From Sphingorhabdus wooponensis (GTDB taxonomy: Bacteria; Pseudomonadota; Alphaproteobacteria; Sphingomonadales; Sphingomonadaceae): a stretch of 64,000 nucleotides of DNA. The notes beneath the pieces were generated by a model, which saw only the letters and a list, made by a program, of their open reading frames with translations, had not been told where the DNA came from and ran no database searches. Position 1 is the first letter of the stretch. The number at the start of each line of letters is the position of its first letter. The stretch spans positions 440,001 to 504,000 of the forward strand of contig NZ_RWJI01000001.1 of the NCBI RefSeq assembly GCF_003933235.1, given 5' to 3'. The position numbers and the translations under genes are program-made. Below are positions 1 to 64,000 of this stretch, piece after piece.

Positions 1-38
1 CCGCCAAAATCGAAAAGAAATTCAACGCGATTTGTCAT
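1..38 (-). CDS. DsbA-like isomerase, N-terminal fragment (2-hydroxychromene-2-carboxylate isomerase type)
   Basis: Only the first 12 codons lie in the window, reading [12 protein letters not shown]. This N-terminus is typical of 2-hydroxychromene-2-carboxylate isomerase-like members of the DsbA/GST-kappa thioredoxin superfamily, where a short beta strand is followed by a DFG/DFxSP turn. The ATG shares one base with the TAA stop of the upstream SDR gene (TAATG), so the two are probably translationally coupled. The family isomerises chromene carboxylates with glutathione in aromatic degradation, but many paralogues have unknown substrates. The gene continues beyond the left edge, so function rests on 12 residues and context only. 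Confidence 0.5.
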   Translation of the reverse strand, partial: MTNRVEFLFDFG

Positions 39-766
39 TAGAAACTCTCCGTCCAAGGACGCAAATCCAATTCATGCGTCCATGCGCTGCGGTGTTGCTG
101 GTGCAAGGCGACATATTGCAGCGCAATCGCGTCGGGCGACAATATGCCGTCTGCTGCTTTTGCAGCCTCGAAATCTGACCGGATACCGCGGATGAAAGCG
201 GTATCGATGCCGCCGTCAATAATGACGTGGGCGACGTGAATATTTTGCGGGCCCAGTTCACGGGCCATGGACTGGGCGAGCATCCGCAGCGCGCCTTTTG
301 CGCCGGAAAAGGCTGAGAAGCCTTTGCCACCGCGCATACTTGCCGTTGCGCCTGTGAAAATGATGGTGCCCGATTGACGCGCAACCATTCTGCGCGCGGC
401 CTCACGACCCATTAGGAAGCCAGCAAATGCAGCCATTTCCCATACCTTGCGGTACACTTGCGCGGTCATATCGAGGATTGAGAAGTTTACGTTCGCACCG
501 ATATTAAAGACGGCCACTTCAATTGGCCCGACGTCGCGTTCAATCGCATCGACCATTGCGACAACTTCGTCTTCTATACGGGCGTCGGCAGGGTAAGCTT
601 GGGCTTGATAACCTTCTGCGCGTATTGATTGGGCGAGCGCTTCCAGTTGGTCGGCGTTACGTGCACGGCGGTTGACGCAAGCAACATAGCCTTCGCGCGC
701 AAATGCCTTCGCGATTGCGCCGCCTGTGGCGTCACCTGCGCCGACGATTAGAGCTGCCTTACTCAA
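38..766 (-). CDS. SDR-family protein with Phe in place of the catalytic Tyr
   Basis: A 242-residue Rossmann-fold short-chain dehydrogenase/reductase. The nucleotide-binding turn GAGDATGG is at residues 9-16 and an NxGA-like strand (NIGANV) near residues 88-93. The usual YxxxK active site reads FSGAK, with Phe153 (codon TTT) at the Tyr position and Lys157 kept, so classic SDR redox chemistry is doubtful. Start is TTG at 766-764, overlapping the TGA of clpS as TTGA. An overlap start is more likely than a distant one because the protein begins directly with the first beta strand. It is followed by a DsbA-like isomerase with a 1-bp overlap. Substrate unknown. Confidence 0.8.
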
Positions 767-1092
767 TCTTTCTCAAGCGTGCATTGGAGCGGATGCTGGT
801 TCTTTTGCGCGAAATCCATCACTTGCGTGACTTTCGTTTCTGCAACTTCATATGTAAAAATGCCGCAGACGCCGACGCCTTTTTGGTGGACATGCAACAT
901 CACACGCGTCGCCTGATCCGTGTCCATCTGAAAAAACGCTTTGAGGACATGGACGACAAATTCCATCGGTGTGTAATCGTCGTTCAGCAGCAGCACTTTA
1001 TATAGGCTTGGCTTTTGTGTTTTAGGACGCGTGCGCGTAGCAAGGCCAACCCCGGGGCGACCGCCATTTTTATCGTCATCGTCTTGCGCCAT
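763..1092 (-). CDS. clpS: ATP-dependent Clp protease adaptor ClpS
   Basis: ClpS binds the N-terminal domain of ClpA and delivers N-degron substrates to ClpAP in the cytoplasm. The 109-residue product has a flexible Asp/Arg-rich N-terminal tail (residues 1-30), then the core with the substrate-pocket motif [12 protein letters not shown] at residues 35-46, and the later helix HxxGxGxCG around residues 68-77. Length fits alphaproteobacterial ClpS1. ATG at 1092 was chosen because MAQDDDD resembles family N-termini. An in-frame ATG at 1104 would add four residues; neither has a clear Shine-Dalgarno site. The frame stays open much further upstream but crosses the phasin terminator, so the longer reading is rejected. 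clpA is not in the window. Confidence 0.93.
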
Positions 1093-1170
1093 CAATATTT
1101 GCATAAAGCTAAAATAGGATAGGGGAGGGGGACTCCGCAAGTCCCGTTTGCGATGTATTCTTATCCGCCA

Positions 1171-1207
1171 AAAAGAAACCGCCCTTTCCTTAACGGAAAG
1201 GACGGTT
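1171..1207 (-). terminator. Rho-independent terminator of the phasin gene
   Basis: On the minus strand a 13-bp stem (AACCGTCCTTTCC pairing with GGAAAGGGCGGTT, one G-U pair) closes a five-base loop and runs into a TCTTTTT tract. It lies about 100 bases past the phasin stop codon and before clpS. Confidence 0.8.
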
Positions 1208-1309
1208 GCTTTATGGAATTGCACCGGATGATCTCGACTTCCTGCCGCCAAAAGGAGGAGAGAGAGGGAGGCAGGTGCGAGACCCACCGGCGCAATATCG
1301 TTCGAAAGC

Positions 1310-1942
1310 TTATGCAGCTTTCTTGAAGAGTTCAGTCGTCGCCGCGATGCGGTTCGAGATTGGTTGGAACATTTCGCTGACCAGCTTGACCACCGCTTCA
1401 GTGTTCTTCGAACCCTGCGCAACAGCAGTATCGAAGCCCTTACGCGCCAATTCACCCTGAAGCTTAACGAAATCGGTTGGCGACTTGACCGAAGTCAGTT
1501 CCTTCACGGCAACTTGGACTTCTTCGAAATTCTTTTTGGCAAATTCCATGTTGGTCTTGCCAATTTCCTGAGCGCCCTTGGCAACAATCTTGCCAGCTTC
1601 GAAAACGGCTTCCACATTGGCTTTATTGAATTCAACGGCTTCAGCAGCAAACTTTTTGCCCTTTTCGGCAGCCTCGGTTGCCTTTTCGCGGACGTCAGCG
1701 AAAAACTCGGTTGCCTTTTCAGCAGTTTTTTCTGCAGTGGCTTTAACAGTGTCAGTCATTTTTGATACTCCTTGAGCAATCGGTGTTGTTTCAACAGACA
1801 CGGTTTTTAGGGCCGGCGAAGCAAAAGGTGTTTCCACCTTGGTCTTCACAACGGTGCTTGGAGCAGCTTTCACAGCTACACGCTTTGAAACCGCAACTTT
1901 GGCAGTTTTCGCAGGCGTGTTTGTTTCTGTCTTAGCAGTCAT
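1310..1942 (-). CDS. Phasin family protein (PHA granule-associated), possible dual start
   Basis: Phasins coat polyhydroxyalkanoate granules. The 210-residue reading has a basic Ala/Lys/Thr/Val-rich extension (residues 1-61) followed by a phasin core of about 149 residues: amphipathic, Ala/Glu/Lys-rich helices with typical segments such as [11 protein letters not shown]. Two starts are credible. ATG at 1942 gives the long form but lacks a Shine-Dalgarno site. ATG at 1759, opening MTDTVKAT, has a perfect AAGGAG eight bases upstream. The extension keeps a regular composition and is probably translated too. A strong promoter at 1975-2003 and a terminator at 1171-1207 make this a single-gene unit. 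It lies near phaC, which fits a PHA role. Confidence 0.88.
1760..1773 (-). promoter_or_regulatory. Internal Shine-Dalgarno site inside the phasin reading frame
   Basis: AAGGAG at 1773-1768 lies eight bases before an in-frame ATG at 1759. It is among the best ribosome binding sites in this window, whereas the upstream ATG at 1942 has none. It supports a 149-residue phasin made alone or beside the long form. Confidence 0.6.
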
Positions 1943-1966
1943 GTGTACGCACCATTTCTGTTGTGT

Positions 1967-2022
1967 TGCACTGCACAATAAATGCAAATGCAAACTATGT
2001 CAACAAAAAATGGTGCAGTGCA
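1967..2022. promoter_or_regulatory. Paired TGCACTGCAC operator-like sites flanking the phasin promoter
   Basis: A perfect 10-bp inverted repeat: TGCACTGCAC at 1967-1976 and GTGCAGTGCA at 2013-2022, bracketing the -35/-10 region. Each half is itself near-palindromic. PhaR repressors of alphaproteobacteria are known to bind TGC/GCA-rich sites upstream of phasin genes, so a PhaR operator pair is the leading guess. No phaR gene is in the window. Confidence 0.5.
1975..2003 (-). promoter_or_regulatory. Sigma-70-type promoter of the phasin gene
   Basis: Minus-strand -35 TTGACA (2003-1998), 17-bp spacer and -10 TATTGT (1980-1975), about 30 bases before the first ATG. The spacer carries repeated TTTGCA units and the -10 box touches a TGC-rich palindrome, which suggests repressor control. 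Confidence 0.65.
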
Positions 2023-2042
2023 CAAAAATCAGTTTGAGCAGC

Positions 2043-3182
2043 TTAATCCGCCAAAGTTAGACGTTCAAAGCGCTCATAATGGTGATCCGCAGAGCCGAAT
2101 TGGTTTTCAATCATTGTCGCCCGCTTAAAGAAATGGCCAATGGCCAGCTCTTGCGTGATGCCAATGCCGCCATGCGTTTGAATGGCGCTTTGCCCGACAA
2201 ACTTTGCCGACCGCGACACCTTCGCCTTACATGCAGATACCGCGGCCATCCGTTCGGCCGCCGGTAGATCGAGCTTAAGTGTAGCCATCGTGGTCATGGA
2301 CTTTGATTGCTCAACCTCCATGAACATGTCGACCATGCGGTGCTGAAGCACTTGGAAGCGTGAGATCGGCTGACCAAATTGGTTGCGCTGACGCGCATAT
2401 TCCAAAGTGCCTTGATGTAGCTTTGCGGTCACGCCGCAGGATTCAGCGCAGACGGCAACCGTTGCTTCATCAACAATACGCTCGATAAGTGGCAAACCCG
2501 CGCCTTCATCACCCAGCAACGCGTCAGCAGGAATGGCGACGTTTTCGAAATATATTTCAGACGCCTGGAAGCCATCCACTGTTGGGTAATCGCGGCGGAC
2601 AATGCCCCTTGCATTGGCGTCAATCAGGAACAAGGACACGCCGTTTACATCGGTGGTCGCGCCGCCTGTCCGTGCGGTGACCAGCAAATGCGTTGCCCAT
2701 GGTGCGGCGTACACGACACCTTTATGGCCGTTCAGAACATAGCCTGCGCCGTCCTTCTTCGCGGTCGTACGGATATTGGCGAGGTTATAACGGCCCTGTG
2801 GTTCAGCATAAGCAAAGGCAATGATGACATTGCCATTGATGATTTCTGGAATGACAGCATCTGCCACGGCGCCGCCGACGGCCTTTAACGCGCCGCCGCC
2901 AAGCACGACGGTCTGGAGATACGGCTCAATCGCGATGACCTTGCCCAGCTCTTCCATGATCAATGCGTTTTCGAGATAGCCGCCGCCAAGGCCGCCATGT
3001 TCTTCGCTGAAGGATGCACCCAACATGCCGAGGTCCTGCGCCAGTGCCTTCCAAATCGCGGGGTCACGTCCCGTACCGCTGGCAATCATCTTGCTGCGGC
3101 TATCGAAGTCATAGGTGTCCGCCAAAAAACGGCTTAATGTTTCGCGGATCATGTCCTGCGTTTCGGTGTAGCTGAAATCCAT
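2043..3182 (-). CDS. Acyl-CoA dehydrogenase family protein
   Basis: A 379-residue FAD-dependent acyl-CoA dehydrogenase-like enzyme that would introduce an alpha-beta double bond in an acyl-CoA. The N-terminal helical domain begins MDFSYTETQDMIRETL. The middle beta domain carries FAYAEPQGRYNL, and the C-terminal helical domain has RxQFGQPISRFQVLQHRMVDMF and the late motif QTHGGIGIT. The middle substrate-loop motif is less canonical than in the neighbouring paralogue. Paired dehydrogenases of this kind often form heteromeric enzymes (as in FadE-like pairs of steroid or bile-acid degradation), so the two genes may encode one complex. A repeat-rich 158-bp spacer separates them. Confidence 0.9.
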   Translation of the reverse strand: MDFSYTETQDMIRETLSRFLADTYDFDSRSKMIASGTGRDPAIWKALAQDLGMLGASFSEEHGGLGGGYLENALIMEELGKVIAIEPYLQTVVLGGGALKAVGGAVADAVIPEIINGNVIIAFAYAEPQGRYNLANIRTTAKKDGAGYVLNGHKGVVYAAPWATHLLVTARTGGATTDVNGVSLFLIDANARGIVRRDYPTVDGFQASEIYFENVAIPADALLGDEGAGLPLIERIVDEATVAVCAESCGVTAKLHQGTLEYARQRNQFGQPISRFQVLQHRMVDMFMEVEQSKSMTTMATLKLDLPAAERMAAVSACKAKVSRSAKFVGQSAIQTHGGIGITQELAIGHFFKRATMIENQFGSADHHYERFERLTLAD

Positions 3183-3204
3183 TATCGGCCTCTCTCAAGA
3201 TTTT

Positions 3205-3318
3205 TGTCATTCCCGCAGTAGCGGGAAGTCATGGTCTGATTGATGTTTTTGAACAAGAGATCAGACCATATACCCCCGACCAAATGTGCTTTGCACGCCT
3301 TTGGCTCCGGGGGTGACA
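3205..3318. repeat. Nested inverted-repeat (REP-like) element between two acyl-CoA dehydrogenase genes
   Basis: The two arms share outer GTCATTCCCG / CGGGGGTGACA-like ends and an inner perfect 10-bp repeat ATGGTCTGAT (3231-3240) with ATCAGACCAT (3260-3269). The left arm also has its own small hairpin, TTCCCGC-AGTA-GCGGGAA. The whole folds as an interrupted palindrome of about 114 bases and fills most of the intergenic space. Confidence 0.6.
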
Positions 3319-3340
3319 CAGTTTATGTTTCTAGGCGGGA

Positions 3341-4537
3341 TTAAATTCCCAATACCAACTTGGCGATGATGTTGCGTTGAATCTCGTTCGATCCACCGTA
3401 AATCGTCGTCTTACGGGTGTTGAAATAGGTCGGTGCAGCGCGGTGTGCGTAATCTGGACCGATCGGGTGTTCATTGTCGCCTTCGCCAAAGCCACGGAAA
3501 TAAGGCGCGCCATAATGGCCAACTGCTTCCAATGCGAGTTCAGTAATACGCTGTTGGATTTCTGAGCCCTTGATTTTCAGCAAGCTGGATTCAGGGCCGG
3601 GGCCCTTACCGGCTGCTTCACCAGCAAGGCTGCGCAATTCGGTGAATTCAAGCGCGGTCAAATCAATTTCAAGTTCTGAAATCTTGCGTTTGAAAAACGG
3701 GTTGGCAATCAACGGGCGGTCGCCATCCTGTTCTGTGCGGGCAATCGCCTTAATCTTTTCCACGCCGCGCTTGGAACGCGCAACAGCAGCAATACCGGTG
3801 CGCTCATGCGCCAATAGGAACTTGGCGCAGGTCCAACCCTTGTTTTCTTCATAAACGCGATTTTCAACGGGCACGCGAACGTCTTCTAACCAAACCTCGT
3901 TAACTTCATGCTCGCCGCCCAAGGTGATGATTGGACGTACGGTCACGCCGGGCGATTTCATGTTGATCAATAGGAAGCTTATGCCCTCTTGTGCCTTCGC
4001 ATCGGGATCGGTGCGCACCAAGAAGAAGCCCCAATCGGCATGCTGCGCCATGGTTGTCCAGGTTTTCTGGCCATTGACGACATAATGGTCGCCGTCACGA
4101 ACGGCCTTTGTGCGCAAAGATGCAAGGTCGGAACCCGCGCCAGGTTCGGAATATCCCTGACACCACCAGTCATCGCCCGACAAGATACCAGGGAGGAACT
4201 TGGCTTTCTGTTCGGGTGTACCGAATGTGTAAATCACGGGGCCAACCATCGAGAGGCCGAAAGGCATTGTGCCAACACAGTCTGCTGCTGCGAGTTCTTC
4301 GGACCAAATGAAACGCTCAGTTGCAGTCCAACCGATGCCGCCATATTCAACGGGCCATGCAGGGGCGATCCAGCCCTTTTTGGCGAGAATGCGATGCCAT
4401 GACAAGAAATCTTCCTTCGAAAGATCATGCCCTTCATCCTGCACTGAACGGAGATTCTGTGGGTAATTTTCGGCGATGAATGTGCGCACTTCCTTCTGGA
4501 AGGCAATTTCTGCGGGGCTGAATTCGAGTTGCATCAC
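3341..4537 (-). CDS. Acyl-CoA dehydrogenase family protein
   Basis: A 398-residue FAD-dependent acyl-CoA dehydrogenase. The N-terminal domain carries the LFGPA-like helices (FIAENYPQNLRSV), the middle domain has the conserved WCQGYSEPGAGSDLAS and the following GQKTWTT, and the C-terminal domain ends IYGGSNEIQRNIIAKLVLG. This is the best-conserved ACAD signature in the window and resembles the large-substrate (steroid/CoA side chain) FadE group. Start is ATG 4537 or 4534, since MM is encoded and the sequences are equivalent. An 18-bp palindrome at 4570-4587 lies 32 bases upstream. The companion ACAD follows on the same strand. Confidence 0.93.
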   Translation of the reverse strand: MMQLEFSPAEIAFQKEVRTFIAENYPQNLRSVQDEGHDLSKEDFLSWHRILAKKGWIAPAWPVEYGGIGWTATERFIWSEELAAADCVGTMPFGLSMVGPVIYTFGTPEQKAKFLPGILSGDDWWCQGYSEPGAGSDLASLRTKAVRDGDHYVVNGQKTWTTMAQHADWGFFLVRTDPDAKAQEGISFLLINMKSPGVTVRPIITLGGEHEVNEVWLEDVRVPVENRVYEENKGWTCAKFLLAHERTGIAAVARSKRGVEKIKAIARTEQDGDRPLIANPFFKRKISELEIDLTALEFTELRSLAGEAAGKGPGPESSLLKIKGSEIQQRITELALEAVGHYGAPYFRGFGEGDNEHPIGPDYAHRAAPTYFNTRKTTIYGGSNEIQRNIIAKLVLGI

Positions 4538-4569
4538 GATTCTCCTAAAAAGCTGAATCTGAACTAGTC

Positions 4570-4587
4570 GACGTTTACGTAAACGTC
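4570..4587. promoter_or_regulatory. Perfect 18-bp palindrome upstream of the acyl-CoA dehydrogenase gene
   Basis: GACGTTTACGTAAACGTC is a perfect palindrome 33-50 bases before the ATG at 4537. It sits in the 59-bp gap between this gene and the phaC 3' end. From memory it resembles operators of regulators of fatty-acid and branched-chain amino-acid catabolism (LiuR/FadR-like motifs built on TTTACGTAAA); the exact regulator is inferred. Confidence 0.6.
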
Positions 4588-4596
4588 AACTGAATC

Positions 4597-6249
4597 TCAT
4601 CGTGCCTTCACATAGCTACCCGGGGCTGATTCTAGCGCCTTCAGAGGACCATGGCCGGGTTGGCGCCCCCCCGTCGCTGGCACGCGTGTGTCGCCCTTCT
4701 CTGTTAGCCAGGAAAGCCAATCGGGCCACCAGCTACCCTTGATCTCCGTGGCACCTTCAATGAATGCTGCGAGCGAGGTCGGCGCGGCGTTATTGGTCCA
4801 ATATTGATATTTCATTTGCGCGGGCGGATTGACTACACCGGCAATATGTCCGCTGCCCGCCAGCACGAATTTGGTGGGGCCAGTGAAATGATACTGTAAT
4901 TTCCAGACGCTTTGAGCGGGTGCAATATGGTCCTCTCGGCCCGCTTGAATATAGGTCGGCGTTTTTACACGACGCAGGTCAATTGGGGTGCCGAGTACCG
5001 ACAAATCATTTGGCTTTACAAGACGGTTATCACGGTAGAGGTCGACAAGATAGCTGCGGTGCCATTTGGCCGGCAGGTTGGTGACGTCGCCATTCCAATG
5101 CAACAAATCGAACGCGGGATAGTCTTCGCCCAGCAGATAGTTTTTGACGACAGTGGACCATATCAAATCCTTACCGCGCAGCATGTTGAAGGTTAGCGCG
5201 AGGAAGCGGCCATCCAAATAACCCTGTGGAGCACTCAGAGCGTCCGTCATCGCAATTTGATGATCATCGACAAAATGCAAAAGTTCGCCGCTAGAACTGA
5301 AATCGACCTGTGCGGTAAAAAAGGTCGCGCTACGAACTTTGTGCGCAGCGTCGGTTGCTGCGAGGACCGCGAGTGTTGCCGCTAAGGTCGTGCCTGCAAC
5401 ACAATAACCAATCGTATGGACATCAGGTACATCAAGGGCACTGCATACGGTATCAATTGCGTCGATTTGCGCCGCGATATAATCATCCCAAATGACATCC
5501 TTCATCGAAGCGTCTGCCGATTTCCAAGACACAACAAAAACTGTGATGCCTTGGTCGACGCAATACTTGATGAAGCTTTTTTCTGCCGTCAGGTCGAGAA
5601 TATAAAAGCGGTTAATCCATGGCGGGAAAATAATGAGCGGCGTTTCCAGCACATTTTCGGTGGTCGGGTCATATTGAATGAGTTGATACAAAGGCGTTTG
5701 ATGCACGACCTTGCCCGGCGTTGATGCGATGTTTTCGCCAAGTGTAAATGCGTTAGGGTCGGTGTGTGTTAACTGCCCCCGCTGCATATCCTGCAACAAA
5801 TGTTGCATCCCTGACATCAGGCTAGCGCCCTGGGTCTCCAAAGCGCGCTCCAGTGCAACGGGGTTAGTAAAAGGCGAATTTGCAGGGCTCATCGCGTCAA
5901 GGATGCTACGCAGCGCAAAGCCCATTTTTGCTTTGTCATGTTCGGGCAAGCCATCCAATTGATCAACTGCGGCCAACATATGTTCGGACATGACCTGATA
6001 GCTTTGACGGACCAAGTCGAATACAGGATGTTCCCATTGTGGCGCAGCAAAACGGCGATCTGTTGTATCGACCTTGTCTCGACCCGCTTTCGCCAGCGGT
6101 TCCAACACGGTTCCCCAGGCATCCAACGCCGCGCGATAGGCCACTAACGGATCTGTCGTCGTCGCACCCGTTGGCGCGAACAACTTCATGAACTGCGTGG
6201 GGTCCATAAAAGGCGGGAATTCAGATGAGTCGGCCATAGCGACAGGCAT
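4597..6249 (-). CDS. phaC: Class I poly(3-hydroxyalkanoate) synthase
   Basis: PhaC polymerises (R)-3-hydroxyacyl-CoA at the granule surface. The 550-residue protein has the N-terminal PhaC domain (about residues 70-240) and an alpha/beta-hydrolase core. The lipase-like box GYCVAG places nucleophile Cys283, with Asp440 (GREDHIAP) and His468 (GSGHIAG) as the expected partners. The signature WKSADASMKDVIWDDY is modified from the usual NP..D form. Length is slightly below typical class I enzymes. Start is ATG 6249, with ATG 6237 as an alternative. It is divergent from the helicase gene (87 bp apart). No phaA or phaB is nearby, so monomer supply is encoded elsewhere. Confidence 0.95.
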   Translation of the reverse strand: MPVAMADSSEFPPFMDPTQFMKLFAPTGATTTDPLVAYRAALDAWGTVLEPLAKAGRDKVDTTDRRFAAPQWEHPVFDLVRQSYQVMSEHMLAAVDQLDGLPEHDKAKMGFALRSILDAMSPANSPFTNPVALERALETQGASLMSGMQHLLQDMQRGQLTHTDPNAFTLGENIASTPGKVVHQTPLYQLIQYDPTTENVLETPLIIFPPWINRFYILDLTAEKSFIKYCVDQGITVFVVSWKSADASMKDVIWDDYIAAQIDAIDTVCSALDVPDVHTIGYCVAGTTLAATLAVLAATDAAHKVRSATFFTAQVDFSSSGELLHFVDDHQIAMTDALSAPQGYLDGRFLALTFNMLRGKDLIWSTVVKNYLLGEDYPAFDLLHWNGDVTNLPAKWHRSYLVDLYRDNRLVKPNDLSVLGTPIDLRRVKTPTYIQAGREDHIAPAQSVWKLQYHFTGPTKFVLAGSGHIAGVVNPPAQMKYQYWTNNAAPTSLAAFIEGATEIKGSWWPDWLSWLTEKGDTRVPATGGRQPGHGPLKALESAPGSYVKAR

Positions 6250-6336
6250 ATCAAAGCAAATGAAATTGTCGAAGATTGTTTTGTTGTGCGGCGCAGCGTG
6301 GACATTTGATTAAAAAGAGCGCAAAGGCGCGGGATA

Positions 6337-8181
6337 ATGACATTTGAAAACATTCCCCCGCTTCTCGATGAAGCGCTCACCGCGCGTGGATATACCACGC
6401 TGACCCCCGTTCAAGACGCTGTAATTACAGAGGAAGCTGTCGGACGCGACCTCGTCGTGTCGGCACAAACCGGCTCAGGCAAGACCGTGGCCTTTGGCCT
6501 CGCTATGGCACCGCAAATCCTTGATGGTGGGATGGTTAGCCTTGCACGCGAACCTGCTGCGCTCATAATTGCCCCGACCCGCGAGCTTGCTTTACAAGTG
6601 AGCCGCGAATTGATGTGGCTCTATGGCAAAGCAGGCGTGCGTATTGCGACCTGCGTTGGCGGAATGGATGCATCGAAAGAACGGCGCACATTGAACCAAG
6701 GCGCGCAAATTGTTGTCGGCACCCCTGGACGGCTGCGTGACCATTTGGAGCGCGGCGCACTTGACCTATCGGCGTTGAAGGTCGCAATCCTTGATGAAGC
6801 CGACGAAATGCTCGACATGGGTTTCCGCGAGGAACTTGAAGAAATTTTGAACGCAACACCGGACGAGCGTCGGACGTTGTTGTTCTCGGCGACCATGCCA
6901 AAACCGATTGTTTCGTTGGCAAAACGGTATCAGCGCGATGCGTTGCGCATTTCGACCGTTGGCGAAGACCGCGGCCATGGCGACATCAGCTATCAAGTGG
7001 TCACGGTTGCCCCGCCGGACATTGAAAACGCCGTTGTGAACCTGCTGCGTTTGCACGAGGCGGAGACGGCTATTTTGTTCTGCGCCACCCGCGAAAATGT
7101 GCGTCGCTTGCATGCCAGCCTGACCGAGCGCGGCTTTAACGTTGTGGCTTTGTCGGGAGAGCATTCACAGTCCGAACGTAACCATGCGCTACAGGCTTTG
7201 CGCGATCGCCGTGCCCGCGTTTGTGTGGCAACAGATGTCGCCGCACGCGGTATCGATTTGCCGAACCTTTCGCTGGTTGTGCATGTTGAGTTGCCGCGCG
7301 ATGCTGAGGGGCTTCAGCACAGGTCAGGCCGTACAGGTCGTGCAGGTCGCAAGGGAACTGCTGTGTTGATCGTGCCCTATCAGCGCCGCAAGCGTGTGGA
7401 ATCCATGCTGCGCGGTGCGAAGATTGAGGCGGATTGGATCAAAGTTCCAACTGCGGCGGATATCCGTGCGAAGGATCATGAACGCCTACTTGAAACGCTT
7501 TTGACGCCAGTTGAGGTTGAGGACGAAGATCGCGCGCTGGGCGCCCGATTGCTCGAAACCATGTCAGCAGAAGACATTGCTGCCGCTTTAGTGCGCGTGC
7601 ACCGTGCCAAGATGCCGCAAGCCGAAGATTTGCTGGATGACGGCAGTCGTGAACGTCAACGCGACGACCATCGCGCCGGGTTTGATGATTCGGTCTGGTT
7701 CAAGCTGAATGTCGGTCGCCGCAACAATGCAGATCCCAAATGGATTTTGCCATTATTGTGCCGCCGTGGCGGCGTGACCAAGAACGACATTGGTGCCATC
7801 CGGATTGCCGCGAATGAAACGCATGTTGGGATTGCAGCTGCTGCTGTCGCCAAATTCGCAAAGTCGATAGCACAGCCGGGACATGACGAGGACAATGACG
7901 TCGAAATCATCCAGGCCAATGGCCCGCCAAGGGAAGCCGCCCGCGAAAACAAGCGCAGGGGCCGCGATGGCGATCGTCCGCAACGTGCGCAGCTTGGTGT
8001 TAATTCACGGGGCGATGGTCCACCACGTGGTGACGGTCCACCCCGCGGCGGTAACTTCCGTGGAGACGGACAACGTGGCAGTGGTTCAAGCCGTGACGGC
8101 GCACGTCCATTCCGTAAGGATGGCCCACCCCCATCAAAACATGGTGTGAAGCACAAGGCCAAAGGGAACCGCCCGCGTTAG
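6337..8181 (+). CDS. DEAD-box ATP-dependent RNA helicase with DbpA-type RNA-binding domain
   Basis: A 614-residue DeaD/CsdA-like helicase that unwinds structured RNA in ribosome assembly or mRNA decay. The Q motif lies near residues 18-26, Walker A AQTGSGKT at 43-50, then PTRELA, DEAD (LDEADEMLDMGF), SAT (LLFSATMPK) and HRSGRTGRAGRKG. A DbpA-like RNA-binding domain follows (about residues 450-525; WFKLNVGRRNNADPKWILPLLCRRGG). The last 80 or so residues are an Arg/Gly/Asp/Pro-rich disordered tail with repeated RGDGPP units. It starts ATG 6337 without a strong Shine-Dalgarno site. It is transcribed away from phaC and followed by a separate aminotransferase gene. Confidence 0.95.
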   Translation: MTFENIPPLLDEALTARGYTTLTPVQDAVITEEAVGRDLVVSAQTGSGKTVAFGLAMAPQILDGGMVSLAREPAALIIAPTRELALQVSRELMWLYGKAGVRIATCVGGMDASKERRTLNQGAQIVVGTPGRLRDHLERGALDLSALKVAILDEADEMLDMGFREELEEILNATPDERRTLLFSATMPKPIVSLAKRYQRDALRISTVGEDRGHGDISYQVVTVAPPDIENAVVNLLRLHEAETAILFCATRENVRRLHASLTERGFNVVALSGEHSQSERNHALQALRDRRARVCVATDVAARGIDLPNLSLVVHVELPRDAEGLQHRSGRTGRAGRKGTAVLIVPYQRRKRVESMLRGAKIEADWIKVPTAADIRAKDHERLLETLLTPVEVEDEDRALGARLLETMSAEDIAAALVRVHRAKMPQAEDLLDDGSRERQRDDHRAGFDDSVWFKLNVGRRNNADPKWILPLLCRRGGVTKNDIGAIRIAANETHVGIAAAAVAKFAKSIAQPGHDEDNDVEIIQANGPPREAARENKRRGRDGDRPQRAQLGVNSRGDGPPRGDGPPRGGNFRGDGQRGSGSSRDGARPFRKDGPPPSKHGVKHKAKGNRPR

Positions 8182-8267
8182 TTTATGCGCATATAGTTTT
8201 TCTGGAAATGCGGTAAAACTTCGCGCATGAGGGCGGTCTTGCATTAACCAACCCGAAACGGGAACTT

Positions 8268-9479
8268 ATGTCCGAAGAATTCTACCGCATTAAACGCCTG
8301 CCGCCCTATGTCATCGCTGAAGTCAATGCGATGCGTGCGGCGGCGCGCGGCGCGGGTGAGGACATCATCGACCTAGGCATGGGCAATCCTGATTTGCCGC
8401 CACCACCGCATGTGATCGAAAAACTGTGCGAAGTGGCGCAGAAGCCGGATGCCCATGGCTATTCCGCGTCTAAGGGAATTCCAGGACTTCGCAAAGCACA
8501 GGCGAATTATTATGGGCGTCGTTTCGGGGTTGATGTGGATCCTGAACATGAAGTTGTCGTGACCATGGGGTCCAAAGAAGGTTTGGCAAGCCTCGCCACG
8601 GCGATCACTGCGCCGGGCGATGTGGTTCTGGCGCCGAATCCGAGTTACCCTATACACACTTTTGGTTTCATCATTGCAGGCGCAACGATCCGTTCGGTGC
8701 CAACCACGCCCGACGAAAATTATTTCCGATCGCTGGAGCGTGCCATGGCTTTTACCGTGCCGCGTCCGTCGATATTGGTCGTAAATTACCCGTCAAATCC
8801 CACCGCCGAGACCGTTGATTTGGCCTTTTACGAACGGCTGGTTGCATGGGCTAAGGAGAATAAGGTCTGGATCCTGTCCGACCTTGCATATTCCGAACTC
8901 TATTTTGACGGCAACCCGACACCATCGATATTGCAAGTCAAAGGTGGCAAGGATGTTGCGGTCGAATTCACGTCCTTGTCCAAAACATATTCGATGGCCG
9001 GATGGCGCGTTGGTTTTGCCGTAGGCAACCGTGACTTGATTGCAGCGATGACGCGGGTGAAAAGCTATTTGGATTATGGCGCCTTCACCCCCATTCAAGC
9101 AGCGGCTTGTGCCGCGCTGAATGGACCGCAAGACATTGTTGAGCAAAATCGTCAGCTCTACCACAAACGCCGCGATATCCTTGTTGAGGCCTTTGGGCGG
9201 GCAGGCTGGGACATTCCGCCGCCGCGTGCATCGATGTTTGCTTGGGCTCCTTTACCACCTGCGTTGGCGCATTTGGGCAGCCTTGAATTTTCCAAGCAGT
9301 TGCTGACCGAGGCGAAGGTCGCGGTTGCGCCGGGCGTTGGCTATGGCGAAGATGGTGAAGGCTATGTCCGCATTGCCATGGTAGAAAATGAACATCGTTT
9401 GCGACAGGCGGCCCGCAATGTGAAACGCTATTTGCAATCCATGGGTGTGAACACCCCTGCGCAGTCCAAGGCGATCTGA
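8268..9479 (+). CDS. alaC: Pyridoxal-phosphate aminotransferase, AlaC/LL-DAP aminotransferase-like
   Basis: A 403-residue fold-type I aminotransferase, most like glutamate-pyruvate aminotransferase AlaC, which makes alanine from pyruvate. Visible features: the substrate-binding opening DLGMGNPDLPPP (residues 35-46), NYPSNPT (173-179), SDLAYSELYFDG (204-215), the PLP lysine Lys239 in SLSKTYSMAGWRVGF, and the carboxylate-binding Arg in GYVRIAM near the C-terminus. ATG 8268 follows a modest GGGA element. The next gene starts one base after its stop, so alaC, the thioesterase and the lipoprotein methyltransferase probably form one transcript. In many relatives alaC is followed by hom/thrA, which is not the case here. 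Confidence 0.9.
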   Translation: MSEEFYRIKRLPPYVIAEVNAMRAAARGAGEDIIDLGMGNPDLPPPPHVIEKLCEVAQKPDAHGYSASKGIPGLRKAQANYYGRRFGVDVDPEHEVVVTMGSKEGLASLATAITAPGDVVLAPNPSYPIHTFGFIIAGATIRSVPTTPDENYFRSLERAMAFTVPRPSILVVNYPSNPTAETVDLAFYERLVAWAKENKVWILSDLAYSELYFDGNPTPSILQVKGGKDVAVEFTSLSKTYSMAGWRVGFAVGNRDLIAAMTRVKSYLDYGAFTPIQAAACAALNGPQDIVEQNRQLYHKRRDILVEAFGRAGWDIPPPRASMFAWAPLPPALAHLGSLEFSKQLLTEAKVAVAPGVGYGEDGEGYVRIAMVENEHRLRQAARNVKRYLQSMGVNTPAQSKAI

Positions 9480-9480
9480 C

Positions 9481-9945
9481 ATGGCACGCGGCGAGTTTGC
9501 TTTTCATCATAGCTTCCGCGTGCGCTGGTCGGAGACCGATGCGCAAGGGGTCGTGTTCAACGCCCGATATCTCGATTATGCGGATATTGCGATTACCGAA
9601 TATTGGCGCGCCGTGAAGTTTCGCGACTATGCCGATGGTGCACCGATGGAATTCCATGTCAAGAAAGCCACCGTCACATGGTTTGCGCCGATTAAGCCCG
9701 ATGAGATGATTGAAGTCATGGCGAGGACTATTGCAACGGGACGCACCAGCATGACGCAGTTGGTTGAAATTCACGGTCTGACCGAAGATGGTTCGGATGA
9801 TTTACGCGCAACGGTAGACTTGGTCAGCGTGCATGTGGATCTTGACGTACATCGTCCCATCCCTTTGCCCGATTGGGTGAAGGGTGTTTTTACGGCATTC
9901 GACAGCCAGGCAACCAACAAGCCGACTGCGCTGGCTGAGGGTTGA
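9481..9945 (+). CDS. Acyl-CoA thioesterase, 4HBT/YbgC-type hotdog fold
   Basis: A 154-residue hotdog-fold thioesterase of the 4-hydroxybenzoyl-CoA type, predicted to hydrolyse an acyl-CoA or acyl-ACP in the cytoplasm. The catalytic-loop motif WSETDAQGVVFNARYLDYAD (residues 16-35) contains the conserved Asp of the 4HBT family, and FHVKKATVTWFAP forms the following strand. The C-terminus ends in a variable tail. Its ATG lies one base after the alaC stop codon and the next gene follows after four bases, so it is in the middle of a tight three-gene unit. Substrate cannot be told from sequence. Confidence 0.85.
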   Translation: MARGEFAFHHSFRVRWSETDAQGVVFNARYLDYADIAITEYWRAVKFRDYADGAPMEFHVKKATVTWFAPIKPDEMIEVMARTIATGRTSMTQLVEIHGLTEDGSDDLRATVDLVSVHVDLDVHRPIPLPDWVKGVFTAFDSQATNKPTALAEG

Positions 9946-9949
9946 CGCG

Positions 9950-10690
9950 TTGGCTCGCCATGCCACGCCCCCTAAGATTATTCTACTAACGCTGGCGTTG
10001 ATGCTCATCGGCGGTTGCCAACAAAGCGGGGCCGACGCACAAAATGCACCCGTGATGGAATTTCCACGCCCTGAACGCACGGTATCGGCGATTGGTGACA
10101 CCGAATTTTCAACCGAAGCGGCACGTGACCAAGCGGGCGAAGCCGAATATGTCATGGACTGGGCGGGTGTTCAGTTGGGGACCACTGTTGCCGATATTGG
10201 TGCCGGCGAAGGCTATTACACCATACGTCTTGCCGACCGCGTTGGCCCGAAAGGCCGCGTCTTGGCACAGGACATTAATCGCGGCGCGCTGGACCGCCTT
10301 GGGGAGCGCGTTACCCGTGAACAGCTCGACAATGTTGCCATCAAGGAAGGGGCGATGGATGATCCCCGCCTGCCGGAGAATAGCTTTGACCGGATATTCA
10401 TGGTGCATATGTATCATGAGATTAAACAGCCTTACGCCTTTCTGTGGAGGATGCGGCCTGCGCTGGCAAAAGGCGGGCAAGTGATTGTCGTCGACCGCGA
10501 CCGGGCGACTCACCAGCATGGCATTCCCCCAAAGCTGTTATTCTGTGAATTTGAGTCGGTCGGTTATCGACTGACGGGCTTTACCGAGGAATTGAACCTT
10601 GGCGGCTATATTGCCCGGTTTGAAGTCAATGGCGCACGGCCGGCACCATCGGCGATCCGCACCTGCGCTAGCCGCTACCCGCAATCCTGA
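9950..10690 (+). CDS. SAM-dependent methyltransferase-like protein with lipoprotein signal
   Basis: A 246-residue protein read from TTG 9950, which has GAGG nine bases upstream and starts five bases after the thioesterase stop. An ATG at 9884 would overlap the previous gene by 62 bases and prepend an unlikely Arg-rich stretch. Residues 1-22 form a short basic-hydrophobic signal ending in lipobox LIGGC, with Cys23 as the predicted lipidation site. Then comes a Rossmann methyltransferase fold: motif I VADIGAGEGYYT (about 63-74), acidic strand end VLAQDIN, and DRIFMVHMYHEI. Signal-bearing methyltransferase-like proteins (COG4798 type) are known but not understood, as SAM is not expected outside the cytoplasm. 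Confidence 0.8.
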   Translation: MARHATPPKIILLTLALMLIGGCQQSGADAQNAPVMEFPRPERTVSAIGDTEFSTEAARDQAGEAEYVMDWAGVQLGTTVADIGAGEGYYTIRLADRVGPKGRVLAQDINRGALDRLGERVTREQLDNVAIKEGAMDDPRLPENSFDRIFMVHMYHEIKQPYAFLWRMRPALAKGGQVIVVDRDRATHQHGIPPKLLFCEFESVGYRLTGFTEELNLGGYIARFEVNGARPAPSAIRTCASRYPQS

Positions 10691-10760
10691 CATTTCTTTA
10701 GCCCAGCTAAAACACCGCCAAACACAGGCACGGATATTGTGGACGCCCGCGTTCTGCAAA

Positions 10761-10792
10761 AAAAGGGCGGCCTATTGCTAGACCGCCCTTTT
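10761..10792. terminator. Bidirectional terminator between the methyltransferase gene and rplL
   Basis: AAAAGGGCGG (10761-10770) pairs with CCGCCCTTTT (10783-10792), with an inner CTA/TAG extension. On the minus strand it ends in a run of eight T residues downstream of rplL. On the plus strand it serves the convergent methyltransferase gene with a shorter T run. Confidence 0.8.
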
Positions 10793-10816
10793 GTATACCC
10801 CGAAAGGGAGACTGAA

Positions 10817-11188
10817 TTACTTCAGTTCTACGGTTCCGCCAGCAGCAAGGATCTTCGCCTTGATGTCTTCAGCTTCTGCCTTGTTTACGCCTTCCTTGAT
10901 CGCCTTTGGCGCGGACTCAACAAGAGCCTTTGCTTCGGTCAGACCAAGGTTGGTGATTGCGCGAACTTCCTTGATGACTGCAATCTTGTTTCCGCCGTCG
11001 CCGGTCAGGATAACGTCGAATTCAGTCTGCTCTTCAGCAGCTGGTGCAGCAGCGGCAGCAGGGCCAGCAACAGCAACAGCAGCAGCGGCGCTAACGCCCC
11101 ACTTTTCTTCCAAAGCCTTTGCAAGGTCAGCCGCTTCAAGAACGGTCAAAGCCGAAAGTTGGTCTACAAGCTTTTCAATATCAGCCAT
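10817..11188 (-). CDS. rplL: 50S ribosomal protein L7/L12
   Basis: A 123-residue stalk protein that recruits translation factors to the ribosome. The N-terminal dimerisation helix pair ([22 protein letters not shown]), an Ala/Val-rich hinge (about residues 33-52) and the C-terminal globular domain with [16 protein letters not shown] and [11 protein letters not shown] are all present. It follows rplJ after 74 bases on the same strand and ends at a strong terminator. rpoB and rpoC, usually next in this operon, are not downstream. Confidence 0.98.
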
Positions 11189-11262
11189 TTAAATAACACT
11201 CCGATTTTCTGTCATATCTGTAGGGCTCGCCCAAATGGACGCAGCCGGTTTCATGTAAAAAT

Positions 11263-11778
11263 TTACGCTGCCTTTTGGTCAGCATAGGCACCAAAGACGC
11301 GTGCCAATTTCGCAGCTGGTGCGGTCGAAAGCTGAGCGAGTTTCGTTGCCGGTGCTTGTACAAGCCCGATAACCTTCGCACGCAGTTCGTCGAGCGATGG
11401 CAATGAAGCCAGCGCCTTTACACCATTTACATCGAGGAAAGTGTCACCCATCGCACCGCCGACAATTTCAAGTTTGTCATTGGTCTTGGCGAACTCGACC
11501 GCAATCTTTGCAGCGGCGACCGGGTCCGACGATGTGGCGAGCGCTGTAGGGCCGGTAAGCAATTCAGCTACCGATCCATAAGGCGTTCCCTCAAGGGCGA
11601 TTTTGGCAAGACGGTTCTTGGCAACCTTATAGCTTGCGCCCGCATCGCGCATCTTCAAACGAAGGTCGGTCGATTGTGCAACTGTTAGCCCGAGATTACG
11701 GGTAACGACAATAACCGCCGCTTCATTAAAAGTGGCGTTCAGCGATGCAACTGTTTCGGTCTTTTCAGAACGGTTCAT
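11263..11778 (-). CDS. rplJ: 50S ribosomal protein L10
   Basis: A 171-residue L10, the base of the ribosomal stalk that binds L7/L12 dimers through its C-terminal helix. Recognisable parts are the N-terminal [21 protein letters not shown] region, the conserved LRMRDAG-like segment ([21 protein letters not shown]) and [22 protein letters not shown] six bases before the ATG is a strong ribosome binding site. A roughly 270-base leader precedes it, the right length and place for L10-leader autoregulation. rplK and rplA, normally directly upstream, are 7 kb away. Confidence 0.97.
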
Positions 11779-12047
11779 GCATTACTCCTTATTCGGACTG
11801 TTCCAGCGAACCGGATCAGCCCAACACGAAAAGCGAAGCACCCGGATGGGCACTTGCGCTGACTTAGTCCGTGGGGAAGTTTCATGCCGAACGCACACGA
11901 CAGCTTGTCGGAGCAGTGGCGAAGGATGGCAAAGCCAATCCTGAAATCTCTATCCCCGTCTAGGCTGGACATTAAGAACGGCAAATTCCGTTCACCAACT
12001 GTCTCGGACGGTTGCCGGTGGGACCGTCGCCCCACCGAACAGGAGGG
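11779..12047 (-). promoter_or_regulatory. Structured rplJ leader (putative L10 leader)
   Basis: The roughly 270 bases before rplJ carry no gene but several hairpins, including a CGGTGGG/CCCCACCG stem (about 12016-12037) and GAACGG/CCGTTC (about 11973-11990). L10 leaders upstream of rplJ bind the L10-L12 complex and control rplJL in many bacteria. The assignment is by position and structure; the kink-turn consensus was not verified. Confidence 0.45.
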
Positions 12048-12075
12048 CAACTAGCAGGGTTGGGGCCAGAGTCAA
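12048..12075 (-). promoter_or_regulatory. Probable rplJL promoter
   Basis: Minus-strand -35 TTGACT (12075-12070), 16-bp spacer and weak -10 TAGTTG (12053-12048). The sequence AACCCTGCTAG before and across the -10 box recurs almost unchanged in the putative atpH promoter at 50516-50544, which supports both. Confidence 0.45.
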
Positions 12076-12218
12076 GGGTGTTACGGAAATCTGCGCGTTA
12101 CAAGATCGCTGCTTGTTCGAAACTTGTGTAGCTTTGGACAATTTATCTTACTGGACAAGCTTTGCCGGCCTGACTTAATCAGGCTGCTCTCATAATCCAA
12201 GACAAGATAGGAGCAAAT

Positions 12219-12632
12219 ATGCCGGATGTCCGTGAAGATAGTATGGCCCTCATCGCGCGTTATTATGCCGCGTTCAATGCTATGGACATTGAGGCTATTT
12301 TGGCCTGCCTAACCGATGATGTGGCGCATGATATCAATCAGGGGGAGCGCGAAACCGGCAAGGATGCATTTCGCGCGTTTCTAGGCCGGATGGACCACGC
12401 CTATAGCGAGCAATTGCGCGACATTGTCATCATGACCAGCCGCAACGGCGCGCGTGCGGCGGCCGAATTCATGGTGCACGGCGTCTATAAGGTTGCCGAC
12501 GAAGGTTTCCCGCCGGCCCATGGCCAAAGCTATGTTTTGCCCGCTGGCGGCTTTTTTGACATCAAAGATGGAAAGATCGCACGCGTGTCGGTCTATTATA
12601 ATCTGGCCGACTGGATCGCGCAGGTTTCATGA
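12219..12632 (+). CDS. Ketosteroid-isomerase-related (SnoaL/NTF2-like) protein
   Basis: A 137-residue NTF2-fold protein. The N-terminal helix with RYYAAFNAMDIEAILACLTDDVAHDINQG is the SnoaL/ketosteroid-isomerase pattern of a long helix followed by the first strand of the cone-shaped sheet. The final strands ARVSVYYNLADWI close the fold. Such proteins can be isomerases, cyclases or dehydratases, or merely bind ligands. AGGAG lies six bases before the ATG. Its stop overlaps the ATG of the GNAT gene (ATGA), and that gene is coupled in turn to a nitrilase-like hydrolase. The three products therefore probably act on one small molecule. Function unknown. Confidence 0.8.
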   Translation: MPDVREDSMALIARYYAAFNAMDIEAILACLTDDVAHDINQGERETGKDAFRAFLGRMDHAYSEQLRDIVIMTSRNGARAAAEFMVHGVYKVADEGFPPAHGQSYVLPAGGFFDIKDGKIARVSVYYNLADWIAQVS

Positions 12633-13219
12633 CCATCCGCGTCCGCAGTTTGACAGATAAGCAGGAACGCTATGCGGCGATTTCGGCGCTGTCCGATTTG
12701 CGGATCCGCATATTTCGCGGCTGGCCCTATCTCTATGACGGAACAGCGGAGTATGAAGCTGCATATCTTGCGGAATTTATTTCTGAGCCCAATGCAGTGC
12801 TGGTCGTTGCAACCGATGATGATGTGATTGTCGGTGCCGCCACCGCCTCCCCTATGGTGGGGCAGAAGCCGGAATTTCAGTTACCTTTGCGGGTTTATGG
12901 CCTGGATGTTGAACAGATTTTCTATTTTGGGGAGTCGGTTTTGCTGCCCGAATATCAAGGGCAGGGACTCGGCCATCAATTTTTCGATGCGCGTGAGGCG
13001 GCGGCGCGGGCGGCGGGCGCCACCCAAGCCAGTTTTTGCGCCGTGGTCCGTCCAGACGACCATCCGATGCGCCCGCAAGCGCCTCGCGATTTGGCGCCCT
13101 TTTGGCGCTCGCGGGGCTATGCACCCGTGGATGGATTGACGGCGATGCTCGAATGGCAAGACCTTGGCGCTGCTGACGAAAGCGCACATCCGATGCAATT
13201 TTGGATGCGCGACCTGTGA
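12629..13219 (+). CDS. GNAT-family N-acetyltransferase
   Basis: A 196-residue GNAT-fold acyltransferase expected to move an acetyl group from acetyl-CoA to an amine. The acetyl-CoA pyrophosphate loop reads PEYQGQGLGHQFFDAR (about residues 108-123), preceded by a beta strand VEQIFYFGESVLLP as in the fold. C-terminal strands around the HPMRPQAPRDLAPFW segment are family-typical. Start ATG overlaps the previous stop (ATGA), and its own stop overlaps the GTG start of the next gene (GTGA), so all three genes are translationally coupled. No substrate can be named. Confidence 0.85.
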   Translation: MTIRVRSLTDKQERYAAISALSDLRIRIFRGWPYLYDGTAEYEAAYLAEFISEPNAVLVVATDDDVIVGAATASPMVGQKPEFQLPLRVYGLDVEQIFYFGESVLLPEYQGQGLGHQFFDAREAAARAAGATQASFCAVVRPDDHPMRPQAPRDLAPFWRSRGYAPVDGLTAMLEWQDLGAADESAHPMQFWMRDL

Positions 13220-14121
13220 CCGCGCCGGTTCGCATCGCCGCCGCCCAATATCCCATCGGGCAGCCGCAGAGCTTTGCCGAATGGCAAGCCAAGATTGCGG
13301 CATGGGTTGCCGATGCAGCTGTAAATAGCGCGCAGCTTTTGGTGTTTCCCGAATATGCCGCGATGGAGTTGGCGGCGATTGACACAGAAACCGCCAGCGA
13401 CCTGCACGCCTCGTTGCGTGCGGTGGTGGCGCTGGGGCCGCAGATTGATGCACATTGTGCCGATCTGGCGCAGCATTTTGGCGTCACGGTGCTTGGCGGA
13501 ACACGCCCGCATGCTTTTGATGACGGGCGGGTTGTCAACCGTGCAAGCCTCTATCTCCCCGACGGGCAGAGCGGACATCAGGACAAGATCATGATGACGC
13601 GATTTGAACGGGAGTCCTGGGATATCAAAGGCGGCAGCGACTTGCGCGTTTTTCGCACGCCTTTGGGCATGATCGGCATTTCGACCTGCTATGATGTCGA
13701 ATTCCCTATGATTGCGCGGACGCAGGCGGCTGCGGGTGCGCAGGTCATCCTGTGTCCGTCCTGCACCGACAGCTTACAAGGCTATCATCGGGTTCGGATA
13801 GGCGCGCAGGCACGGGCATTGGAAAACCAGATTTTCGTGGTGCAAGCGCCTACGGTCGGCATGGCGCCTTGGTCCCCTGCGCTCGACGAAAATTACGGCG
13901 CGGCGGGTATTTTTGTGCCACCCGATGGTGATAGTCCGGACGATGGAGTGATGGCCATAGGGGCCGAAGGGCAGGGGGAATGGGTCTATGCGGATGTGGA
14001 TGTTGCCCGCGTCGAACGCTGGCGCAGCGCCGGTTCAGTGCGCCCCTTTGCGCATTGGCCCGAACAATATTGCGGGGCAAAAACCGATGACCTGCCGGTG
14101 GAAATCGTTCCGCTCGATTAG
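13216..14121 (+). CDS. Carbon-nitrogen hydrolase (nitrilase superfamily)
   Basis: A 301-residue amidase-like enzyme with the Glu-Lys-Cys triad of the nitrilase superfamily: Glu46 in LVFPEYAAME, Lys124 in HQDKIMMTRFE and Cys158 in GISTCYDVEFP. The fold begins RIAAAQYPIG, as in omega-amidase and carbamoylase relatives. GTG 13216 is chosen because it overlaps the GNAT stop as GTGA. A TTG at 13201 would extend it by five residues into the GNAT frame. It would cleave an amide C-N bond, possibly of the product or precursor handled by the preceding GNAT enzyme. It is followed at a distance by a DUF3237 gene on the other strand. Confidence 0.9.
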   Translation: MTAPVRIAAAQYPIGQPQSFAEWQAKIAAWVADAAVNSAQLLVFPEYAAMELAAIDTETASDLHASLRAVVALGPQIDAHCADLAQHFGVTVLGGTRPHAFDDGRVVNRASLYLPDGQSGHQDKIMMTRFERESWDIKGGSDLRVFRTPLGMIGISTCYDVEFPMIARTQAAAGAQVILCPSCTDSLQGYHRVRIGAQARALENQIFVVQAPTVGMAPWSPALDENYGAAGIFVPPDGDSPDDGVMAIGAEGQGEWVYADVDVARVERWRSAGSVRPFAHWPEQYCGAKTDDLPVEIVPLD

Positions 14122-14145
14122 GGGCTGATCCTAAGATCCTAAGGT

Positions 14146-14610
14146 TCAGCCTATTTCGAAAATGGAGTAAATCGGCCCGCTCGCCGTGCGTTCGCCCGTG
14201 CCGACAGCTACCACATTGTTCAGCCAGCTATAGCGCGCATCACCACATTCGAATTTCGCCGAAATGGCCAGGGAATATTCCGAAGCATCCAATGCCTCGC
14301 CCTTTGCAAAGCGGGCCATGGCATCGGCATTTGCAAGGAAACGTCCTTGATACGCTAGATAGATCAGCGCGCCGTCATCGGTTTGGAGCGTCAGGCGAAC
14401 GTCGATAACCATGACACCGTCATTCCGGTTAACTACCCAATCATTGCCACCGGGTAGCACCGTGCCGTTCAACCGTTCGCCGGTGAAATGACCGCCTGTG
14501 ACGGGCGCGATGCGGCGCATGCCGGCTGGGGTCTTGCCAATGCTAACCATGCCGGCAAAATCAACGGTCAAGGTCATTTGAATGAGGTGGCGATATCGTA
14601 AATTGGTCAT
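14146..14610 (-). CDS. DUF3237 domain protein
   Basis: A 154-residue protein with the DUF3237 signature: a strand followed by IGKTPAGMRRIAPVTGGHFTGERL (about residues 24-47), then LNGTVLPGGNDWVVNRNDGVMVIDVRLTLQTDDGALIYLAYQG. DUF3237 proteins are small beta-barrels of unknown function, frequent in organisms that degrade aromatics or steroids. ATG 14610 is used; ATG 14577 is a shorter option, and neither has a Shine-Dalgarno site. The frame is open further upstream but would run into the divergent Rieske gene. It is divergent from that gene with 55 bp between starts, so shared control is possible. Confidence 0.85.
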   Translation of the reverse strand: MTNLRYRHLIQMTLTVDFAGMVSIGKTPAGMRRIAPVTGGHFTGERLNGTVLPGGNDWVVNRNDGVMVIDVRLTLQTDDGALIYLAYQGRFLANADAMARFAKGEALDASEYSLAISAKFECGDARYSWLNNVVAVGTGERTASGPIYSIFEIG

Positions 14611-14665
14611 TGCAGTGTTGCTACCATGGCGGCAGGATGGTGCAAGACATATTGGGGAGAGTGAG

Positions 14666-16033
14666 TTGGACAACATCATTGCGCGCCGTCCCGGCCCATC
14701 GGTGCAGGAGATATTGAATAAAGATACGAACGCCGCGCCGGACATCATGCGCGTGGAATCGCCTGCTGTTGGACAAAGCAGCGCAGATGTGTCGATTGAC
14801 CGGTATTTTTCCAAAGACTGGCATGATCGCGAAGTGGAACAGGTGTGGCGCAAGACCTGGCAACTTGCGTGCCGGTTGGAGCATATCCCCAATGTCGGTG
14901 ACCATGTCGTGTATGACATCGTCCATGATTCCTTGATTGTCGTGCGCACCGGCCCTGATGAGATTAAGGCCTATATCAACGCATGTCTGCATCGCGGCAC
15001 AATGCTGCGCACCGAAGGCGGATGTGTGAAGCAATTTCGTTGCCCATTCCATGGCTGGACGTGGAAGTTAGATGGCGCATTATCCGTCATTCCGGGGCAA
15101 TGGGATTTTCCCCATGTTGATAAGGATAAGATGAGCCTCCCCGAAGCACGGGTTGGTACGTGGGGCGGTTTTGTGTTCATTAATTTCGACGCCGATGCCG
15201 AGCCATTGGAAAGCTATCTCGAAAATCTGCCCGAACATTTCGCGCCCTTCAATCTGGAGGATCGCTACGTCGCGGCGCATGTCGCCAAGATTATGCCCTG
15301 TAACTGGAAACTGGCGATGGAGGCATTTGTCGAAGCCTATCATGTGCCCTTCGCGCATCCGCAAGTGCTAGGCTATTATGGCGACAGCAACACCCAATAT
15401 GATGTTTGGCCAGGCGTGCGTCATGTCAGCCGCATGATCAGCGTACAAGGCGTTGCCAGCCCGTCGAAGCCAGCGACGACGCCCGAACAGACCATAGAGG
15501 AAATGCGCCGCGACGTGCCCTTTTTCGCAGGCAAACCTATTGAGGTGCACGCAGGCGAAACCGCCCGCGGCAAGCTGGCCGAACGCGCGCGCGAAAAAAT
15601 TTCCCGCTCGATTGGTCGCGACATGTCCGCGCTATCGGATTCGGAATCACTCGATCTCATCGAATATATGCTGTTCCCCAATATGGTACCTTGGGGCGGG
15701 CAGGCGTTACCGATTACCTATCGTTTCCGCCCGAATGGCGATGATCCGGAAAGCTCGATCATGGAAATCATGTTCCTATTTTCCAAAGCGCCGGATGGTT
15801 CGCATCCGGAACCTGCAAAAATGACGATGCTAGGACCGGATCAAAAATGGGCCGACGCGCCGGAACTGGGATCAGCAGCGATGGTCGCGGATCAGGACAC
15901 CGATAATCTGATGCGTATTCAGCGCGGCCTGCGGGCGTCGAAAAAACCGGGCGTTACCCTCGCGCGATATCAGGAAAGCCGCATTCGCCATTACCATGAG
16001 ACGCTGGATCGTTATATGGATAAGGTGACGTAG
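14666..16033 (+). CDS. Rieske aromatic-ring-hydroxylating dioxygenase, alpha subunit
   Basis: A 455-residue oxygenase component. The [2Fe-2S] Rieske site is Cys107-x-His109 (NACLHRG) and Cys126-x2-His129 (CPFHGW). The catalytic domain has NWKLAMEAFVEAYHVPFAHP, giving the two His ligands of the mononuclear iron, with Glu in place of the more common bridging Asp. TTG 14666 is the likely start: GGGGAGAG lies five bases upstream, and an ATG at 14582 would overlap the divergent DUF3237 gene. No beta subunit, ferredoxin or reductase gene is adjacent, so it is probably an alpha-only enzyme served by electron carriers encoded elsewhere. Substrate unknown. Confidence 0.93.
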   Translation: MDNIIARRPGPSVQEILNKDTNAAPDIMRVESPAVGQSSADVSIDRYFSKDWHDREVEQVWRKTWQLACRLEHIPNVGDHVVYDIVHDSLIVVRTGPDEIKAYINACLHRGTMLRTEGGCVKQFRCPFHGWTWKLDGALSVIPGQWDFPHVDKDKMSLPEARVGTWGGFVFINFDADAEPLESYLENLPEHFAPFNLEDRYVAAHVAKIMPCNWKLAMEAFVEAYHVPFAHPQVLGYYGDSNTQYDVWPGVRHVSRMISVQGVASPSKPATTPEQTIEEMRRDVPFFAGKPIEVHAGETARGKLAERAREKISRSIGRDMSALSDSESLDLIEYMLFPNMVPWGGQALPITYRFRPNGDDPESSIMEIMFLFSKAPDGSHPEPAKMTMLGPDQKWADAPELGSAAMVADQDTDNLMRIQRGLRASKKPGVTLARYQESRIRHYHETLDRYMDKVT

Positions 16034-16088
16034 CGGATTTGAACACACAGGCATGTTCCGTTAGTGGCTGCGCCTTAAGGGAGCATTC

Positions 16089-17651
16089 ATGCCATTAGCA
16101 TTCACCATTTACGACTGGGGCATATTGTTGGCCTATGTCGCACTGCTGGCTTTCGCCGGCTATCAGGCGACACGGCGGACCAAAACGGCGGATGACTATT
16201 TCCTTGCCGGTCATCATGCACCGGTCTGGCTGGTGGCGGTGTCGGTTCTGTCAACGATGCAGTCTGCTGCAACATTTCTTGGCGCCCCCGATAACAGCTA
16301 TCGGGGGGATTACAGCTATCTCACTAGTAACTTTGCCGCGATCATCGCGGCCTTTGTTGTCGCCCGTTTCTTAATCCCCCGCTTCTACGCAATCGGCGCG
16401 ACCACAGTATATGAATTACTGGAAACCCGTTTCGATGCGACGGCACGCCGCGCTGCGGCGGCGATGTATCTTGTCGGCCGAATTTTAGCGAGCGGCGCTC
16501 GGCTTTATATTGCCGCTATTGCGGTTTCGATGATCATCTTCCTAGATGTCGCGCCGCAGCATATCCTTATCGCATCGGCGGTGCTTGTCGTCTTCGGTAT
16601 TGCCTTCACACTGTTTGGCGGACTGAACGCCGTTATCTGGAGCGATTTGGTGCAGGTCGTGCTCTACCTTGGCGGGGCTGTGCTGGTGCTCATCTTTTTG
16701 CTGGTGAAAATTCCCGCACCCGTTCCGGAAATCTGGGACGCGCTGCGTCATGCGCCGGGCGGAGTGGACAAGCTGCGGTTATTTGATTGGTCGCTCGACT
16801 TTACCAAGCCGTTTAGTATTTGGGCCATCCTGACCGGATTGGTTTTGCTCAATATCGGCAATGCGGGCCTTGATCAGGACACGACGCAGCGCTTCCTCGC
16901 ATGCGAAAACGCCCAATCGGGCAAACGCGCGCTATATGCGAGCATGTGGGGGGCCATCCCTGTGGTGGCTTTATTTATGGCGATAGGGTCGCTGCTCCAC
17001 ATTTTCTACAACCGCCCTGAGCTGATGGGCGTTAGCGTTGGCGCGACCAACGCGTTCGCAGGTGAAAAAATCACGGTCTTCATGTCTTTCATCCTGTCCG
17101 AAATCCCGCCTGGCCTGCGTGGCCTGGTCACCGTCGGCGTCATCGCAGCGGCGGCTATTAATTCGGGCCTCATCTCAATGTCAGCGGTGGTAGTGAACGA
17201 TTTTTACCGGCCTTGGCGGGAACGGCATGGCGCCCCATCCAGCGGGCAGCATTATGTCAACGCCGGACGTCTGGTAATGATATTGCTCGCGGTCGCGCTG
17301 TTTGCGATATCGATATTGTGTTACTATTGGCAGCATTATAGCGATACGCCATTGCTCGAATTTGTCCTTGGCGTCATGATCTTTGCTTATTCAGGCCTGC
17401 TGGGCGTCTATGGCACCGTGGTGTTTACGAAGCGTGGGGCAACATGGTCTGTGATTGCCGCTCTACTGGCGGGCTTTGTCACAATACTGATGCAACAGCA
17501 TTATGTGGTGGATAGTCTTGGTCTGCCAACGGCGTGGAAGGCGCTGGCCTTCCCATGGCAATTATGCATCGGAACTGCGGTCGCCTTTGGTGTGTGCTGC
17601 TTGGGTCGTAATATCAAGGATATATCAGATACTGGGCGCGTACTGGCCTAA
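16089..17651 (+). CDS. Sodium:solute symporter (SSS family)
   Basis: A 520-residue inner-membrane transporter with about 13 predicted transmembrane segments. The N-terminal part has the SSS signature RRTKTADDYFLAGHHAPVW and TMQSAATFLGAPD, and the middle has NIGNAGLDQDTTQRFLAC, which matches the family's fifth to sixth helix region. SSS proteins couple sodium entry to uptake of sugars, amino acids, organic acids or sialic acid. It follows the Rieske gene by 55 bases in the same direction, which suggests import of a related substrate. Its 3' end overlaps the convergent NamZ-like gene by 38 bases, so uptake of a cell-wall sugar is an alternative. Confidence 0.92.
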   Translation: MPLAFTIYDWGILLAYVALLAFAGYQATRRTKTADDYFLAGHHAPVWLVAVSVLSTMQSAATFLGAPDNSYRGDYSYLTSNFAAIIAAFVVARFLIPRFYAIGATTVYELLETRFDATARRAAAAMYLVGRILASGARLYIAAIAVSMIIFLDVAPQHILIASAVLVVFGIAFTLFGGLNAVIWSDLVQVVLYLGGAVLVLIFLLVKIPAPVPEIWDALRHAPGGVDKLRLFDWSLDFTKPFSIWAILTGLVLLNIGNAGLDQDTTQRFLACENAQSGKRALYASMWGAIPVVALFMAIGSLLHIFYNRPELMGVSVGATNAFAGEKITVFMSFILSEIPPGLRGLVTVGVIAAAAINSGLISMSAVVVNDFYRPWRERHGAPSSGQHYVNAGRLVMILLAVALFAISILCYYWQHYSDTPLLEFVLGVMIFAYSGLLGVYGTVVFTKRGATWSVIAALLAGFVTILMQQHYVVDSLGLPTAWKALAFPWQLCIGTAVAFGVCCLGRNIKDISDTGRVLA

Positions 17652-18879
17652 ATGCGTCAAGCCCATATTGCCATTGACTTTCGATATCGCTGACTGATTT
17701 TCCGTCCAAAATGCCTTTACGGACATTGTCGGTTCCGGCCAGTTGATCGAAAAAGTGCGGAGCGCCGGCACTGAATTCAAACATGTCTGGGTACAATTCA
17801 TGGACAGCCTTCACCAAAGCTATTCCGGTGCGGAACGGTTGGAATGTCGTTTTGTTGGTGGGGATGACCCATATACCATGACATTGCTGTCCGGCATATT
17901 TGGAAAAATTCGGTGTAAATGAAACAGGCTTAAATTCGACGCCTGGCAATCCCATCGCATTTAACCGTTCCGCCAGTACTGTGCCATCAATGAACGGCGC
18001 GCCTATATATTCGAAAGGTTTTTCGGTGCCCCGTCCTTCGGAGATGTTGGTGCCTTCGAACAACGCCGTGCCAGGATAAACGGCTGCGGTTTGAGGTGAG
18101 CGCATATTGGGAGAGGGCGGCACCCAAGGCAAATCCCAACCGAAATATGGCGCCAAGTTGCGATGCCAGCCGCGCATGGGAATGACACGAAGGCGCGTGC
18201 GCAGCTTATCCTCGCCGACAAACATCTGCGCAAGCTCGCCGAAGGTCATACCGTGCCGTACCGGCATGGCAAAGCTTCCTACAAAAGAGGCAAATGCGGG
18301 CTCGAGCACCGGTCCCTCGATCATCACTCCACCTATTGGATTGGGGCGATCCAGCACGATGACTTCGGCCCCCGATGTCTCCGCGGCGCGCAACATGTGC
18401 AAAAGTGTTGAGGAATATGTATAAAAACGCGTGCCGACGTCCTGCAGATCGACCAGCACAATATCAATGCCGTACATCATCTTTGCCGTCGGCATTTTGG
18501 TTTCACCGTAGAGGCTATGGACGGGTAAACCGGATTTGGAATCGATGTCCGAAGCCACTTTCTCCCCCGCTTGCGCCGCGCCGCGCACACCATGTTCCGG
18601 GCTAAAAAGTGCGACAAGATTAATGGCGGGATGCGCGCGCAGCAGATCAACATTGCGGACGCCTTTGCGATCAACACCTGTCTGGTTGGTCAACAATGCG
18701 ACCCGTTTCCCTTTGAACGACTCCAGTCGGTCGGACAGTAAAACTTCGATCCCAGGGGTGATATGCCGGATGGGAGCAGCGCGTGATTTGACGAGTTTGG
18801 GGGCTTTTGGCTGGAGCGGTTCAGCCGCAATGGCGGTGATTGGAAGCAGCGCAATAAAGAAGGCCAATAATAATCGCAT
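17614..18879 (-). CDS. NamZ-like exo-beta-N-acetylmuramidase (DUF1343)
   Basis: A 421-residue exported protein. Residues 1-19 form a signal peptide (MRLLLAFFIALLPITAIAA). The DUF1343 domain covers the rest: GIEVLLSD, GKRVALLTNQTGVDR (around residue 57), LFSPEHGVRG, VDLQDVGTRFYTYSSTL and the C-terminal NISEGRGTEKPFEYIGAPF. Bacillus subtilis NamZ, of the same family, removes terminal MurNAc residues from peptidoglycan fragments, so a role in wall turnover or recycling in the periplasm is likely. It overlaps the convergent symporter gene by 38 bp. It lies 93 bp from the rplA 3' end on the same strand, separated by the rplA terminator. Confidence 0.88.
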   Translation of the reverse strand: MRLLLAFFIALLPITAIAAEPLQPKAPKLVKSRAAPIRHITPGIEVLLSDRLESFKGKRVALLTNQTGVDRKGVRNVDLLRAHPAINLVALFSPEHGVRGAAQAGEKVASDIDSKSGLPVHSLYGETKMPTAKMMYGIDIVLVDLQDVGTRFYTYSSTLLHMLRAAETSGAEVIVLDRPNPIGGVMIEGPVLEPAFASFVGSFAMPVRHGMTFGELAQMFVGEDKLRTRLRVIPMRGWHRNLAPYFGWDLPWVPPSPNMRSPQTAAVYPGTALFEGTNISEGRGTEKPFEYIGAPFIDGTVLAERLNAMGLPGVEFKPVSFTPNFSKYAGQQCHGIWVIPTNKTTFQPFRTGIALVKAVHELYPDMFEFSAGAPHFFDQLAGTDNVRKGILDGKSVSDIESQWQYGLDAFRPVRAQYLIYP

Positions 18880-18916
18880 TATGAAAGGCTATTGAATAAC
18901 GGCATGCGCCGCAAAG

Positions 18917-18951
18917 AAAAAGGGCCGGAGGTTTCCCTCCAGCCCCTTTTT
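18917..18951 (-). terminator. Rho-independent terminator of rplKA
   Basis: On the minus strand a GGGGCTGGAGG/CCTCCGGCCC stem with a tetraloop and one mismatch runs into TTTTTCTTT, just past the rplA stop. It separates the ribosomal genes from the NamZ-like gene. Confidence 0.8.
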
Positions 18952-18972
18952 GTTTTGGTGTAACGCAGCGCG

Positions 18973-19668
18973 TTATGCGCCAGCGACGTCTGCCAGATCA
19001 ATCTTCAGGCCTGGGCCCATTGACGAGCTGATTGCAACGCGGCGGACATATTTGCCCTTTGAACCGCTTGGCTTGTTCTTGATGACAGCATCGACCAATG
19101 CGTCGAAATTCTTGCGCAGGTCGGAGTCGGTGAAGCTCTTCTTACCGATGCCGCTGTGGATGATGCCTTGCTTTTCAACGCGGAATTCAACCTGACCAGC
19201 CTTTGCCGCTTTAACGGCTTCGGCAACGTCCATGGTGACGGTTCCAAGCTTCGGGTTTGGCATCAGGCCCTTTGGACCCAAAGTCTTACCCAAGCGGCCA
19301 ACGATTCCCATCATATCCGGCGTTGCAATAACGCGATCATAATCGAGATTGCCAGCCAGCATATCTTCCATCAGGTCTTCTGCGCCGACTTTGTCAGCAC
19401 CAGCTGCAGTCGCTGCAGTCGCCTTGTCGCCACGTGCGAATACAGCAACCTTCATTTCCTTACCGGTACCAGCAGGAAGCGAAACCATGCCGCGCACCAT
19501 CTGGTCAGCATGACGTGGGTCAACGCCCAAGTTCATCGCAACTTCGATGGTTTCGTCAAATTTGGCGGTCGCCAATGCCTTGATGGTCTTCAGCGCTTCA
19601 TCCACGCTGTAGAGCTTGTCTGCATCGAGATGCGCGAGCAACTTTGCTTTTTTGGTTAGCTTGGCCAT
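18973..19668 (-). CDS. rplA: 50S ribosomal protein L1
   Basis: A 231-residue ribosomal protein that binds 23S rRNA at the L1 stalk. Clear signatures are [23 protein letters not shown], the central [19 protein letters not shown], and [19 protein letters not shown] near the C-terminus. It starts five bases after the rplK stop, so the two are co-translated. In E. coli L1 represses the rplKA transcript; whether it does so here is not shown. It ends at a clear terminator instead of continuing into rplJ. Confidence 0.98.
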
Positions 19669-19672
19669 GTTC

Positions 19673-20104
19673 TCAACCCTCCACGACTTCTAGGCCCATG
19701 GCGGTAGCCGAGCCTGCGATGATTTTTACGGCCGCGTCCATGTCGTTCGCGTTGAGGTCGGCCATTTTGATGGTGGCGACTTCTTCCAATTGTGCACGGG
19801 TAATTTTACCAGCAGTCACCTTGCCTGGTTCTTTCGAACCGGACTTCAAACCCAAAACCTTCTTAATCAAGAAGGTCGCAGGCGGTGACTTCATCGCAAA
19901 GGTGAAGCTCTTGTCTGCAAAAACGGTGATCTTGGTTGGAATCGGCGTGCCTTTTTCCATGTCGGCGGTTGCCGCATTGAATTGCTTGCAGAATTCCATA
20001 ATGTTCACACCGCGCTGACCCAAAGCTGGGCCGATTGGCGGGGATGGTGTGGCAGAACCTGCAGGAACTTGCAGGCCAATATAGCCGTCAATTTTCTTTG
20101 CCAT
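19673..20104 (-). CDS. rplK: 50S ribosomal protein L11
   Basis: A 143-residue L11, part of the GTPase-associated centre. It begins [34 protein letters not shown], the canonical L11 N-terminus, with the rRNA-binding C-terminal domain containing [15 protein letters not shown] and [16 protein letters not shown] 20104 is preceded by AAAGGA at a good distance; the frame is open 14 codons further upstream but the extension is not L11-like. It lies 230 bp after nusG with a weak terminator between, so it may have its own promoter. Confidence 0.98.
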
Positions 20105-20270
20105 ATATGGCGTCCTTTCATTCTTTCCCCAAAATTGCCGAGGCAAAAACGGGTCAAATTAAGCGGTCAAACAGTCGTATCCAAATCTCTTTGGCTACAA
20201 CCTCCCGCACGGGCTCTTCTGATTCTCATCAGCAGAGGGGGGCGAATAAGTGAAATGCGCCGGAAAAGCA

Positions 20271-20286
20271 AGCCGCGCCTGCGGCT
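20271..20286 (-). terminator. Possible intrinsic terminator after nusG
   Basis: A perfect AGCCGC-(4)-GCGGCT hairpin lies about 50 bases past the nusG stop, followed on the minus strand by TGCTTTT. The T tract is short, so it may attenuate rather than end the secE-nusG transcript before rplK. The rest of the 230-bp nusG-rplK gap holds no gene. Confidence 0.4.
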
Positions 20287-20334
20287 GTGCTGATTACCGA
20301 CATCTATCTCCACTCCCATGACGGGAACGGATTA

Positions 20335-20871
20335 TCACTTCATCAATTCAACTTCTTCGAAGTCCAACTCAACCGGCGTTGCACGGCCAAAGATGCTGAC
20401 CGATACCTTGACGCGGTTCTTGTCGAAGTCGAGTTCTTCGACCAAGCCGTTGAAGCTTGCAAATGGTCCGCCAAGTACCTTGACCTGATCACCAATCTCA
20501 TAGTCGACCGAAACGCGCTTCTTGGGGGCGGCTTCGAGTTCCTGCTTCGTGTTCAGGATGCGGGCGGCTTCGGCTTCTGTGATAGGCTGCGGCTTGTTGC
20601 CTGCGCCCAGAAAGCCAGTGACCTTTGGCGTGTTCTTGACCAAATGGTAGACATCATCGTTCATATTCAGCTTTGCCAGAACATAGCCGGGGAAAAATTT
20701 GCGTTCGGCCTTAATCTTCTTGCCGCGGCGCACTTCGGTAACCTGCTCGGTCGGAACCTCGACAGCCTCTACCAATTGCGAAAGGCCGATGCGCTCGGCT
20801 TCGGCCAAAATCTGGTCACGGACCTTATTTTCAAAGCCCGAATAAGCGTGAATGATGTACCAGCGTGCCAT
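20335..20871 (-). CDS. nusG: Transcription termination/antitermination protein NusG
   Basis: A 178-residue NusG. The NGN domain starts [17 protein letters not shown] and contains [21 protein letters not shown], the surface that binds RNA polymerase and Rho partners. The C-terminal KOW domain carries the typical [21 protein letters not shown]. It follows secE by 40 bases on the same strand, the standard pairing. It couples transcription with translation and modulates Rho. Confidence 0.98.
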
Positions 20872-20911
20872 AATATTATTACTTCCCCAAAACTCTCTGT
20901 AGGGTCTGCGC

Positions 20912-21112
20912 TTAGCCTTCGGCGAGCGCGAGCAGTCCCTTTACGATTGCGGCAAATACCGCGTCGACGCCTAAAAAGAAGATGGCAAGGATGATTGTCA
21001 TGATCAACACCATGATTGCGGTCTGCACGGTTTCCTGCCTTGTTGGCCATACTACCTTGCCGATTTCGGTCCGCACCTGACGGATGAATTCACCGGGGCT
21101 ATTTTTCGCCAT
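20912..21112 (-). CDS. secE: Preprotein translocase subunit SecE
   Basis: A 66-residue single-span SecE of the short type. The amphipathic cytoplasmic helix (GEFIRQVRTEIGKVVWPTRQETV) contains the conserved VxWPxxxE motif and is followed by one transmembrane helix of about 20 residues (IMVLIMTIILAIFFLGVDAV). SecE stabilises the SecYEG channel. AGGAAG lies seven bases before the ATG. In many proteobacteria tRNA-Trp lies directly upstream; here 3.4 kb with two other genes lie between. Confidence 0.96.
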   Translation of the reverse strand: MAKNSPGEFIRQVRTEIGKVVWPTRQETVQTAIMVLIMTIILAIFFLGVDAVFAAIVKGLLALAEG

Positions 21113-21582
21113 ATCGTTTCTTCCTATTCGATCCCGAGGATAGCCGCCAGCGCTCCGACCGGCGGGTCGAGAGCGATATAGGTTCCTATTTCGGAAAGAC
21201 TAGACCTTTAGCGATGGATTCGCTGCAACGCAAGATGCCAAACAAAACGGGGTAAGGGGGGCGTGGGTGTTGGAGGTTTTGTCAGCCTTGAAAGCGGCGA
21301 CATTTACCAAAGCCGCTGTCTGCTGATAGCCTGAGATATTTTAGAAGGTAGAGGCTAGGCGCGTTCTCTTTTAGGCACAAAGAGCCGTTGTTTTGCGCGC
21401 TGGTTTTGCGATGCCTCACGCGGCGGACGCGAGGCGGTATATACATATTGTTAAAGAGCGGGATCGGAGAGTCTCACCACCGATCCTACATCTCAAGAGA
21501 CAACATAGAATGACATATTAACAGGTTGCCAATGATGACGATATCTGAATAAAAAGACTGGGTAAGGGCCGGAGAACTTTAA
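21113..21582. other. 470-bp intergenic region between divergent secE and the DUF262 gene
   Basis: No credible gene. The first roughly 100 bases belong to the secE leader. Further right are small inverted repeats: GCCTC.CGCG/CGCG.AGGC near 21412-21434 and GGATCGG/CCGATCC near 21460-21486. AT content rises visibly towards the DUF262 gene. GGAG about ten bases before 21583 serves its start. I searched by eye for a duplicated tRNA-Trp 3' end and found none. Confidence 0.6.
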
Positions 21583-23394
21583 ATGCGCGAACCAAGAAAA
21601 TTTACGATCAAACAACTGCTCGTCGCTAACTCGAAATTTGTCATTCCAAAATATCAGCGAGGATATGACTGGAAGGGCGATGCTCAGGTAAAGGATCTTT
21701 TTTCCGACCTCATTTCTTGCTTGGAATCGCAATATAGTTCGAGCCTGTTTTTAGGCAGTATGATTTTCGATGTGTCGCGGGAAAAGGACCAATCTACTGT
21801 TGAAATCATCGATGGTCAGCAGCGTTTCACCACAATTATGATAACTCTTATCGCTGCACGAAATTACGCCCGGCATGTTCTTGGAAACGAAAAGCTGGCG
21901 TTGAAAGAGCAAGAGAACCTTCAAATTGAAGATCCTTACACTGATACGATATTTGACCGCTTTGATGCTTCGGAATCTATCCGCGAGGTATATCGGCATA
22001 TGAGCGATTACGAATGGCGAGGGGACAGTTTTCCTGACTTCGTGGTGATGCCTGATAAAACTAAGAAAGCTGTCAAAAGGCAAGCCAGCAGAGTAGAGCC
22101 GATATACAAATATGCGTTTCAGCAAATTTCAATGCATTGCGAAAAGGACCTCGGCGCATTTCAACGGTTCATGAAGCAGCTTTATCATGACACATACATC
22201 ATTCGGATTGATGTAGATGAGCAGTCGGAAGCATTTGAAATTTTTGAACGAACAAATGCTCGCGGCAAGCCACTAGAGGTCTCCGATCTTCTGAAAAACT
22301 ACCTCTTTTCCAAAGATAAAGAGCTATTAAGTCAGTCAATGGAGCAGGTTTGGGAATCGATTTCCGAAGATGCTGGCAACAATATTATTCGAGTATTAAA
22401 ATATTTTTGGATTTCACGGCGAGGGCATGTCGTAAACAGGGATCTTTACCGAAACCTTCGCACATATGCGTCTGAACGTGACGTCACCGATTTCGTTACC
22501 GAGCTACAAGAGTTTTCGTCATTTTTCCGAGCATTTTATGCGAACGAGCCATCTCAACTAGAGCATTGGCTGCACGGTCGGGGCGTTTCAAGCAACTCAA
22601 TGTATCTGAGAGAGATTACGCGGTCATGCAATGCGTTGAAAGCCTTCCGAGTTACGCAGGCTTTGCCAGTGTTGTTTTCAGTCATCGTCGCTTATCTGGC
22701 GCTTCCTGAAGAACAGCAAAAACCGAAAACACTGATAAATATTTTTCGATGTGTTGAATCGCATCACTACATCAACAATCGGATTTGTAACAGAATTGGT
22801 AATGAGGTCGAGAAGCTGTATGCCTCCTACAGCGATAGATTTTTTAACGGTGACAGTTTCTATTCGACTTGGCAGGCTTTTGAAAAAGACCTTCTTAGTA
22901 GAACTGCGGAACGGGATGAATTTGCTTCGCAATTTGGCTTCATCGCTTACTCCAATCCAAATGATCGTGTGACGATAAGATATACTTTTGATATGCTGTG
23001 TAACATTGGCATGAAGGAAGGTCAGAGAGTAAATTTAATTGATTATTATCAGCTAGAAAACGGCGTTGAAAGTGTGTTCAATATTGAACATTTTTATTCT
23101 CAATCCCTAGCGACAGAAGACGAAGACTTCGTGCACGAAATAGGAAATTTGCTCGTTGTACCGAAGCAGATCAACGGTATTCTTCAGAACGACGATTTTG
23201 CAACCAAGATCGCAAAGCTGCGTAATCCGGAGAATTACGTAAACAAGATAAATCACGTCCCTCCGTATGTTCAAAGCTTTGTGACGGAAGCCGAGCAACT
23301 GGACGAATGGAATGAGCAAGCAATCTCGGATCGCACGGATCGTTTGGCATCCCAAGCGTATCAAGCCGCTCGCTACGGATACGCTTATAAATAA
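21583..23394 (+). CDS. DUF262/DUF1524 protein, GmrSD-like candidate type IV restriction enzyme
   Basis: A 603-residue single-chain protein of the GmrSD/BrxU architecture. The N-terminal DUF262 domain shows IPKYQRGYDW (residues 21-30) and IDGQQRFTT (76-84), the conserved nucleotide-binding motifs. The C-terminal DUF1524 HNH-like domain shows NIEHFYSQ (500-507) and GNLLVVPKQIN (522-532), matching the usual EHxxPQ and GNLxLLxxxxN pattern. Characterised relatives are NTP-dependent nucleases that cut modified phage DNA; whether this one restricts modified DNA is inferred. The gene is clearly AT-richer than its surroundings, stands alone, and lies between secE and tRNA-Trp, all signs of horizontal gain. 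Confidence 0.85.
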   Translation: MREPRKFTIKQLLVANSKFVIPKYQRGYDWKGDAQVKDLFSDLISCLESQYSSSLFLGSMIFDVSREKDQSTVEIIDGQQRFTTIMITLIAARNYARHVLGNEKLALKEQENLQIEDPYTDTIFDRFDASESIREVYRHMSDYEWRGDSFPDFVVMPDKTKKAVKRQASRVEPIYKYAFQQISMHCEKDLGAFQRFMKQLYHDTYIIRIDVDEQSEAFEIFERTNARGKPLEVSDLLKNYLFSKDKELLSQSMEQVWESISEDAGNNIIRVLKYFWISRRGHVVNRDLYRNLRTYASERDVTDFVTELQEFSSFFRAFYANEPSQLEHWLHGRGVSSNSMYLREITRSCNALKAFRVTQALPVLFSVIVAYLALPEEQQKPKTLINIFRCVESHHYINNRICNRIGNEVEKLYASYSDRFFNGDSFYSTWQAFEKDLLSRTAERDEFASQFGFIAYSNPNDRVTIRYTFDMLCNIGMKEGQRVNLIDYYQLENGVESVFNIEHFYSQSLATEDEDFVHEIGNLLVVPKQINGILQNDDFATKIAKLRNPENYVNKINHVPPYVQSFVTEAEQLDEWNEQAISDRTDRLASQAYQAARYGYAYK

Positions 23395-23580
23395 CAAGCT
23401 TGGGTTGGGTCCTCTCACTTAAGCATCGGATTCACTTCAACTTCGGGGCATTGTCCTGTCGTATATGGGGGAACAGTTGCAGGCAACAATCAGGCACAAT
23501 CTGCGAGCCGAGTAGAGATGGTGAGGGTCACGGCTGGCGGTTAGTGCACTTTGCGGACGAGCGCTGCAGTTGGCTTGACG

Positions 23581-23608
23581 ATAGCCTGTGGTCGGCTATT
23601 TGCCTTTT
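23581..23608 (+). terminator. Possible terminator after the DUF262 gene
   Basis: ATAGCC-(7)-GGCTAT followed by TTGCCTTTT, about 190 bases past the DUF262 stop and just before the DUF808 start. The stem is short, so it is a weak terminator at best. The remaining bases 23395-23580 show no gene. Confidence 0.35.
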
Positions 23609-23632
23609 AGACAATTCAGAACAGGAATCTCC

Positions 23633-24538
23633 ATGCCATCCGGTCTTGCTGCTTTACTCGATGATATCGCCACAATCGCAAAAGTGGCTGCTGCGTCGGT
23701 CGATGATGTCGCGGCGGCAGCGGGCAAGGCAGGAAGCAAGGCCGCAGGGGTTGTCATCGACGATACCGCCGTGACGCCGCAATATGTCACGGGTTTCACG
23801 CCTGACCGTGAATTGCCCATCATCTGGCGCATTGCCAAGGGCTCATTCTTTAACAAGCTGGTGATCATCTTGCCGGTTGCCCTGTTGCTCAGCCTGTTTT
23901 TGCCATGGGCGATTACGCCAATCCTGATGCTGGGCGGCGCCTATCTGTGCTTTGAAGGCGCGGAAAAGGTGTGGGAGAAAATCGCGCCCCATGAGGAAGA
24001 GAGTCTCCTCGAAGAACTGGCTGAGCTGACCAGCAGCGAACATGAAGCGGCGATGGTTAAAGGCGCAGTGCGCACAGATTTCATATTGTCCGCTGAAATC
24101 ATGGCAATTGCCTTGAACGAAGTGAAAGGCCTTGCGGAAACATCGATCTGGCTGGAGGCTGGGACATTGGCCTTTGTCGCTATCGTCATTACCATCGCGG
24201 TCTATGGCGTGGTTGGCTTGATCGTGAAAATGGACGATATCGGCCTGTCGTTGGCACAGCGCGAAAACGGAGGGTCACAAGCCATTGGCCGCGCGCTTGT
24301 AAAGGGCATGCCTAAATTGCTCGCCGCCTTGTCCACTATCGGCACAGCCGCGATGCTATGGGTGGGCGGACAGATCATCGTCCACGGCTTTGGCATCCAT
24401 CCAGAGGAATTTTTGGGCCTCTATGAAGGCGCGCTGGCATGGGTCGCAGATGCGGCGATGAGCGGCGTTGTGGGCCTCGCCATCGGCGCGGTGATAGTGT
24501 TGGCGCATCACATACTTGCTAAGCGCAAGGCGCGTTGA
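23633..24538 (+). CDS. DUF808 family inner-membrane protein (YedI-like)
   Basis: A 301-residue membrane protein of the DUF808/YedI family. The N-terminus MPSGLAALLDDIATIAKVAAASVDDVAAAAGKAG is diagnostic: a soluble helix with repeated Ala/Asp. It is followed by GVVIDDTAVTPQYV and about six transmembrane segments. Its cellular role is not established. ATG 23633 is preceded by AGGA at good spacing; an upstream in-frame ATG at 23588 adds no family sequence. Base composition is like the rest of the chromosome, unlike the DUF262 gene next to it. It ends 38 bases before the tRNA-Trp 3' end. Confidence 0.85.
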   Translation: MPSGLAALLDDIATIAKVAAASVDDVAAAAGKAGSKAAGVVIDDTAVTPQYVTGFTPDRELPIIWRIAKGSFFNKLVIILPVALLLSLFLPWAITPILMLGGAYLCFEGAEKVWEKIAPHEEESLLEELAELTSSEHEAAMVKGAVRTDFILSAEIMAIALNEVKGLAETSIWLEAGTLAFVAIVITIAVYGVVGLIVKMDDIGLSLAQRENGGSQAIGRALVKGMPKLLAALSTIGTAAMLWVGGQIIVHGFGIHPEEFLGLYEGALAWVADAAMSGVVGLAIGAVIVLAHHILAKRKAR

Positions 24539-24576
24539 GACTGAAGCCAGTCACCATTTCTAAATAGGAAAGAAAA

Positions 24577-24652
24577 TGGCAGGAGTTGGGGGACTCGAAC
24601 CCACGACCCTCGGTTTTGGAGACCGATGCTCTACCAACTGAGCTAAACTCCT
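24577..24652 (-). tRNA. tRNA-Trp (CCA)
   Basis: A 76-base cloverleaf on the minus strand: acceptor AGGAGTT paired with AACTCCT, discriminator G, encoded CCA end, D-arm GCTC..GAGC, anticodon stem TCGGT/ACCGA with loop CTCCAAA (anticodon CCA), and T-arm GTGGG-TTCGAGT-CCCCC with one non-standard pair. tRNA-Trp is often found just upstream of secE; here it is on the same strand as secE but separated by two plus-strand genes. Confidence 0.97.
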
Positions 24653-24731
24653 GCACTCCGCTTTTCAGCGAAGAAGGGTGCCCTTAACGCCGATATGCGA
24701 ACGGGGCAAGTCTGCTTTCGACAATATCGCG

Positions 24732-26105
24732 CTAGAAGCTCATCTCAGCATAGACGCGCGACACATCGCCGCCCCATTCGCCGTGATATTTCTCCAATAA
24801 CATTTCGGACAGGGTTTTGCCGCTGGCGACGATTTCGCGCAGCGGGTCGAGATAGCCGGTTTCATTGTCACCGCTGGCGTTCAGGCAATTCCGCGCTGCC
24901 AAGCCAGATGACGAAATGTCGAGAATCCGTCCCGCCAAATCCAGCAACTTACCGCCGCCCGGTATCGCGGCGTTTAGGCCTTGTGCGGGTACAGCGCTGC
25001 GCAGCGCCTCGCGCTCTTCCATCGTCCAATGTTTGACCTCGTCCCATGCGGCATCAAGCGCGCCTTGATCATAGAGCAAACCGACCCAGAAAGCAGGGAG
25101 TGCACAGATACGGTTCCAAGGGCCACCATCGGCACCGCGCATTTCGAGGAAGCTCTTCAACCGCACTTCAGGAAAGGCAGTGGACATATGGTCTTCCCAG
25201 TCGCTGACCGTGGGCTTTTCACCCGGTAGCACGGACAGTTCGCCTTTTAGGAAGTCGCGGAAATCAAGGCCCGCCGCATCGATATATTTGCCGTCGCGAT
25301 AGACAAAATACATCGGCACTTTGAGCATATAATCGACATATTGTTCATAACCGAAATTGGCGTCGAACACGAACGGCAACATGCCCGTGCGCTGTGGATC
25401 GGTATCGGACCAGATATGGCTGCGGTAGGACAAATATCCGTTTGGCTTGCCTTCCAAGAACGGTGAATTGGCGAACAAAGCGGTGGCCAAAGGTTGTAGC
25501 GCCAGCGATGTGCGGAATTTATGCGCCATGTCGGCTTCGCTCGCATAATCGAGATTAACCTGAATCGTGCACGTGCGCAGCATCATGTCGAGGCCCATGC
25601 TGCCAACGCGTGGCATATGCCGCAGCATGATGTCATAGCGCCCCTTGGGCATGATCGGTAGTTCGGCGCGCGTCTTGTCGGGCCACAGGCCTAATCCCAA
25701 AAAGCTGGTGTTGGTCTTGTCGCCAATGGCCTTTACCTGTTTCAAATGCCGGCCGGTTTCGGCGCAGGTCTGGTGCAGGTTTTCCAACGGCGCGCCCGAT
25801 AGTTCGAGTTGGCCGGCAGGCTCAAGGCTGATGGCACCGTCGCTGCCGGTCATCGCGATAACCTTGCCGTTTTCGTATACCGGTTCCCAACCAAATTCGG
25901 TCATTGCCATTAACAATTCGCGAATACCGCCTGGTTCATCATAAGATGGGGCATGATGATCGGCACGATTATACACGAATTTTTCATGTTCGGTGCCAAT
26001 GCGCCAGCGATCCTTGGGCTTTTCACCCTTGGCAATTGCGGCGACCAATTGATCGCGCGTTTCGATGACGGGATCTTTGCGGTTGGAAACGGTTTTTGTG
26101 CTCAT
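24732..26105 (-). CDS. gshA: Glutamate-cysteine ligase (plant/alphaproteobacterial type)
   Basis: A 457-residue enzyme for the first step of glutathione synthesis, joining glutamate and cysteine with ATP. It belongs to the GCS2-like class shared with plants: RDQLVAAIAKGEKPKDRWRIGTEHEKFVY (N-terminal Glu/ATP site with the EHEK motif), GDKTNTSFLGLGLWPD, MRTCTIQVNLDYASEADM and SYRSHIWSDTDPQRTG. Length is normal. It is divergent in genome position from gshB (57.2 kb), as usual for non-enteric bacteria. It is the first gene upstream of tRNA-Trp on this strand. Confidence 0.95.
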   Translation of the reverse strand: MSTKTVSNRKDPVIETRDQLVAAIAKGEKPKDRWRIGTEHEKFVYNRADHHAPSYDEPGGIRELLMAMTEFGWEPVYENGKVIAMTGSDGAISLEPAGQLELSGAPLENLHQTCAETGRHLKQVKAIGDKTNTSFLGLGLWPDKTRAELPIMPKGRYDIMLRHMPRVGSMGLDMMLRTCTIQVNLDYASEADMAHKFRTSLALQPLATALFANSPFLEGKPNGYLSYRSHIWSDTDPQRTGMLPFVFDANFGYEQYVDYMLKVPMYFVYRDGKYIDAAGLDFRDFLKGELSVLPGEKPTVSDWEDHMSTAFPEVRLKSFLEMRGADGGPWNRICALPAFWVGLLYDQGALDAAWDEVKHWTMEEREALRSAVPAQGLNAAIPGGGKLLDLAGRILDISSSGLAARNCLNASGDNETGYLDPLREIVASGKTLSEMLLEKYHGEWGGDVSRVYAEMSF

Positions 26106-26194
26106 CGCGCGGGTTTAGAAATGTCGCGGCGATATTGCCAGTAGATTAATGTTATCGCGTTATGCCCTGATAAGCTGCAAAATCTCGGCATAGG

Positions 26195-26938
26195 CTAAAC
26201 TGCCCAGTCGCCATTTTTGGCCATCCAAATGGATATTGCGGATATGGCGGCGGTGTCGGCGCGCAATATGCGCGGGCCGAGAGACACGGGACGCGCATAT
26301 GGAAGCGCGCGAATAAAAGCATTCTCGCTATCGGTGAAGCCGCCTTCGGGCCCAATCAATATCGCCGCTGGGCCATCGCCTATGGCGTCCAAAAAGGGTT
26401 CGCCGCCACGTTCATCACAAAAATATAGACTGCGGTCGGCGGGCCAATTCTTTAACAGCGCATCCAGTTTCGTCAGCGGGGCAATTTGCGGCAAGGCGGT
26501 GCGTTCGCATTGCTCTGCCGCCTCAATCATATGGGCGCGCAGGCGGTCGTCCTTAACCTTATCGACCACACAACGCGCGGTTAGCACGGGGATAAAACGC
26601 GCCACACCTAATTCGCACGCCTTTTCGGCAATCCAGTCAAAGCGGTCTTTTTTAATCAAAGCTTGGGCAATCCACAGATCAGGTGTTGTTTCGCGGTCGC
26701 GGAGCTTTGCCTCGACGGTCAGGTCAAGGTCGCGCTTGCCGACGCGCGTGACGGTTGCGAGATACTCGCCCGAAACATCGTCGAACAATTTGACCGGCGC
26801 ACCTTCTTTCAGACGCATCACACCCAATAGATAATGCGCGCTATTGCCGGATATGTTCAGGGTCGCACCAAGCGTCAGCACTTGTTCCACAAACAAGCGC
26901 GGTGTGGATTTTGGGGGCCAGGCTGGTGTTGCGGGCAT
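26195..26938 (-). CDS. rsmE: 16S rRNA (uracil(1498)-N(3))-methyltransferase
   Basis: A 247-residue SPOUT-fold methyltransferase that modifies U1498 of 16S rRNA. The N-terminal PUA-like domain begins PRLFVEQV and includes HYLLGVMRLKEGAPVKLFD. The C-terminal SPOUT knot has AILIGPEGGFTDSE and the terminal LGPRILRADTAA, both signature sequences. ATG 26938 was chosen over ATG 26947 because MPATPAWPPKSTPRLFV matches relatives. It is divergent from ubiA and followed by gshA on the same strand. Confidence 0.96.
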   Translation of the reverse strand: MPATPAWPPKSTPRLFVEQVLTLGATLNISGNSAHYLLGVMRLKEGAPVKLFDDVSGEYLATVTRVGKRDLDLTVEAKLRDRETTPDLWIAQALIKKDRFDWIAEKACELGVARFIPVLTARCVVDKVKDDRLRAHMIEAAEQCERTALPQIAPLTKLDALLKNWPADRSLYFCDERGGEPFLDAIGDGPAAILIGPEGGFTDSENAFIRALPYARPVSLGPRILRADTAAISAISIWMAKNGDWAV

Positions 26939-27039
26939 ATGGAACATCTAACCGATAAAGCGGGCGGCGTCATCTGCGAACTTGCGCGCGTTCAACTTCG
27001 CAGATGACGTGTCGGATAAATTTTGGCAGGACTTGCGTT

Positions 27040-27951
27040 ATGTCTTCGAAACTTGTCCCTGATAGCGAATATACCGGCATCATTGCCTTGTTGCCGGTCA
27101 AGCTGCGCGCTTTGGTTCTTTTGGCGCGGTTGGACCGCCCTATTGGCTGGTGGCTGTTGTTCTGGCCCTGTATATTTGGCTTGGCGCTGTCGGGCGGTCT
27201 CTTCCCGCGCTGGGACCTTGCGCTTTGGATGCTGCTTGGCGCGGTTGTGATGCGCGGGGCAGGTTGCGTCTATAATGATATTGTCGACCGTAAGCTGGAC
27301 GCGCAGGTGGCGCGCACGGCGTCGCGGCCATTACCCAGCGGCGCGGTTAGCGTGCGCGATGCATGGGCGTTCCTGCTTAGTTTATGCGCACTTGGTCTGC
27401 TGGTGCTGTTCCAACTTCGGTGGGAGGCGCAGATTGTCGCTGTCAGCAGCATCCTCCTGGTTGCAGCCTATCCTTTTATGAAGCGCATTACGTGGTGGCC
27501 GCAAGTCTGGCTTGGGCTCGTGTTTAGCTGGGGCGCATTGGTTGGTTGGGTCGCGATCATGGGGCAGGTCAATACTGCGATGTTCTGGCTCTATGTGGGC
27601 TCGATTTTCTGGGTCGTTGGCTATGACACCATATATGCCATGCAGGACCGCGAGGATGACGCGTTGGTCGGGATTAAATCGAGCGCCTTGCGGCTGGGCG
27701 GCAGCGTCCGGCTGGGCGTGACGGTTTTCTATATCCTCACTATCACGGGCTGGGGCATGGCGATTTGGAGTGTACGGCCGGAAAAACAGGCTTTGGTTGC
27801 GCTTCTTCCGGTCGCTTTTCATTTGGGGATGCAGGTCATTTCACTAAAATCCGATGGCAGCAACGCGCTCGGCCATTTCCGTTCAAACCGCGTGGCAGGG
27901 TTGCTTGCTGCGCTTGCATTTTTGGTCGTTGGCGCGGCCGGACAATCATAA
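27040..27951 (+). CDS. ubiA: 4-hydroxybenzoate polyprenyltransferase
   Basis: A 303-residue inner-membrane prenyltransferase of ubiquinone synthesis. The first Asp-rich motif NDIVDRKLDAQVARTASRPL (beginning about residue 84) binds the polyprenyl diphosphate through Mg2+, and the second, YDTIYAMQDREDD (about 197-209), completes the site. Eight to nine hydrophobic helices are visible. ATG 27040 has AGGA nine bases upstream; an ATG at 27004 is in frame but has no site. It is followed by an aldo/keto reductase gene after 22 bases. Confidence 0.96.
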   Translation: MSSKLVPDSEYTGIIALLPVKLRALVLLARLDRPIGWWLLFWPCIFGLALSGGLFPRWDLALWMLLGAVVMRGAGCVYNDIVDRKLDAQVARTASRPLPSGAVSVRDAWAFLLSLCALGLLVLFQLRWEAQIVAVSSILLVAAYPFMKRITWWPQVWLGLVFSWGALVGWVAIMGQVNTAMFWLYVGSIFWVVGYDTIYAMQDREDDALVGIKSSALRLGGSVRLGVTVFYILTITGWGMAIWSVRPEKQALVALLPVAFHLGMQVISLKSDGSNALGHFRSNRVAGLLAALAFLVVGAAGQS

Positions 27952-27973
27952 GCTAGGGCAAAGGGAGAGAATT

Positions 27974-28993
27974 ATGGAACATCGTCGTATCGGCAAAAGC
28001 GCCATTTACGTGTCCGATATTTGCATGGGCACCATGACCTTTGGGTCGCAAACCGACGAGGCGGAGGCGCACCGCATTCTCGACAAATGTCTGGACGCGG
28101 GCATCAACTTTTTCGACACGGCGGAGGGCTATCCTGTCCCGCCCGACATAAAATGGGTTGGCCGGACAGAGGATATTGTCGGCCGCTGGATGAAGGGCAA
28201 GAACCGCGACACCATCATCATGGCGACGAAGGTTTCGGGGCCAAGCCACACATGGTTCAAATCCCCTAAGCGCGGCGGCATGACCACGCTGGATAGGCAT
28301 AATATCATCACCGCAGTCGAAGAAAGCCTGCGCCGCTTACAGACCGATTATATCGACCTGTATCAAACGCATTGGCCCGACCATGGTCTTGCCTATGACG
28401 AAACGATGGAGGTGCTCGACGAGCTGGTGCGGTCGGGCAAGGTCCGCGTTCTGGGTTGTTCGAACGAGACCAGCTATGGCCTGATGAAGTCGCTGGCGAC
28501 GTCCGAGCGGCTGGGTACGGCGCGCTATCACAGCATCCAGAATAATTTTTCGATCAACAACCGCCGGTTTGAGGATGAGCTGAAGCAAGTCTGCCGTCAG
28601 GAAGGCGTATCCCTGTTGCCCTATTCGCCGCTGGGTGGCGGCGTGTTGTCGGGCAAATATTTAGATGGCGCCCGCCCCGAAGGTGCCCGTTTTTCCCGCT
28701 ATCTCGAAATGGCCGGATCGCGTCAGGTCGAAATGGCGCAGCGTTTTGCGGGCCCCCGCGCGCTCGAAAGCACGATGCGAATTGTCGAGATTGCCAAGGA
28801 GGCAGGGATGTCGCCAGTTACATTGGCAACGGCTTGGTCAAAACAGCATGACTTTGTGGCATCCACAATTGTGGGCGTGAGCAAGGAAGATCAACTCGAC
28901 GACATCTTTGCCGCGATTGACCTGAAACTGAGCGCTGAAGTGATGACCGCGGTGCACAAGGTGACGAAAGAGATATTGTACCCGATGGGGTGA
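27974..28993 (+). CDS. Aldo/keto reductase
   Basis: A 339-residue NADPH-dependent oxidoreductase of the AKR superfamily (YajO/Tas-like branch). Catalytic features: MGTMTFGSQTDEAEAHRILDKCLDAGINFFDTAEGYP (Asp and Tyr of the tetrad), Lys in ATKVSG, and His in DLYQTHWPDHGLAYDETMEVL. The cofactor site SSNE-like region reads GCSNETSYG. AAGGGAGAGA lies before ATG 27974; the frame is open into ubiA but the extension is not AKR-like. Substrate unknown, as for most of this branch. Confidence 0.93.
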   Translation: MEHRRIGKSAIYVSDICMGTMTFGSQTDEAEAHRILDKCLDAGINFFDTAEGYPVPPDIKWVGRTEDIVGRWMKGKNRDTIIMATKVSGPSHTWFKSPKRGGMTTLDRHNIITAVEESLRRLQTDYIDLYQTHWPDHGLAYDETMEVLDELVRSGKVRVLGCSNETSYGLMKSLATSERLGTARYHSIQNNFSINNRRFEDELKQVCRQEGVSLLPYSPLGGGVLSGKYLDGARPEGARFSRYLEMAGSRQVEMAQRFAGPRALESTMRIVEIAKEAGMSPVTLATAWSKQHDFVASTIVGVSKEDQLDDIFAAIDLKLSAEVMTAVHKVTKEILYPMG

Positions 28994-29035
28994 GGGGGAT
29001 GACAGGGTGGTTACTCTAAGCCGCTTAACCAGACC

Positions 29036-30499
29036 TCAACCCATAATCTCCGTCTGCGCGTAGCCCAAAGCTTCGCCTAAAGCTTGTAGGCGGCGCGCGA
29101 CGCTGTTGGACTGTAACCGCACGGCTGAGCCGCTTAAGTGCAGGCGTAACGTCGCGCCATCGCCATCTATGCGGCTGTCAGGTAATGCGCCGCCAGTGCC
29201 GCCGTCAAGGCGGTGGGCCAAGCGGATGGCGAGACCCCAGATGACGGCTTGTGCCAGCGCGCCGGGCTTGGCCAAGGCCGTCAGCATTTCGGGCAAGGTC
29301 CGCTTTCCGGCGTGCACCGTCCACAAGGCGGCAGCGATCACCGCGCGGTCGCTGGCGCTGACTCCGGGCCAACTGCCGTCCAATGCAAGGTCAAGCGCAT
29401 GGTCCGCGCGATATTCCGGGTTCACGTTCCACACGCTGTCGGATAGCAAACACGCAACCCTGCAAAGCCGCGCGTCTTGCGCGCCTTGCCCTGCGAATAC
29501 AGGCGCAATCCATTCGGCTAACGCATCGCCGTGAAAGGGAAATCGGCCCAAGCGCGCACCTTCAAATCGGGCCGCCGCGATCAACGGGTCTTGGCTACGT
29601 TCCTCTGCGGTCAGTTGTTCGTACAACAGCCCCTCGCGCAGGCCATAGATGCTCGTTACAAGCTTGCTGGGCATTAACAGCCCGACAATGCCACTCAACA
29701 AAGCGGTCGCACTGGGCAATGCGGAGATGCGGCCAGCCGCGACGACGTTCGACCGCGTCAGCGCGTCTTTGTCTTGTACCAGCGGCGTGAGCAATTCTGG
29801 TGCCTCGGGCGGAATTTCATAATTGGATAAGATGGTCAGCGGATAGCCGGTTTCATGCATGTGCAACCGCGCAAAGGTACGCCAGGAACCGCCGATCATG
29901 TAAAAGGGCAGGCCGGTTTCAATCGGGAACGCGCTTTGGCCCATTGTCTTGGCAATATCGTCGCGCAGCATTTGGGTGATTTGTTTGGACGATTTGCCCG
30001 TCAATATGTCATGCCGTAATGTGCCAAGCGGCAAGGACACGCGTGCGCCCAATGTGCCGTCGGCTATGCGGATAAGCTCAAGGCTGCCGCCGCCAAGATC
30101 ACCGACATAGCCGTTGGCAAAAGGATTATCGCTGAGCACGCCATAGCCCGCTGCAGTGGCTTCGGCGTCGCCGTCGAGCACATCCACATTTATGCCAAGC
30201 GCGGCGGCCTTTTCGACCAACTCCTGCCCGTTTTTGGCTTCACGCGTTGCGGCGGTGGCGACCACGCGCAAGCTGTCGACCTTCATGGTGCGCGCCAGTG
30301 TTTCAAAGCGGGCCAATGCGGCCAGCGCCTTTTTCATCGTTGCCTTGTCAATTTCGCCGTCGCCCGCAAGGCAGGCGCCCAATTTTACGCGGCTTTTTTC
30401 GTTGTAAATCGGCAAAGGCGCGCGCGGCGACCCTGCATAAACCACAAGCCTGACAGTGTTGGAGCCAATATCAATGACGGCCTGACGCACCGCCCTCAT
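29036..30499 (-). CDS. ppx: Ppx/GppA exopolyphosphatase/pppGpp phosphatase family protein
   Basis: A 487-residue phosphatase of the actin-like ASKHA fold. Two phosphate-binding loops are visible: DIGSNTVRLVVYAG (residues 11-24) and GDLGGGSLELIRI (about 142-154). The N-terminal half is the Ppx/GppA domain and the C-terminal part is the helical HD-like region. Its ATG overlaps the ppk1 stop (ATGA), so polyphosphate synthesis and breakdown enzymes are made together. That context argues for exopolyphosphatase over pppGpp hydrolase, though many members do both. Confidence 0.92.
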   Translation of the reverse strand: MRAVRQAVIDIGSNTVRLVVYAGSPRAPLPIYNEKSRVKLGACLAGDGEIDKATMKKALAALARFETLARTMKVDSLRVVATAATREAKNGQELVEKAAALGINVDVLDGDAEATAAGYGVLSDNPFANGYVGDLGGGSLELIRIADGTLGARVSLPLGTLRHDILTGKSSKQITQMLRDDIAKTMGQSAFPIETGLPFYMIGGSWRTFARLHMHETGYPLTILSNYEIPPEAPELLTPLVQDKDALTRSNVVAAGRISALPSATALLSGIVGLLMPSKLVTSIYGLREGLLYEQLTAEERSQDPLIAAARFEGARLGRFPFHGDALAEWIAPVFAGQGAQDARLCRVACLLSDSVWNVNPEYRADHALDLALDGSWPGVSASDRAVIAAALWTVHAGKRTLPEMLTALAKPGALAQAVIWGLAIRLAHRLDGGTGGALPDSRIDGDGATLRLHLSGSAVRLQSNSVARRLQALGEALGYAQTEIMG

Positions 30500-32646
30500 C
30501 TTTGTCGGACAAGGCTCAAAGTTGGAACCTTCTTGTCATCTGCGAGCGCGCCGCCACGTCCCGAAAGCGACGCATTTGTCATGAAATAATGATGCAGATT
30601 AAATGGCATGCTACCCGCTTTTACCCTTTCATAGCGTCCGTCCGAACGCAGCATCCAGCTTTGCTGGTTGTCGAGCAGGTTTGCAACCATAACCTGATCC
30701 AGGATCTGATCATGCACGGTCGGGTTCTCAATCGGTAGCATATATTCGACGCGGCGGTCGAAATTGCGCGACATCCAGTCGGCCGAGGAGATGAAAACCT
30801 TCGCCTCACGATTGGGTAAATCCGCGCCATTGCCCATCGCCCAGATGCGGCTATGTTCCAAGAAGCGGCCGACGACCGATTTCACCCTGATGCGCGAAGA
30901 CATGCCCTTCACACCGGGGCGCAAACAACAAATACCACGCACGACAAGGTCGATTTCCACACCAGCTTCGCTTGCCTCATATAATTTGTCGATGACCGCT
31001 TTATCCACCAGCGAGTTGAGCTTGGCCCAAATTGCGCCGGGCCGCCCAGCGGCAACATGGGCGATTTCATCGTCAATTAAAGACATGATTTTTTCGCGCA
31101 GGCCAAGCGGGCTCATGGTCAACAGTTTGAGTTCCGATGGCGGAATATAGCCGGTGATATAATTGAAAATCTGTCCGGCATCATGGCCGACGCGCGGGTC
31201 GGCGGTGAAGAAGCTGATGTCGGTATATACTTTGGCGGTGATAGGGTGATAATTCCCCGTGCCCAAATGGCAATATGTGCGGAACCCATCCGCCTCCCGC
31301 CGGACGACCAAGGAAATTTTTGCGTGCGTCTTCATATCTACAAAGCCGTAGACGACCTGAACGCCGGAATTTTCCAATTGCGACGCCCAATGGAGGTTTT
31401 GTTCTTCGTCAAACCGCGCTTTCAGTTCGACAATTGCGGTGACCGATTTTCCGGCTTCTGCGGCCTCACACAAGGCGCGGATGACGGCGGACTGTTTGCC
31501 GGCGCGATATAATGTCTGTTTGATGGCGACAACGTCCGGGTCGAGTGCGGCTTGTTGCAAGAAGGCGAGCACGACGTCGAAGCTTTCATAGGGGTGGTGG
31601 ATGACGATGTCTTTTTGGCTGATCGCCGAAAAACAATCGCCATCATGTTCCATAATCCGTTCGGGAAAGCGCGGGGAATAAGGAGGGAATTTAAGGGTGG
31701 GGCGGTCTTCATCCACCAATTGGCTCAAATCGCCAATACCCAAAAAGCCAACGGTTTCGACAACAATGGACGCGCCTGCGCCAAGTTCGGAGCGGATCAA
31801 TGCCGCCAATTCATTGGGTAGGCCTTTTTCCAGCTTTAGCCGGATAATCCGCCCGCGACGGCGGCGTTTAATCGCGCTACGGAAATAACGGACAAGGTCT
31901 TCGGCCTCTTCCTCCACTTCGATATCGCTGTCGCGGATAATGCGGAACGCGCCAGCCGCGATGAGCCGATAATCGGGAAACATTTGTCCGACGAAATGCT
32001 TGATCAACGCCTCTATAGTCACAAAACGCGTGCCGGGACCGGGTAGCCGGACAAAGCGGGCCAGCGATTGGGGAATTAAGACCAATTGCCTTACAACTTC
32101 GCCATCATCCTTGCGGCGCATATCGAAAATGAGGCTAAGGCCCTGATTGGGGATGAAGGGAAAAGGATGGGCAGGGTCAAGCGCTTGCGGGGTCAGCACG
32201 GGTAAGATCTGCTCGCGGAAATATTTGCTAACCGCAGCTTGGTGGCTTTTGGCAATCGCCGAAGGCTCGATGATTTTAATGCCCGCTTTGGCCAATTCGC
32301 CCATCAGCTTGCGCCACAATTTCTGTTGCTGGATCATGAGCCGGTCAGCCGCGGCGACGGTGTCGGCAAGCTGTTCGGACGCTGTGCGGCCATCAATCGA
32401 TAGTTCCTCGATTTTCCGTTGCTGCTGCCCGCGCAGGCCAGCCACACGAACCATGAAAAATTCATCCAAGTTCGTCCCCGAAATCGATAGAAAGCGCAGG
32501 CGCTCCAGCAATGGATGCGCGGGGTTGGATGCTTCTTCCAACACGCGCTCATTAAATTTTAACCACGACAGCTCACGGTTGAAATAGCGCGCATCCGACG
32601 GCGTTTTGTGGGCTTTCAATCTGCTTGGGCTTGGCACGGACTTCAC
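30496..32646 (-). CDS. ppk1: Polyphosphate kinase 1
   Basis: A 716-residue PPK1 that polymerises the gamma-phosphate of ATP into polyphosphate. The N-terminal helical domain (YFNRELSWLKFNERVLEEA), the head domain and two PLD-like C-terminal domains are present. The autophosphorylated histidine is in LGTGNYHPITA, and the second catalytic His lies in DMKTHAKISLV. Standard length. It is the first gene of a two-gene operon with ppx and starts on ATG 32646. A 235-bp spacer containing a degenerate repeat end separates it from the next, divergent gene. Confidence 0.97.
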   Translation of the reverse strand: MKSVPSPSRLKAHKTPSDARYFNRELSWLKFNERVLEEASNPAHPLLERLRFLSISGTNLDEFFMVRVAGLRGQQQRKIEELSIDGRTASEQLADTVAAADRLMIQQQKLWRKLMGELAKAGIKIIEPSAIAKSHQAAVSKYFREQILPVLTPQALDPAHPFPFIPNQGLSLIFDMRRKDDGEVVRQLVLIPQSLARFVRLPGPGTRFVTIEALIKHFVGQMFPDYRLIAAGAFRIIRDSDIEVEEEAEDLVRYFRSAIKRRRRGRIIRLKLEKGLPNELAALIRSELGAGASIVVETVGFLGIGDLSQLVDEDRPTLKFPPYSPRFPERIMEHDGDCFSAISQKDIVIHHPYESFDVVLAFLQQAALDPDVVAIKQTLYRAGKQSAVIRALCEAAEAGKSVTAIVELKARFDEEQNLHWASQLENSGVQVVYGFVDMKTHAKISLVVRREADGFRTYCHLGTGNYHPITAKVYTDISFFTADPRVGHDAGQIFNYITGYIPPSELKLLTMSPLGLREKIMSLIDDEIAHVAAGRPGAIWAKLNSLVDKAVIDKLYEASEAGVEIDLVVRGICCLRPGVKGMSSRIRVKSVVGRFLEHSRIWAMGNGADLPNREAKVFISSADWMSRNFDRRVEYMLPIENPTVHDQILDQVMVANLLDNQQSWMLRSDGRYERVKAGSMPFNLHHYFMTNASLSGRGGALADDKKVPTLSLVRQR

Positions 32647-32820
32647 GAAAAAATTCCTTCTTCAACAGCTCAGGCGCGGTGCCATGGAAACATTACATAT
32701 TTACGGCAGCAGAAACGCTAACTGTAACAGCATTGTTGCGTAAATGTTATTGTTGTTGTCGAACATATTGCAGCATCGGCTTTAAGGTCAGGTGAATCCA
32801 ACTTTGTGGTCTAAAGCCAA

Positions 32821-32848
32821 AAGGTGAATTTATGTGGTCCTGACCCTA
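32821..32848. repeat. Solo terminal repeat of the MITE family
   Basis: The 28 bases AAGGTG...TGACCCTA match the left terminal repeat of the element at 34628-34894 (as reverse complement) in 26 of 28 positions. A possible eroded opposite end, TAAGGTCAGG with AATCCAACTT, lies at 32783-32803. This is therefore either a single end or an internally deleted copy. It lies 34 bases before the start of the PaaI-like thioesterase. The rest of the 32647-32881 gap has no visible gene. Confidence 0.7.
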
Positions 32849-32881
32849 GACAGTTTCTGTTGCTTCGCGCATGATGATTAC

Positions 32882-33316
32882 ATGACTGTATGGTTTCACG
32901 AAAAGCTTGATCTTGCGGCACTGACTGCGAGTGGTGCGAATTGCATGCCCGGTTTTGTCGGCATTGAATTTGTCGATTATGGGGACAATTGGATTACAGC
33001 GCGGATGCCTGTGGATGCCCGCACAAAGCAACCTTATGGGCGGTTGCACGGCGGGGCGTCGGTGGTCTTGGCCGAAAGCGTGGGATCCACCGCAGCGGCG
33101 ATGACGGTGGATCCCAGCAAGTTTGCGACCGTGGGCATGGAAATTAACGCCAACCATATTCGCCCCGTTAAGGACGGCTTTGTCTTTGCCACAGCAACGT
33201 CGGAATCGATTGGCCGCACGACACAAATCTGGTCAATCCGGATAGAGGATGAGGCAGGAAAGCTGGTCTGCATCTCACGTATTACGATGGCGGTTATTTC
33301 TACCGACCGCGCATAA
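32882..33316 (+). CDS. PaaI-family hotdog thioesterase
   Basis: A 144-residue hotdog-fold thioesterase. The family motif GRLHGGASVVLAESVGSTAA (about residues 50-69) carries the HGG turn and the downstream catalytic Glu position of PaaI/YdiI enzymes. The central strand VGMEINANHIRPVKDG is typical. It probably hydrolyses an aryl- or acyl-CoA. ATG 32882 is chosen because an ATG at 32834 lies inside the repeat-derived sequence. It is followed after 78 bases by the hydrolase/flavin-reductase fusion. Confidence 0.88.
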   Translation: MTVWFHEKLDLAALTASGANCMPGFVGIEFVDYGDNWITARMPVDARTKQPYGRLHGGASVVLAESVGSTAAAMTVDPSKFATVGMEINANHIRPVKDGFVFATATSESIGRTTQIWSIRIEDEAGKLVCISRITMAVISTDRA

Positions 33317-33394
33317 TTTATTGCGTAAAAGACAGTAAGCGGGCACGGGTGGCCATAATATGACACCGTTAGACAGAATTTGGGGTTGAGGCGA

Positions 33395-34630
33395 ATGTCG
33401 CTACGTTATGTAAGAGAATTTAAGGGCTTTGCAGGCATCAGGCTGGAGGCCGACGATATCGGGTCCGCCGATGATCCGTCCATTGTCCTGCTGCATGGTT
33501 TTGGCCAGACTCGCAAAGTGTGGGAAGATGTCGCCATTGGTTTGGAACAAGCCGGACGCCATGTTATCAATGTCGATCTGCGCGGTCATGGCGGCAGCGA
33601 ATGGCCGTCCGATGGTCGGTATGATTTTACCGCTTATGTCGAAGATTTGCGCGCCGTTCTGGGCCAAATGCGCACACGCCCTGTGGTTGTTGCGGCATCC
33701 CACAGCGCATGGATTGCGACCATGGCCTTGGCTGAAGATGCCGCGACCTTGGCATCGGGCCTGATTTTCGTCGATCCGCCCGCGGACCATGATGCACAGG
33801 CGGTGCGTGCAGAGGCAGACCGTATGTCAGCCGCGCTTGGGCAAGGCTTAAACCACGCCGATTATGACAATGCGATATTTGCGGCTTTCGACACACATGG
33901 CGCGGGCGACGCGCTGTCGGAGGCTGCGGCGCATATTGGCCTGCCGTCGTTGATTATTCGTGGTGCCTTAGGCCAAGTTGACCCGGATGCGGCACAGCCC
34001 GCATTTGTGGACAGCCTTCCCAATGTAGAGGCGATTGACGTCGATGGCGGCGGTTTGTTGATCGTGGCCGAACGGGCAGAGGCATTTAACGGTGTGCTCA
34101 TTGACTTTTTGGAACGCAAGCAACCGCGCTTCATTCCGGAATATCGTTCCGGATCCGACGCGCGGACATTGCGGGATGCGATGGGCTGTTTTGCGACCGG
34201 TGTCACCATCATCACCGCGCATGCACCTGATGGACGGCCTGTTGGCTTAACCGCCAATAGCTTTACCAGCGTGTCGCTCGACCCGCCATTATTGCTGGTG
34301 TGCATCGCCAATGCTTCCGGCAGCGCAGAGGTTTTGCGCGGCATTGACGATTTTGCCGTCAATGTTCTGCAAATCGGGCAGCAGCCTGTCTCCAATCTGT
34401 TCGCTGGCAAAAGCGAGGATCGCTTTGCCGGAACGCGTTGGGAAGTGGGCGAATATGGCGCACCGATTTTGCCGAGCTCACTTGGCATATTTGAATGTAA
34501 GCGCCATGCATTGCATGAGGCGGGTGACCATTTCATCTTGGTCGGTCGCGTGGAAAAAGCGAGCTTTGAACCGCGCCGTGACCCATTGCTCTACTTCCGC
34601 GGCAAATACCGCCGCTTGCACTTTACTTAG
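33395..34630 (+). CDS. Fusion of a degenerate alpha/beta-hydrolase and a flavin reductase domain
   Basis: A 411-residue two-domain protein. Residues 1-240 are an alpha/beta-hydrolase with oxyanion loop LLHGFGQT (32-39), DLRGHGGSEWP (61-71) and Ser104 in ASHSAW, where both elbow glycines are replaced. The expected catalytic His before the ERAEAFN segment is Leu221, and no His occurs between residues 190 and 250, so the domain may not be catalytic. Residues 255-411 are a flavin reductase (DIM6/NTAB-type) with AMGCFATGVTIIT and GLTANSFTSVSLDPPLLLVCIA. Start is ATG 33395; TTG 33380 is possible. Its TAG stop is created by the MITE inserted at 34628. Confidence 0.88.
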   Translation: MSLRYVREFKGFAGIRLEADDIGSADDPSIVLLHGFGQTRKVWEDVAIGLEQAGRHVINVDLRGHGGSEWPSDGRYDFTAYVEDLRAVLGQMRTRPVVVAASHSAWIATMALAEDAATLASGLIFVDPPADHDAQAVRAEADRMSAALGQGLNHADYDNAIFAAFDTHGAGDALSEAAAHIGLPSLIIRGALGQVDPDAAQPAFVDSLPNVEAIDVDGGGLLIVAERAEAFNGVLIDFLERKQPRFIPEYRSGSDARTLRDAMGCFATGVTIITAHAPDGRPVGLTANSFTSVSLDPPLLLVCIANASGSAEVLRGIDDFAVNVLQIGQQPVSNLFAGKSEDRFAGTRWEVGEYGAPILPSSLGIFECKRHALHEAGDHFILVGRVEKASFEPRRDPLLYFRGKYRRLHFT

Positions 34631-34894
34631 GGTCAGGACCACTTAAATCCACCTTCACGGTTTGAGGCCATTTTGTTCAGTGCAAGACGGTAAGCGCAGG
34701 GCTTAGTGGTTCTAAGTCCAAGCTTGCCAACGTGGCAATGGACAATATGGGTCAAATCCGAAGGACGCCAAAATGGCTACGATCTCGAAACAAAATGCCC
34801 TTGCAGGCAAAATAACAGCCTGCGGCGGACATTTTACCTCGATATCTTTGCCATTTTGACGCCGCGAAGGTGTATTTAAGTGGCCCTGACCCTA
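34628..34894. mobile_element. MITE-like element with 29-bp terminal inverted repeats
   Basis: A 267-base non-coding element. Its ends, TAGGGTCAGGACCACTTAAA... at 34628-34656 and the matching reverse complement at 34866-34894, agree in 27 of 29 positions. A TA dinucleotide at each outer edge fits a TA target duplication, as with IS630/Tc1-mariner-type elements. The inside is rich in hairpins: TTGCCA-ACG-TGGCAA (34724-34738), GCAGGC/GCCTGC (about 34804-34822) and a 12/14 match between 34764-34777 and 34850-34863. It has no transposase, so a helper in trans is implied. It interrupts the stop codons of both convergent flanking genes. Confidence 0.85.
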
Positions 34895-35236
34895 AGGCAT
34901 TTTCATGTCAATGTCGTCGCGGCGGAACAGGTGCAGGAAATCGCCTTTAACGTCGGGAAAGGGCGGCTTATGTGACACTTTGCTGCGCCGCAGTGCCCAA
35001 TTAGCCCAATCCGCATATTCGGGATGATGCCGCGCAAGACGGGCATAACGCTTCTTTGCCCATAAGGAGTTTTTGAGAATCAGCGCCAGTCCGATGGGTA
35101 AAAGGATCAGCGGGCCTGGTCCAGGAACCGGACCAAGCAAAGGTGCGCCTAACAATATCAACCAACCCAATATCAGCATACACCAACGAAAGGCGTTGGA
35201 TTTGCTCCAGGATTTTGCGACAGTTTTTGTCATCAT
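34892..35236 (-). CDS. Small putative membrane protein with PGPGP motif
   Basis: A 114-residue protein, not matched to a defined function. An N-terminal basic segment (KTVAKSWSKSNAFRW) is followed by a hydrophobic hairpin of two transmembrane stretches separated by a Pro/Gly turn (GAPLLGPVPGPGPLILLPIGLALILK). A charged cytoplasmic tail (KKRYARLARHHPEYADWANWALRR) follows. This looks like the PGPGW group of small membrane proteins. ATG 35236 or 35233 is the likely start; the frame is open to 35269 but less plausible. Its TAG stop lies at the right end of the MITE; before insertion the stop would have been TAA. Confidence 0.7.
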   Translation of the reverse strand: MMTKTVAKSWSKSNAFRWCMLILGWLILLGAPLLGPVPGPGPLILLPIGLALILKNSLWAKKRYARLARHHPEYADWANWALRRSKVSHKPPFPDVKGDFLHLFRRDDIDMKMP

Positions 35237-35370
35237 CGATAATGTGGGGCAGGGTGGGCCGTCCCGCAAGTGACGCGATTATCGATTGAGCGCGTTTATA
35301 ACACAATAGATTCATTTTTTTGACGTAAATGGACTGTAATTTCCAGAATCAGCATTATGTTGGAATAATC

Positions 35371-35769
35371 GTGACCAAAGCACTATCCCACTTTCATCCT
35401 ATCGGCGTACTGCCGTCTGACATCGACTTCATGGGGCATGTGAACAATGCGCGCTACCTGAACTGGGTGCAAGAGGCGGTCTTGGCGCATTGGAACAAGC
35501 TTGCCCCGCCAGAGGCGGCTGCGAAATATCTGTGGGTCGCGCTCAAGCATGAGATTACCTACCGCAAACCAGCATTTTTGAATGACGAGGTGATTGCATC
35601 GGTGGTGCTTGAAAAGGTGCTGGGCGCGCGTTCATTTTACGAAACGGTGATCAAGCGTGGCGAGGATGTTCTTGCCGAGGTCAAGTCGAGCTGGTGCTGC
35701 ATTGACGCAAAAACGTTACGGCCTGCAAGGATTGCGGCCGATGTGCAGGCATATTTTTTCCCGAAATAA
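35371..35769 (+). CDS. Acyl-CoA thioesterase, 4HBT/FatB-like hotdog fold
   Basis: A 132-residue hotdog protein with the catalytic-loop motif VLPSDIDFMGHVNNARYLNWVQEA near the N-terminus, the Asp/Asn pattern of 4HBT thioesterases, and ITYRKPAFLNDEV in the second strand. GTG 35371 has GGA six bases upstream and gives a normal N-terminus. ATG 35329 would add 14 residues that look unlike the family. It is unpaired with neighbours: a small membrane protein gene lies divergently upstream and cysH converges downstream. Cytoplasmic hydrolysis of acyl-CoA is likely; substrate unknown. Confidence 0.85.
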   Translation: MTKALSHFHPIGVLPSDIDFMGHVNNARYLNWVQEAVLAHWNKLAPPEAAAKYLWVALKHEITYRKPAFLNDEVIASVVLEKVLGARSFYETVIKRGEDVLAEVKSSWCCIDAKTLRPARIAADVQAYFFPK

Positions 35770-35790
35770 TCTTGCCCGAAACGGCGAGGA

Positions 35791-36561
35791 TTAGAAAATA
35801 GGGTCGTCCGCGCCATCGCCAATTGGCGTCACGGCATTGTGTATCCCACATTCCACCTTGTCCCAGCCCTTCCAACGGCCCGAGCGCGGGTCTTCGCCCG
35901 GCGCGACTTTGGTGGTGCAGGGGGAGCAGCCGATGGATGGATAACCAAGCTGTACCAAGGGATGCGCGGGCAAGCTGTGTTCGGCCATATAAGCGTCGAT
36001 CTTGGTTTGGTCCCAATCGGCGAGCGGGTTGACCTTCAAACGGCCATTTTTAACCTCAAAACGGGGCAGGGCGCGGCGTGTGGACGATTGAAACGCCTTA
36101 CGTCCGGTAAACTGCGCATCAAAACCGGCCAATGCGGCATTCAGCGGCAGAACTTTGCGGATGTCACAGCAGCCATCGGGGTCATAAGACCAACGTAGGC
36201 CCGTTGCATCCTTTTGTTGGAGCAAAATAGGGTCGGGCGTCAGGATGCGTAAATCCAACAAACCGAGCTTCGACCGGAGCGCTTCCCGATAATCTATCGT
36301 CTCGGGAAAATGCTTGCCTGTGTCTAAGAACAAGACAGGTAATGTCGGATCAATGCTTGCAATGAGGTGGAGTAATACCGCGCTTTCAGCGCCGAAGCTG
36401 GAGACCACAGCGGCATCGCCCAACATATTTTCGCGCAACAAGATAGTCAGCATCTCGACCGTATCACGGCCCCGGAACATGTTATTCAGGCGCACTGCGT
36501 CGCCGTCTGTATATCGCGGGGCGGTGTTGATACGATCAGCGATGCGGACCATATTATCCAT
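35791..36561 (-). CDS. cysH: Phosphoadenylyl/adenylyl-sulfate reductase
   Basis: A 256-residue CysH that reduces activated sulfate to sulfite with thioredoxin or glutaredoxin. The ATP-pyrophosphatase-like fold includes VVSSFGAESAVLLHLIA, an SFGxESxVLL loop that binds the sulfonucleotide. The pairs DGCCDIRK and GCSPC supply four Cys for a [4Fe-4S] cluster, so this is the APS-reductase-like type. The catalytic Cys is in VECGIH near the C-terminus. ATG 36561 overlaps the DUF934 gene by eight bases; longer readings cut deeper into that gene. Last gene of the cobA-DUF2849-cysI-DUF934-cysH operon. Confidence 0.95.
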   Translation of the reverse strand: MDNMVRIADRINTAPRYTDGDAVRLNNMFRGRDTVEMLTILLRENMLGDAAVVSSFGAESAVLLHLIASIDPTLPVLFLDTGKHFPETIDYREALRSKLGLLDLRILTPDPILLQQKDATGLRWSYDPDGCCDIRKVLPLNAALAGFDAQFTGRKAFQSSTRRALPRFEVKNGRLKVNPLADWDQTKIDAYMAEHSLPAHPLVQLGYPSIGCSPCTTKVAPGEDPRSGRWKGWDKVECGIHNAVTPIGDGADDPIF

Positions 36562-36976
36562 GCCGTAGCTTCCAAATAGGTACAACGCTATCGGCGGCCC
36601 CTTGATAGGCATGGTCATAATTCGCGAGCGCACGGGCGACCGCCTCGGGGTTTAACGAGGCTTCGGGTGCGAAGCTGTCAAAGCCGCAGCGGCGCATATA
36701 TGCAATCTGGTCAACCAAAACGTCACCTTGCGCACGCAATTCGCCTTGATACCCAGCCTCCCGCAATATGCGGGCGGCGCTATAGCCCCGTCCATCGCGA
36801 AATTTGGGGAAGGCCACCTCGATCAACGTTAACCGGTCGAGAAAAGGAATTAAGGCCCGTGCATCATCATCCGGTTCCAACCTAACAGCGGTGGCATTGG
36901 ATTGGTCCAGAAACGCATCCAGCGTGACCGACGGTTGTTCCGTCACTTCATCGGTGCGGTAACGAAACTCAACCAT
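36554..36976 (-). CDS. DUF934 protein of the sulfate-reduction operon
   Basis: A 140-residue DUF934 protein with the family segments DDDARALIPFLDRLTLIEVAFPKFRDGRGYSAARILREAGY and LRAQGDVLVDQIAYMRRCGFDSF. DUF934 genes are constantly found between cysI and cysH in proteobacteria, but no activity is assigned. They may be assembly or electron-transfer helpers of sulfite reductase. ATG 36976 overlaps the end of cysI by eight bases, and the 3' end overlaps cysH by eight. The frame stays open upstream into cysI but the extension is not conserved. Confidence 0.92.
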   Translation of the reverse strand: MVEFRYRTDEVTEQPSVTLDAFLDQSNATAVRLEPDDDARALIPFLDRLTLIEVAFPKFRDGRGYSAARILREAGYQGELRAQGDVLVDQIAYMRRCGFDSFAPEASLNPEAVARALANYDHAYQGAADSVVPIWKLRHG

Positions 36977-38597
36977 AAATCGCCTCCTTAAAGGGTTCGA
37001 GGCCGACACGGCGATAGGTGTCGACGAAGCGTTCATCACCCTGCCGCAGTGCCTTATAGACCTCGGTCGCCTTTTCCACCGCATCGACAACGCCGTCTTC
37101 GTCAAAGCCGGGGCCAATGATTTTCCCGATGCTGACGTCTTCAGCGCCAGAGCCACCAAAGGTCAGCTGGTAATTTTCCACGCCTTTTTTATCGACGCCC
37201 AATATGCCGATATGTCCGGCATGATGATGGCCGCAGGCGTTGATGCAGCCTGAAATTTTAAGCTTCAGCTCGCCTAGATCACGCTGCCGGTCCATGTCGG
37301 CAAAACGTGTCGCAATTTTCTGCGCGACGGGGATCGAACGGGCATTGGCAAGGCTGCAATAATCAAGGCCAGGGCAGGCTATGATATCGCTAATCAGGTC
37401 AAGATTGGCATCGGCCAATTCGGCATCGCGCAAGGCCTGCCACACGGCATAAAGGTCGCGCTTTGCGACATAAGGCAACACGATATTCTGCGCATGGGTG
37501 ACGCGCAATTCGTCAAAGCTGTATTTTTCCGCGAGGTCAGCCATGATGTCAATTTGCTTTGATGTCGCATCGCCAGGGATACCGCCAATAGGCTTCAAAC
37601 TGATGTTGACGATCGCGTAACCCGCTTGCTTGTGCGGCTTCACATTTTGGTCAAGCCATAGGGCAAAATCGAGATCATTGCGGTCCGGTTCTACATTTGC
37701 GGCATCATAAGCTGGCGGCGCAAAAAAGGCGCTGATGCGTTCCAGTTCAGCCAAAGGCGGATCAATGCCCAAGGTTTTCACATGCGCGAATTCCTCGGCC
37801 ACTTGACGGCGGTATTCGTCCGCGCCGATTTCATGAATCAGGATCTTGATCCGCGCCTTGTACATATTGTCCCGCCGCCCGTAGCGGTTGTATACACGCA
37901 GGCAGGCCTCAAGATAACTCAACAGATCGTCTGCCTTGACGAACGGGTTGATCTCGGGCGCGATCATGGGCGTGCGGCCCATGCCGCCACCGACAAAGAC
38001 GCGCGCGCCCAGTTCGCCATCTTGGCGGACAAGTTCCAGTCCGATGTCGTGCAAGCGCATCGCAGCTCGGTCTTCCGATGACGCAATCACCGCGATTTTG
38101 AACTTGCGGGGCAGATAGCTGAATTCCGGATGGAAGGTTGACCATTGGCGCAGCAATTCCGCCCAAGGACGCGGGTCGGTGACTTCGTCGGCCGCAGCGC
38201 CCGCATATTGATCGGACGAAATGTTGCGGATGCAGTTGCCGCTTGTCTGAATGGCATGCATCTCAACGGTGGCCAGTTCTTCTAATATGTCGGCACAATC
38301 CTCCAGCTTGATCCAGTTATACTGAATATTCTGGCGCGTGGTGAAATGGCCGTAATCGCGGTCATATTTGCGCGCGATATGCGCGAGCATGCGCATTTGC
38401 CGTGAATCGAGCGTGCCATAAGGAATGGCAACGCGCAGCATATAGGCATGCAATTGGAGATAGAGGCCGTTCATCAACCGCAAGGGTTTGAACTGGTCTT
38501 CCGTCATTTCACCTGCAATGCGGCGATTTATTTGGTCACGAAATTCGGCGACGCGCGCGTCCACCATAGCTTGGTCATAATTGTCATATTTATACAT
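36969..38597 (-). CDS. cysI: Assimilatory nitrite/sulfite reductase hemoprotein
   Basis: A 542-residue siroheme-[4Fe-4S] enzyme that reduces sulfite to sulfide. The two repeated ferredoxin-like domains include LRMLAHIARKYDRDYGHFTTRQNIQYNW and the substrate-binding TSGNCIRNISSD. The cluster ligands lie in CPGLDYCSLANA and SGCINACGHHH. No cysJ flavoprotein is present, so reduced ferredoxin or another donor probably feeds it. It starts MYKYDNYDQ at ATG 38597, right behind DUF2849. Part of a five-gene operon. Confidence 0.95.
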   Translation of the reverse strand: MYKYDNYDQAMVDARVAEFRDQINRRIAGEMTEDQFKPLRLMNGLYLQLHAYMLRVAIPYGTLDSRQMRMLAHIARKYDRDYGHFTTRQNIQYNWIKLEDCADILEELATVEMHAIQTSGNCIRNISSDQYAGAAADEVTDPRPWAELLRQWSTFHPEFSYLPRKFKIAVIASSEDRAAMRLHDIGLELVRQDGELGARVFVGGGMGRTPMIAPEINPFVKADDLLSYLEACLRVYNRYGRRDNMYKARIKILIHEIGADEYRRQVAEEFAHVKTLGIDPPLAELERISAFFAPPAYDAANVEPDRNDLDFALWLDQNVKPHKQAGYAIVNISLKPIGGIPGDATSKQIDIMADLAEKYSFDELRVTHAQNIVLPYVAKRDLYAVWQALRDAELADANLDLISDIIACPGLDYCSLANARSIPVAQKIATRFADMDRQRDLGELKLKISGCINACGHHHAGHIGILGVDKKGVENYQLTFGGSGAEDVSIGKIIGPGFDEDGVVDAVEKATEVYKALRQGDERFVDTYRRVGLEPFKEAIYG

Positions 38598-38598
38598 G

Positions 38599-38895
38599 TC
38601 AGATTATCCAATCACCAGCCGCAGGATCGGCAGGCTTGAGTGTGAGGTCCGTGCGGACGGTTGGTCCCAGCGCGCGAATGCGGTCCTTGATATGCGCTGG
38701 GCGCGGGCCATTTTCGGTTGGCAGCGCATCAATGATATAAGGCGCGTTGACGCGGCGTGCGCCTTCTTCGGCGTGGAGTATCGCCTCGCCCTGTTCGCCA
38801 ACATCGGCGGCATCTTCGACATGGATGGACCAGCCATTGCCCGTCCACCATGTGACAGCGCCAGACACCAAATCATTTCCCGTCAGTAATTTCAC
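38599..38895 (-). CDS. DUF2849 protein
   Basis: A 98-residue small protein of DUF2849, with MKLLTGNDLVSGAVTWW at the N-terminus and ALGPTVRTDLTLKPAD at the C-terminus. It sits between cobA and cysI, the position it takes in many alphaproteobacteria, and its ATG overlaps the cobA stop (ATGA). The family has no proven function. Constant linkage suggests a role in siroheme or sulfite-reductase supply. No catalytic motif is visible. Confidence 0.88.
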   Translation of the reverse strand: MKLLTGNDLVSGAVTWWTGNGWSIHVEDAADVGEQGEAILHAEEGARRVNAPYIIDALPTENGPRPAHIKDRIRALGPTVRTDLTLKPADPAAGDWII

Positions 38896-39659
38896 GCAAT
38901 TTTCTCCGCCTGTTTGGCAAAATGGTACAAACGATCTTCGGCATCAGATTTCAGGACGACATCGCCGACAATGATGATGGCGGGCGACATCACGCCTTCG
39001 CGCGCGATCATGTCGCCTAGGTCGGTTAAAATAGTACGCATCGCGCGGGCATTGGGCCGTGTCGCGCGCTCCAGCACAGCGACGGGCGTGTCGGGCGACA
39101 GGCCATCGCTAATAAGCTTTTCGGTAATGTCCGCCGCTGTTGCGATACCCATGTAAATGACCAAAGTGCGGCCTTTACCCGCAAGGCCCGCCCAATTCTG
39201 GTCTGTCAGGCCCTTGCATTGGCCAGCGACGAAAGTCACCGCGCTGGCGGCATCACGGTGGGTCAGCGGTAACATTGTCGCAGCTGCCCCGCCCATCGCG
39301 GCAGATATGCCGGGAACAACCTCCACATCAATGCCCGCATCGTGGCAGGCCTCGGCCTCTTCACCGCCACGTCCGAAAATAAACGGGTCGCCGCCTTTTA
39401 ACCGCACGACCTTATGACCGGCCTGCGCCTCACGGACGAGAATATCGTTGATGCCGTTCTGCGGCACCGAATGGCGTGAACGGCTTTTGGCGACAGAAAT
39501 CAGCCGTGCGGCGGGATTGATGAGCGCCATTATCGCGTCATCCACTAGGCCGTCATGCACCACAACGTCCGCGGACGAAATCAACCGTACCGCTTTCACG
39601 GTCAGCAATTCGGGGTCACCGGGGCCAGCGCCCACCAAATATACGCGTGCTTGTTCCAT
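38892..39659 (-). CDS. cobA: Uroporphyrinogen-III C-methyltransferase
   Basis: A 255-residue SUMT that adds two methyl groups to uroporphyrinogen III, the first step towards siroheme for CysI. Signatures include VYLVGAGPGDPELLTVKA (SAM-binding start), VRLKGGDPFIFGRGGEEAEA and VVPGISAAMGG, with a TxR-like region late in the protein. It is a stand-alone methyltransferase without the dehydrogenase/ferrochelatase part of CysG. First gene of the operon, starting at ATG 39659. The upstream 87 bp to selO hold no visible gene. Confidence 0.96.
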   Translation of the reverse strand: MEQARVYLVGAGPGDPELLTVKAVRLISSADVVVHDGLVDDAIMALINPAARLISVAKSRSRHSVPQNGINDILVREAQAGHKVVRLKGGDPFIFGRGGEEAEACHDAGIDVEVVPGISAAMGGAAATMLPLTHRDAASAVTFVAGQCKGLTDQNWAGLAGKGRTLVIYMGIATAADITEKLISDGLSPDTPVAVLERATRPNARAMRTILTDLGDMIAREGVMSPAIIIVGDVVLKSDAEDRLYHFAKQAEKIA

Positions 39660-39746
39660 CCTGCTGTAATGGGCAATTGTGCCGCCAGCATCAAATCAGG
39701 ATAAGTTGGCCAAGGCTTAGAAGAACTTTAGCGTCTCATTGTGCCG

Positions 39747-41138
39747 TTACAAATTCGGCGTCATATGGGCTTGCCCCATTTCGCGAATAGCATGGATTTT
39801 GCTCTGTATCGGTTCCCAGTCATCCTTTTCGGATATGGCCTGCCAGATATCTTCGACCTCATGGATCAACATCGAACAGATCGCGCCTTTCGACCAATAG
39901 GCGTGCCGGTTCCCCTCCACAGGCGCGTAATCGCGCAACAAAGCGGCAAAAGCGGATTCATATTCGCCGGTGGCGTCGCCTGCGTTCGCATTACAATGAC
40001 GATAAAGGTAGAAGAATTGATCGATGGCGATTTTCTCCCGCGCCATTGTGCGTTCTGCAGCCTCGACCAGTTGCCGGTCCAATGCCTCTCCGCGTGACGC
40101 CACGCCCAAGCGCCACAGAAAGCGCCGTATGACGGCCTGTTGATACAGGGCCGGAAAACGCTCCAGCGCGGCAATCAATGGCGGCGCGTCAGACACTAGA
40201 CGCAGCGCCACCGCCAACTGCCCCAAGTTCCAATGCAGCGCCTCGGCCTGTCTGCCAAAGGCGTAAAGGCCAGACTCGTCAAAATAAGCTGCGGTGAATT
40301 GCGGGTCCCAATATTCGGTGAAGCGCCAAGGCCCATAATCGAAACTCTCACCGGTGATATTGATATTGTCGGTGTTAAGCACGCCATGGACAAAGCCCGC
40401 GACCATATAGGATGCGGCAAGGTCAGCGACCCGTTCCACCGCCAGTCCAAGCAATTGTGCCGCAGGATTTTCCGTTAGGGCAACATCGTAAAGTTGCGTC
40501 AGGCAATAAGCGATGAGCTGTTGCATGAATTCGGTATCGCCCTCGGCAGCGACGCGCTGAAAACTGCCAATGCGGATATGGCTATGGCTCAACCGGACCA
40601 TCACCGCCGATCGTGTGGGGGAGGGTTCATCGCCGCGTATCAATTCTTCGCCGGTTTCAATGATGGAAAATGTTTTGGAGGTGTTGACGCCCAAAGCCTC
40701 CAGCATTTCCGTGGCCAATATTTCGCGCACCCCACCTTTAAGCGTCAGGCGGCCATCGCCACGGCGGCTGTAGGGGGTGGTTCCCGACCCCTTGGTCGCG
40801 AGGTCAAGCAAGCGGCCGTCGCCATCGCGCATTTGCGCAAACAGGAAACCGCGACCATCGCCAATGTCGGGATTATACACGCGAAACTGGTGGCCATGAT
40901 AACGCAAAGCCAGTGGTTCGGGCATATTGTCGGGCAATGGATCAAAGCGGCCAAAGTGGCGGACCCAGGCGGTGTCATCATAGTCCGCTAGCCCGACTGT
41001 TGCCGCCCAACGATCATTACGAAAGCGCAAGATTGTTTTCGGAAAATGCGCAGGTCGCACGGCGTCACCCATTTTTGCGCCAAGACTGGCGATTTGTGGA
41101 TCAGGGCGGTAGAGGGAAGCGAAAGGTTTCATAATCAT
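39747..41138 (-). CDS. selO: Protein adenylyltransferase SelO (YdiU family)
   Basis: A 463-residue pseudokinase-fold enzyme. SelO transfers AMP to protein Ser/Thr/Tyr residues, linked to redox regulation in E. coli and mitochondria. Visible motifs include KGSGTTPYSRRGDGRLTLKGGVRE (nucleotide and phosphate binding), MEALGV-like EMLEALGVNTSK, and the metal-binding NTDNINITGESFDYGPW. A C-terminal selenocysteine or Cys disulfide motif known from some members is not visible. It lies alone on the minus strand, upstream of cobA and divergent from the glycosyltransferase gene. Confidence 0.94.
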   Translation of the reverse strand: MIMKPFASLYRPDPQIASLGAKMGDAVRPAHFPKTILRFRNDRWAATVGLADYDDTAWVRHFGRFDPLPDNMPEPLALRYHGHQFRVYNPDIGDGRGFLFAQMRDGDGRLLDLATKGSGTTPYSRRGDGRLTLKGGVREILATEMLEALGVNTSKTFSIIETGEELIRGDEPSPTRSAVMVRLSHSHIRIGSFQRVAAEGDTEFMQQLIAYCLTQLYDVALTENPAAQLLGLAVERVADLAASYMVAGFVHGVLNTDNINITGESFDYGPWRFTEYWDPQFTAAYFDESGLYAFGRQAEALHWNLGQLAVALRLVSDAPPLIAALERFPALYQQAVIRRFLWRLGVASRGEALDRQLVEAAERTMAREKIAIDQFFYLYRHCNANAGDATGEYESAFAALLRDYAPVEGNRHAYWSKGAICSMLIHEVEDIWQAISEKDDWEPIQSKIHAIREMGQAHMTPNL

Positions 41139-41175
41139 CTAACGCATCTGGGCGGTGCATAAGGGAAAGGCAAGT

Positions 41176-42324
41176 ATGGCGGCGGTTCGCATCCTACATT
41201 TGCATAGCAGCTTTGATTTAGGTGACGCGCAATTACGCACAGTTCGCTTGATGAATCATTTTGGCAATCAAGCCGAACATACGCTTTTGTCTGCGGTTCA
41301 TGACGCCTTTGGCGCGGCGGACGCCTTAGACCGGCGCGTCAAAATGAGCTTCCCCAAAGACGCAGCGCCCGCGCTCGGCGGCACGCCGAACATGGCCCGC
41401 TATCGCCGTTTGGCCGCATATATGAAGAAATTTCACCTCGTGCTGAGTTACAATTTCGGCGCGATGGATGGGGTTATGGCGCATACCTTGTTCACGCGCG
41501 GCATGAAATTGCCGCCATTGATCCATCATGAAGACGGGTTTGAGCAGGATGAAGTGGATAGGCTGAAATGGCACCGCAATTGGTTCCGCACTATTGCGCT
41601 GCAACGGGCTGACGCCCTTGTTGTGCCATCCAAAACGCTTGAGCATATTGCGCGTACTTTCTGGCATCAGCCGCTGGAGAAAATCGCGCGCTTCCCCAAT
41701 GGTATTGATACCGAACATTATAACCGTCGTCCGCAGCGTGGGTCCTTCCCGGGTTTCCAAAAGCGTGACGGCGAAATTATCGTCGGTACGATTGCCGACT
41801 TGCGTAGCGTCAAGAATTTACCCCGTCTGCTGCGTGCGGTCGCAGCGGCGGACGCGAATATCCGGCTTGCCATTGTGGGTGAAGGGCCGGATCGTGATGT
41901 CATCATGGCAGAGGCAACACGGCTCGGTATCGCTGACCGCGTCATGATGCCTGGATATTTGCGTGATCCTGCCCGCTATATTCGGCTTTTCGACATTTTT
42001 GCGCTGTCGTCGGATAGCGAACAATATCCCATTTCACTGGTTGAAGCGATGACTAGCGCGCTGCCAATTGTGGCGACAGATGTGGGCGATGTCCGTAATA
42101 TCGTATCGCGTGAGAACAGGCCATTTATCGTTGCACGTGATGATGAGGACGCGCTGGCGTCGGCTATCAATAGCTTGGCAAAAGATGCGGCGCTTCGTGC
42201 AACATTGGCCACTGCGAACCGTATTTTGGCATGTTCTCAATATGATGAGGATACGATGTTCGCGCGCTATCGGCAGCTTTATGGTTCTGCCATGAAACGT
42301 GCCGATTTTGCGCGACAAAGCTGA
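41176..42324 (+). CDS. Glycosyltransferase family 4-like protein
   Basis: A 382-residue GT-B-fold glycosyltransferase. The N-terminal donor/acceptor domain begins VRILHLHSSFDLGDAQLRTVRLMNHFG. The C-terminal nucleotide-binding domain shows VGTIADLRSVKNLPRLLRA, IVGEGPDRD and the family signature SSDSEQYPISLVEAMTSALPIVATDVGD with the E-x7-E motif. It probably adds a sugar to a surface glycan or glycolipid. ATG 41176 has GGAAAGG six bases upstream; ATG 41155 is in frame but lacks a site. No polysaccharide gene cluster surrounds it. Substrate unknown. Confidence 0.92.
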   Translation: MAAVRILHLHSSFDLGDAQLRTVRLMNHFGNQAEHTLLSAVHDAFGAADALDRRVKMSFPKDAAPALGGTPNMARYRRLAAYMKKFHLVLSYNFGAMDGVMAHTLFTRGMKLPPLIHHEDGFEQDEVDRLKWHRNWFRTIALQRADALVVPSKTLEHIARTFWHQPLEKIARFPNGIDTEHYNRRPQRGSFPGFQKRDGEIIVGTIADLRSVKNLPRLLRAVAAADANIRLAIVGEGPDRDVIMAEATRLGIADRVMMPGYLRDPARYIRLFDIFALSSDSEQYPISLVEAMTSALPIVATDVGDVRNIVSRENRPFIVARDDEDALASAINSLAKDAALRATLATANRILACSQYDEDTMFARYRQLYGSAMKRADFARQS

Positions 42325-42398
42325 CCATTTGCGATAGCGCCGACCGTTAGAAGCGCGTTGCACAGTGCTTTAGACAAGAGTTTTTAGGGGTAATATTT

Positions 42399-43802
42399 GT
42401 GTTCAAGGGTCTGAAACCCATTATCTATGGTGGCCGCGAAGTATGGCCATTGGTCGAAGGCGGCAAGGGTGTTGCGGCAACCAATCATGCAAGTTCTGGC
42501 GCATGGGCTGCGGCCGGCGGCATCGGCACAGTCTCTGCCGTAAATGCCGACAGCTATGATGAAAATGGCGAGATGATTCCGCAAGTCTTCCTTGGTAAAA
42601 CGCGTGCCGAACGGCATGAGGAACTTGTCGAATATGGCATTCGCGGCGGCATCGCGCAGGTGAAGCTTGCGCATGAAATGTCCAATGGACGTGGCGCTAT
42701 TAACATCAACGTGTTGTGGGAAATGGGCGGTGCACAGCGCATCTTGCACGGCATATTGGAAGCAACCAAGGGCATGGTGACAGGCGTTACCTGCGGCGCG
42801 GGTATGCCATACAAGCTATCCGAAATCGCGGCGCAATATGGCGTCTATTATCTACCGATTGTAAGCTCCGCCCGTGCCTTCCGCGCGTTGTGGAAGCGTG
42901 CCTATCACAAGGTGCCGGAATGGTTGGGTGCGGTTGTCTATGAAGACCCGTGGTTGGCCGGCGGTCACAATGGCCTGTCCAATGCCGAAGACCCGCGCAG
43001 CCCCGAAGATCCCTATCCGCGCGTGAAGGCCCTGCGCGATGTCATGCGCGTTGAAGGTATTTCGGATGATGTGCCGATTGTCATGGCCGGCGGTGTTTGG
43101 TTCTTGCGCGACTGGAACGACTGGATTGATAACCCCGAACTGGGGCAGATTGCATTTCAATTGGGCACACGCCCATTGTTGACGCAGGAAAGCCCCATTC
43201 CAGCGGGCTGGAAAGACGCGCTTACGAAAATTCCAGAAGACGGCGTATTATTGCATCAATTTTCGCCCACGGGTTTTTACTCCAGCGCGGTCATCAATCC
43301 GTTCCTGTTGGAGCTTCAGTCGCGTTCGGAACGTCAAATTCCTTATGTGCAGGCCGCCGACGCGGAACACACAGCGCAACTGGATGTAGGCGTGAAGGGT
43401 AAGAATTTCTGGGTTACCCAAGCTGACCTGATGAAGGCACGCGAATGGGATGCGCGCGGATTTACCGTTGCGCTAAAAACGCCTGACAACACGCTTGTGT
43501 TCGTGACGCCATCCTCCGGCGAAGTTATCCGGAAGGATCAAAAGGACTGCATGGGCTGCTTATCGCATTGCGGTTTTTCGTCGTGGAAGGACCATGACAA
43601 TAACTCCACTGGCCGTCTTGCCGACCCGCGCAGCTTTTGCATTCAAAAGGCGCTGCAGAACATCGCACATGGCGCGCCGATTGATGAAAATCTGATGTTT
43701 GCCGGACACAGCGCCTATCTGTTCGGAAAAGATCCGTTTTATTCTAACGGCTTTGTCCCGACGGTGCAGCAATTGATGGATCGTCTGCTGACGGGCGATT
43801 GA
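42399..43802 (+). CDS. Nitronate-monooxygenase-like flavin oxidoreductase with Cys-rich C-terminus
   Basis: A 467-residue TIM-barrel FMN enzyme of the 2-nitropropane dioxygenase family. KPIIYGGREVWPLVEGGKGVAATNHASSG opens the barrel, GGIAQVKLAHEMSNGRGAININVLWEMGG is the second strand region, and VPIVMAGGVWFLRDW contains the FMN phosphate loop. The C-terminal 100 residues have DCMGCLSHCGFSSW and SFCIQK, a Cys-rich addition not needed by the basic enzyme. GTG 42399 with AGGGG eight bases upstream is the start. Unidentified substrate; the paralogue type is longer than standard nitronate monooxygenase. Confidence 0.88.
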   Translation: MFKGLKPIIYGGREVWPLVEGGKGVAATNHASSGAWAAAGGIGTVSAVNADSYDENGEMIPQVFLGKTRAERHEELVEYGIRGGIAQVKLAHEMSNGRGAININVLWEMGGAQRILHGILEATKGMVTGVTCGAGMPYKLSEIAAQYGVYYLPIVSSARAFRALWKRAYHKVPEWLGAVVYEDPWLAGGHNGLSNAEDPRSPEDPYPRVKALRDVMRVEGISDDVPIVMAGGVWFLRDWNDWIDNPELGQIAFQLGTRPLLTQESPIPAGWKDALTKIPEDGVLLHQFSPTGFYSSAVINPFLLELQSRSERQIPYVQAADAEHTAQLDVGVKGKNFWVTQADLMKAREWDARGFTVALKTPDNTLVFVTPSSGEVIRKDQKDCMGCLSHCGFSSWKDHDNNSTGRLADPRSFCIQKALQNIAHGAPIDENLMFAGHSAYLFGKDPFYSNGFVPTVQQLMDRLLTGD

Positions 43803-43831
43803 CGCCATTTCGCATGTGCCGGATATTGACT

Positions 43832-43863
43832 CTCGAGCCGTAATTTCTGCGGCCGAGGTTTTT
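43832..43863 (+). terminator. Terminator of the nitronate-monooxygenase-like gene
   Basis: CTCGAGCCG (43832-43840) pairs with CGGCCGAG (43850-43857) with one bulged A, followed by GTTTTT. It lies 30 bases past the stop codon and before the convergent dehydrogenase gene. Confidence 0.5.
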
Positions 43864-43914
43864 ATTCTGTTTGATTATGCCTCAGTTATCGAAGGTTGTG
43901 CAACACAGGCCGCA

Positions 43915-44913
43915 TTATTGCCAACCTTCCAAAACTTGATCTGGCGGTCTGTGGCCGTCTGCCCACATACGGATGTTGGTAATCACGCGCGCGCCTGATG
44001 CTTCTCGCCCTTCAAAGGTCGCGCTACCCAAATGGGGCAGCAACACGACATTGGGGATGTTGAATAGCCGTGAGTCCACCGCAGGCTCATGCGTATATAC
44101 GTCGAGCCCAGCGCCGGCGATGCGACCGTTTTCCAAGGCGTCAATTAACGCGTCCTCGTCAATCAACTCTCCGCGCGAACTGTTGATGATATAGGCATCC
44201 GCTTTCATCTGCGCGATGCGGTTGGCGTTGATGATTTTATCGGTTTCTGCCGTTAACGGGCAATGCAGGCTGATAATGTCCGACCGCGCCACGAGCCGAT
44301 CAATGTCTGGTTCAAAGACGATGCCCAATTCATCCTCGACACTTGCGGGCAAGCGGTCGCGCTTGTTGTAAATGATGTTGAGACCAAAGGCTTTGGCACG
44401 CACGGCCACAGCTTCCCCAATCCGGCCAAGGCCGATGATACCCAAAGTCTTCCCACCAATACGGTGACCCAGCATACCCGTCGGGCTCCAGCCGCGCCAT
44501 TCGCCGTTGCGCATGACACGCTGCCCCTCACCCAGACGGCGGGGGACGTTGAGGATAAGCGCCATAGTCAGGTCTGCGGTATCGTCCGTGAAAACCCCTG
44601 GCGTGTTGGTGACCATAATGCCCTTTGCCTTTGCGGCGGCCAGATCGATATGGTTAACCCCTGCGCCATAGCTGGCGATGAGCTTAAGCCGGGGCGGGGC
44701 GGCAGCGATGATATCTGCATCAATGCTGTCTGTGACCGTTGGCACCAGCACGTCGCAATCAGCCATGGCAGCGACCAAGGCGTCACGGCTTAATGGGCTA
44801 TCATCGGTATTGAAGCGGGCGTCGAACAACTCCGCCATGCGTTTTTCAACCGCTGGCAGTAAACTGCGTGTCACGCGGATGGATGGACGTTCGATGCGGC
44901 TAAGTTCTGGCAT
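43915..44913 (-). CDS. D-2-hydroxyacid dehydrogenase
   Basis: A 332-residue NAD(P)-dependent dehydrogenase of the glyoxylate/hydroxypyruvate reductase group. The NAD-binding loop reads LGIIGLGRIGEAVAVRA (about residues 158-174). The catalytic Arg-Glu-His set is visible as NSSRGELIDEDAL (Arg), GLDVYTHEP (Glu) and LLPHLGSAT (His). The N-terminal substrate domain has ASYGAGVNHIDL. It probably reduces glyoxylate or hydroxypyruvate. It stands alone between convergent and divergent neighbours. Confidence 0.94.
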   Translation of the reverse strand: MPELSRIERPSIRVTRSLLPAVEKRMAELFDARFNTDDSPLSRDALVAAMADCDVLVPTVTDSIDADIIAAAPPRLKLIASYGAGVNHIDLAAAKAKGIMVTNTPGVFTDDTADLTMALILNVPRRLGEGQRVMRNGEWRGWSPTGMLGHRIGGKTLGIIGLGRIGEAVAVRAKAFGLNIIYNKRDRLPASVEDELGIVFEPDIDRLVARSDIISLHCPLTAETDKIINANRIAQMKADAYIINSSRGELIDEDALIDALENGRIAGAGLDVYTHEPAVDSRLFNIPNVVLLPHLGSATFEGREASGARVITNIRMWADGHRPPDQVLEGWQ

Positions 44914-44987
44914 AGACTGACTAAAGCGGAATTCGCGATAAGGTCAAGACAGGATGGTTGCGCTCGCCGCAACGCTTGCCGTATAAG

Positions 44988-45494
44988 ATGAAAACGATGG
45001 TAAATAATATGGCTATTCAGAATAAATCGATCGTGCGTTATGGCGCAGTGGCGCTCGCGCTTTTGGGGGCCGCGTCTGCCGTTGGACAAGCGCAGCGCCA
45101 GCCGCCTTATTGGGCATCTATTCAGAAGCCTGAAGCCCGCATGCGCACAGGACCCAGCACAGAATTCCCCGTTACATGGGTTTACAAAAGACAAAATTTG
45201 CCGGTGAAGGTTGTCGCGGTCCACAGCGTCTGGCGTAAGGTTCAAGACCCTGATGGCGACCAAGGCTGGCTGCACGTGCGGTTGCTTAGCCCTAAGCAAA
45301 CCGCAATCGTCATTGGTAAAGACATTGGCGCGTTGCGGGACTCGCCGCAAGCGAACGCGCATATTTCATGGCGCGTTGAACCCGGTGTTGTTGGCGTTAT
45401 CGATGAATGCGAAAAGGGATATTGCCGTTTTGAAACCAATGGGCGGTACGGCTATATCGAAAGGTCCCGTATCTGGGGCGATGAGGCGCTGTAA
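44988..45494 (+). CDS. Exported SH3-domain protein
   Basis: A 168-residue secreted or periplasmic protein. After a short charged N-terminus, a hydrophobic segment (YGAVALALLGAASAVGQAQ) acts as a signal peptide with a likely cleavage after AQA. Two bacterial SH3-like units follow: ARMRTGPSTEFPVTWVYKRQNLPVKVV...GWLHVRLLS and ALRDSPQANAHISWRVEPGVVGVI...GYIERSRIW. Such domains bind cell-wall peptides or proteins. Start is uncertain: ATG 44988 is used, ATG 44997 and 45009 are in frame, and none has a clear Shine-Dalgarno site. It converges on atpC. Confidence 0.8.
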   Translation: MKTMVNNMAIQNKSIVRYGAVALALLGAASAVGQAQRQPPYWASIQKPEARMRTGPSTEFPVTWVYKRQNLPVKVVAVHSVWRKVQDPDGDQGWLHVRLLSPKQTAIVIGKDIGALRDSPQANAHISWRVEPGVVGVIDECEKGYCRFETNGRYGYIERSRIWGDEAL

Positions 45495-45512
45495 ATACGC
45501 GCCACAAACGCG

Positions 45513-45528
45513 CGAAGCTTAAGCTTCG
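45513..45528. repeat. 16-bp perfect palindrome overlapping the atpC stop codon
   Basis: CGAAGCTTAAGCTTCG spans the TAA of atpC and the gap to the convergent SH3 gene. It could slow or end transcription of the atp operon, but has no T tract. Confidence 0.4.
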
Positions 45529-45779
45529 ACGCGTTCTGCCAGCACCGTTAGGCCGCTTGCGTTCACTTCAGCAAAACCACCTGCGATCATCAGGCGCTCC
45601 GGCGTTGCGCCTTGCGTTTTGTAAATCTCCAGCGCCGCATCGTTGCGTAGCGTGCTCATCATTGGGCTGTGGCCCTCTAACACGCCGAAATCGCCCTCAG
45701 TGCCCGGAACGACGACCATATAGACGTCGTCCGAGCGATAGAGCTTCTCAGGTGTTACCAGTTCGAAGTGGAGCGCCAT
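45519..45779 (-). CDS. atpC: ATP synthase F1 epsilon subunit, short form
   Basis: An 86-residue epsilon subunit consisting of the N-terminal beta-sandwich only: [44 protein letters not shown]. The usual C-terminal helical hairpin of about 50 residues, which inhibits ATP hydrolysis in E. coli, is absent. This length is common in alphaproteobacteria, where a separate zeta protein may supply inhibition. Starts six bases after atpD. Confidence 0.95.
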
Positions 45780-45785
45780 AATGGC

Positions 45786-47366
<1,581 letters not shown>

Positions 47367-48248
47367 TTAGAGCGCTTCGGCGCCCGCAATAATTTCGATA
47401 AGTTCAGTGGTAATCGCCGCTTGGCGCGTGCGGTTATATTGAATGGTCAGCTTGTTGATCATGTCACCCGCGTTGCGCGTTGCATTGTCCATAGCTGTCA
47501 TTTTTGAACCTTGCTCCGATGCCGCATTTTCACGGTTCGCGCGCAGCAACTGAACAGCTACATTGCGTGGCAGTAATTCAGCGAGAATTTCTTCCTCGTC
47601 GGGTTCATATTCCACCGTGGCGGACAGGCCAGCCGCGTCGCCTTCACCAGCGGTTACCGCGACGGGCATCAATTGAATCTGCGTTGGTTCTTGCGTTAGC
47701 ACGGTCACAAATTTGCTGAAGAACAGATGTGCGACGTCAAATTCGCCAGCTTCAAAACGCGCAGTCAGATCTTCGCCCCATGCTTGCACATCGGCAAAGC
47801 TGAGCTTGCCCAGATCGCCGGGTTCAATGCTGTGGATGATATCGCCACGGAAAGTCCGGCTGAGCTGATCGCGGCCTTTTTTCCCGATGGTGTAAAATTT
47901 GACGGTCTTGCCTTCGGCCTTCAACGCCTCTGCCTGACGGCGGGCGAGACGGACGATGTTGGTGTTGAATGCGCCGGCAAGGCCCTTGTCGCTGGTAGCG
48001 ACAACGAACAAATGCACGTCATTCTTGCCTGAGCCTGCAAGCAGCTTTGGCGATTGTGGACCAACAGATACCTTCGACGCGATGCTTGACACCACTGCCT
48101 CAAGCCGTTCGGCATAAGGACGCGATGCTTCGGCCGCTTCGGTTGCCCGACGCAGCTTCGCAGCGGCGACCATTTTCATCGCCTTGGTGATCTTCTGGGT
48201 CGATTTGACCGAGTTGATCCGTATTTTGAGGGCCTTAAGAGACGCCAT
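47367..48248 (-). CDS. atpG: ATP synthase F1 gamma subunit
   Basis: A 293-residue rotor shaft. The conserved N-terminal helix MASLKALKIRINSVKSTQKITKAMKMVAAAKLRRA and the C-terminal helix MTAMDNATRNAGDMINKLTIQYNRTRQAAITTELIEIIAGAEAL form the coiled-coil that turns in the alpha3beta3 ring. The central domain shows VATSDKGLAGAFNTNI. It follows atpA after an 84-base gap that contains a large hairpin repeat. Confidence 0.97.
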   Translation of the reverse strand: MASLKALKIRINSVKSTQKITKAMKMVAAAKLRRATEAAEASRPYAERLEAVVSSIASKVSVGPQSPKLLAGSGKNDVHLFVVATSDKGLAGAFNTNIVRLARRQAEALKAEGKTVKFYTIGKKGRDQLSRTFRGDIIHSIEPGDLGKLSFADVQAWGEDLTARFEAGEFDVAHLFFSKFVTVLTQEPTQIQLMPVAVTAGEGDAAGLSATVEYEPDEEEILAELLPRNVAVQLLRANRENAASEQGSKMTAMDNATRNAGDMINKLTIQYNRTRQAAITTELIEIIAGAEAL

Positions 48249-48271
48249 CTATTCTTCCCTTTGCCGTCACT

Positions 48272-48317
48272 CTGAACGTGTTTCAGAGACTTTATTAAGA
48301 TGCTGAAACACGTTCAG
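48272..48317. repeat. Hairpin repeat inside the atp operon (atpA-atpG gap)
   Basis: CTGAACGTGTTTCAG (48272-48286) and CTGAAACACGTTCAG (48303-48317) are a perfect 15-bp inverted repeat with a 16-base loop. It lies in the atpA-atpG gap on the operon transcript and belongs to the same family as the repeat at 50580-50640. Confidence 0.75.
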
Positions 48318-48332
48318 CATGACGGGTGATTG

Positions 48333-50437
<2,105 letters not shown>

Positions 50438-50515
50438 GCGTCGAATTCCTAAAATGTGAGACTGAAAAAACTTGCCGAGCGCACTGAAGGGTTACCCCTT
50501 GCTGGCGTCGCGCCG

Positions 50516-50544
50516 CGCCTAGCAGGGGTTTTGTTGCGATGCAA
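50516..50544 (-). promoter_or_regulatory. Probable atpHAGDC promoter
   Basis: Minus-strand -35 TTGCAT (50544-50539), 17-bp spacer, -10 TAGGCG (50521-50516), about 80 bases before atpH. The stretch AACCCCTGCTAG resembles the putative rplJ promoter at 12048-12075. Confidence 0.4.
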
Positions 50545-50579
50545 GATGGCGATTGTTGCTTGTTTCAACCCAATCGTTA

Positions 50580-50640
50580 TCCTGAACTTGTTTCGAGAGA
50601 ACAAACCGCGTTAGGGCGTTTTCCTGAAACAAGTTCAGGA
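50580..50640. repeat. Hairpin repeat upstream of atpH
   Basis: TCCTGAACTTGTTTC (50580-50594) and GAAACAAGTTCAGGA (50626-50640) form a perfect 15-bp inverted repeat with a 31-base loop. The core TGAAC-TGTTTC is shared with the repeat at 48272-48317. It lies between the divergent atpH and dienelactone hydrolase genes. Confidence 0.7.
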
Positions 50641-50659
50641 TGGCAATGGAGAGCGCGCA

Positions 50660-51337
50660 ATGGGCAAAATGATTCGCATGACAATGTCGGATGGCGCAGA
50701 AATCGCCGTCTATCATGCCGAAGCCGAGGGGGCACGGCGCGGCGGCCTCGTTTTGGTACAGGAAATATTTGGCGTGACCGACCATATCCGCGAATTGTGC
50801 GACGAATATGCTGCCGATGGTTATGAAGTATTGTCACCCGCCATTTTTGACCGTGAGCATCCGGGATTTGAGGCGGATTATACGGGTCCCGACTATAATC
50901 GTGCCGTGGAGCTGGCGCGCGAACTGCACCCGTTTGTACAGTCGCTCGATGATGCAATGGTCTGCATCAATGCGCTGAAGGATAAGGGGAAGGTGTTTAT
51001 CACAGGCTATTGCTATGGCGGCTCTGTCGCTTGGGCCGCTGCGGGGATTAGCGATGATCTCGCCGCCGCCAGTTGTTATTATGGTAGTCTCGTTCCGACA
51101 GTCTATGCTGACAACCCCCCCAAATGCGCGACGATTGCCCATTTCGGACGCTATGACGCGGGCATACCGATGGAGGGCGTTGAAGCCCTCATTGAAAAAG
51201 CCCATCCGACCGCGCAGATATTCGTTTATGATGCCAATCACGGGTTCAATTCCGACCGGCGCAAGGATTATCATGAAGCCAGCGCCGATTTGGCGCGGGA
51301 ACGGACACTTGCCCTGTTTCAAGCCTGCGGTGGATGA
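50660..51337 (+). CDS. Dienelactone hydrolase family protein
   Basis: A 225-residue alpha/beta-hydrolase. The Cys nucleophile (Cys118 in GYCYGGSV) replaces the usual Ser, the hallmark of dienelactone hydrolases. Asp in GRYDAGIP and His in YDANHGFN complete the triad. The N-terminal IEAYHAEAEG-type strand and EIFGVTDHIRELCDEYAADGY are family-typical. Characterised members open the lactone ring of dienelactone in chloroaromatic degradation, but many homologues act on other esters. ATGA overlap with the following ogt gene. Confidence 0.92.
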   Translation: MGKMIRMTMSDGAEIAVYHAEAEGARRGGLVLVQEIFGVTDHIRELCDEYAADGYEVLSPAIFDREHPGFEADYTGPDYNRAVELARELHPFVQSLDDAMVCINALKDKGKVFITGYCYGGSVAWAAAGISDDLAAASCYYGSLVPTVYADNPPKCATIAHFGRYDAGIPMEGVEALIEKAHPTAQIFVYDANHGFNSDRRKDYHEASADLARERTLALFQACGG

Positions 51338-51885
51338 ATGCGGCTATGACACCAAGCGCTTGGATTAACGGTGGCGCAGGCGTGTCCATATATTGGGCAG
51401 TGGCTGAAACTGTGCTTGGCGCGATGTTGCTGGCCGCGACCGATAAGGGAATTTGCCGCCTGTCGTTTGACGAAAATGAAAGCGTCCTAACGCGCCGCTT
51501 TCCGAATGCGACCCTGCTGAGTAAGGGCGGTTCGCTCTCGGCGCTCATCGACGGTGCGGTCTTCGCCATTCAAAACCCAAAGCAGATGCCCCAATTGCCC
51601 TTGGATGTCGGCGGCACTGATTTCCAAATGGCCGTGTGGCAAGCGTTGCAGCAAATACCGGCGGGCGAAACGCGCAATTATGCCGAAATCGCCGTGGCGG
51701 TTGGAAAGCCTGATGCAGTGCGCGCGGCGGGCACGGCCAATGGTGCAAACCCTGTCTCGGTGCTTATTCCCTGCCACCGTGTTATCCGGTCCGATGGCGG
51801 CCTTGGCGGCTATGCTTATGGGTTGGATCGCAAGCGCCGTCTGTTGGCGTGGGAAAGCGGGCAGGGCGGTTTGTTTTCAGCTTAG
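51334..51885 (+). CDS. ogt: Methylated-DNA--protein-cysteine methyltransferase
   Basis: A 183-residue DNA repair protein that removes the methyl group from O6-methylguanine by transfer to its own Cys. The active-site motif [18 protein letters not shown] has the acceptor Cys, and the helix-turn-helix arginine-finger region [28 protein letters not shown] precedes it. Single-domain Ogt type without the Ada N-terminal regulator. Coupled to the preceding hydrolase gene by ATGA. Its 3' end overlaps convergent truA by nine bases. Confidence 0.95.
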
Positions 51886-52641
51886 GCCAGCGAGCGTTTC
51901 TTCAGGATATAACGCCCGTACGAAATAGAGTCCTTCGGGTGGCGCATTTTCCGCCAGAGCCGAGCGGTCGGCGGCATCTAGCGCCGCCTTTAGATCTGCG
52001 GCTGTCCAGCGTCCAAGCCCGACAGCGACAAGGCATCCGACCATAGACCGCACTTGATGGTGCAGGAAGGACAAGGCCGCTGCCTCGATAATGACATGCT
52101 GCCCCTCTCTCCGCACATTCAGGCGGTCGAGCGTCTTGACGGGGCTGGCGGATTGGCACGCGGTGGAACGGAAGGTCGTAAAATCGTGCAGGCCGACAAG
52201 TATCTGCGCGGCGTCATGCATCGCATCGGCATCCAGCTCCGGTCCGACGCGCCAGACGCGACCTTTTTCCAAAGTTAGGGAGGCGCGGCGGTTGAGGATG
52301 CGATATTCATAAGACCGGCCAATGCAGCTATAACGCGCATGCCAGTCATCGGCGACCGCTTCGCACGCCAATATCGCGATGGGGTGCGGACGCAAATGGG
52401 CATTCATGGCCTCCATCAAACGGAAGGCGGATAGGCCTTTTTCGATATCGACATGCGCGCGCATGCCTAACGCATGGACCCCTGCATCGGTGCGACCAGC
52501 GCTGTAGACCAAAGTTTTTTCGCCGGTGGTTTTGAATATCGCTTCTTCGATTGCCCCTTGCACCGAGGGGCCATGGTCCTGCCATTGCCAGCCCATATAC
52601 GGGCCGCCGTCAAATTCGATGGTCAGCGCAAAGCGTGTCAT
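51877..52641 (-). CDS. truA: tRNA pseudouridine synthase A
   Basis: A 254-residue enzyme that makes pseudouridine at positions 38-40 of tRNA anticodon stems. The catalytic Asp lies in [14 protein letters not shown]. The N-terminal [16 protein letters not shown] and later [11 protein letters not shown] and [17 protein letters not shown] are signature segments. Its start overlaps the fmt stop (ATGA), so the two form an operon. Confidence 0.96.
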
Positions 52642-53543
52642 GACAATATTGTCCCAGCGGGAATGGCCTTGCCGCGCAACAGGTCTGCGGTGGGCATCGC
52701 CGGTTTGCCGGCACGTTGGATGAGCGTTGGGCGAATGGCATGAACGCCACAGGCGATGGTGAGTTGGTCGTCGATAATCTGGCCTGCCGCGCCGTGGGTT
52801 GCGATGATGTCGGCGGCCAATACCCGATATCTTTCACCTTCAAATGCGAACCATGCGCCGGGTGCGGGGTTGAACGCACGGATTTGGCGTTCGACGGCTT
52901 CGGCGGATTGGGAAAAATCCAGCTTCGTTTCGGCCTTGTCAATCTTGGCAGCATAAGTGACGCCTTCGTCCGGTTGCGCGGCGCAGGGAAAGGCGCCTAA
53001 ATCCGTCAAAACCCGAACCATCAGTTCCGCGCCAAGCTCGGCCAGCTCCATGGTCAGCACGCCCGTTGTCTTGTGACCGATTTCGATTTCCGTGGTTGCG
53101 CGGACAGGGCCTGTATCCAGACCAGCCTCCATCTGCATAACCATGACGCCCGTGGTGGCATCGCCAGCCAAAATTGAGCGTTGCACGGGTGCAGCGCCAC
53201 GCCAACGGGGCAGCAATGAGCCATGGACATTCAGGCAGCCATGCTTAGGCGCCTCCAAGACCGCTGGCGGCAATATGAGGCCATAGGCCGCAACGATAGC
53301 AACATCGACGCTCAGTGCCGCGAAATCAGCCTGTGCCTCTGCCTGACGCAGCGACAAAGGGCATCGCACGCTTAGGCCCAGTTCCTCGGCGCGTTGTTGC
53401 ACGGCGGAGGGGGTCAGTTTTTTGCCGCGATTGGCAGGGCGGGGTGGCTGCGTATAGACCGCGACCACATCATGCCCAGCCGCCACCAACGCATCGAGCG
53501 TTGGCACGGCAAATTCTGGGGTTCCCATGAAGGCAAGACGCAT
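52638..53543 (-). CDS. fmt: Methionyl-tRNA formyltransferase
   Basis: A 301-residue enzyme that formylates the initiator Met-tRNA from 10-formyl-tetrahydrofolate. Start [19 protein letters not shown] is canonical. [25 protein letters not shown] carries the catalytic Asn-His-Asp region, and the C-terminal OB domain begins near [12 protein letters not shown]. The formyl donor loop [18 protein letters not shown] is visible as [12 protein letters not shown] 53543 was chosen over an ORF extension of 25 residues. It is divergent from recR (42 bp); def, often beside fmt, is on the opposite strand beyond recR. Confidence 0.97.
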
Positions 53544-53585
53544 CGTCACTTTTCCTTTGTTCAAAAGCCCCCTAAGACCCAGCGC

Positions 53586-54182
53586 ATGGCATCGCAAGAA
53601 ATAGACGCACTGGCACAAGCATTGTCGAAGCTACCGGGGCTTGGCCCCCGTTCGGCCCGCCGTGTCGTGTTGCACCTGATGAAAAAGCGTGAGAGCGTTT
53701 TGCAGCCGTTATTGCGTGCGCTGCAGAATGTAGAGCAAAGGCTCGTTGTCTGCAGCACCTGTGGCAATATCGACACTGGCAATCCATGCGGCATTTGCGT
53801 CGACCCGCGCCGCGACATCCGATCAATTTGCGTGGTGGAGGATGTATCCGATCTATGGGCGCTGGACCGCTCGCGGCTTTTCCCCGGAAAATATCATGTT
53901 CTGGGCGGCCGCTTGTCGGCGCTCGATGGTGTCCGGCCAGAGGATTTGAATATTGACGGATTGGTCAACCGCATTGCCCATGGCGGCATTGATGAGGTGG
54001 TGTTGGCGATGAACGCCACGCTTGAGGGGCAGACAACGGCGCATTATCTGGCCGAGCGGCTGGAGCAGTTCCCTATCCGCTTGACCCAATTGGCGCATGG
54101 CGTGCCAGTGGGCGGGGAGCTTGATTATCTTGACGACGGCACTTTGGCGCAAGCATTGCGCGCACGACGACCCGTCGGTTGA
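53586..54182 (+). CDS. recR: Recombination mediator protein RecR
   Basis: A 198-residue RecFOR component that loads RecA on gapped DNA. The N-terminal helix-hairpin-helix [18 protein letters not shown], a Cys4 zinc finger [16 protein letters not shown], and the Toprim domain with [13 protein letters not shown] and [22 protein letters not shown] are complete. It starts at ATG 53586; the open frame further upstream lies opposite fmt and is not real. The def gene follows 31 bases downstream. Confidence 0.96.
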
Positions 54183-54213
54183 TTTATCCAAAAACCGTCC
54201 CTATCTGCGACCC

Positions 54214-54771
54214 ATGGCCATATTACCTATTCTTGAAGTGCCCGATCCGCGGCTGAAAACCATCTCGAAACCTGTCGAGAGCTTTGACGACGATTTGAAA
54301 ACGCTCGTCAATGACATGATCGAGACCATGTATGCCGCGCCCGGCATTGGCTTGGCGGCCATTCAAGTGGGCGTGCCCAAGCGCTTGTTGGTGATCGACT
54401 TGCAGGAAGAGGAAGCCGAAGGTGAAGAACCTGTGCGCAACCCGCGCGTGTTCGTGAACCCTGAAATCCTCGACCCGTCCAGCGAACATAGCCTGTATAA
54501 TGAAGGTTGCTTATCAGTTCCCGACCAATATGCCGAAGTTGAGCGTCCAGCCCAAATCCGCGCCCGTTGGCAGGATTTAGACGGCAAGGTGCATGAAGAA
54601 ACAATGACTGGCCTGATGGCGACATGTTTGCAGCATGAAATGGACCATCTGGAAGGTATATTGTTCATCGACCATCTGTCGCGGCTAAAGCGTCAGATGG
54701 TGTTGAAGAAGATCGAGAAAGCCCGCAAAATGGGCGGCGGTCATGTCCATGGGCCCGATTGCCGCCACTGA
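54214..54771 (+). CDS. def: Peptide deformylase
   Basis: A 185-residue metalloprotease that removes the N-formyl group from nascent proteins. The three family motifs are intact: GIGLAAIQVGVPKR, EGCLSVPDQYAEVERP and QHEMDHLEGILFIDHLS, giving the Cys and two His metal ligands and the catalytic Glu. ATG 54214 gives MAILPILEVPDPRL, a standard N-terminus. It is followed by a terminator and the convergent LpoA-like gene. Confidence 0.97.
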   Translation: MAILPILEVPDPRLKTISKPVESFDDDLKTLVNDMIETMYAAPGIGLAAIQVGVPKRLLVIDLQEEEAEGEEPVRNPRVFVNPEILDPSSEHSLYNEGCLSVPDQYAEVERPAQIRARWQDLDGKVHEETMTGLMATCLQHEMDHLEGILFIDHLSRLKRQMVLKKIEKARKMGGGHVHGPDCRH

Positions 54772-54785
54772 TACGGTAAATTGAA

Positions 54786-54804
54786 ACCCCGCCCTAAGCG
54801 GGGT
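54786..54804. terminator. Terminator between def and the lipoprotein gene
   Basis: ACCCCGC pairs with GCGGGGT around a short loop, 15 bases past def, followed by GTCGTTATTTT on the plus strand. On the minus strand it follows the lipoprotein stop within 25 bases, so it may serve both genes. Confidence 0.5.
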
Positions 54805-54808
54805 GTCG

Positions 54809-55969
54809 TTATTTTGCGAACTGGGACGGCGCGGGGCTGATCGTTACAAACTTGCCCGCCTGAATTTCCTGCACCTCCAACATACGGTCGGTCAGGCCAT
54901 TGGCGTTGAACCGGAACGCCCCATCAACACCAATGAAACCTTGGGGATCGGTCAGTTGCGCGACGGGAAAGCGTGTCCCCGGACGCCAGTCGCGGGCGAC
55001 GCGGGCCACCAGCAACACTGAGTCATAGCCAAGGCTCGACAAGCGCAAGGGTGCCGTGCCAAAACGGGCACGATATTTGGCCGCATATTGCGTGTAGAGC
55101 GTGTCCGACACACTTGCGAACCACGCGCCATACATGGGAGAACTGCCCGCCAGCGACCCATCGATATTCCACAAATCCGGCCCCAAGATTTTGGTCGTGC
55201 GCAGTCCGCCGCGGCGCAAGGCAGGCACGGTTGTGATGGCCGCGCGGCCATTATCGGCAACCAAGACGGCGTCAATAGCGCCCATCTGTGCCAGACGGCG
55301 GGCGGCGGCTTCAGCAGACGCAGCCGTCCCGTTTGTTTCTTGAATGCCAACCAAAACGCCGCCGGCTGCGCGTACCGCGGTCGTGATATTTGATTGTGCA
55401 CGTTGTCCGTAGACATTGGACGATACCACGCCAGCAAAGCGATTCATGCCTTTTGATTTGGCAAATAAAACCACACGTTCAATCGACTGGTTCGGTAAAT
55501 GGCCGAGCAAGAACACATTTTGTCCGGCAACGCCGACATCGTTGGAGAAGCTGATAATCGGCACGCCGGCTGGACGGGCAATTTCTGCGACCTCAATCAC
55601 ATTGTCACTGCGCAGTGGGCCCAAGATAACTTTGTTGCCATCGGCAATCGCGCGCTGCGTTGCGGCGGCGACACCAAGGGCTGTGTCATAGGTGACCATG
55701 CGGATGTTGGTAACTTTGGTATCGGCCAGCGCCAACGCCGTTGCATTGGCAATCGACTGCCCCACTTCGGCGTCAGGGCCAGTCACGGGCAGCAAAAGCG
55801 CAACGCGGTGCATGCCGTCGGAGGGATCGGCGACCGCGCGCGGCGTCTTATTGCGCGGGACTGTGCTACAGGCCGCTAGCAGGATGATAGATGCCAATAT
55901 CAGCAGCTTTTTGAATTGGCCTGCTAAAGCTTGCGGCTGCGCGCGCGTTGCGGCAATGGATGCACTCAT
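54809..55969 (-). CDS. Penicillin-binding protein activator, LpoA/LppC-like lipoprotein
   Basis: A 386-residue outer-membrane or periplasmic lipoprotein. The N-terminus has a hydrophobic signal ending LLAACSTVP (lipobox LAAC, Cys near residue 34), followed by a periplasmic-binding-like fold with VALLLPVTGPDAEVGQSIANATALALAD. Homologues are annotated as LpoA-like activators of class A penicillin-binding proteins, but alphaproteobacterial members lack the TPR N-terminal domain and their role is unproven. ATG 55969 has AGGA seven bases upstream, better than ATG 55996. Divergent from rsmI. Confidence 0.85.
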   Translation of the reverse strand: MSASIAATRAQPQALAGQFKKLLILASIILLAACSTVPRNKTPRAVADPSDGMHRVALLLPVTGPDAEVGQSIANATALALADTKVTNIRMVTYDTALGVAAATQRAIADGNKVILGPLRSDNVIEVAEIARPAGVPIISFSNDVGVAGQNVFLLGHLPNQSIERVVLFAKSKGMNRFAGVVSSNVYGQRAQSNITTAVRAAGGVLVGIQETNGTAASAEAAARRLAQMGAIDAVLVADNGRAAITTVPALRRGGLRTTKILGPDLWNIDGSLAGSSPMYGAWFASVSDTLYTQYAAKYRARFGTAPLRLSSLGYDSVLLVARVARDWRPGTRFPVAQLTDPQGFIGVDGAFRFNANGLTDRMLEVQEIQAGKFVTISPAPSQFAK

Positions 55970-56002
55970 TTTGGGTTCCTTGGGAAGAAGCTGCACATTC
56001 CG

Positions 56003-56833
56003 ATGACTTTCGAATCAGGCTTATATGTCGTTGCGACCCCCATCGGCAACCTTGCAGATATATCGCACAGGGCAATCGAGCTTCTGAAAGCCGCAGAAAT
56101 CGTTGCGGTTGAGGACAGCCGCGTCACCGGCAAATTGCTGCATCACCTTGGCATTAAAAAGAAAATGCGCCGCTACAACGACCATAGCGGGGGCGTCGAG
56201 CGCGATTCCTTGGTTGCCGCGGCGCGGGGCGGTGTGGTGGCCTTGGTGTCGGACGCGGGTACGCCCTTAATCTCCGACCCCGGCTATAAGCTTGTCCGTG
56301 CAGCCCGTGACGCTGGCGTGCCGGTGTTCACCATTCCGGGGGCAAGTGCCGTGACAGCGGCTTTGTCGATCTGTGGCCTGCCGACCGACCGGTTTTTGTT
56401 TGCAGGTTTTCTGCCCAATAAAGCCAAAGCGCGGGTCGAAACATTGATGGAGCTGGGACAGATCAAGGCGACATTGGTGTTTTACGAAGCCGGCCCACGT
56501 CTGGCCGCAAGCTTGGCCGCCATTGCCGACACTTATGGCGACCGCGAAGTAGCGGTGGCGCGCGAGCTGACCAAGAAATTTGAAGAGGTGGTGACTGGAA
56601 CTGCGGCGGAGCTGGCGGCGCGTTATGCCGAACAGGAACCGAAAGGCGAAATCGTCCTCATCATTGGCCCACCTGCCGACGATGTGGCGACCGAAACGGG
56701 CGATGTCGATGCGGCATTGAAAGAGGCGCTCGAGACCATGTCTGCCGCCAAGGCCGCAGGCGCGATTGCCAAGCGCTTCGGGCTGGAACGCAATGCCGTT
56801 TACGCCCGCGCAACGGAATTGAAGGCGCAGTGA
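56003..56833 (+). CDS. rsmI: 16S rRNA (cytidine(1402)-2'-O)-methyltransferase
   Basis: A 276-residue tetrapyrrole-methylase-fold enzyme that modifies C1402 in the ribosomal decoding centre. LYVVATPIGNLADISHRAIELL is its hallmark start. The SAM-binding region includes LVSDAGTPLISDPGYKLVRAA and VFTIPGASAVTAAL. ATG 56003 is used because the open frame before it overlaps the divergent lipoprotein gene. Its stop overlaps yraN start as GTGA. A normal C-terminal alpha-helical region with AKAAGAIAKRFG is present. Confidence 0.96.
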   Translation: MTFESGLYVVATPIGNLADISHRAIELLKAAEIVAVEDSRVTGKLLHHLGIKKKMRRYNDHSGGVERDSLVAAARGGVVALVSDAGTPLISDPGYKLVRAARDAGVPVFTIPGASAVTAALSICGLPTDRFLFAGFLPNKAKARVETLMELGQIKATLVFYEAGPRLAASLAAIADTYGDREVAVARELTKKFEEVVTGTAAELAARYAEQEPKGEIVLIIGPPADDVATETGDVDAALKEALETMSAAKAAGAIAKRFGLERNAVYARATELKAQ

Positions 56834-57180
56834 ACCGCCTTGCCGCCGAAAAACGCGGACGGCGCGGGGAGGCGATTGCCGCATGGTTCCTGCGCCTGAA
56901 AGGATGGCGCATCGTCGGCGCGCGCGTGAAAACCCCGCGCGGCGAGGTCGACTTAATCGTACGGCGCGGAAAGAGCATCGCCTTTGTCGAGGTGAAGGCA
57001 CGCACGAAAGCCGCTGATCTTGCCACGGCGATTGATGCCAGTCGGCTGCGCCGTGTGGCCGCTGCGGCGGAAATTCTCTTGCCCAAATATGGCAAAGAAT
57101 GTGAAAATATGCAGATTGATGTGATTATGGTTGCGCCTTGGCGTTTCCCTAAGCATTTGCCAAATGTCTGGCACGGATAG
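56830..57180 (+). CDS. yraN: UPF0102 endonuclease-like protein YraN
   Basis: A 116-residue protein with the RecB-like nuclease fold. NRLAAEKRGRRGEAIAAWFLRLKGWRIVGARVKTPRGEVDLIVRRG and FVEVKAR carry the E-x-D-x-ExK motif of PD-(D/E)xK nucleases. The GTG start overlaps the rsmI stop, the usual pairing in proteobacteria. Role unknown; possibly DNA repair or processing. Confidence 0.93.
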   Translation: MNRLAAEKRGRRGEAIAAWFLRLKGWRIVGARVKTPRGEVDLIVRRGKSIAFVEVKARTKAADLATAIDASRLRRVAAAAEILLPKYGKECENMQIDVIMVAPWRFPKHLPNVWHG

Positions 57181-57191
57181 GAACTCGCAAA

Positions 57192-58154
57192 ATGGCAATC
57201 AAAATGGCGGTCCAGATGGACCCTATGGACGGTATCAATATCAATGGCGATTCCAGCTTCGCGCTGATGCTGTCCGCACAGGCGCGCGGTTATGATATCT
57301 GGCATTATGATGTCGGCACGCTGACGCTTGATGCCAATGATCGGCTGACGGCTTGGGCGCATCCGGTGCATGACCTGCAACGCGTAGAAGGCGCGCATTA
57401 TCGCTTTGGCGCGCCGAAGAAGATTGATTTGGGCGCAGACATTGACGTGGTGTTGATGCGGCAGGACCCGCCCTTTCATGTGGGCTACATCACCGCGACC
57501 CATTTGCTTGAGCGGATTGAGCATGAGACATTGGTGGTCAACAACCCCGCCAGCGTGCGCAACGCGCCCGAAAAAGTGATGGTGCTTGATTATCGGCAAT
57601 TTATGCCGCCGACGATCATCACCCGTTCGGCCGATGAAGTGCGCGACTTCCAAAAAATACATGGCGCGGTCGTGGTGAAGCCACTGCATGGCAATGGCGG
57701 CAAAGCCATTTTCCGCATTGATGCCGACGGTAGCAATTTGGGCGCCTTGTTTGAGGTGTTCAACAACACATGGCCCGAACCGCATATGGTGCAGCCATTC
57801 CTGCCCGATGTTGCGCTGGGCGACAAAAGAATCGTTATGATCGACGGCGAAGTGACGGGCGCGATCAACCGCCGTCCGGGCGAAGGCGAGTTCCGGTCCA
57901 ACTTGGCCGTTGGCGGTAGCGCGGAGTCGACCGAGCTAACGGCGCGTGAACGCGAAATTTGCGCCGCGATGGGACCACGTTTGAAAGAGCTTGGCCTGAT
58001 ATTTGTCGGCATTGACGTCATTGGCGGCCAATGGTTGACCGAAATCAACGTGACATCGCCCACGGGTATTGTCGCGATTGATCGTTTTAATAAAACCGAC
58101 ACACCCTCGCTTATTCTCGATGCGATTGAACGCAGATTGTCAGGACAGAAATAA
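57192..58154 (+). CDS. gshB: Glutathione synthetase
   Basis: A 320-residue ATP-grasp ligase that adds glycine to gamma-glutamylcysteine. The N-terminal substrate domain starts VQMDPMDGININGDSSFALM, the glycine-rich loop is VVKPLHGNGGKAIFRI, and the Mg/ATP residues lie in EINVTSPTGIVAID. Its TAA stop overlaps the ATG of the DedA gene by one base (TAATG). Works with gshA at 24.7-26.1 kb. Confidence 0.97.
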   Translation: MAIKMAVQMDPMDGININGDSSFALMLSAQARGYDIWHYDVGTLTLDANDRLTAWAHPVHDLQRVEGAHYRFGAPKKIDLGADIDVVLMRQDPPFHVGYITATHLLERIEHETLVVNNPASVRNAPEKVMVLDYRQFMPPTIITRSADEVRDFQKIHGAVVVKPLHGNGGKAIFRIDADGSNLGALFEVFNNTWPEPHMVQPFLPDVALGDKRIVMIDGEVTGAINRRPGEGEFRSNLAVGGSAESTELTAREREICAAMGPRLKELGLIFVGIDVIGGQWLTEINVTSPTGIVAIDRFNKTDTPSLILDAIERRLSGQK

Positions 58155-58798
58155 TGGAAGACTGGATCATTCGCTTGGTCGAATGGGGCCATTATTGGGG
58201 CGTTGCTTTGCTCATGCTGCTTGAGACGATTTTCCCGCCAATACCGTCCGAAGTCATCATGACCGTGGCTGGTGTATCGTCGGCGCGTGGGACTATGAAC
58301 CTTGCCGGCACCATTGCGGCGGGCACGGCAGGCGCCATGCTCGGCAATTGGATTTGGTATTGGGTGGCGGTCAAATTTGGCGAAAAACGGATGCAAATCT
58401 TCATCGAGCGTTACAGCCGTTGGTTGACGCTGGATTGGAATGAGGTTGAGCGCGGCCAAAGGCTGTTCCGCACGCATGGATCAATTATCGTACTGATTGC
58501 ACGGATGTTGCCCACTTTGCGATCGCTGATTTCGATACCGGCTGGCTTGTTCGGCATGACATTTCGCCGGTTCATGATCTTCTCGACCATCGGAACCGCC
58601 GGATGGACCGCCGCCTTGGCGTGCGCTGGCTATTTCTTGGGATCGCAGTTCAAAGACGTTGAAAAATGGCTTGGGCCAATTTCGACCTTAGTGATCGCAG
58701 GGATCGTGTTGACCTATGTCTGGCGGCTCGTTCGCTGGAAACCTAGTTCCGTGTCTAAGCCCTTGGATGCGCGTTCTGATACTCATCCAGAAGCATAG
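58154..58798 (+). CDS. DedA family membrane protein
   Basis: A 214-residue DedA/SNARE-associated (VTT) protein. Hydrophobic segments around LLMLLETIFPPIPSEVIMTVAG and a second set near RLLISIPAGLFGMTFRRFMIFSTIGT carry the re-entrant loop motifs with conserved Glu and Arg. Characterised members flip phospholipids or undecaprenyl phosphate and affect membrane potential. Coupled to gshB by a one-base overlap. Its 3' end overlaps convergent xerC by 44 bases. Confidence 0.92.
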   Translation: MEDWIIRLVEWGHYWGVALLMLLETIFPPIPSEVIMTVAGVSSARGTMNLAGTIAAGTAGAMLGNWIWYWVAVKFGEKRMQIFIERYSRWLTLDWNEVERGQRLFRTHGSIIVLIARMLPTLRSLISIPAGLFGMTFRRFMIFSTIGTAGWTAALACAGYFLGSQFKDVEKWLGPISTLVIAGIVLTYVWRLVRWKPSSVSKPLDARSDTHPEA

Positions 58799-59648
58799 CG
58801 GTATCGACGGCGGTGTAGACTTGGGTCGACGACAGGCTGGCATGGCCCAATAACTCCTGCAGACTGCGCAAGTCGGCACCGCCCGCGAGCAAATGCGTGG
58901 CAAAGCTGTGGCGCAGCGCGTGCGGTGTTGTCCTGTCCGACAGGCCCAATCGCGTGCGTGCGCCTTGCACCGCGCGGCGTACCAATGCGGGGGACAATGG
59001 TCCGCCTTGCGCGCCGCGAAACAATGGCTGGTCCGCGCTGGTCGCATAAGGGCATAAAGCGAGATATTCTTGCATGGCGGTCCGGACTTGCTCCAGCAAG
59101 GGCACGATGCGCGTCTTGTTGCGCTTACCTGTGACGCGCAAGGTGGTGCCAAGCGGCAAGATGTCGCCCATCAGGCCGGTTGCCTCACTGACGCGCAGGC
59201 CGCTGCCGTACAGCAACAACAGCAAAGCCCAATCGCGCGCGCCGATCCAGCCGTCTTTTGCATTTTCGGCGACATCATCGGCCAGCGCCAGAACATCGTC
59301 CGGATTCACCGGGCGCGGCAGGCTGCGCTGCACGCGCGGCCCCTTCATCACCGGCAAAGTGGCATCATCACCCAAGGCAAAGCGCAAGAAATGTCGCGCC
59401 GCCGACAGTTCGCGCGCTGTGGAACGATTGGTGAGGCCGTCACCGCGCCTGTCCGCCAGAAAGGCGCGCATGTCCGCCGATGAAATTTTGTGCAGCGTCA
59501 CGCGGGTGACGTCATTACCCCAATGCAACTGCAGAAATCCTGCCAGCCGATCCGCTGTTGCATAATAAGCCCGCACACTATGCGGTGACATCCGGCGGTT
59601 GTCGGTCAGAAACGCGAGATATTCGGCAAGTAAGGACGACATGTCCAT
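58755..59648 (-). CDS. xerC: Tyrosine recombinase XerC
   Basis: A 297-residue tyrosine recombinase that resolves chromosome dimers at dif with XerD. The SAM-like N-terminal domain is YLAFLTDNRRMSPHSVRAY. Catalytic residues are Arg in GSGLRVSEATGL, Lys in the following beta hairpin (TGKRNKTR), His-x-x-Arg in HALRHSFATHLL, His in LLGHASLSSTQVYT, and Tyr in that last motif. ATG 59648 is chosen just after the hemW stop; an earlier frame to 59678 overlaps hemW. Third in line after rph, rdgB and hemW. Confidence 0.93.
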   Translation of the reverse strand: MDMSSLLAEYLAFLTDNRRMSPHSVRAYYATADRLAGFLQLHWGNDVTRVTLHKISSADMRAFLADRRGDGLTNRSTARELSAARHFLRFALGDDATLPVMKGPRVQRSLPRPVNPDDVLALADDVAENAKDGWIGARDWALLLLLYGSGLRVSEATGLMGDILPLGTTLRVTGKRNKTRIVPLLEQVRTAMQEYLALCPYATSADQPLFRGAQGGPLSPALVRRAVQGARTRLGLSDRTTPHALRHSFATHLLAGGADLRSLQELLGHASLSSTQVYTAVDTAMLLDEYQNAHPRA

Positions 59649-59655
59649 GTTGCTA

Positions 59656-60819
59656 TCAGGCGGCGGCATCCGCCTCAAGTTTTACTATTTGCGGCAAGAT
59701 GGCATCGAGCAATGGCATGCCCTGCGGCGTGACAGTGACATGGTTGTCTTCGCGCGTGATCAGGCCAAGCTGCGCGATTTTGTCGACTGCATCCATGTCT
59801 AGTAAGGCTGCGGCGGGGATACCCGTCTTTTGCGACAGGCGGCCAAGGTCAATCCCTTCCGCCAGCCGCAATCCCATCAACAAGCTTTCGGTAGCACGTG
59901 TTGCCGCATCAAGATGCTCTTCGCTGCTGATGCCGTGGATGTTACGTTCGACGGCGGACAGGAAATTCTCCGGCTTTTTATGGCGTTGAGTTGCAGCGTT
60001 CAGTCGCCGCCCATGCGCGCCGGGGCCAATGCCGATATAATCATCATAACGCCAATAGCTCAGATTATGGCGGCTTTCGCTGCCGGGGCGGGCATGGTTG
60101 CTGATCTCATAGGCTGGAATGCCTGCGGCGGATGTCATCTGGCCGGTCAGTTCATATAAGGTCGCGGCATCATCATCGTCGGCAGGAATGAAATGGCCTG
60201 TGCGCACCAAAGTTTCAAAGCGTGTGCCGGGTTCAATGGTCAGCTGGTACAGCGACATATGATCGGTACCGAAGGAAAGGGCGCGCTGCAGCTCGGCCTC
60301 CCATTGGGCAGCGGTTTGTTCGGGACGCGCGTAAATCAGGTCGATGTTGACACGGCCAAAATGGCGCTGGGCAATCGCCAAGGCATCGAGGCTCTCGGCA
60401 ACCGAGTGCGCGCGCCCTAAAAATGTCAGCGCTTTATCATCCAGTGCCTGAAGCCCAAGCGATACGCGGTTGACGCCTGCCGCTGCAAGGTCCGCGAAAC
60501 GCGCCGCCTCCACCGAAGAGGGGTTCGCTTCCAATGTGATTTCAATATCGTCGGCAAAGCCCCAATGCCGTTCTGCCGCTGCAATCAATGCGGCGACGGT
60601 GGATGGCGGCATCAATGATGGCGTGCCGCCACCGAAGAAAATGGAGGTCAAATTCCGATCCGCTATGCGCCCCGCCTCATAGGCCATGTCCGTCAGCAAT
60701 GCCGCGCACCACGCCGCGTCATCCACCGTGTCGCGGACATGGCTGTTGAAATCACAATAAGGGCATTTGGAAACGCAAAATGGCCAATGGATGTAAAGGG
60801 CGAGGGGGGCGGGCACCAA
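59656..60819 (-). CDS. hemW: Heme chaperone HemW (coproporphyrinogen III oxidase-like)
   Basis: A 387-residue radical SAM protein. The [4Fe-4S] motif is Cys-x3-Cys-x2-Cys in FCVSKCPYCDFNSH, after the start LALYIHWP. The HemW-specific region follows, with the HNLSYWR motif visible. It lacks the catalytic tail of true HemN oxidases, so a role in heme insertion is likelier than oxidation. It lies 37 bases after rdgB in the rph-rdgB-hemW gene string, a conserved arrangement. Confidence 0.95.
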   Translation of the reverse strand: MVPAPLALYIHWPFCVSKCPYCDFNSHVRDTVDDAAWCAALLTDMAYEAGRIADRNLTSIFFGGGTPSLMPPSTVAALIAAAERHWGFADDIEITLEANPSSVEAARFADLAAAGVNRVSLGLQALDDKALTFLGRAHSVAESLDALAIAQRHFGRVNIDLIYARPEQTAAQWEAELQRALSFGTDHMSLYQLTIEPGTRFETLVRTGHFIPADDDDAATLYELTGQMTSAAGIPAYEISNHARPGSESRHNLSYWRYDDYIGIGPGAHGRRLNAATQRHKKPENFLSAVERNIHGISSEEHLDAATRATESLLMGLRLAEGIDLGRLSQKTGIPAAALLDMDAVDKIAQLGLITREDNHVTVTPQGMPLLDAILPQIVKLEADAAA

Positions 60820-60856
60820 TTCTCTTAACCTATTTCGCTATGTCCGCGAAAGACGA

Positions 60857-61486
60857 TCAAGAAAACACCGCCGCAACCAATTTGCGGAACGCATCCGCGC
60901 GGTGGCTCATTGCGTGTTTTTCTTGCGGATCCAATTCGGCAAAGGTCTCGCTGCGGCCTTCGGGAACGAACACAGGGTCATAGCCAAAGCCAAGCAAGCC
61001 GCGCGGTGGCCATGTGAGGCTGCCCTGCACACGGCCTTCGAAAACCTCTTGATGCCCATCGGGCCATGCCAGCGCGAGGGTGCAGATGAAATAGGCGCTC
61101 CGGTCGGTATCGGGGCCAAGCTCGGCCAACTTGCCCTCAACCTTGCCCATCGCCATATACCAATCACGACCCGGTCCGCCTTCGAAGACCTGCGTTTCCG
61201 CCCAGTCGGCGGTATAGACCCCCGGCGCACCGCCCAACGCGGCAACGCATAGGCCGCTGTCATCGGCCAGCGCGGGAAGGCCGGAACCTTGCGCAGAGGC
61301 ATGGGCCTTTAGCAACGCATTTTCAGCGAAGCTGGTGCCCGTCTCGTCGGGTTCAGGCAGGCCAAGTTCGCCCGCCGACACCGGTTCGATACCAAAAGGG
61401 GCAAGCAAGGCGCGGATTTCACGGACCTTGCCCGCATTATGGCTGGCAATGACCAGCCTGCCGGGTTCGAGTTTGCGGTGAGTCAT
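60857..61486 (-). CDS. rdgB: Non-canonical purine NTP pyrophosphatase (RdgB/HAM1)
   Basis: A 209-residue enzyme that hydrolyses dITP/XTP to monophosphates, protecting [17 protein letters not shown] (N-terminal loop), [34 protein letters not shown] and [12 protein letters not shown] are the diagnostic motifs. It follows rph on the same strand. Confidence 0.96.
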
Positions 61487-61542
61487 AACTTTTGCCTCAA
61501 TTAAAAATCCGTCGCCCCAGCTTATACTGGAGCGATGGTTCC

Positions 61543-62256
61543 TTATTTGACCGCGTCGGCCTGCGCGGCAAAAATCCGGTCGGTTCCCATGCGCGCAAGG
61601 CGGAGCAAGCGGAGTAGGCCTTCTTCGTCATAGGTCGCGCCTTCGGCGGTGGCTTGCACTTCGGCAATCTGGCCGCCTTCGATCAAAACGAAATTTGCAT
61701 CGGCATCAGCGTCGGAATCTTCGATATAATCCAAGTCCAAAACTGGCGTGCCTTTGAAGATGCCACAGCTCACGGCAGCAACCCGTCCGATGATGGGATC
61801 TTCCTTGATTGCGCCCGACGCAAGTAAGCCATTGACGGCCAAGCGCAAGGCAACCCACGCGCCCGAAATCGCGGCGGTGCGTGTGCCGCCATCGGCTTGC
61901 AAAACGTCGCAATCGATGGTGATTTGGTTTTCGCCGAGCTTCTTTAAATCTACGACAGAACGTAAAGAACGCCCAATAAGGCGCTGAATTTCTTGGGTTC
62001 GTCCGGACTGCTTGCCCTTGGCGGCTTCGCGTTGGCTGCGTGTATGTGTGGCCCGGGGGAGCATGGAATATTCTGCCGTCACCCAGCCTTCACCCTTGCC
62101 GCGCAACCATGGTGGAATACGGTCTTCGACGCTGGCGGTGACCAGAACGCGGGTGTCACCAAAACCGATGAGGCAGCTACCTTCGGCATGTTTGGTGAAA
62201 TGGGTTTCAATCGAAATGGCGCGCATTTCGTCTGGCGCACGGCCGGATGGACGCAT
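61543..62256 (-). CDS. rph: Ribonuclease PH
   Basis: A 237-residue phosphorolytic exoribonuclease that trims tRNA 3' ends. [69 protein letters not shown] and [15 protein letters not shown] are the RNase PH signatures, including the phosphate-binding Arg-rich stretch and active-site Asp. ATG 62256 gives the standard start. Divergent from hrcA (79 bp). Confidence 0.97.
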
Positions 62257-62335
62257 GATAATCTCCTGATAATAAGTTGCCGCCTGCCTTAGACTGCCCC
62301 GCTTGCTTTGCAAGTGCGCGGTGCGCTACACTGCC

Positions 62336-63382
62336 ATGGTGAGCCAAACACCCATCCATGAATTGAATGACCGGACACGCATCATTTTTCGTATGGTGGT
62401 GGAAAGCTATCTGGACAATGGCGCGCCTGTGGGATCGCGGACAGTCTCCAAATTTGCAGGGTTGAACTTGTCGCCTGCCTCCATCCGCAATGTCATGCAG
62501 GATTTGGAGGAAGCGGGCTATCTCGCCTCCCCCCATACAAGCGCCGGACGCGTGCCTACCGAGAGTGGTCTGCGCCTGTTCGTGGACGGCATGATGCAAT
62601 CGGCTGCTCCATCGGTCGAGGAACAACGCGCGATTGAATCGCAAATCCGTGGTGATGGCCCGATTGAAGAGGCGCTGGCAGCCGCGACGTCGGTATTGTC
62701 GGGCCTGTCCGCCTGCGCCGGTATCGTCTTGGTGCCAAAACGGGACGCGGTCCTAAAGGCATTTAGCTTTGCGCGCCTGTCCCCATCTCAAGTGCTCGCA
62801 ATCATGGTGGGATCCGACAATAGCGTTGAAAACCGGTTGGTATCGATTGATCCGGCAATCAGTGAAACCATGTTAGTCGAGGCCGCGAACTATATTTCTG
62901 CACGCTTGTCGGGCTTAACCCTTTCGGAAGCGCTGGAACGCCTCGACAGCGAAATTCGGGCCGAAAAGGCGGAGCTTGATGTCGCCAGCCAAAAACTGGT
63001 GCGTGACGGCCTCGCTATTTGGTCGCTTGATGCCAATGACCGGCCAGTGCTCATCGTGCGCGGGCAGTCGAACTTGATTGACGATGCGGCGGCGGCGGAC
63101 CTCGACCGCGTTCGGCAATTGTTGGACGAGCTCGAAAGCAAAGAAGAAATCGCGCGATTGGTCGACAGCGCACGTGAGGCGCAGTCGACACGGATTTTCA
63201 TCGGTTCGGAAAATAATCTTTTCTCGCTTTCGGGATCGTCGGTCATCGCCGCGCCCTATCGGGAGGCAGGCGGCAAGGTCGTCGGCGTCATTGGCGTCAT
63301 CGGCCCAACGCGCCTGAATTATGCGCGCATTGTCCCGATGGTCGACTTTACCGCGCAGGCGCTGAGCCGTTTAATTAAATGA
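62336..63382 (+). CDS. hrcA: Heat-inducible transcriptional repressor HrcA
   Basis: A 348-residue repressor that binds CIRCE operators of groESL/dnaK-type heat-shock genes. The winged-helix N-terminus has ELNDRTRIIFRMVVESYLDNGAPVGSRTVSKFAGLNLSPASIRNVMQDLEEAGYLASPHTSAGRVPT. The GAF-like and HrcA-specific domains follow. It precedes grpE by 89 bases, the usual hrcA-grpE order. No CIRCE sequence is visible in the window, so its targets are elsewhere. Confidence 0.97.
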   Translation: MVSQTPIHELNDRTRIIFRMVVESYLDNGAPVGSRTVSKFAGLNLSPASIRNVMQDLEEAGYLASPHTSAGRVPTESGLRLFVDGMMQSAAPSVEEQRAIESQIRGDGPIEEALAAATSVLSGLSACAGIVLVPKRDAVLKAFSFARLSPSQVLAIMVGSDNSVENRLVSIDPAISETMLVEAANYISARLSGLTLSEALERLDSEIRAEKAELDVASQKLVRDGLAIWSLDANDRPVLIVRGQSNLIDDAAAADLDRVRQLLDELESKEEIARLVDSAREAQSTRIFIGSENNLFSLSGSSVIAAPYREAGGKVVGVIGVIGPTRLNYARIVPMVDFTAQALSRLIK

Positions 63383-63471
63383 TGCGCGGGTTGATGAAAT
63401 AGAATTGCTTTCTATATGCGAGCAGCAACAAACGACCATGCAGTCGCAACGTAAATGGGTTAATCAAGTTT

Positions 63472-64000
63472 ATGACAAAGAAGAAATCAGCCGCAGCCGA
63501 TCCCGCTGTAGAAAACGAACTTGAAGGCGTGCCAGAGCATATGAAAGACGATACGCCAGACGTAACCGATGCTGCCGATGCCAAGATTGCGGCATTGGAA
63601 GAAGCGCTCGCCGCTGCCCAGCAGGAGGTTTTATACGCGCAGGCCGAAACGCAAAATGTGCGCCGCCGTATGGAAAAAGAGGCGCAGGACGCGCGCGCTT
63701 ATGCTGCAACGGGCTTTGCCCGCGATGTGCTGTCGGTGTCTGACAATCTATCTCGCGCCTTGGAAGCGATCCCCGCTGAAATGCGGGAAAGCGAAACGAT
63801 GAAACCGCTCGTCATCGGCCTTGAAGCAACGGGCCGCGAACTGGACAGCGTCTTTACCAAAAACGGCATTACACGCATTGCCGCCATGGGCATGCCGCTG
63901 GATCCCAATCAGCATCAGGCGATGGTCGAAATTCCCAGCGCCGATGTCGAACCGGGCATCATCGTCGCTGAAATGCAGGCAGGATATATGATTAAGGACC
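63472..64000 (+). CDS. grpE: Nucleotide exchange factor GrpE, N-terminal part (runs off the right edge)
   Basis: At least 176 residues of GrpE, which releases ADP from DnaK. MTKKKSAAADPAVENELEGVPEHMKDD is the acidic flexible start, followed by a long coiled-coil (KIAALEEALAAAQQEVLYAQAETQNVRRRMEKEAQDARAYA) and the beginning of the beta domain with GITRIAAMGMPLDPNQHQAMVEI. The reading frame is open to the window's end, so it is truncated by the window only. Confidence 0.95.
   Translation, partial: MTKKKSAAADPAVENELEGVPEHMKDDTPDVTDAADAKIAALEEALAAAQQEVLYAQAETQNVRRRMEKEAQDARAYAATGFARDVLSVSDNLSRALEAIPAEMRESETMKPLVIGLEATGRELDSVFTKNGITRIAAMGMPLDPNQHQAMVEIPSADVEPGIIVAEMQAGYMIKD

Follow-up and report, generated by a model that had tools for sequence, protein, structure and literature searches.

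A MITE lying between two convergent genes of the window (the whole 64,000-nucleotide stretch of Sphingorhabdus wooponensis DNA analysed here) is very probably one scar of a ~1.006-Mb inversion that took place between two MITEs, each seated in a stop codon. The inversion is deduced from gene order: in relatives the left-hand gene (F) is followed by an HPPD gene and the right-hand gene (M) by rpmH, while here HPPD and rpmH stand together around a second MITE in inverted orientation. The part of the window at 34893..64000 (no strand assigned) would belong to the inverted segment, C1:474,893 to 1,481,341, the extent of which beyond the compared arms follows from the two junctions.

The core of the window element (GGGTCAGGACC...GGCCCTGACCC) is 263 bp long and occupies positions 34630..34892, with no strand assigned; it forms one of the two inversion breakpoints. 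It is flanked by a TA on the left (34628..34629) and on the right (34893..34894), so that the element with both TAs spans 34628-34894. The terminal inverted repeats lie at 34630..34660 (plus strand) and 34862..34892 (minus strand), and 27 of 29 terminal bases are identical when the TA is counted in, the mismatches falling at offsets 10 and 21; the inverted ends and edge TAs described in the initial annotation are thus present as described. Gene F, an alpha/beta hydrolase-flavin reductase fusion of 416 aa with a TTG start, runs from 33380 to 34630 on the plus strand, and its TAG stop (34628-34630) consists of the left TA and the first G of the element. Gene M, which encodes 125 aa without a Pfam match, occupies 34892..35269 on the minus strand, and the right TA gives its TAG stop at 34894-34892. 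Both convergent genes therefore end on a TAG derived from the element, with their proteins unchanged, in agreement with the earlier description. No ORF of at least 80 aa is found inside the element. Its single-strand fold is very stable, with energies of -134.4 and -137.6 kcal/mol on the two strands (z -12.8 and -12.5). The suggestion that the hairpin body acts as a terminator found no support, since a scan for intrinsic terminators (a G+C-rich stem and then a run of T) returned 1 site against 1.1 expected. The sole match of an Rfam search of the window is a tRNA.

The host genome (2,177,915 bp in 8 contigs) contains 11 full copies of the element at 85-100% identity, including the window copy (L001) and the partner copy (L010) at the other breakpoint. 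The TA is kept on both sides in nine of the 11, with L004 and L011 each having lost one. The end motif TAGGGTCAGRAYC, allowing at most 1 mismatch, occurs 40 times in the host genome compared with 3 times for a reversed control; together with the 11 full copies, this indicates that the window element is not a chance arrangement, and it supplies the further genomic copies that had been anticipated. The short, non-coding element with terminal inverted repeats, a TA duplication and dispersed copies is confirmed as a MITE. Matches were found in 18 of the 41 genomes searched, all of the same genus, and in 0 of the 16 from other genera. An exact TAGGGTCAGGACC is present in 33 of 45 same-genus genomes, with a single match of the reversed control in all of them (in G047).

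Several further observations concern the spread and the internal structure of the family. In G052, whose genome is 3.0 Mb long, exact TAGGGTCAGGACC ends number 183, which suggests that the family has undergone a burst there. A plasmid of S. alaskensis shows a 69.6% match at a place without a listed gene; phages gave no match to the element, and viral contigs gave one MITE end, which breaks off into the apparent end of another IS. Within the window, a degenerate short relative of 66 bp lies at 32783..32848 (no strand assigned), upstream of a PaaI-like gene. The same site is occupied by 80-bp and 140-bp elements in G052 and G058, and in G052 a different gene block, which that genome has twice, is joined there via the 80-bp element. 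Ten loci scanned in the host genome (L200-L207, L209, L210) contain nine 15-bp TA-GGGTCAGGACC-TA units (at most 1 mismatch), six of them at the natural stop of an ORF of at least 90 aa. One such unit is absent from seven relatives, and a clean alignment with three of these reveals a 13-base insertion at a stop-codon TA; the units are regarded as footprints or deletion remnants of the MITE. The two arms of a copy also share changes: 97 same-base changes on both arms were counted in 55 unique full-size elements, against a mean of 34 and a maximum of 59 in 2000 shuffles in which subfamily relatedness was uncontrolled, and none of the 97 falls in the first 8 bases.

Comparison with relatives shows a different gene order on both sides of the window element. 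In six of six relatives, at most ~35 bp separate F from the HPPD flank, that is, the left flank of L010, and M adjoins the rpmH flank to the right of L010, with an 80-bp element between them in G058. Over a wider set, in which 42 relatives have a match to M, the gene stands directly upstream of the rpmH region in all 29 loci examined. The sequence that follows F in one relative locus (L140) has one match in the host genome, C1:1479844-1481310, which contains the HPPD gene and ends ~30 bp from L010. M was not found near F in the 27 F loci from other genomes (L140-L166), some of which are short stretches. In G053, G007, G004 and G058, both breaks in synteny coincide with the MITE; G021 agrees on the M-rpmH side, and its sequence after F matched neither arm.

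The reciprocal junction is found 1.007 Mb from the window MITE. There the HPPD gene (PF14696; C1:1480176-1481300) and the region of rpmH (PF00468) stand together, adjoining L010 (C1:1481341-1481609) on either side. L010 is in the opposite orientation to L001; both are full length and 87% identical. Inverted copies at both apparent breakpoints, reciprocal junctions and an apparently ancestral order in outgroups are thus all found, as would be expected of a repeat-mediated inversion. When the flanks are rejoined according to the order in relatives, they read ACTTAAACCGTC for F-HPPD and CCTTAACCCGTG for M-rpmH. Empty alleles that bear a TAA exist both after F (ACCTAACCCGT, in G007) and after M (CCCTAACCCGTG, in G051). 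Many relatives have TGA rather than TAA at the stop, and G051, the nearest relative by F, has TGA at F, so that the ancestral TAA at F is one we infer from the flanks. Traces of the family are found at the two sites in other species as well: a 13-base remnant of a MITE end lies at the F stop in G006, and the 80-bp element of G058 lies in the TA of the M stop. Among the relatives examined, none has both insertions at full length.

A side observation concerns M itself. Its protein is ~57-63% identical to those of most close relatives and 73-79% identical to those of G024, G054, G045 and G008, while the DNA around M is ~83-90% identical in four close relatives; judged from protein identity against that of the neighbouring DNA, the M allele may have been replaced.

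The initial annotation had explained the arrangement by a single insertion into a TTAA shared by the stop codons of two neighbouring genes, and the rejoined window flanks do read CTTAAG. To look for the empty site, 222 + 220 bp of joined flanks, with the element and one TA removed, were compared for all 11 copies against six relatives. For the nine other copies, 51 of 54 comparisons gave an unbroken alignment of the joined flanks, and in the remaining three the site is filled: L003 in G007 (gap of ~263 bp), L009 in G004 (~102 bp) and L011 in G003 (~202 bp). These nine copies behave as plain insertions. For the copies at F|M (L001) and HPPD|rpmH (L010), a one-piece alignment was obtained in 0 of 12 comparisons. 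The orthologous empty site CTTAAG that the annotation predicted was accordingly not seen, the joined F|M flanks aligning in none of the six relatives, and none aligns across the contiguous arrangement of F and M at ACTTAAGGC. Since F and M also have other downstream neighbours in all six, with M preceding the rpmH region at all 29 loci, a single insertion at this place is scarcely credible. What stands of the proposed history is the MITE, its TA duplication, the rebuilt TAG and the further copies; the shared TTAA site does not hold here.

The same type of event is found elsewhere in the chromosome, at L009 (C1:826292), which sits in GCGCTTTAACTGCG. A thioredoxin gene (123 aa) and argJ (407 aa) share one TTAA there, both with TAA stops, and the site is empty in five of six relatives and filled in the sixth; the shared-TTAA, convergent-stop insertion does hold at thioredoxin/argJ. 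L007 (C1:1506029-1506297) is a third copy with a boundary TAG for both convergent ORFs. Without the element, its right-hand ORF would have TAC at this position, and the insertion may have shortened that gene.

The proposed course of events is as follows. A TA-targeting transposase would have moved the MITE family, placing one copy in the stop-codon TA of F, ahead of the HPPD gene, and a second in that of M, ahead of rpmH, both stops presumably being TAA at the time. Homologous exchange within the element between these two copies, ~1 Mb apart and in inverted orientation, would then have flipped the chromosome between them, leaving F-MITE-M in the window and HPPD-MITE-rpmH at the other end; the order of these steps is likewise a reconstruction. 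No coding sequence would have been damaged, because the element ends rebuild TAG and the element does not extend into the regions upstream of HPPD and rpmH. L001 and L010 each have one left and one right end, which is what a crossover between inverted copies predicts. They differ at 35 aligned columns, and no crossover point or clear mosaic pattern is visible within either; they are 87% identical, and the longest stretch without a difference, 33 bp, is short by the standards of homologous recombination.

That low identity and those short runs, together with the very stable hairpin, are what would favour a variant of the same explanation, in which the inversion was produced by a transposase acting on the ends of two copies, or by breakage at the hairpin. 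We consider this route improbable but worth some weight: both products are full-length with one end of each kind, as a crossover gives, and a transposase with the MITE ends was not found in the sequences searched. Far less weight attaches to the idea of an earlier inversion, arising by some other route, whose new junctions each received a MITE afterwards. In its favour, the family moves and commonly occupies stop codons. It would, however, require two insertions exactly at the two breakpoints, and on either side the sequence right up to the element agrees with the neighbours seen in relatives, leaving no separate breakpoint; such a sequence of events is highly implausible.

An error in the assembly has also to be weighed, the true order then being F-MITE-HPPD and M-MITE-rpmH with the arms swapped at the two MITEs. 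The reciprocal exchange of arms at inverted repeats is a well-known type of assembly error, and the junction evidence comes from a single assembly in 8 contigs. We nevertheless regard an artefact as quite unlikely. Copies that differ at so many columns, with so few identical bases in a row, should offer too little to confuse the usual assemblers, and the nine other copies are ordered as in relatives. The position of the inversion adds a lesser argument, as tolerated inversions are commonly symmetric about the terminus. GC skew, calculated from 38 sampled 12-kb stretches together with the window, has mainly positive values between ~220 and 930 kb and mainly negative ones further on, and the cumulative skew, sampled more finely but with gaps from 820 kb onward, peaks near 928 kb. 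The midpoint of the inversion, at 978 kb, makes it roughly symmetric about the terminus; this is weak evidence, because five of the 18 inverted copy pairs on C1 would lie equally near, within 60 kb of the skew switch. An inversion between the two stop-codon MITEs remains the preferred reading.

The placement of both MITEs in stop codons reflects a wider tendency of the family. The 70 independent sites considered are clusters of 125 site records, with L001 and L010 included, and 62 of them have a YTAR target (CTAA 29, TTAA 22, CTAG 11), compared with 14.8% of background TAs. Outside ORFs, stop codons are hit at 26 of 56 sites against 85 of 980 background TAs (odds ratio 9.1), after exclusion of the 14 of 70 sites, and the 4636 of 5616 background TAs, classed as inside an ORF; both convergent stops are hit at 10 of the 26. 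Without merging of orthologues, and with nested ends counted separately, a natural stop lies at the boundary in 35 of 76 sites (290 of 5909 background TAs), and on both sides in 14 of 76 (6 of 5909). These counts are rough: they use ORF-length heuristics instead of gene calls, both skip loci L059-L138, L237, L268 and L269, and the loci came from ranked searches and chosen stretches, which do not form a random sample.

The insertion rebuilds the stop because every in-frame TAR is a stop codon and G is the first base of the element, TA + G giving TAG. A YTAR target combined with GGG ends thus means that insertion into a TAA or TAG stop restores TAG, and does so on both sides where convergent stops overlap. 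Target preference accounts for part of the excess of stop codons; within YTAR sites the proportion is 26 of 50, against 46 of 265 in the background. The rest may be due to the survival of harmless insertions. A more tentative possibility, which we would not favour at present, is that docking in stop codons is an adaptation of the family, its copies serving as genome-wide safe crossover points at which Sphingorhabdus chromosomes are reshuffled at gene 3' ends. If so, recombination between docked copies need not break genes, and the window would hold one such event caught.

In a partial sample, no transposase with the MITE ends (beginning GGGTCAGG) was found. Two pairs of ends 600-3500 bp apart were present in the loci scanned as candidates for an autonomous partner. 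One pair is L270 (G052:C12:204040-205479), the 1172-bp core of which occurs alone elsewhere in G052 with other ends; L270 is thus an unrelated IS inserted in a MITE. The other pair encloses an ORF judged by eye not to be a transposase. A second IS630-type IS in G052 was rejected as a source on account of its other ends, as was a transposase annotated as IS5 that lies next to a matching end on plasmid pMC4 and by eye has its own ends and a CTAG duplication. PF13358 was detected in two of ten chosen genomes, and the two IS types examined have other ends. As a separate observation, two different IS630-type ISs have apparently inserted at TAs inside or at the edge of family copies (L270 1541-2980; L237 6300-6418; L399 955-967). 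The TA duplication and YTAR target of the MITE fit the IS630/Tc1 group.

A 263-bp non-coding element can thus apparently invert about half of a bacterial chromosome without harm to coding sequence, and a YTAR target with a terminal GGG that rebuilds the stop offers a simple reason for this harmlessness. The nine other copies serve as internal controls for the inversion reading, and the case is a warning that what looks like a neat insertion between convergent genes can be the scar of a rearrangement. It also makes testable whether docking in stop codons is target preference, survival bias or adaptation.

At the level of titles and the beginnings of abstracts, no literature was found on this MITE family or on a general habit of docking in stop codons; each ingredient is known in kind, and the combination was not met in the parts of the literature consulted. 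BOX repeats are modular, and IS630 reportedly prefers CTAG (Tenzen and Ohtsubo 1991, by its title), which may be set beside the YTAR preference of the present family. The available text on RUP of Streptococcus pneumoniae describes a 107-bp element linked to IS630-Spn1 with a TA target (PMC2229807), which resembles the MITE in being short, with inverted ends and many intergenic copies, and pneumococcal repeats of this kind are over-represented between convergent genes (PMC3049150, from the part available). The MITE differs from RUP in its 263-bp core, its ends (GGGTCAGGACC), the lack of a matching transposase among our finds and its many insertions in the stop codon itself. According to the same portion of that study, BOX repeats of S. 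pneumoniae supply the stop codon of neighbouring genes in 36 of 58 overlapping CDSs (PMC3049150), as the MITE does; unlike BOX, the MITE has a TA target at which TAG is rebuilt by both of its ends. Members of the IS630/Tc1-mariner family (IS630, ISY100) duplicate a TA target in the sections available (PMC2170065), a feature shared by the MITE, for which no transposase with its ends was found and from which the two G052 IS630-type ISs are set apart by their ends. A review, as far as its available text goes, calls MITEs hotspots for homologous recombination and states that Correia elements can invert (PMC10969869), and the accessible part of a report on a 102-bp MITE of a Pseudomonas does not mention MITE inversion (PMC6053426). 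The window case resembles known repeat-mediated inversions in the reciprocal inversion between inverted repeats, and differs from them in that its repeats are 263 bp long, 87% identical and each docked in a stop codon.
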